A DNA stretch of 25,347 bases from a virus. The translations under genes were made by a program, and so were the position numbers. The stretch spans positions 1 to 25,347 of the IMG/VR virus record IMGVR_UViG_3300042691_012289, one strand, 5' to 3'. Position 1 is the first letter of the stretch, and the number at the start of each line of letters is the position of its first letter. Shown here in pieces: positions 1-25,347 of this stretch. The notes under the pieces are model-generated. The model did no database searches. It had not been told where the DNA came from and saw nothing but the letters and a program-made list of their open reading frames with translations.

Positions 1-1175
1 ACCCGACGAACCCCTCGTCCAACGCCGACTTCAAGCAGTACACCATCGGGTACCGCACGGAAGTCGAGAATAACATCCACCTGTTCCGCAGAGCGGTCCA
101 CGTGTCCAACCTCACTCAGGACATCCTGAACATCGCCGGTGTTCAGAACGAACTGAGCCGCCAGTTGGCGAAGGCCACCATCGACCTCAAGCGTTCGATG
201 GAAATCACCTTCACCTCTGACATCATGCCCGCCATCGACGACGGCGTGACCCCGTATCGCACCCGTTGCCTTACGGCTTGGCTGAAGAAGGACAAGGCTA
301 CCGCCACCACGAACGCCGACAAGTACGGCGTCCAGAACCAGTCCATCCGCGAAATCGACTCGAACTTCGTCACCCCTGACTCCTCCATCGTCGGCACGGG
401 CACCGATGTCAGCAACCTCAACGAGAACACCGTTCAGGATGTCATGACCTCGGTCTACGAGCAGACCGGCCAGTTCAAGAACCACGAAGCCGTCGTCGGC
501 ACGAAACTCAAGCGTCAGTTCACGGAACTCGTCTACACGACCCGTGCTCCCGCTGGTCCTTCGTCCTCCACGGGCATCCGCTCCACCCGCGACGCTAACT
601 CGGACACCATCTCGGCCTCCGTCGACTACTTCGAGGGCGACTTCGGTAAGTTGGCTCTCATCCCGACCCAGTTCCTCCACGCTGGCGTCAACCCCTACAC
701 CATCGTCGAGTTCACCGAAGGTGGCGTCCAGAAGTTCAAGTTGTACGACGGCCGCGAGACCTCCGAGTCCAACCGCGTCAAGTCGCTGACCTCCGACGGT
801 GCCACCGCCGGTGCCATCAGCGTCTCCGCTGGCAACCTCGAAGCCAAGAAGGCTGTGTTCCTCACCGCCTCCGCGAACGCCCTGACGGCTGATAACCTCG
901 TCATCGCCGCCGCATCGTCCTCGACCGCAGACCGCAACGCCGCCGCCGCTCTGGCGAAGTATCGTGCGAACCTGCACCTCGAAAACGCCAAGTGCAAGGG
1001 CTTCATCATCCCTTGGGACATGCTCGAAGTCCGCTACGGCGGTAACATCGCTCAGGTTCGCGAACTCACCGAAAACGGCGGCGGCCCTCGTCGCATGATG
1101 GAGGCCATGGCGGCTCTGCTCGTCCACAGCCCCCTGACCTTCGGCATGTTCGACTACAAGGCGAACAACGCCTAA
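1..1175 (+). CDS. Major capsid protein, SU10-like (N-terminus outside window)
   Basis: HK97-fold major head protein that builds the icosahedral shell. The frame is open from the first bases of the window through the GTG at 102, so that GTG is internal; 390 residues are visible and the N-terminus is missing. The visible part begins with a stretch resembling the SU10 major head protein family (formerly DUF5309): RTEVENNIHLF, then VSNLTQ, then a helix around NELSRQLAKATIDLKRSMEI. This matches that family's pattern of a beta strand with VS-T followed by a long helix containing ELA-QL-KA--LKR--E. A later segment (NENTVQDVMTSVYEQTG) fits its spine-helix region. Arginine is almost always CGC or CGT (19 of 20 by hand count), consistent with high expression. 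The next gene starts 12 bases downstream. I recognise the family from sequence pattern only, and I am fairly sure of the capsid role. Confidence 0.82.
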   Translation, partial: PTNPSSNADFKQYTIGYRTEVENNIHLFRRAVHVSNLTQDILNIAGVQNELSRQLAKATIDLKRSMEITFTSDIMPAIDDGVTPYRTRCLTAWLKKDKATATTNADKYGVQNQSIREIDSNFVTPDSSIVGTGTDVSNLNENTVQDVMTSVYEQTGQFKNHEAVVGTKLKRQFTELVYTTRAPAGPSSSTGIRSTRDANSDTISASVDYFEGDFGKLALIPTQFLHAGVNPYTIVEFTEGGVQKFKLYDGRETSESNRVKSLTSDGATAGAISVSAGNLEAKKAVFLTASANALTADNLVIAAASSSTADRNAAAALAKYRANLHLENAKCKGFIIPWDMLEVRYGGNIAQVRELTENGGGPRRMMEAMAALLVHSPLTFGMFDYKANNA

Positions 1176-1187
1176 TCGGGTACGGAC

Positions 1188-1559
1188 GTGGCTGGTCTTG
1201 AATCCATCCACGAATCCATCCCCGACGAACTCATACCAGACATGGTAGCCGAGTTCCGTCGGGGGTGGGCCCTCCGTAAGGCTCAGGCCGCGGCCACTAA
1301 AAAGGCCATGGCTCAATTCAACCAACTTCAACACCGTCACGTTGAAGGTCTTGGACAAATGTCGGCCCGTATTCCTGAGGAGTCCTACCATTACTGGGGG
1401 ATGAGACTTGGGTACCAATGCTGGCGTGACGATGGGTTCATGAAGGAGTTCCTTCGTGATAACCCCGAGTGCAGGGTGAACTCCAAAGCGGAGAACACCA
1501 CCCTGCTGGTCAACGGCACCAAGGGCCTCGTAGATGCCCACGGCCGTCTACTTTCTTAA
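1188..1559 (+). CDS. Small conserved-type phage protein of unknown function next to capsid
   Basis: 123 residues from a GTG start, 12 bases after the capsid stop; no clear ribosome binding site. The N-terminal half is a charged, alanine-rich helix (about residues 15-55), suggesting a coiled coil or helical bundle. The C-terminal half carries a tryptophan/tyrosine-rich motif, YHYWGMRLGYQCW followed by FMKEFLRDNPECRV. I recall similar YW--RLG--CW---FL-EFLRDNPE motifs in small proteins beside capsid genes of other phages, but I cannot assign a function. Capsid-adjacent position makes a head-completion, decoration or assembly role plausible. No membrane segment or signal peptide is seen. The stop overlaps the next start by one base (TAATG). 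Confidence 0.75.
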   Translation: MAGLESIHESIPDELIPDMVAEFRRGWALRKAQAAATKKAMAQFNQLQHRHVEGLGQMSARIPEESYHYWGMRLGYQCWRDDGFMKEFLRDNPECRVNSKAENTTLLVNGTKGLVDAHGRLLS

Positions 1560-1789
1560 TGAACACTCCCCCCAAGAAGGCTTCCAAGCCAGCGGGTCAA
1601 ATTCCAGACCCGGTACCGATGCAGACCTTCAGGGATGCGTCCGCCTTCTACGCGGCCAAAGCGGCACTCAAGGCCGCAGGCAGGGATACCCGCTCAACGG
1701 TCAGCCTTGATGGAACCATGACCTTGGGTGCTACCAACTACCAGAGACGCCCTGAAGGCAAGGGCAACAACCTGAAGCCAGCCCCGTGA
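1559..1789 (+). CDS. Small basic protein of unknown function
   Basis: 76 residues. The ATG at 1559 overlaps the previous stop by one base (TAATG), which favours this start over a longer in-frame reading from 1469 that would run deep inside the upstream gene. The N-terminus is proline- and lysine-rich (PPKKASKPAGQIPDPVP). A short alanine-rich helix follows (residues about 24-42, FYAAKAALKAAG), then a Ser/Thr/Asn-rich tail. The composition suggests a small, partly disordered virion or assembly protein. No family recognised. Its stop overlaps the next GTG start by four bases (GTGA). Confidence 0.7.
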   Translation: MNTPPKKASKPAGQIPDPVPMQTFRDASAFYAAKAALKAAGRDTRSTVSLDGTMTLGATNYQRRPEGKGNNLKPAP

Positions 1790-2532
1790 GAAGCGTCTAC
1801 TTCAGCGAAATCCTCCACACGGCCCTGCAACTTGCCGGGTTGGACCGTGGCCTGACTACGCCTGAACGCTTCTCCATGGTCAGGGACTTCGCCTCAATGC
1901 GGCTTCGCTCCGTCTGGGAGATGAACGAATGGACCGACCTGAAGGTCATCACTCAGTGCCCCGTCGTCTTTTCTGGCGAGCGTCGCACCGTCCCCCTCGC
2001 GGCCTCCCTCGGTCAGGTCATCACCATCTGGGACAAGGACCCTCTGGCTTACAGTGCCACCCAGCGTGACTTTGAACTGATTGACGGCACCATCACCATG
2101 CGTAGCCGCCGGGAGGACAGCGTCTGGGTCGAGACCCGCAAAGAGTCCCCTAGGCTGTTCGGCGACGCTTGGAACACCAGCCAGTCCTACCGCAAGGGGG
2201 CTCAGGTCTACTACGACTCTGGCTCGGAAAGCGGTTCCCTTGTCCCTGTCAACGGCTTCCCCGTGCAGGGCGACTTCTATGAGTACACGGGCGAAAATCC
2301 TTCAGGCACTGGGTCTATTCCTACGGTTGCTTCGTGGCAACGGGTCGTCATCCCGAAACTCTTTGCCAACGCCGTCATCCATGGCGTCCATGCTGACTAC
2401 CGCCGCTCTACGAACGAACTCGAAGCGGCCCAGTCGGCGGAAGCGGACTACGCGAAAGCGGTAGACTCCGCCCTTGACCAGACCCTGCGTCAGCAGGGCT
2501 CGACAAGACCCATCAATTTTAGAGGATACTAA
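1786..2532 (+). CDS. Probable head-tail adaptor / neck protein
   Basis: 248 residues from a GTG that overlaps the preceding stop (GTGA). The N-terminus, with FSEILHTALQLAG, a spacer, FSMVRDFASMRLRSVWEMNEW, resembles the helical start of neck/adaptor proteins (gp4/gp11-like position) in podoviruses. In those, a helical bundle with L--AL-LAG and A--RLR--WE motifs binds the portal. The middle is beta-rich with an insertion rich in Tyr, Gly and Ser (about 125-185). The C-terminus returns to a long helix (about residues 196-235, IPKLFANAVIHGVHADYRRS then alanine-rich). Gene order capsid, small proteins, this gene, fibre fits a connector protein. The role is inferred from pattern and position, not from a search. 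Confidence 0.65.
   Translation: MRSVYFSEILHTALQLAGLDRGLTTPERFSMVRDFASMRLRSVWEMNEWTDLKVITQCPVVFSGERRTVPLAASLGQVITIWDKDPLAYSATQRDFELIDGTITMRSRREDSVWVETRKESPRLFGDAWNTSQSYRKGAQVYYDSGSESGSLVPVNGFPVQGDFYEYTGENPSGTGSIPTVASWQRVVIPKLFANAVIHGVHADYRRSTNELEAAQSAEADYAKAVDSALDQTLRQQGSTRPINFRGY
2521..2526 (+). promoter_or_regulatory. Ribosome binding site for the 2534 gene
   Basis: AGAGGA lies seven bases upstream of the ATG at 2534. It supports that start over an in-frame upstream ATG at 2474, which would run inside the preceding gene. Confidence 0.6.
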
Positions 2533-2533
2533 C

Positions 2534-2830
2534 ATGTTCAAACTACTCCCCCAACAGATTCCGAGCGTCTCCGTGACCTCGTTTGACAACGCCGCCAGTG
2601 CCAAGGTGCTGGACCGGGCACGTAACCGCCGCATCTTCGGCATCGTCAACAGGGGGACCACCGTCATGGAAGTTCGCCTGAACGAGGCTGGCAATGGCGA
2701 CCCCATCTTCCTGAAGGCGGCATCCACGCTGACAGCGGCTGATGGCGGTAGCCTTGAGTTCAATGGCTACAACGGCTACGTTTACGCCAAGGGCACCGGC
2801 TACGTCTACCACTTCTCGGAGGAAGTCTAA
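2534..2830 (+). CDS. Small beta-rich virion protein (decoration or head/neck accessory)
   Basis: 98 residues, starting one base after the previous stop. The protein reads as a small beta sandwich: RNRRIFGIVNRGTTVMEVRLNE, then GDPIFLKAASTL, then GGSLEFNGYNGYVYAKGTGYVYHFSEE. I recall this pattern (N-RRI--I-N-G----V-L-, then GGS-E---Y-G-VYA) in short accessory virion proteins of tailed phages. There, the fold resembles the bacterial Ig-like or carbohydrate-binding-like beta sandwiches that decorate particles. No signal peptide or membrane segment. Position between neck and fibre genes supports a structural role. The exact role is unknown. Confidence 0.72.
   Translation: MFKLLPQQIPSVSVTSFDNAASAKVLDRARNRRIFGIVNRGTTVMEVRLNEAGNGDPIFLKAASTLTAADGGSLEFNGYNGYVYAKGTGYVYHFSEEV
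2818..2824 (+). promoter_or_regulatory. Strong ribosome binding site for the tail fibre gene
   Basis: GGAGGAA lies nine bases before the ATG at 2834, inside the end of the preceding gene. It is the best Shine-Dalgarno match in the window and fixes the fibre start. Confidence 0.75.
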
Positions 2831-2833
2831 TCC

Positions 2834-3901
2834 ATGCCAATCTACACTGGTGGTGGCGGTGTCGCTGGCATCACCGTCGAGACCGACCCGTCGGCTCTCA
2901 AGATGGCCAACAACCTGAGCGACCTTGTAAACAAGGGCACCGCTCGGACCAACCTCCAATTGTCGTCGTTTTACGCCGCCCTCACGCACAGCCATGCGAT
3001 TAGCGACGTAACCAACCTTCAGACGACCCTAGACGGCAAGGCGGCAACGTCCCATTCGCATGCTATTTCGGATGTAACCAACCTTCAGACCACCCTTAAC
3101 GGCAAGGCGTCTACGTCGCACACTCACGCAGTTTCCGACGTTACTGGCTGGGATACGATTACTGACGCCAACCAAGGGTTTATTCTAACCCTCAATGGCA
3201 CAAGTCTGCTTTGGACTGCACCATCTCCGATTACTACGGACGCCCCCTCTGACGGCTCTCAGTACGCCAGACAGAATGGCACGTGGACAGTCATTAGCGG
3301 TGGTGGTGGCGGTGGCGGCGGTAACGGCGGTAGCGGTATTTCCGACGCACCTAGTGATGGAAATGTCTATGGCCGTGTTAACGCAACATGGGTGTCGCTG
3401 TTCAACAGCATGGAAACGGCCGCTACCCAGTCTTGGGTTAACGGACTTGGATTCCAGACTTCCACGGACGTAAGCACTTATGTTACGGGCCTTGGCTATC
3501 AGACCTCCAGTGACGTCTCCACGTATGTGACTGGTCTTGGATACATCGGCGAGGCACCTACCGACGGCTCGCAGTATGTTCGCCAGACCATCATGGGTAC
3601 GTCTCAGTGGGTAGTTAACTCTGGGTTCACCCATAGTGACGCTCCAGATTCACAGTTGTACCTGCGTACGGCTGGTACTTGGAGCCTGTACAACGGCATT
3701 TCTGATGCACCTAATGACGGCTCGACCTATGGCCGACAGAACGCCGGTTGGGTGACGATTCCCTCAGCCATTGTAACTGCGGCTTCGTCTGGCACCAACA
3801 ACAGCGGCTACACCAACGCCCAGTTCGATACCGTCCACTACCCTTCGGAACTGGCCCTGACCATCAACGGGACGACTTACTACGTCCCCGCTAGGACGTG
3901 A
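2834..3901 (+). CDS. Tail fibre protein with tandem repeats
   Basis: 355 residues. Tail fibres bind the host surface. The N-terminus has the NNLSDLVNKGTARTNLQL stretch, common in phage fibres (consensus nLsDL-N--tAR-NLGL). Three 22-residue repeats of the HSHAISDVTNLQTTLDGKA type follow (residues about 52-105); these are a hallmark of fibre shafts. Next come a glycine run near residues 156-168, five DAP-DG units ending in a conserved tryptophan, and three short V-GLG(Y/F) units. The C-terminus ends in NGTTYYVPART, resembling the short beta hairpin that closes many fibres. There is no obvious large receptor-binding head, so another protein may form the tip; the gene at 3898 is a candidate. The stop overlaps the next GTG start (GTGA). 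Confidence 0.88.
   Translation: MPIYTGGGGVAGITVETDPSALKMANNLSDLVNKGTARTNLQLSSFYAALTHSHAISDVTNLQTTLDGKAATSHSHAISDVTNLQTTLNGKASTSHTHAVSDVTGWDTITDANQGFILTLNGTSLLWTAPSPITTDAPSDGSQYARQNGTWTVISGGGGGGGGNGGSGISDAPSDGNVYGRVNATWVSLFNSMETAATQSWVNGLGFQTSTDVSTYVTGLGYQTSSDVSTYVTGLGYIGEAPTDGSQYVRQTIMGTSQWVVNSGFTHSDAPDSQLYLRTAGTWSLYNGISDAPNDGSTYGRQNAGWVTIPSAIVTAASSGTNNSGYTNAQFDTVHYPSELALTINGTTYYVPART
2987..3151 (+). repeat. Three tandem 22-residue fibre repeats
   Basis: Units begin at 2987, 3053 and 3119, a 66-base period. Core: H(S/T)HA(I/V)SDVT, then NLQTTL(D/N)GKA in the first two; the third diverges after SDVTG. DNA identity between units is reduced by synonymous changes, so this is a protein-level repeat. 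Confidence 0.9.
3239..3760 (+). repeat. Five spaced DAP-DG repeats in the tail fibre
   Basis: Units start at 3239, 3344, 3551, 3638 and 3704 with the pattern (D/E)AP-(D)G--Y-R---W. The fourth unit lacks the glycine. They are separated by a glycine run (about 3299-3335) and by V-GLG(F/Y) units, so spacing is irregular. Confidence 0.8.
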
Positions 3902-5520
3902 TTCGTAGGGGGTCCATAGTCGTACCTACGGCCCCTTACGTAGTCCATCATCCTTGGCAGGTTGAGTGGATTAAGGGCACTGAGTTGAGGTGCTTTACCG
4001 GAATCCTCGCTGACTCGGCGATGATTGCCAATGAGCAGTACGAGCCGACTAGGTTCCCGCAGAACTCGGCTATGTCCATGTCCGTTACTACGCAGGGCAT
4101 CTCTGCCAGAAGGCTTACCCAAGGAAGGGTCAGGATGTCATCTTTGCCATTCCCTACCGGTGCCAAGACTGGTTCGGTAGTAATCAGGCTTAACAGGGAT
4201 GGCTTTGGTCGCACTGACCAGACGAATGCCGAGCCGCTGGACGAGCAAAAAGGGTATGCTTCTTGGCAGGAGAGCGAGATTATCGGCTCTGGCTCGGCAG
4301 ATAGCGTCTACCTAGTCCTTCACAAGTCTGGGTCTTTCTGGTATCTAAGTTGGATTGCTCAGGCGGACCTTGAGGATTCCGACATAAGGATAGCCGTAAT
4401 CAAGAAGCGGACGGGAAGGGGAATCAAAGACTGGACGTTGCTTCAACTGTGGAAAAGCGACTTCAGCGACAGAAAGGACGAGACGCCGTTCTTGGTCACG
4501 CACTCCCACAAGAATGCGTTCAAGATAAACTCTGGCTACTGCACCTACTACCAACTGGATACCAACCTTAACGTTGATTCGGAAGGAGAAATGCAGGGTA
4601 CCAGCGATTACATCCGCTACGCACCAGATACCATGTCCACGTACACTGGGACCGTTAAAATCGAGAAGCCTACCGTATGGTATCAGTCGACACCTAAGGA
4701 CGAGCCATTCCCGCCGACTCCTGCACCCGTAGACCCTAACGCTCCTCCTCCAACGCCTCCCCCCACCCCTCCGCAGGAGCCAGAGCAAAACCCAAGCCCA
4801 ACCTTAGATGGCGATTACTTTGTCTGCGACTCGGCAGTCAGTAGCAGTTGGAGCGTGATACTCGGACATCCAGTGCCATCGCACATGGCTCCATCGCTCT
4901 ACATTGTCCCTAGGGAATTCGCTAGGGTTAACCTTATGGTGGACGTCGCAGTCCCCGGATACGGTATTTACGTACAAGCACCAACCGAAACGAAGACGTA
5001 TGGCCAAGAGGACCTAGGAGAACCGCAAACGATACTTCAGTACAATCTCGTATCAGAGCAGGTTGAAATTCCCGGTTCGCAACCTCCAGAGTACTACACC
5101 ACGTATCATTTGGAGACCTATGAGCAGCAAATCTGGCCTCAGCAACATGAGCATACTTTGTATTTTCCTAAGTTTGAAAGCATGGATGCCTTCTGGACCA
5201 TGGTATGCTTCAGGGGTATCGTAGTCGCCCACATGGACTGGTCTTCCACCGATGAGAAATGGACTGTTAAGCAATTTCATTCTGGGAATGCGACCATACC
5301 CAACTCCACGCCAATTCTGAATTATCAGTATGTTCAACAAAACGCCGAAACTACCTTTCAGGATTACGTGGCCGAGCGTTACAACATCAATGACCACTTC
5401 TGGACCACATCCTACGGAATTTCATCGAACATCACCGGTGCCGTTGAGGACGCGAATTTGATGTGGCAAGATGCTGGACACATGGGAAACTCAATTAACG
5501 CACGACTAATCAAGTACTAA
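3898..5520 (+). CDS. Unrecognised tail or adhesin-like protein with a proline hinge
   Basis: 540 residues from a GTG overlapping the fibre stop. Two aromatic, beta-rich halves are joined by a proline-rich linker (residues about 272-301). The N-terminal half begins MIRRGSIVVPTAPYVVHHPW and is rich in Ser, Trp and Tyr. The C-terminal half contains DYFVCDSAVSSSW and many Tyr/His/Trp residues. No signal peptide, membrane helix or catalytic motif is visible and I do not recognise a family. Its place directly after the fibre and before the nozzle-like gene suggests a virion-exposed fibre-tip, spike or adhesin protein. The hinge would suit two independently moving domains. Arginine codons are mostly AGG/AGA here, unlike the capsid gene. 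Confidence 0.8.
   Translation: MIRRGSIVVPTAPYVVHHPWQVEWIKGTELRCFTGILADSAMIANEQYEPTRFPQNSAMSMSVTTQGISARRLTQGRVRMSSLPFPTGAKTGSVVIRLNRDGFGRTDQTNAEPLDEQKGYASWQESEIIGSGSADSVYLVLHKSGSFWYLSWIAQADLEDSDIRIAVIKKRTGRGIKDWTLLQLWKSDFSDRKDETPFLVTHSHKNAFKINSGYCTYYQLDTNLNVDSEGEMQGTSDYIRYAPDTMSTYTGTVKIEKPTVWYQSTPKDEPFPPTPAPVDPNAPPPTPPPTPPQEPEQNPSPTLDGDYFVCDSAVSSSWSVILGHPVPSHMAPSLYIVPREFARVNLMVDVAVPGYGIYVQAPTETKTYGQEDLGEPQTILQYNLVSEQVEIPGSQPPEYYTTYHLETYEQQIWPQQHEHTLYFPKFESMDAFWTMVCFRGIVVAHMDWSSTDEKWTVKQFHSGNATIPNSTPILNYQYVQQNAETTFQDYVAERYNINDHFWTTSYGISSNITGAVEDANLMWQDAGHMGNSINARLIKY
4711..4800 (+). repeat. Proline-rich low-complexity linker
   Basis: Codes for about 30 residues, half of them proline, including PPPTPPPTPP. 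It separates the two halves of the 540-residue protein and is likely an extended, rigid spacer. Confidence 0.8.
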
Positions 5521-5521
5521 C

Positions 5522-6946
5522 ATGCCACGCGAATTCCAACAAGACGGCGAGGTCTCCTTCGGGGGCTTCAACAGTTTCCCGAACAGTTCCTCGTTCGACC
5601 CCAACAAGGGCATCCTTGAGTCGTCGGTCAACATGCGTATCGACGCCGGGGTAATGCGTCCGCGAAACGGGTGCGTCAAGGTATCCGACCCGCTTCTCGG
5701 GGACTGTGCCTACGCGGCCTCCTCCCATGGGGCCGAGGACTACATCCACGTATTCTCCGTCGGCGGTCAGGTAAAAAGCCTCTGCACCAGCAATCCGTAC
5801 GTCACCCCGACGACCCAGCCAACCCCTCCTAGGCCCTACATCAAGTGCTCCGGGCAGGGCTACGCCACGCTTGGGTCGATTGAAGCCGCCAACACCGCCG
5901 ACTGGAACGATGAGTATGACTTTGCCACCTGTTGCAACGTCGTCGGACGAATGGCCTACGCCAAGGGCGACCAAATCTGGTTCTCGCTGTTCGGTGGCGT
6001 ACAGCCATTCGACCCTGACACGCTCTCTCTGACCCTAGGGACCTACGACGCCATCCTTAAACTGCACTATTCCAACACCACCCGTAAGTTGTACGCTTTT
6101 GGTGCTTCCAGCGTCTACGAGGTGGAGCCGTCATTGACTGCCGCGGCCTTGTCCGAGGGGAAACCCAACGAATCCTTCTTCGCCAAGATTAGACTGCTTT
6201 CCGCTCAAGAGGGAATTGCGGCCCCAGACACGATTGGCGAGACAAACGGCTCAATCATGTGGCTGGACAATGGTGGCCTCACCAAGATTGACCTAGGAAA
6301 GGGCATGATTGAAGGGGAAGGGCCGATTTCCGACCCTATCTTCGACATCTTCGGGGAGCGGAATAGTGCCGAGTTGGCCAATTGCACGGCCGTAGCCTGC
6401 CAAGGACGCTATTACATCGCTTACCCTTCCGTCGGCTCTGGGCCAAATGACCGCGTTTTGGTCGTAAACACCACACTTCCGGGCACTTTCGAGAGCATCG
6501 ACGCCTATCCGTTCAGTATCAAGCACCTCGTAAAAGCCAGAGACTCGTTGGGCATCCTCAGGGTGTACGCCGTGACTCCCAATGGCACGGTCTACATGCT
6601 CGATGAGGGGAGCACGGACGCTGGAACCGCCATCCAAGCCTCATTCAGAACCCGCGACTACAACTTCCGCACCGACTTGGACAAGCGGTACGACGCCGTA
6701 ACCATGAAAGTGGATACGAAAGGCCCGGCGACCTTCGAGATGCGGTTTCTGACCGTTAATCCAGACTCATCCACGGCAATCGACAGGGTCGACGGCAACC
6801 TCGGCACAACGGTTCGGCGTGCTTTGGCTGGAAAAAAGTCCGTCGGCGGCAAGGTGGAGGTAGTTGTTTCTGCTGGTCGACCTCACTTCTATTCCGTATC
6901 TGTTGATGCAACCGTTGCTGGCCGCTCCATCTTTAGTGTTTTCTAA
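5522..6946 (+). CDS. Tail-nozzle / stabilisation-like protein (beta-propeller type)
   Basis: 474 residues, starting one base after the previous stop. The opening (GEVSFGGFNSFPNSSSFDPNKG, then SVNMRIDAGVMRPRNGCVKV) matches the usual start of podoviral nozzle/stabilisation proteins. In these, the product announces 'G-n----p---------N-----g---pR-G'. Repeated short beta blades follow, including RKLYAFGASSVYEVE, GSIMWLDNGGLTKID and GTVYMLDEG. The C-terminus carries a typical closing segment, ASFRTRDYNFRTDLDKRYDAV. Such proteins (T7 gp12 or P22 gp10 counterparts) form the distal tail tube below the adaptor. This supports a short-tailed virion. Assignment is by pattern and position. Its stop overlaps the next ATG (TAATG). 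Confidence 0.7.
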   Translation: MPREFQQDGEVSFGGFNSFPNSSSFDPNKGILESSVNMRIDAGVMRPRNGCVKVSDPLLGDCAYAASSHGAEDYIHVFSVGGQVKSLCTSNPYVTPTTQPTPPRPYIKCSGQGYATLGSIEAANTADWNDEYDFATCCNVVGRMAYAKGDQIWFSLFGGVQPFDPDTLSLTLGTYDAILKLHYSNTTRKLYAFGASSVYEVEPSLTAAALSEGKPNESFFAKIRLLSAQEGIAAPDTIGETNGSIMWLDNGGLTKIDLGKGMIEGEGPISDPIFDIFGERNSAELANCTAVACQGRYYIAYPSVGSGPNDRVLVVNTTLPGTFESIDAYPFSIKHLVKARDSLGILRVYAVTPNGTVYMLDEGSTDAGTAIQASFRTRDYNFRTDLDKRYDAVTMKVDTKGPATFEMRFLTVNPDSSTAIDRVDGNLGTTVRRALAGKKSVGGKVEVVVSAGRPHFYSVSVDATVAGRSIFSVF

Positions 6947-7647
6947 TGGCACCTCCTACTAAACTTTACGCAGACTACGGAACGGGCACGCTTCCGTCGG
7001 CTTCTGGCTTTAAGTTCGTTACTCGGGACCCGGGTAAGGAAATGGAGTACACCGTACAATGCCTGAGCGACATCATGAATCCGGCGGGTACTTGGGCTAC
7101 TGCCGAGAAGAACGCTGGCACAATTCTCAAGACGCGATTCGGAGAAGTCGAAGCCACCCTTAGCACGACCCTTGATAACAGATGGGATGCGAAACTCGCG
7201 GAAATCAAGGATGAGATTCTTGGCACCACCAGCAGTGCTTCCGAGTTTGCCTACGGGCAGTACCTGAAGGGCATGAGTGCCGCGTTCGGCGGAGGCCACA
7301 CGAACATTGGAATCTTCGCAAAGGTTACGAGCGAGGAGAGAAGAATCGCCGCAATCGACGCCACGACAAAATACATGCAAAGCATCAACTCGCTGAGTTA
7401 TCAGTCTACCTCCGCCATGCCGCTTGTCGTTCCAATCGAGTCGCAACTGGTGGCAGATGCCTCCGCTTCTGCCGTCGAGGCATACGCCATGGGTGAAATC
7501 AGGAACCAGCAAGTCAGACAATCCGAGGCGGCTGGAAATCTGCTCGCCACCCTTGGACCGAACATGGGTAACGCCGCCACGCCGTACGAGGAGACTCTCG
7601 CTTTCGCTTCGGTTAATGCAACAGGCCTAGCCGCTAAAACTAAATGA
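6946..7647 (+). CDS. Unrecognised virion-module protein, helical
   Basis: 233 residues, start overlapping the previous stop (TAATG). The sequence is mostly helix-forming. A segment near residues 45-95 (NAGTILKTRFGEVEATLSTT then AKLAEIKDEIL) could be a coiled coil, and the C-terminal third (about 155-215) is alanine/serine-rich. No cysteine cluster, catalytic motif or membrane helix is seen. The gene is the first after the nozzle-like gene, where T7-like and other podoviruses begin their internal or ejection protein genes. An internal virion protein is therefore a reasonable guess from context. No family recognised. Its stop overlaps the next start (ATGA). Confidence 0.75.
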   Translation: MAPPTKLYADYGTGTLPSASGFKFVTRDPGKEMEYTVQCLSDIMNPAGTWATAEKNAGTILKTRFGEVEATLSTTLDNRWDAKLAEIKDEILGTTSSASEFAYGQYLKGMSAAFGGGHTNIGIFAKVTSEERRIAAIDATTKYMQSINSLSYQSTSAMPLVVPIESQLVADASASAVEAYAMGEIRNQQVRQSEAAGNLLATLGPNMGNAATPYEETLAFASVNATGLAAKTK

Positions 7648-8261
7648 ACACAATGCAACTAGGGGACTACCGCGGGGGTCGTGATAGCATCACGAACCTC
7701 ATGGGTGCTCAAATTCCCCAACTTCAGAACATCAACCAAGCCGCAATCGCTTTTGGCTCTATCGGTCTTCAGGGCATGGCACAAAGACATGCCATCGAGG
7801 ACAAGTACAACCTTGAGTTGCGAAACCAGATGATGGGCAATCAAGCCCAACTTTCCGACAGGCTAATGGTCGCCAAGCAGGCCGCAGAACAGGCCGCCGT
7901 TGACGAGCAAAGCATGCTTGAGGGCGAGACTGGTGCACTTACCGACTGGTACGGCCTTGTGATGAGCAAGTACGACCCGAATAGCCAAGAGTACGCAACG
8001 GCCAAGCAGGCCTTGGACATGATTACGAAGGCTTCCAAGGGCAAGAACCTGAAGTCCAAACAGGCCTACATGAAGTGGGTCAAGGAATACGGCATTGATA
8101 AGCCTATCAACGTCGGAACTTTGGGTGGTCTCGGATTCAGGCAGAATGAGCCTGTGGCAGAAAAGCCAACCGCCGCCGCAGACAAAAAGCCCACCCCGGT
8201 CCCAGTAAACCCAAACTCATTCTGGGCAACTAGGTCCAGATTCAACTCAAAGGGACCTTAA
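7644..8261 (+). CDS. Unrecognised helical protein, possible internal virion protein
   Basis: 205 residues, ATG overlapping the previous stop (ATGA). Residues about 20-110 form a long helical stretch rich in Gln, Ala and Met (QNINQAAIAFGSIGLQGMAQ, then RLMVAKQAAEQAAVDEQSML). A basic region follows (KASKGKNLKSKQAYMKWVKEYG) and then a flexible Pro/Ala/Lys tail (EKPTAAADKKPTPVPVNP). A Gln/Ala-rich helix is typical of small podoviral internal proteins (T7 gp14 position), but no homology is claimed. An in-frame ATG lies three codons in and could be an alternative start; the overlapping ATG is preferred because of coupling. Confidence 0.75.
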   Translation: MNTMQLGDYRGGRDSITNLMGAQIPQLQNINQAAIAFGSIGLQGMAQRHAIEDKYNLELRNQMMGNQAQLSDRLMVAKQAAEQAAVDEQSMLEGETGALTDWYGLVMSKYDPNSQEYATAKQALDMITKASKGKNLKSKQAYMKWVKEYGIDKPINVGTLGGLGFRQNEPVAEKPTAAADKKPTPVPVNPNSFWATRSRFNSKGP

Positions 8262-8266
8262 TTATC

Positions 8267-10546
8267 ATGGGAATCATCAAGACTGTACTTAAAGCGGGCG
8301 ACAAGGCCATCAAGGCCGGCCAAAAACTTTACAACAACACTCCTGTTGGTAGCGTTCTGTCTCTTGGCGGCAGAGATGTTAGCAGGAAAATCACCAAGTA
8401 TGGGACAAAACTAGCCAACAAATGGGGTGCTTCAAATGCCGCCGGGACTCTTGGCGAAAGAATCGCCCTTGAGACGACAGGCCAACTGGGAAATCTGGCA
8501 CACGTCGGCGGCCTCGCGGCAGGCGGAGGCCTTTACTCTGGTGCCGCCGGTGCCGCCATGGAAAAGTTCAACCCTAGCGAGGAATACGTGAGTCCGACTG
8601 GCGAAACCGCCGACCCGGACGACCTCGCCAACGACGATGAGTTTCAGAAGTTCAAAAACCAAATCATTTACGGTCGTGCAATTACGGACGATGAGTTCGA
8701 CCAACTGGTTATCTCTGGCGAAAAAATCCCAATCAAGAACTTCGATGCCTACCAGCAGTTTTTCACAACCGAGGTCAACGAAGACGGCAGACCAGTAATC
8801 ACTCCGAAGGACGATTTGATTAGATACTGGACGGACGTTAAGGACGCTGGTGAAAACATTTACAACGGTGAGGGCGGCTGGCTTAGTAACTTCAGCCTAG
8901 ACCCTACCGATTTGTTGCCGAAAAAAGTGGGCGGTTACAGGGTCATGCCAAACGGAAGCCTTAGCGAAATGATTACAAACGGGCTCGCCGGTGGAAGCCC
9001 TGCCGACTTTACGAGAGACCCGGCCGTGCAGGAAGTCCTGAGCAAAGCACAACTTCAGCGTGATTTTGAAGAAAGGTACAGAGGTGACTATGATTTCGGC
9101 CTTCTGCGTGAAGGCGAAAGGGTCCAACTTCAAAACCCGTTCGCTGAAAGAAGCACCGAAGGCATGAGTGTTACTCGCGGCTCCAACAGGATGCTTGATG
9201 CGATGGACAAGCCAGTAGATGACGGCATGATTCATGACGAGGATTACGACACGCTGGTGAACCTTCGTAACGATGAGGGTAACGATAACACCCAGCAAAT
9301 TGCTGACATTGTCAGAAGCAGGCCGGAACTGCTTCAGTATTTCTCACCCAGCGTTGCGGCATCTATTGCCGACCAAGTTGGTGGTGCCGAAGGCAGGAAT
9401 CAGATTCTCGGAAAGGCTGGCTATTCAGGCTTTGATGCGTATGCCCCCGCCGCGACACCCGCACGAACCCCGTACGGCTCGCCCTCCTTTGCTCCGTCGG
9501 CAACCTCTGGCAGACTAAGTCCTGCTATTGCCCCGACGGCGACTCCCGCCGCCCCTGCCCCTGCCGCGGGCCCAGCCCCGACCCCCGCCGCCCCTGCCCC
9601 TGCCGCAGGCCCTGCTCCAGCCCCAGTCGCCCCAACGGCCGCAGGAAGCGGCTATGGCCCTACACGCTTCTCCCCCGGAGGCCCTAGTGCGACGACCGGA
9701 GCAACCCCAGCCGCTCCATCCACCGCCGCCACACCGGCGGCCGTTGTGGCCGCGGCGGCAAGCCCATCCTCTGCCGTTATGCCGCCAGCCTTGCTGGCAA
9801 GACCTGCCGGTGGTGCATCTGCCGCTGGAACCGCGGCCCCGATTGTCAACTTTGGTGCAGCAAGGTTTAGTTCCAACGCAGGCAGGGCCACCGCCGCCGC
9901 AGGAACCACACCACCTCCCGCTGGAACCAAGCCGCCTGCTGGCACGGCTCCAGCCCAAAAGTCCCCCGTCGACTATCGTGCCCAGCGTTATGGCTCGATG
10001 ACCCAAGACCAGATGAACACGGCATACATGAATGACGTCTTTAAGCGTAGGATGGGCTACACCAGCAAGCCAATGGATGCTCAACTTTCGGCCTTTGGCG
10101 ATGCCTATGGAATGGACGAAGGCTCGATGAATGCGGCCATGGACAGGCATTACGCTGGTGCAAAGGCTAACGCCGGTCCGTATGCCCGTGCTGTTAAGCC
10201 AGCCAACTGGGATTCTACCTACGGAGAGTGGGACCAGACCGAGCAAGACATGGCACAACTCGTACGCAGGGGCGTCGCAAGACCCGAGGAAGTCATGGGT
10301 CTGCCATCAACGGCAATGTACGGAGGCAAGCAAACCAGAGTCGGACCTTTGAGCCTTAATCTGCCAGACGCTACGAACCTTGAACAGCAGTACAGAAATC
10401 AGGCCGCAAGAACTGGAATCTTTGACAGCAGGGAACTGGCCAGAGTTCGCGGAGTTCAGTCACAAATCAATCAAGGCCAGCAAGACGTTGCGGACCTGAA
10501 CAAGACATTTGACCCACTAATTAACATCTTCAAAAAAACCAGATAA
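8267..10546 (+). CDS. Large unrecognised protein with basic N-terminus and Ala/Pro-rich linker
   Basis: 759 residues; a weak site (AAAGGGA) lies eleven bases before the ATG. The N-terminus is lysine-rich and amphipathic (KTVLKAGDKAIKAGQKLY). A glycine/alanine-rich hydrophobic segment follows at about residues 79-99 (GGLAAGGGLYSGAAGAAM). The middle (100-390) is acidic and probably folded. Residues about 390-565 are an Ala/Pro/Gly linker, including a 13-residue tandem repeat, with recurring (P/A)(T/A)RFS-like islands. The C-terminal 190 residues look helical (DQMNTAYMNDVFKRRMGY and on). The basic N-terminus plus a Gly-rich hydrophobic patch would suit membrane interaction during DNA ejection; this is inference. 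The stop is followed nine bases later by the next gene, in the same frame. Confidence 0.8.
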   Translation: MGIIKTVLKAGDKAIKAGQKLYNNTPVGSVLSLGGRDVSRKITKYGTKLANKWGASNAAGTLGERIALETTGQLGNLAHVGGLAAGGGLYSGAAGAAMEKFNPSEEYVSPTGETADPDDLANDDEFQKFKNQIIYGRAITDDEFDQLVISGEKIPIKNFDAYQQFFTTEVNEDGRPVITPKDDLIRYWTDVKDAGENIYNGEGGWLSNFSLDPTDLLPKKVGGYRVMPNGSLSEMITNGLAGGSPADFTRDPAVQEVLSKAQLQRDFEERYRGDYDFGLLREGERVQLQNPFAERSTEGMSVTRGSNRMLDAMDKPVDDGMIHDEDYDTLVNLRNDEGNDNTQQIADIVRSRPELLQYFSPSVAASIADQVGGAEGRNQILGKAGYSGFDAYAPAATPARTPYGSPSFAPSATSGRLSPAIAPTATPAAPAPAAGPAPTPAAPAPAAGPAPAPVAPTAAGSGYGPTRFSPGGPSATTGATPAAPSTAATPAAVVAAAASPSSAVMPPALLARPAGGASAAGTAAPIVNFGAARFSSNAGRATAAAGTTPPPAGTKPPAGTAPAQKSPVDYRAQRYGSMTQDQMNTAYMNDVFKRRMGYTSKPMDAQLSAFGDAYGMDEGSMNAAMDRHYAGAKANAGPYARAVKPANWDSTYGEWDQTEQDMAQLVRRGVARPEEVMGLPSTAMYGGKQTRVGPLSLNLPDATNLEQQYRNQAARTGIFDSRELARVRGVQSQINQGQQDVADLNKTFDPLINIFKKTR
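9548..9625 (+). repeat. Tandem 39-base repeat, two copies
   Basis: Units at 9548-9586 and 9587-9625 encode AAPAPAAGPAPTP and AAPAPAAGPAPAP. They differ only at a few, mostly synonymous, positions, which points to recent duplication inside the Ala/Pro linker. Confidence 0.85.
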
Positions 10547-10555
10547 CACACAAAC

Positions 10556-11344
10556 ATGGCTACTAAACCAGTTGCTACACTTGCCGAAAAATTCGGCAAA
10601 TTTATCATCGCCACCGCCAAGGGGGCTAAAAACGTAAGCGGCAGAGTGATTACAAAGCCCGGCCGCATGGGCGAAGACTTCGCCAAAGGACTTGGCGTCG
10701 GCCCTCTTAGGGTTAAGAACCCGCCTGTCAGAGGCCCGGGAGGCAGGATGTTGTCTGGCGGTGAGAAAATGACAAAGACGGGAATCGCGGCCCAAGGTGC
10801 TGGCTATGGCCTTGGATACGGGGCTCCAATTACGCTCGGCTATCAGTTGATGGGCGGAAATTCCTCCGCCGACCCGGCCGCCGCTCCAGCAGGAGTTCCA
10901 AATACGGTAGGTACTCCACGTGTTGCCAACGGTGTTGTAGATGAAAACGGAATCCCTCAGGAAGAATCTGACGCCATTGAACAGATTAACCAGAAGTTCC
11001 TTGCTGGCACCAGAAGCATGAATCCTGCTCGTTATTCCGCCATTGAAAAGATGGCACCTTGGGCCCTAGCCGCGGCCGAAAGAATGTCCGAAGATGAATT
11101 CCTCACTATGAGAAACGAACTCGTTTCTGGTAAAAGGAAAGCCGCCGATGTCCACAAGGCCATGGCAAATAGGGTTGCCCATGACCTTGAAGCGTCCAGA
11201 GACATCGGGACCAAGCCGTATGCCCTTCCGGGCGTTGAATACGACGCCCAAGGCAAGAACGGAAGGGTTGTCATGATTGTCCCCGTCAAGGGCAAGGACG
11301 GCAGATACTCCTACACCTACACCTCGGTTCCCATCGAAGAATAA
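10556..11344 (+). CDS. Unrecognised protein with Gly-rich hydrophobic segment, possible ejection protein
   Basis: 262 residues; no ribosome binding site is evident. The N-terminus is a basic amphipathic helix (TLAEKFGKFIIATAKGAKNV). It is followed by an Arg/Gly/Pro-rich stretch (VKNPPVRGPGGRM) and a glycine-rich hydrophobic segment at about 76-101 (GIAAQGAGYGLGYGAPITLG). After a Pro/Ala spacer come a helical block (about 138-205, with EKMAPWALAAAERMSEDEFL) and a beta-type C-terminus (VVMIVPVKGKDGRYSYTYTSVP). This order repeats that of the preceding gene's N-terminal part. No family recognised. Arginine is mostly AGA/AGG (12 of 15 by hand count). The stop overlaps the next start (TAATG). Confidence 0.75.
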   Translation: MATKPVATLAEKFGKFIIATAKGAKNVSGRVITKPGRMGEDFAKGLGVGPLRVKNPPVRGPGGRMLSGGEKMTKTGIAAQGAGYGLGYGAPITLGYQLMGGNSSADPAAAPAGVPNTVGTPRVANGVVDENGIPQEESDAIEQINQKFLAGTRSMNPARYSAIEKMAPWALAAAERMSEDEFLTMRNELVSGKRKAADVHKAMANRVAHDLEASRDIGTKPYALPGVEYDAQGKNGRVVMIVPVKGKDGRYSYTYTSVPIEE

Positions 11345-12333
11345 TGGAGTCCGACGACGATACCTTTTCGGTGTCACCGCAGGATGTGATGCGTAACGCT
11401 GGGCCTCAAATGGGTCCTACGCAGGGTGGCTACTACCCACAGCAATCGGAGGCCTACAGGCGTGCTGGCATGAACCCGCTTACGCCCGTAGCACATCTGT
11501 TCGAGAGCAGTGCCGTAAGGGCCAAGATGCCTGCATCCATTCAGTACCCTGAAATGGCCCAGCAAAAGCGTCAGACGTCCACTGCCCAGCAGTCGGCTTT
11601 TACCGCAGATGCTGATTTCTACGGCAACAGGATTGGGGACCTTACTGCGGCGGCCAACCTGCTGTCGGACAAGGAAGGACGTAGCACGTTTAACATGTTT
11701 GAGGACTTTGACATGGATTTTGGAGTAGGCGACGGTGCACCCAACACCCCCACCGGTAACGTAAAGTTCAGAATTGTGCCGAAGGGCGACAGGGAGGCCA
11801 TGGGTCCGGACGGAAAACCAGTAAAGATTCCCGTCTGGATTCTTGCTAAGAACAGCGGCGTGAAGTCGGTTCCGTTCAAGGGTGGTGGCGAGAATGCGGC
11901 CAAGTACAGGCAGATGCTATCTACCTCGCAAGGCCTGTTCAGGAACCTGAAGGAACTAGAAGGCATTTACAAAAACAAGACCTTCCTGAATAGGTTCAGT
12001 TGGTCCGACGAATCCACGGTGAGCAGGGGCTTGGAGGGCTTTGTCCTTCAGGACCTGTCCAAGGTATTCCAAGAGGCGAAGGCCCTTGGCGGTGCTTCGT
12101 CCGACAGGGATTTGTCTTTGATTGAGTCGATGTCTCCCCAGCGTGCCTCCACCTTCTTCGGCAGGTACAAGGGGAATGAACTGGCACTCATCAACAAACT
12201 CAGAGCCATGACCATTGAAAAGGTCAGGAGCGTCGCCTTGGCTAACGGCATGGACATGCTCCCGGAAAGCCAGCGTCAGGCCAAAGCAGTTGACACTAGC
12301 AATCTTCGTGCAAAATCCTCTGAAATCAAATGA
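11344..12333 (+). CDS. Unrecognised virion-module protein
   Basis: 329 residues, ATG overlapping the previous stop (TAATG). The first 100 residues are polar, Gln/Pro/Met-rich and probably flexible. A beta-type segment follows at about residues 135-170 (GNVKFRIVPKGDREAMGPDG then KIPVWILAKNSG). The C-terminal half is helical (KYRQMLSTSQGLFRNLKELEG). It contains GGASSDRDLSLIESMSP, a motif (G---SD-DL-LIE---P) that I recall from helical parts of other phage internal proteins, though I cannot name the family. No membrane segment. The gene lies directly before the giant gene and overlaps it by four bases (ATGA), so the two products are probably made together and may interact. Confidence 0.77.
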   Translation: MESDDDTFSVSPQDVMRNAGPQMGPTQGGYYPQQSEAYRRAGMNPLTPVAHLFESSAVRAKMPASIQYPEMAQQKRQTSTAQQSAFTADADFYGNRIGDLTAAANLLSDKEGRSTFNMFEDFDMDFGVGDGAPNTPTGNVKFRIVPKGDREAMGPDGKPVKIPVWILAKNSGVKSVPFKGGGENAAKYRQMLSTSQGLFRNLKELEGIYKNKTFLNRFSWSDESTVSRGLEGFVLQDLSKVFQEAKALGGASSDRDLSLIESMSPQRASTFFGRYKGNELALINKLRAMTIEKVRSVALANGMDMLPESQRQAKAVDTSNLRAKSSEIK

Positions 12334-15300
12334 TTCAAGGACAAGCACCCGAAGCAGGAAACCCGGAAGAATTCAACAGCGGTGCAAGGTACGCACAGCA
12401 ACTGTTTGAACTCGGCGGGTCCCTTGACCTAGGACCATCCATCGAGCAAAAGACGGACGGCTCTTATGGGGTCGCGGACATCCAGAGGCCAGAGGATGTC
12501 CTTTCTTTTTACGAGCAAAACCCAAATCTCAAGTTGGACCTTAATGCCCCCGACTGGGAGAGCACTTGGGACAAGTTGAGCGAGGGCCTTAAGAATAGGC
12601 ATACCGACTACCTTGAGATGTTCGGCGAGGCCGCTGGCCAAATTGCCAACGTTCCGTTCGACTTGGCGGAGGGCGTCGCAGAGCAAAAGAACCCCCTCAA
12701 AATCGCATACGGCGGCCTTGAGGGCACGGCTCGCTCCATCAGAGACATGTGGGGCTTCTTTGCTGAAAGCGAAAACCCGGAATCTTGGAGTTTCAAGTTC
12801 AGGTCCCTAGTCGTCGCACTTAAGGAAGGTAAAACGTCGCTTAACAAGCGTGAGCAGGCTGAACAGTGGAATAAAATCAGAGAGTTCATGTATCACTCTC
12901 ACAGGATGCAGAGCGGAGACGAATCATTCCTTGAGCAGTTTGATAGCCTTAATCTCAGCGACGACACCAAGGCCATGGTCAGGTCTTGGGTTAATCCAAA
13001 AGTTGCACACGCTTTCTCCTTCTTCGGGATGGAACTTCCGTCCCTTATCGCGGCTCCGTTCACTGGTGGTGCTTCCGCCGGTGCCGCGGTAGCCGCGGCC
13101 GAAGCCGGCGTAGTCAGGGCCGCAAAGTTGGCGGCGAATCAGAGCAGAATCATGAAGATTGGCGAATCTCTGGCCGCTTCCGAGCGAAGATTCCAGAACA
13201 TGGCCAACAAGTTTACTACCAAGTTTGCTGGCTATGCCTCATACACCGCTGGTTCCGTCATTCAGCCATTTGCAAACGTCGCTGAGTCTGTTCTCGGAGG
13301 AAGTGTTCAGGCAATTGCAGAAAGAGGCGGAATTAGCAGTCAGGCCGCTAAGAATGCTATTACGGTGTCTGTCGTCAACGGGGCCGAGAACCTAGGCGTC
13401 AGCGGAGTCAGACAGACCGTCGGCTTTGTTGGTTCATTCGGCCTCAGAACCACGGCGGAACTACTTAAGGAAATCGGGGACACGGCCCTAAACCGCGGTC
13501 TCGGAACCATCCCGGTCAACGAAATCAACGGCCTTACCGTCCTTGAGCGTGTGGCACGCTCCAAGAACCTGTCCAATACCGCGAGAATGGCCGCAAAGAC
13601 GGCCAACGTCGTCGTCGACCCCTTGCTTCAGTTGTCTACTGCTGGCCTGAAGAACGCTTACAAGGATTCGCTAATCTTTGCTGGCATCGGGTTCTGGAAT
13701 GACAGGGACCGGGGTGCCGTAGGCGGTGCCGCGGCAGGATTGGTCTGGGGCGGCTACAGCGGTGCTTTCAGGCATACTTGGGCAAACGTCAGCGGCGGCT
13801 TCCAGCACTCCCTGACAATCGACAACTTTGACAACAACTTCGTTAACTCCGCAGAAAAGTTCAACGAATCGTTTGGCAAGACGGCAAGAGAGGTAACGGC
13901 TGAGGCGGATAAATTTAAGTCAACTAAGGTTTCCGCAAACGTCAGAGCGACAATGCAGACGACGTTCATGATGCTGGACTTTGCCGACAGAAAGAACGCA
14001 CTTTTCCACGTAGGCGACATCAAGTCCCTTACCAACGAGATGAAGGCCAGAAACCTAGACATTACCCATGTCTCTAGGGTCAGCGGTCCGAAGGGCATGT
14101 TTACCTTGGCTAGAAGCCTGAAGGCCGGAGAAAAGTCCGTTCCAGTAATCTTCCTTGATAGGGCAAAATACAGACCGGTCGAGGTGCCGCACGAAATGCT
14201 TGGTCACGTCGGGTCTTATGTCCTTCACCAGAAGGGGAAACTTGGTTCGCTGATGAAGCAGTTGATTGGTACGGAGACGAACGGTGGTGCACTTGCGAAT
14301 GACGAGTTGTTGCTTGAGCCATACATCAGGAGAAAGGCCGCCGAAGAACTTCTCGCCGCAGGTGCAGGTGCTTCGATTACCGACCCTGCGATGCGGGCCA
14401 AGTTCCTCAACGAGAACATGGCTGGTTACGTGAAGATGGTCAGGGAAATCACGCACGACAGACTTCAGAGAATCAGACAATACGCCAAGGAGAACGGCGA
14501 GAAGTACTGGAATGGGGAAGTAGAAGTCGCCGACCAGAATGGTAACAAGAGAAGAATCCCGCTTGCCGAACAACTTGACGCTGAGTCGGGCATGATGATG
14601 AGGGACCTCTACGAGGAGACAATGGCTCTTGGGTCTGAAATACTTTTCACTCACAACAACATCGGCGAGGCCATGTTTGAGGGCAGTAAGCCCCTCAGAA
14701 TGTACTTTGAGCAACTCAGGTCTGAGTTCTTTGCCAAGAAACTTACGCAGAACGAACTCGCTGGCATCTTCGCCAGACACGGCGAAGTCTTTGTTGAAAA
14801 GGGCAAGAACGCCGGAAGTCCATCCGTCAACGCTATCGTTTACGACAACGGGAAGTACTACAGACACCCGGAACTTGAGGGTCTACTCAAGCAACACATC
14901 AGGCTTGCGACGGAACTTGACGCACAGGGCGTAGCAAAACTTTCACCGGAGCGTCAGGCAATCGAGGCCAGAAGATTCGGCAAGGAGTTCCTGTTTAAGT
15001 TCAACAAGTCTGGTGCCCAAATGATTGGCACCAAGGAGCAGAACGAACTGTTCACCAAGAACGCGGCCAAGTCCCTCTCTGTACTCGAAGGCCTTCCCGA
15101 TGAAATCAGGCCAGAAATCATCTTGGATGAACACGGAAACAAGTCCGTAGACATGTACAAGATGCGTGACGAGGCCTACGACGCCTTGGTCGCATCAGGT
15201 TCGCTCGACCAGCATTCTGCCACCGTCGCCAAGGGCTTCAGGGACATCATGTCCAAGTGGGAATCTAGCGGATTCTCCACTAGCAACATCGTTTCGGCCA

Positions 15301-18300
15301 CATACTACGGAGACTCGCACAGAACCAACAAGCGTGGGTTCTTGATGCGTATCTTTGGCGAGGAAACTCCGATTACGGACAGGGTTTTCGTTCCGTACGA
15401 ACTTAGACTTAATCTCAGGACGACTGACTCTGAAGGAAGGCCATTGAGGGCCCCCAGAGGCGGCATGGTAGCCACCGTTGTGGACTACATGGCCATCCAC
15501 AGGAGAAAGATGAAGAACTGGTCCAAGGCCGATTTTCAGGCCATGTTCGGTTCCATCGACAACTACAACAGGCTGTTTGACCTGTACATGATGAACATGA
15601 TGAAGGAGCCCGCGGCTAGGGTTCCCTCTGCCGAACTATTCAGGGCCGAGTTCAAGGACAAGGCCGAGCAGGTCAGAGACATGATGTGGGAGACCTTTGG
15701 CGGCAGAAGGCGTCAGGACGAATCCTACATCAACACCCCTAGGGAGGGAGTTGTCAGCAACCCGGAGGACCCCAACTATCCTATTCACAGCATGAAACTG
15801 GAGTTGATGGTCAACCCGGAGGTCATGCCGATGAGCCCTTTCCCGTACCACCATGGCCGTTCGTACGAGGGCCTGAGAAGAAACTTTTCTGTTTCTGGAT
15901 TTGAGATTTACGACAAGGAGGGCAAGCACCTCAGGGACGGTCAGGGCTACGAAATCATCATAAGCGGAAGCAAGTTCAAGGCATTCAACCCGTTCGGCAC
16001 GCTTATCGGAATCTTTGACTCCGCCAACAAGGCCGTCAAGGCAACCAGAAAGGACCTCCGCAAGATGGATGCGAGCGACATCATGCCGATGCCTGTCGCA
16101 ATCGAGGATGCCAAACTTTCCACACCGAAGGAATCCGGAGAACCGAGATACAACCGTTCGGCTTCCTATCTCCAATCGCTGAACAATGGCATCAAGCAGA
16201 GCACGGGCGTCCTAGGGGATGATGGATTTGTCCATCATTTCAAGGAGGACTTCTTGGACAACGTGTTCGACGTCCTGCACATGTCCCACGACAGGATGTG
16301 GAAGGATGACAATGGCTACTTCATCAGATACAAAGCCGATAAGAGCGGCGTCATTGACACCAGACGCTGGCAAAATAACAGGTTCCTGACGCTTTCCGAC
16401 ATTCAGAAAGACAAGGGTGCTTCGATGAACAAAATCCTAAGTAAGGCTGGCTTTACTTGGAGTTCTTCGGACATCGCGGTCATTCCATCCGCAGACAGGT
16501 CGTCCGTGGGCGTTCGAGATGCATACGTGCAAAGACTGTACGTGGAAAAGGATGGCGTTTACTCAAACTGGGAGGTCAATAGCCAAACCGGCATGCCCAC
16601 TATCTTCATTGATACCGAAGGGCTTTCCAGAGACATTCCAAACCCAAAGGCCAGAGAGAATGCGGTAAGAGCCTTGGTTGAGAATGAGGTAGAATCAATC
16701 GTCAGGCAGTACGGCAGGGAGAGCGAAGTCACAGGCGGTAATAGCGTCCACCCTAGTTACGTCAATAACGGCACAAGAGATGGTCAGATGGCACAAGTCG
16801 AGTACATCAAGAACGCACTCTCAAAGACGAAGAAGGAATTCAGCAAGGACGAGTTCATTGCCATCCAAGAAGCCAAGAGCAACTTCGCTCAAGCGATAAA
16901 CCCGTTTTCAGGTGCGGTTGATGGTGACGGCGAATTGGCCGTAGGTGGAGCGTTGGACCCTTCCAAGATAAAGACCATTAGGGATTTCAGGAAGGCTATC
17001 TCTCAAATCACACGCGGATACGAGTCCGTCATTCCAGCGTCACTTGGAGAACTTCCAGCAAAGGACGCACTGGAACTTTTGAGCATTCTCACCAGAGCCA
17101 TGACGGAGGCCTCAAAGACTTCTGATTACTGGTTCGCACCTTCCCCTAATGGAGAATTGACCGCCCTTCCAATGATGAGGGGTCCCAAGATTGCGAAAGC
17201 ATTTTCTGACTTGGAGAACTTTGCACGCACTAAACTTAACGGGCCGAACAAGGAACTGAACAACGCCTATGTGAGATTTGCAAACAAGGTCAGCCATGCT
17301 TACATTCAGATAAACAAGCATGCCGCTATTGAGGAAATGGCCGCCAAGGGAGGACCTGAGGTAATCGTTCCAAGTCTTCCTCAAAACGCCACATACAGTT
17401 ATCTGATTTCTCCGCTAATTGTTGCGAAAAATCTGGGGTATGAAAGCAAGGACGTCCTGAAGAATAGGGCACTTAGCCCGGAGTCTGATTTGAGACTTTT
17501 CCTGAATAACGGGGCGGTCTACACGATTGGTCGCGGCTCTAATTTCATCGGTGGATTCATCGGCGGCGAGGGCGACGTAGGCATGGGAAGCAATCGCTTC
17601 AAGAACCTAGCCATGCCCATTACCGATGGGCATCTTCCTATCAACACGCTAGACGGCGTATCGTTCCACAAGGCCATGGGCTGGCTTATACCCGACGCAG
17701 ATAGAGCCAGAGGAAAGCACATCGACTCGTTGCTCATCGTCTCGCTGAGTGAAATGCCAGACCGCCAGAACGAAATCATCGACGCCTACAATGGTGCCAA
17801 GCAGGCCGGAGACTATTCCGGCTTCGCCGATTTCGTGATGAATGCCGCCTCGGAGGATGGCATGCACTCAAGCATCATCGGCTCGATGGTCGTAAAGACC
17901 ATGATTGATGTGGATTCTGGGAAACTTAAGTTCAGGAGCCCAGAATACGCCAAAGACTGGACCGCTTCTCAGTTCACTAACTGGCTGTCGAGATACTGGG
18001 CACTACCGGTCAATGACGAAGCCGTCGGCATTAAGAAGTCCGAGCCCGTTGCGGTAAGAATGATTAAGGCCAAGGGCGGAGAAACATCCAAGGCCATGGA
18101 GTCCTTCAACAGAAGCCTAGCGATGCTATCCACGGCCCATAAGTGGGCCGACAGGGAAATGTACCCGGACTGGGCCAAGACCAAGTATTCCGTAGGCGAC
18201 CTCGCCATGCTTGACGACGTCAGGCGTGATGAACTCAGAAAGAAGGGCGTAGTATCTAAGGTTATGTTCGGCGGAAAGCCGCTTGAACTATTCGAGTTCT

Positions 18301-21300
18301 CTGATTCCGAAGCATCGCTTGACCTTTCAAAGGCCGCAAATCGTCCGCACATCCTTCCCTTCCTAAGCACCCCGGACCCTGAGGGTGCCTTCTCTGACTA
18401 CGCCGCGGCCGTCAGACGCAGGCTTACCCTTCCGCCTGAGCAGAGATACATCAGCGACCACATTGTCCTAGGTGAAGCCAAATTGGGCGACATCTTTGTT
18501 CATCCCGAACTGTATCGTTATTACCCTGAGTTCAGGGACATCAAAATCCACTTCAAGGACTTCCATGGCGGCAGGCACGTTAACAAGGGCGGGACAAGCG
18601 TCATCGAACTCGGCCTTCGCTCATTCGCGGCGGCTGAACTCAACCTGCCAGCCGAGCAGATGGGTAGCATCTTTAACAACCGGGAAGCCCTGAGAAGCCA
18701 GTGGATGAAGGAGAACCCGCTGTCTTCCATCATCCTGCATGAGGTCCAGCATGCCATCCAGTTGAAGCACGGCTGGCTGGGCAACAGCACTGAACTAAAT
18801 ACAATCCCGCAAAAGGTAGCCGCACATGCCTTCGGGAATCTCCTCGGGATAAAGACAAGCCTTGCCATGCAGGGCGACCTGCAAAGGGCCATCAAGGAGC
18901 CGGACGTCATGATGAGTGGCGGTAGGTTCATTGACATCTCTGAAGCAGACAAGGCGGCCAAGACAGACGCGGAACTACTTGGAAGGATGATTACAGCCGC
19001 ACAGTCTCCAGTAATCAGGTCTCTCAGGGCAAACGCCAAGCCGCTGATGGTGTCGGCCGCCAGAAACTTCGTCGACTTTATCCTATCCGAGCATGAACTC
19101 GGAAACGTGTCCGACGCCATGGCCCAAAAGGCCATGAGCCTGCACTTCGACGCCAAGTTCGCCGGAAACTTGGAAGCCGTCATCGACGTCCACCAGCGTC
19201 TGGTTGAGTTCCGCAGTGAGGCCGTCCTCACGATGCCGAACTACTCCATCAAGATGCATGACAACATGCAGTTCCGTACGGCGTACAACGCCCTCAGTCT
19301 TGTCAGCACGTTCGACGTCCTTGATGCGGCCATGCCCACCGAGGCGGCTACCCTGCTCATGCAGGCCATCGGCCACTACAAGGACATGTCCTATGTCATG
19401 GCCCCTGTCGAGAAGATGGCCCGCGAGACCGAGCGGAGACGAGGAAAGACCCAGTCCGAACTGGCCGCTGAGCCCCGCGTCGCCACCGACGACAACGTCA
19501 AGGACCCTGTCCTTAAAATCATCCGCAATGCCATGGACATGTCCAAGTTGGGCTCTGACAGGGACATGGCCAAGAACATCTACCAGAACGGCATCGCTCC
19601 CGTAATCCTGCAGTCCGTAGGCGGTCTTGGCGAGACCGACGTCACCGACTCCAGAATGCTTACCCTGATGGGCAAGGCCGTGCTGATGCACGCCATCGCC
19701 GAGACGAGCAACGGAACGCTGGACATCCTTAAGCGGGTTGCCATCAGAACCAACGGATGGCAGGTAGATAAGAACGGTCGCATGACTCTGACCACCGGAA
19801 CCCACATCCTGAAGGGTGTGACTGGTGATGAGTTCGTGGCTAACATTAAGTCGGTATTCGGGGAAGAATCCCTCAACCATACATCCGACGGCGGCAGCAT
19901 GACTATCGCCGGAACTTCCATCGCGGCGGAGGGCCACACCTACACCATCGAGGACTTGGCTGTTCTTGGCGGTGCCGTCGTGGAATCCTCAAGTGCGTTC
20001 ACCGTTGGCAACTCCGCCATCGACGCCGTCATGGCTCCGCACTTCCCGGCCTACTTCAGGGGTTCGGACATCATGGAACTGATGCGTAAGTCTGGCATCG
20101 CCACCGAGGACGCCATGGCCGTCGCCAGAGTCGAAAAAATTGCCGCGGCTTTTGCCGAAGCGACGCTGACCAAGAACGACCTTATCAACCTGATGGCTGT
20201 GAACCACAGCCAGTTCCTGATGCCGACGCAGTTGGAATCGGCCAAGGCATCTCCGTTTAACAGTGCCAAGGAAATCTTCACGGCAACGCTTGAAAATGCC
20301 ACCCCCGAAAGACGCAGGGCCTTGGTTCAAAGCGATGCTGGAAATTCATTCTTCAGGAAGGCCAACAATCTCGGAAACAACTACGGTCAGCAAACTAAGG
20401 ACTTCACGCTAGGTGCCTTCGTGGCTACTGGCCATCAAATCACTTTTGAAAGGAGCGAGGCTCCTGCTTGGGTTGTCGCCCTCGGTGGAGAAGCCGTCAG
20501 CAAGTGGGACCAAATGTCCGACCTTTTCGGAAACAGACTTCTCGAACGCGAGCGTAAGTTCTTCGTCGGGGACAAGGAACTGAGGAACGCCACCGTGGAA
20601 AGGCTGAACAATGCCTACATGGCCAAGGCTACCCTCATCGAGCCGCTTGTCGCCGAGGCAATCAAGTCCATCTCCGAGAACGATGCCATGACCAAGGAAG
20701 GCAAGTTGCAGTTGGCACTTTCGCTCATGGATGACATCGAGCGTGCCAACATGGTCATGCTGTCCTACGAAACGCTGTCCAGAGAGCATACGAGAATCAA
20801 CCTGAGCGGATTCGAGCACTCGTCCAATTTCATAAGCCGCACCGGTGCTCATAACATCTCGATGAGCGATGCCTTCCTGAAACGCACAGGCTCCAAGGAA
20901 GGACAGATGCTGGCTATTGGCGGAGGCGGCGAGTTGGCCACCAGCAACATTGATTACGGAAGAAAGGAAAACAACATCCCGCTTCTTCAGATGTCTCTGT
21001 TCGGCCCGTCTGCCGTGTCTCTGGCGGATGCGGTGTCCCACGCAACGTCCACCATTCACTCCGGTCCTTCGCCGGTCTCGACGATAATGCCCTCGTCCTA
21101 CCCTAGGATGTTCTCAGGCTCCGGTCAGTCACTTGAGAAATCCGTCCCAAGAGTCACGCTCAGTCTCCTTGGACCGAGACAGTGGGATTACGAAATCAAG
21201 TCTCAGATTACCGAGCAGTTGCAGGGGAAAATCGACAGCCGCAAACGGGAAATCGGTCGCGATAAGGACTCGCTCAGGGATGTCATGGCCGGGAGAACCG

Positions 21301-24300
21301 AGGACGTACTTGACCAGCACAAAGACCTTACCGTTGAACAGGCCGAGACTCTTTACGAGAGCCTAGTAAACGAGGAAATCTCTATCAGCAGAGACCACTA
21401 CATCGTCCAGAGGCTCAACGAGTCCGACCTTTTCCGCGAGGATTACAACTCTGACAGGAATGTTGTTGGCACTAGGGGGGTCAACACCGACATCGTCGGC
21501 AGGCGTAACATGGGCGACCAACCCGGCCAGCAAAGCATCTCCATCTCCAACGCACAGGGTCGTGTCATCGGCGACTCTCTGGTCATCGACTTGGAGCAGG
21601 TCTCCCCATCCACGGGCCCCGACGTCTACTTCGCTGGAGCAGGCGTAACCACTAGGCTCGTTCCGCTTAACGTTCGGAGAAACTACGTCAGGTCCAGAAC
21701 CTATCAGGACTTGGCCCTTGCCGTTTCCATCTTTGGCGTCGTTTCGGATAACGGGGACGAGGCCAATCCGAGAGGCACCCCGTCTAGAAGGCTTGCCCCT
21801 GTTGGCTCTCTCGCACTTGACATGACCTCTCCTGATTCGTTCGGAGGAGTTGGTTCGTACACGGTTGTCCGTGACTCCGGGCTTGCCCACGTAATGGGCG
21901 GCAATGCCGTTCTTACGGTCGGCAACCTCCTCCATGCTGGCCTCAGCGAAGGGGACATGAAGCGGTACGTCCAAGCCAACGGTACCAGAATCCAAGAGGT
22001 TTACACGGCACAAGACTCCCTGTTCAGCAAGCCAAGCACGTCGCTCGGACAGAGAATCTCCGCCAACGAACAAGGCGGCACAATCAGGGTCAACAACAGG
22101 GTCGTCGGACTTGCGGCCTCATTCCCGCTGGCCGTGTTGCTTAAGACTGGCTACATGGATTTCTGGAGCAAAGACCACCAACTTTCGGTCAGCGTTCCCA
22201 AGGCCTTCACCGGGGTTGAGTACAAGTTCCTCACCTCCGAGGACGGACTGACTGAGTTCCGGACCGGCGTGCTTGTCCCGAGCACGGAAGCCATGCTGGA
22301 TGCGTTCATCGCCAAACTGGACACCCATGCCATCGACATGATGGTCAATGAACTCAGCACGCTCCAAAACTCCAAAACGGTCTCGGACCTCTTGGGCTAC
22401 ATGAGCCTTCATGAGGTCATCGCCGAGGATGCGGCCAGACCGATTGCCAAACTTGGAGACAAGCCAATCGCCGAGTCCATCGACTTCGCACTATCCACGT
22501 CGGCACACCACAACGCGAAGATTCACGCGGCACTCGCCGACGACATCGCTGGCTTCAACCCAGCCATGACCAAGGATTACTCCCGCGTCATCGCAGAAGC
22601 CATCAGAACGAAGGATTTCTGGATTGGATTCTTCTCACAGCCAATCGCCGCTGAGGGGATGGAGACGTTCATCCCTAGGGCGAACAGCGACCAGAACATG
22701 TTCTTCACCCGCCACAGCAGGTCAGACATGAGGTCTCCTATCTTCTTCGGCACCTCCGGCGGCCCGAACATTCACAGAAACAGGACCGTGAACGGTCATG
22801 CGGTTGACAACATCGCTTGGGAGGGAGTGGACTTCAACGGCCTGCTGACTTTCAGCGATACGAAACTTGACATCAGCGACCCCAAGTTCGCATTTGCCTA
22901 TGGCGAAAAAGCGTTCAGCAAACCGGCTAACAGCGGCAGTTACCTGCTTTCTGGGTACAACACGGAGAGAGGTTTGGAGATTCCTAGGGGAGTCCTAACT
23001 ATCGGCGAATACGAAGAATGGAAGTCCTCCACCAGCAACCTGTTCCAACAGCACCTAGGCTTCGGACTTACCGAGAGCGGCGGCAAGATACTCAGAGGAG
23101 AGTCTGGTGAAATCACGAAAGTAGCCCAGCAGGAAGGCTCAAAAATCAGGGCCCTACCCCGCCCTGCGTTCCTTTCCGAAGGCACCAGAAGAACCCTGAT
23201 GGTGAACCAAATCGCCGACATGGCCCAGAAACTGGGCGTCGAGAAGGTGTCCATCCAGCCGTCCAGATACTCGGCGTCCAGCAGACCGGACATACTGCTC
23301 ACCGGCCTGCGTACCCAGCAAGACGTTGTCTCCCACGTTGCCAACTCCGGGTACGGCCTAACCAACTCTTTCACGCAAGGTCGCATGTTCGGTGCGAGAC
23401 GTAGCGTCGAGAACAAGCCGAGCCTTGGCTATTCTTGGAACAGGCTGGAAGACGGAAGAATCTTGGTCAATTTCAGCCCTGATACCAACATCATCGCCAA
23501 CGGAGACAGGGCCTACGTCCCGGTCGGTCGCAAGCATGACATCGGCATCAACCTCAGCCGAGTTCTGGGTTACAACCATGAGATGGGCGGCATCATCACC
23601 CCTCAGGACCCGCGGTTCCAAGCCACAATCGGCGGACTCGGCTTCACGCATTCCAACGTCCCGCGACCAAGGGAATCACAGCGAGTCATCAAGTATGCCT
23701 CCGACAACATCCTCGGCCACCTGCCGCTGTTGAACGCCGACGGCTCCATTGACCAAGCCTTGGTCCGCCAATACAGAAAAGGCGTCGGTGCCATGCTACG
23801 CAGAAACGTCGCAGGACCGGCCTACGCCGCAAAACTGATGTTGGATACGTCCAACCTTGGCCTCAGAAACATTCATAGGGTCGTGGGCAGGGAGGCGGAA
23901 CTTGCCTATGCGGGCAACGTTCACGACGTCGCAGGCGTCACGAATGCCGAAAGCAGGGGCGGTCTTACCGAGTTCATTCAGGGCAACGGTTCGATTATCA
24001 GCGGTCTTAACAACGACTACGGCTATGTCTCGTTCGTGCTTCCTAGGGACGCCACGATTGAGCAGTTCCAAAGAGCGGTCATGGCTTACTACATGGCGGC
24101 ATCCGAGCGTCATAACTCCGACATTTTCAGCGAGGCTGGCCTATTCAACGGCAAGTCCATGTTCGCCAACAACCAAATCAATTGGACCAGAAGCGGGACG
24201 TACATGGACGCCATTCTTTCTGGCAAGCGGGAGGAAGCAAGCGGAGCCATGGTCGACAGGGCCATCCGTGACTTCTCCAGCAGGCAATCCGAGCCCGGTT

Positions 24301-25347
24301 CCGGCGACATCACTAACGTCGCCAACAGATACGCCGAACTCCTTGGTAAACTTCATGAGAGGGACCACACCTTCGTAAGCGGCATGGAGCAGGCGTTCCA
24401 GATGATGACCAGTTCCGAGAAGGGCTATCACATGCCTCTTGCCGAGCAGAACCTCAGAAAGAGCGGCGACAGGCTTGCCGTCATCAGGGCCATGTTCCCC
24501 GGAAGAACCGAACTGGAGCAGTTCGCTTGGGACAACTCCGAGTCCATGAACCTGTCTGTGGTCGCCCCCAGCCGTGGTTCGGGCAACAAGAGTTGGATGG
24601 TCGGCTACGACAAGGTCGTCGGCTACGATTCCAGCGGCATCCCCATCAAGGAGCGTGTGGTCAGAAGCCACAGGAGCGAAGCCGAGGCACGCCAGTTCGC
24701 AGGCTCCGTCGCCAAGAGCGGTATCTTGGCCGAGCACGTCAGGATGCTTAACCTAGAATCCGAGGCTTCCATCCAGAGACTGCCCAGCGACCCGAACGTC
24801 GGTGCCGAAATCTACAAGCCAGTCAGGCTTAACGAACAGGCAATCGAGGCCGCGGGCACCGTGCTCAGGCCCGACGACACCTTCGCCGTCGGCAATTTCG
24901 CCAAAACGTTCGCCACCGAGGCTGAGGCAAAGGCGTTCCAGAGCATGGTCCTCCAGTCCGAGGCCGTCACTGGCAGGGCTCCTAAGCCAATCGAAGTCAG
25001 ACTTTCCTCCGGCGACCTGCTCTCCATGGAGCGTGACCTCAGGGAGAAAATCGGCTTCAGCACCATGGGTAGCCCGCTTCAGTTCTCCTCGACCGCGATG
25101 AACGCGATTGTACGCGGTGCCGACAGAAACAAGAACTTCAGGGACAAGGCTACCGGCCTCCAGTGGTACGAAATGCTGACGTTCAACGGCGTCGGCAAGC
25201 AGGAGATGCGTGTCCTCGGTCTTGCCCAGTTCCTTTACGACCATCGTACCCTAACCCTGTCCAGACAGGAAGTGGCCGAATACATCTACGCCATGTTCCC
25301 CATCACGGGCAGACGCTCGTTGGCGGAACGCGGAACCGCCGGGGCAT
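12330..25347 (+). CDS. Giant multi-domain phage protein (at least 4,339 residues, C-terminus outside window)
   Basis: One frame stays open from the ATG at 12330 (overlapping the previous stop, ATGA) to the window edge: 4,339 full codons with no stop. Landmarks by residue: hydrophobic Gly/Ala-rich segments at 225-262 and 446-480; a zincin-like site HEMLGH at 621-626; FVPYEL at 1020-1025 and YPIHSMKLELM at 1150-1160; a possible dead zincin NEVES at 1452-1456; a zincin HEVQH at 2137-2141; two similar F/H---EAEA--F segments near 4113 and 4195; a helical module at 4277-4325. Multi-domain phage proteins with zincins have been described as polyvalent proteins (Iyer and colleagues). I infer a virion protein delivered with the DNA that modifies or shields against host factors. 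No RNA polymerase, transglycosylase or helicase motif was found. No ribosome binding site is visible. Confidence 0.9.
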   Translation, partial: MIQGQAPEAGNPEEFNSGARYAQQLFELGGSLDLGPSIEQKTDGSYGVADIQRPEDVLSFYEQNPNLKLDLNAPDWESTWDKLSEGLKNRHTDYLEMFGEAAGQIANVPFDLAEGVAEQKNPLKIAYGGLEGTARSIRDMWGFFAESENPESWSFKFRSLVVALKEGKTSLNKREQAEQWNKIREFMYHSHRMQSGDESFLEQFDSLNLSDDTKAMVRSWVNPKVAHAFSFFGMELPSLIAAPFTGGASAGAAVAAAEAGVVRAAKLAANQSRIMKIGESLAASERRFQNMANKFTTKFAGYASYTAGSVIQPFANVAESVLGGSVQAIAERGGISSQAAKNAITVSVVNGAENLGVSGVRQTVGFVGSFGLRTTAELLKEIGDTALNRGLGTIPVNEINGLTVLERVARSKNLSNTARMAAKTANVVVDPLLQLSTAGLKNAYKDSLIFAGIGFWNDRDRGAVGGAAAGLVWGGYSGAFRHTWANVSGGFQHSLTIDNFDNNFVNSAEKFNESFGKTAREVTAEADKFKSTKVSANVRATMQTTFMMLDFADRKNALFHVGDIKSLTNEMKARNLDITHVSRVSGPKGMFTLARSLKAGEKSVPVIFLDRAKYRPVEVPHEMLGHVGSYVLHQKGKLGSLMKQLIGTETNGGALANDELLLEPYIRRKAAEELLAAGAGASITDPAMRAKFLNENMAGYVKMVREITHDRLQRIRQYAKENGEKYWNGEVEVADQNGNKRRIPLAEQLDAESGMMMRDLYEETMALGSEILFTHNNIGEAMFEGSKPLRMYFEQLRSEFFAKKLTQNELAGIFARHGEVFVEKGKNAGSPSVNAIVYDNGKYYRHPELEGLLKQHIRLATELDAQGVAKLSPERQAIEARRFGKEFLFKFNKSGAQMIGTKEQNELFTKNAAKSLSVLEGLPDEIRPEIILDEHGNKSVDMYKMRDEAYDALVASGSLDQHSATVAKGFRDIMSKWESSGFSTSNIVSATYYGDSHRTNKRGFLMRIFGEETPITDRVFVPYELRLNLRTTDSEGRPLRAPRGGMVATVVDYMAIHRRKMKNWSKADFQAMFGSIDNYNRLFDLYMMNMMKEPAARVPSAELFRAEFKDKAEQVRDMMWETFGGRRRQDESYINTPREGVVSNPEDPNYPIHSMKLELMVNPEVMPMSPFPYHHGRSYEGLRRNFSVSGFEIYDKEGKHLRDGQGYEIIISGSKFKAFNPFGTLIGIFDSANKAVKATRKDLRKMDASDIMPMPVAIEDAKLSTPKESGEPRYNRSASYLQSLNNGIKQSTGVLGDDGFVHHFKEDFLDNVFDVLHMSHDRMWKDDNGYFIRYKADKSGVIDTRRWQNNRFLTLSDIQKDKGASMNKILSKAGFTWSSSDIAVIPSADRSSVGVRDAYVQRLYVEKDGVYSNWEVNSQTGMPTIFIDTEGLSRDIPNPKARENAVRALVENEVESIVRQYGRESEVTGGNSVHPSYVNNGTRDGQMAQVEYIKNALSKTKKEFSKDEFIAIQEAKSNFAQAINPFSGAVDGDGELAVGGALDPSKIKTIRDFRKAISQITRGYESVIPASLGELPAKDALELLSILTRAMTEASKTSDYWFAPSPNGELTALPMMRGPKIAKAFSDLENFARTKLNGPNKELNNAYVRFANKVSHAYIQINKHAAIEEMAAKGGPEVIVPSLPQNATYSYLISPLIVAKNLGYESKDVLKNRALSPESDLRLFLNNGAVYTIGRGSNFIGGFIGGEGDVGMGSNRFKNLAMPITDGHLPINTLDGVSFHKAMGWLIPDADRARGKHIDSLLIVSLSEMPDRQNEIIDAYNGAKQAGDYSGFADFVMNAASEDGMHSSIIGSMVVKTMIDVDSGKLKFRSPEYAKDWTASQFTNWLSRYWALPVNDEAVGIKKSEPVAVRMIKAKGGETSKAMESFNRSLAMLSTAHKWADREMYPDWAKTKYSVGDLAMLDDVRRDELRKKGVVSKVMFGGKPLELFEFSDSEASLDLSKAANRPHILPFLSTPDPEGAFSDYAAAVRRRLTLPPEQRYISDHIVLGEAKLGDIFVHPELYRYYPEFRDIKIHFKDFHGGRHVNKGGTSVIELGLRSFAAAELNLPAEQMGSIFNNREALRSQWMKENPLSSIILHEVQHAIQLKHGWLGNSTELNTIPQKVAAHAFGNLLGIKTSLAMQGDLQRAIKEPDVMMSGGRFIDISEADKAAKTDAELLGRMITAAQSPVIRSLRANAKPLMVSAARNFVDFILSEHELGNVSDAMAQKAMSLHFDAKFAGNLEAVIDVHQRLVEFRSEAVLTMPNYSIKMHDNMQFRTAYNALSLVSTFDVLDAAMPTEAATLLMQAIGHYKDMSYVMAPVEKMARETERRRGKTQSELAAEPRVATDDNVKDPVLKIIRNAMDMSKLGSDRDMAKNIYQNGIAPVILQSVGGLGETDVTDSRMLTLMGKAVLMHAIAETSNGTLDILKRVAIRTNGWQVDKNGRMTLTTGTHILKGVTGDEFVANIKSVFGEESLNHTSDGGSMTIAGTSIAAEGHTYTIEDLAVLGGAVVESSSAFTVGNSAIDAVMAPHFPAYFRGSDIMELMRKSGIATEDAMAVARVEKIAAAFAEATLTKNDLINLMAVNHSQFLMPTQLESAKASPFNSAKEIFTATLENATPERRRALVQSDAGNSFFRKANNLGNNYGQQTKDFTLGAFVATGHQITFERSEAPAWVVALGGEAVSKWDQMSDLFGNRLLERERKFFVGDKELRNATVERLNNAYMAKATLIEPLVAEAIKSISENDAMTKEGKLQLALSLMDDIERANMVMLSYETLSREHTRINLSGFEHSSNFISRTGAHNISMSDAFLKRTGSKEGQMLAIGGGGELATSNIDYGRKENNIPLLQMSLFGPSAVSLADAVSHATSTIHSGPSPVSTIMPSSYPRMFSGSGQSLEKSVPRVTLSLLGPRQWDYEIKSQITEQLQGKIDSRKREIGRDKDSLRDVMAGRTEDVLDQHKDLTVEQAETLYESLVNEEISISRDHYIVQRLNESDLFREDYNSDRNVVGTRGVNTDIVGRRNMGDQPGQQSISISNAQGRVIGDSLVIDLEQVSPSTGPDVYFAGAGVTTRLVPLNVRRNYVRSRTYQDLALAVSIFGVVSDNGDEANPRGTPSRRLAPVGSLALDMTSPDSFGGVGSYTVVRDSGLAHVMGGNAVLTVGNLLHAGLSEGDMKRYVQANGTRIQEVYTAQDSLFSKPSTSLGQRISANEQGGTIRVNNRVVGLAASFPLAVLLKTGYMDFWSKDHQLSVSVPKAFTGVEYKFLTSEDGLTEFRTGVLVPSTEAMLDAFIAKLDTHAIDMMVNELSTLQNSKTVSDLLGYMSLHEVIAEDAARPIAKLGDKPIAESIDFALSTSAHHNAKIHAALADDIAGFNPAMTKDYSRVIAEAIRTKDFWIGFFSQPIAAEGMETFIPRANSDQNMFFTRHSRSDMRSPIFFGTSGGPNIHRNRTVNGHAVDNIAWEGVDFNGLLTFSDTKLDISDPKFAFAYGEKAFSKPANSGSYLLSGYNTERGLEIPRGVLTIGEYEEWKSSTSNLFQQHLGFGLTESGGKILRGESGEITKVAQQEGSKIRALPRPAFLSEGTRRTLMVNQIADMAQKLGVEKVSIQPSRYSASSRPDILLTGLRTQQDVVSHVANSGYGLTNSFTQGRMFGARRSVENKPSLGYSWNRLEDGRILVNFSPDTNIIANGDRAYVPVGRKHDIGINLSRVLGYNHEMGGIITPQDPRFQATIGGLGFTHSNVPRPRESQRVIKYASDNILGHLPLLNADGSIDQALVRQYRKGVGAMLRRNVAGPAYAAKLMLDTSNLGLRNIHRVVGREAELAYAGNVHDVAGVTNAESRGGLTEFIQGNGSIISGLNNDYGYVSFVLPRDATIEQFQRAVMAYYMAASERHNSDIFSEAGLFNGKSMFANNQINWTRSGTYMDAILSGKREEASGAMVDRAIRDFSSRQSEPGSGDITNVANRYAELLGKLHERDHTFVSGMEQAFQMMTSSEKGYHMPLAEQNLRKSGDRLAVIRAMFPGRTELEQFAWDNSESMNLSVVAPSRGSGNKSWMVGYDKVVGYDSSGIPIKERVVRSHRSEAEARQFAGSVAKSGILAEHVRMLNLESEASIQRLPSDPNVGAEIYKPVRLNEQAIEAAGTVLRPDDTFAVGNFAKTFATEAEAKAFQSMVLQSEAVTGRAPKPIEVRLSSGDLLSMERDLREKIGFSTMGSPLQFSSTAMNAIVRGADRNKNFRDKATGLQWYEMLTFNGVGKQEMRVLGLAQFLYDHRTLTLSRQEVAEYIYAMFPITGRRSLAERGTAGA
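13002..13115 (+). other. Hydrophobic Gly/Ala-rich segment 1 of the giant protein
   Basis: Residues 225-262. AHAFSFFGMELPSLIAAPF is followed by a run of Gly and Ala. It is long enough to insert in a membrane and has no charge over about 20 residues apart from one glutamate. Confidence 0.5.
13665..13769 (+). other. Hydrophobic Gly-rich segment 2 of the giant protein
   Basis: Residues 446-480. DSLIFAGIGFW, a charged turn (NDRDR), then AVGGAAAGLVWGGYSGAF. The helix-turn-helix pattern with G---G spacing resembles a membrane hairpin. Confidence 0.5.
14130..14640 (+). other. Zincin-like metallopeptidase domain with HExxGH motif
   Basis: The segment VIFLDRAKYRPVEVPHEMLGHVGS has the strand-then-helix layout of zincins, with HEMLGH at 14190-14207 (residues 621-626). 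The second His is one position later than in HExxH. This HExxGH spacing is known from dipeptidyl peptidase III (M49, HELLGH). A candidate third ligand is Glu 762/763 in YEETMALGSE (14613 on), about 141 residues later. Folding and activity are unproven. Confidence 0.55.
16219..16238 (+). other. Short perfect hairpin inside the giant gene
   Basis: ATGATGGA, loop TTTG, TCCATCAT: eight paired bases, extendable by two G-U pairs and one G-C. No T-run follows, so it is not a terminator. It sits in coding sequence for DDGFVHH and may be chance. Confidence 0.35.
16591..16750 (+). other. Possible degenerate zincin segment
   Basis: MPTIFIDTEGL, then RALVENEVESIVRQYG. NEVES (16683-16697) aligns with the HEVQH of the later zincin, with both His replaced (Asn and Ser) and Glu and Val kept. 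A GG follows as in related domains. It would be catalytically dead. Confidence 0.3.
17613..17633 (+). other. Second short perfect hairpin inside the giant gene
   Basis: ATGCCCAT, loop TACCG, ATGGGCAT: eight paired bases. No T-run follows. It lies in coding sequence (AMPITDGH) and may be chance. Confidence 0.35.
18400..19120 (+). other. Zincin-like metallopeptidase domain with HEVQH motif
   Basis: LGDIFVHPELYRYYPEFRDIKIHF (residue 2052 on), a glycine-rich strand ending VIELGLRSF, then LSSIILHEVQHAIQ. This is the order I know from zincins of large phage proteins (LYxxYPxLxDIxV, then LLHEIQHAIQ). HEVQH lies at 18738-18752 (residues 2137-2141). A candidate third ligand is Glu 2254 or 2256 in SEHELGNV (19086 on), the position where relatives often have GE-EAR. 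Confidence 0.75.
25158..25305 (+). other. Small helical module shared with large phage proteins
   Basis: LQWYEMLTFNGVGKQEMRVLG, then LAQFLYDH and LTLSRQEVAEYIYAMFP. It resembles a recurrent module with the pattern QW---L---GV--EE--W-GL--FL----(V/L)T--E---(Y/F)(I/L) that I recall from phage polyvalent proteins. Recognised by pattern only. Confidence 0.5.

Follow-up and report, generated by a model that had tools for sequence, protein, structure and literature searches.

A giant gene at the end of a phage virion block, predicted to encode a packaged and ejected polyvalent-type protein

The window analysed here, i.e., the whole 25,347-base stretch that makes up IMG/VR record IMGVR_UViG_3300042691_012289, breaks off inside a giant gene which we consider, with a probability of roughly 0.8, to encode an unusually large internal virion protein of the polyvalent type, about 5.7 thousand residues long, that is packaged and ejected. 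This reading is drawn from the gene order, the absence of cysteine, homology to DUF6782, a conserved HEXXXH motif and the lack of similarity to the virion RNA polymerase (vRNAP) of phage N4; an ejected zincin/polyvalent protein in place of a polymerase is the best-supported interpretation of these sequence features. We infer packaging, ejection and proteolysis, as well as the purpose of the remaining chain. What is unusual about the protein is its size relative to the genome and its near lack of recognisable domains.

Extent, surroundings and conservation of the gene

The ORF scan of the window places an ATG-started, forward-strand frame of 4,339 codons at 12330-25347, confirming the uninterrupted frame of the preliminary description. 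The frame is 3'-open; as the window is a complete record, the gene is cut by a contig break. Its genomic setting is as follows:

3-1175, + strand: major capsid protein (MCP) of the SU10_MCP family, 5' truncated (Pfam PF17236, E 2e-25; phrog_1328)
5522-6946, + strand: virion structural gene, 474 aa (weak phrog_3287 match, E 0.002)
7644-8261, + strand: 205-aa gene without cysteine, probable ejection protein from position and composition
8267-10546, + strand: 759-aa gene with a Pro/Ala-rich repeat and no cysteine, probable ejection protein from position and composition
10556-11344, + strand: 262-aa gene without cysteine, probable ejection protein from position and composition only
11344-12333, + strand: 329-aa ejection-type gene without cysteine, adjoining the giant gene (weak phrog_1419 tail match; its stop overlaps the giant gene's ATG)
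12330-25347, + strand: giant gene, initial 4,339 codons out of about 5,672 (ORF and homologues; 3' end off the contig)
21564-25346, + strand: part of the giant gene common to positions 1-3783 of the contig L002 at 98%, by sequence match; L002 runs on to the stop

The proposed extension to a stop codon was reached through L002 (IMGVR_UViG_3300027697_000048), which matches residues 3079-4339 of the giant protein (the last 1,261 codons) at 98%, adds 1,333 codons beyond the window and then ends the frame with a TGA. The gene would hence span about 5,672 codons as a composite of the window and a near-identical contig; the 5,672-aa sequence joins two parts of one protein for alignment and is the only assembly made. 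Its predicted mass is about 620 kDa. The distal end of L002 carries homologues, judged from gene length and order, of the window genes at about 5.5-8.3 kb, so that the two records, taken together, come close to a closed genome of about 48 kb.

In the window plus L002, as in the related contig G008, the genes run from terminase through portal, scaffold, MCP, tail genes and then small cysteine-free genes to the giant gene, which is followed in L002 by lysis-like, Erf-type annealing, DnaC-like and replication genes. The position directly 3' of tail and ejection-type genes, claimed earlier, is thus borne out, and a location beside late/virion genes in a tailed phage with portal-terminase packaging is that of polyvalent proteins. 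The previously noted stop-start overlap is likewise present in the window (ATGA at 12330-12333); it is not kept in relatives, where the two genes are merely closely spaced. Around the giant gene there is no excess of promoters or terminators. Elsewhere in the window, a tail-fibre-like gene contains two 66-bp tandem copies (the SHAISDVTNLQTTL repeat) at 2993-3124, the 759-aa cysteine-free gene includes a linker-like, Pro/Ala-rich tandem repeat with a 39-bp unit at 9521-9633, and a 3'-open frame of 513 codons lies antisense to the MCP gene at 3-1541 on the minus strand, most likely a GC-rich shadow frame.

Contigs of the same phage group (17 in number) were gathered via the L002 portal gene and then subjected to protein searches for the giant gene. 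Three are single contigs with intact homologues devoid of internal stops, namely G008 (5,749 aa in 48,761 b), G012 (5,737 aa in 48,615 b) and G014 (5,715 aa in 48,775 b), in which the gene takes up about 35% of genomes of about 48.7 kb. These proteins are about 30% identical to the window protein overall. Local identity to the window protein is 40-68% over the greater part of residues 100-500 and 800-1200. It is near 45% in the segments 2000-2100 and 4200-4300 and 48% in the segment 5400-5500, i.e., conserved blocks are spread along the entire chain, with the N-terminal third well conserved. Third codon positions account for 57 of the 87 differences between the window contig and L002 and for 1,188 of the 1,607 between the homologues G007 and G010; on these alignments the gene is under purifying selection. 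More distant homologues, at about 25% identity, are L094 and L115/L116. Neither a first scan of genome contigs nor tblastn of both halves, the C-terminus, the G012 homologue and the distant L094 against 50,697 phages gave any match.

Zinc-site motifs and the link to polyvalent proteins

Two candidate zinc sites lie in the window part of the chain:

14190-14207, + strand: motif 1, HEMLGH (codons 621-626), an HEXXXH zinc site with H-E-x-L-x-H invariant in all six members covering it
18447-18839, + strand: zincin-like metallopeptidase domain (codons 2040-2170), conserved in all seven members and homologous to residues 1297-1382 (DUF6782) of the protein of contig L105
18738-18752, + strand: motif 2, HEVQH (codons 2137-2141), with HE(A/V)QH conserved in every member covering it

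The consensus of the second domain across seven members reads TLGxxFxHxxxYxYYPExxD ... IELGxRSF ... NPLxSIxLHE(A/V)QHxxQ. Searched against 84,980 prokaryote genomes, this domain recovered a single relative, a 2,295-aa ORF in the contig of an Oscillospiraceae MAG (L105:933-7817). This contig is a possible prophage, and its protein is a cysteine-free polyvalent protein matching the Pfam models LPD23 (5e-23), PBECR3 (4e-9) and DUF6782, a "putative metallopeptidase" (2e-7), together with LPD3 (1e-5) just below its cut-off. Within the DUF6782 match, the L105 protein aligns at residues 1297-1382 with residues 2041-2154 of the window protein (BLASTP E 7e-7 in a database of four sequences; hhalign probability 94%). 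The window zincin is therefore tied to a polyvalent protein by homology, beyond the motif alone. With this homology and the conserved HEXXXH, a variant already described for polyvalent metallopeptidases (PMC5512222) and also seen in PTXU04 gp25, CF418P1 and Vibrio 1.232.O, the protein shows the zincin-like domain with HEXXH/HEXXXH expected of the polyvalent class, although the Pfam model for the polyvalent metallopeptidase, PF18818, has no match in any member contig.

A third conserved block, at residues ~4590-4680 with (I/L)EE(L/I)QSD at ~4650, is encoded past the end of the window, in L002, and is kept as far out as L094 and L115; similar blocks presumably occur in polyvalent proteins. An HERDH at residue 4009 was considered as a further zinc site and rejected as it is not conserved. 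Since only 7-10 relatives exist, the zinc ligands besides H-E-H are not fixed. In addition, the distant homologue at L115:3-11558 (as also L116) bears a C-terminal helix-turn-helix domain (Pfam HTH_28, E 2e-7), which is absent from the Pfam matches of the window protein.

Pfam, PHROG and NCBIfam yielded no family for the window protein, and profile searches of the PDB with four segments of the giant protein returned chance hits only. Most of the chain is, in these searches, without a recognisable relative, with one short domain tied to a known family. Hence, the earlier mention of zincins and polyvalent-type modules stands for the zincins, whereas the plural "modules" is only partly justified, given one domain assigned by homology (DUF6782-like) and one by motif only (HEXXXH). 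The structure prediction suggested at that stage was carried out for part of the chain, with AlphaFold on seven sequences, and gave models of too low confidence to be used as evidence (mean pLDDT 43.8 for residues 1880-2660 and 40.5 for residues 125-1320); the order of elements around HEXXXH, namely a strand, a helix, two strands and a motif-bearing helix, is compatible with a zincin, and a Foldseek search of the PDB with the second model, residues 125-1320, found no match.

Cysteine absence, ejection and alternative readings

The uniform protein-like composition remarked on earlier holds throughout the chain, which has no TM-like segments, a Kyte-Doolittle mean of about -0.4 and, above all, no cysteine. 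The composite protein has none in 5,672 residues, with 58 expected from the phage's other genes (71 in 6,930 aa, or 1.02%). In the window part, no TGY codon is observed against 68 expected from position-specific base frequencies, whereas TGG is normal (39 against 31 expected). The four window genes preceding the giant gene also lack cysteine (0 in 1,555 aa), and the homologues have none (G008, G015), two (G012, G010, G007) or four (G014).

Calibration on known ejection proteins gives the same picture: T7 gp15 and gp16 have no cysteine in 747 and 1,318 residues and gp14 has one in 196; P22 gp7, gp20 and gp16 together have none in 1,309; N4 vRNAP has none in 3,500, and gp51 and gp52 none in 794; and PTXU04 gp19 and gp21-gp25 have none, gp20 being left out of the count. 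By contrast, the capsid, portal, tail and terminase genes of these four phages mostly contain cysteine, the cysteine-free exceptions among other virion genes being scaffolds, P22 gp26 and the N4 MCP. A virion-block position coupled to cysteine depletion is therefore common to the giant protein and the ejection proteins of T7, P22 and N4. In N4-like vRNAPs, the absence of cysteine has been tied to passage through the tail and periplasm (PMC2784036, PMC3715699, PMC3915230). It is a strong mark of ejection, yet not an absolute one, with 0-4 in members and 13 in the 3,954 aa of the distant homologue (~25% identity) at L094:1-11862, unlike all closer members; the latter may have a differing host or entry route. 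Ejection blocks are marked by successive genes without cysteine in T7 (gp15/gp16), P22 (gp7/gp20/gp16), N4 (gp50-gp52) and PTXU04 (gp19-gp25, gp20 being left out), and the window has such a run at 7644-12333. In unannotated phage genomes, runs of this kind may help to pick out ejected proteins from sequence alone: the signature was earlier known for N4-like vRNAP and here extends to T7, P22, N4, PTXU04 and other polyvalent giants.

The earlier proposal of a packaged and injected protein accordingly gains support from the gene order, from a cysteine absence calibrated on proven ejection proteins and from the polyvalent homology. The giant protein would be synthesised late, at the same time as the capsid, tail and ejection proteins, and would be stored inside the head close to the portal. 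The chain might then be threaded through the tail and envelope alongside the first DNA, as for DEV gp71 (PMC10925440), and we propose that it lacks cysteine because the ejection route could cross-link it. The two zincin sites would probably cut either their own chain or host proteins, inside the cell or already in the head, and this cleavage could set free domains that ready the host for infection; such roles of zincins, in processing or against host proteins, have been proposed for polyvalent proteins (PMC5512222).

An unlikely alternative is that the protein serves mainly as a structural ejection channel or pilot comparable to T7 gp16, one that retains only vestiges of protease domains and does not act as an effector inside the host. 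The cysteine absence and virion-block position would suit such a protein, as would the well-conserved N-terminal third and the long helices predicted there by the low-confidence AlphaFold model. However, the chain is four times the length of T7 gp16, its conserved blocks run along the full length, the zinc-site H, E and H are invariant, favouring active sites, and the relatives L115/L116 end in the DNA-binding helix-turn-helix domain. It is very unlikely that the protein is a divergent N4-type vRNAP, ejected to transcribe early genes: it does resemble N4 vRNAP in its place in the gene order, its size class and its lack of cysteine, but the window part has no Pfam vRNAP domain, whereas N4 itself strongly matches four, and in hhalign comparisons of family segments with N4 vRNAP the probability stayed at or below 15%. 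Neither Pfam nor hhalign, then, detects a single-subunit RNAP module, in keeping with the earlier statement that the visible domains are not those of a polymerase. That the protein stays out of the virion and works late in the cytoplasm, as an assembly factor or protease, is highly improbable in view of the cysteine absence, the location and the homology to the polyvalent protein of L105. Finally, an assembly or frame artefact has a negligible likelihood and was rejected, since several independent contigs hold intact frames at 30% identity under purifying selection, no point was found in its favour, the chance occurrence of so long an open frame is nil, and the single-contig homologues have no internal stop of the kind contemplated earlier.

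Comparison with known systems

Returning to the ejected polyvalent-type protein, its closest counterparts are compared here. Phage polyvalent proteins (Iyer et al. 2017, PMC5512222) are similarly large, adjoin late virion genes and carry a zincin-like metallopeptidase with the HEXXXH variant, and the phage examples tested here also lack cysteine; they differ in size, the phage examples considered here having 1.2-3.3 thousand aa whereas the giant protein has about 5.7 thousand and takes up 35% of a genome of 48.7 kb, and in that no Pfam LPD, ART, PBECR, methylase or helicase domain is detected in the giant chain (window plus L002). Polyvalent giants occupy the same genomic place in PTXU04 (gp25), Vibrio phage 1.232.O (gp28) and Achromobacter phage CF418P1. 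PTXU04 gp25 (2,198 aa), which is needed for infection (PMC11879866), is likewise the final large gene of its virion block, following a cysteine-free run, with an HEXXXH site and no cysteine; unlike the giant protein it has LPD38, and it is 2.6 times shorter. Phage C75C1, which has a 28% identical portal, carries in the giant gene's place a 1,343-aa cysteine-free protein (L007:2595-6626) with no detectable similarity to it. The hhalign comparisons of the giant-protein family with PTXU04 gp25 and with C75C1 revealed no similarity.

The T7 gp16 and P22 ejection proteins are also cysteine-free and at the end of the virion block, but they are 229-1,318 aa long and have no sequence match to the giant protein in the phage collection at E<=0.01. 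We know of no protease domain in the P22 ejection proteins. The N4-like vRNAPs (N4 gp50; DEV gp71) are again giant, cysteine-free and placed at the end of the virion block, and N4 vRNAP has an HEXXH; they are themselves proven to be packaged and ejected. No polymerase domain in the giant protein, nor any similarity to them, was found.

One protein takes about 35% of a 48.7-kb phage genome here, as compared with about 14% for an N4-like vRNAP (PMC4837373). If a 620-kDa chain passes through a podovirus tail, the limits of protein ejection and refolding become testable. Tentatively, and with somewhat less than even odds, these proteins could be viewed as a distinct lineage of ejected megaproteins, a near-constant unit of 5.7 thousand residues confined to a single phage group, where a third of a small genome would be given over to a ready-made, polymerase-free takeover protein with domains unlike any described, the absence of cysteine being a general, sequence-only mark of everything that short-tailed phages push through the envelope.
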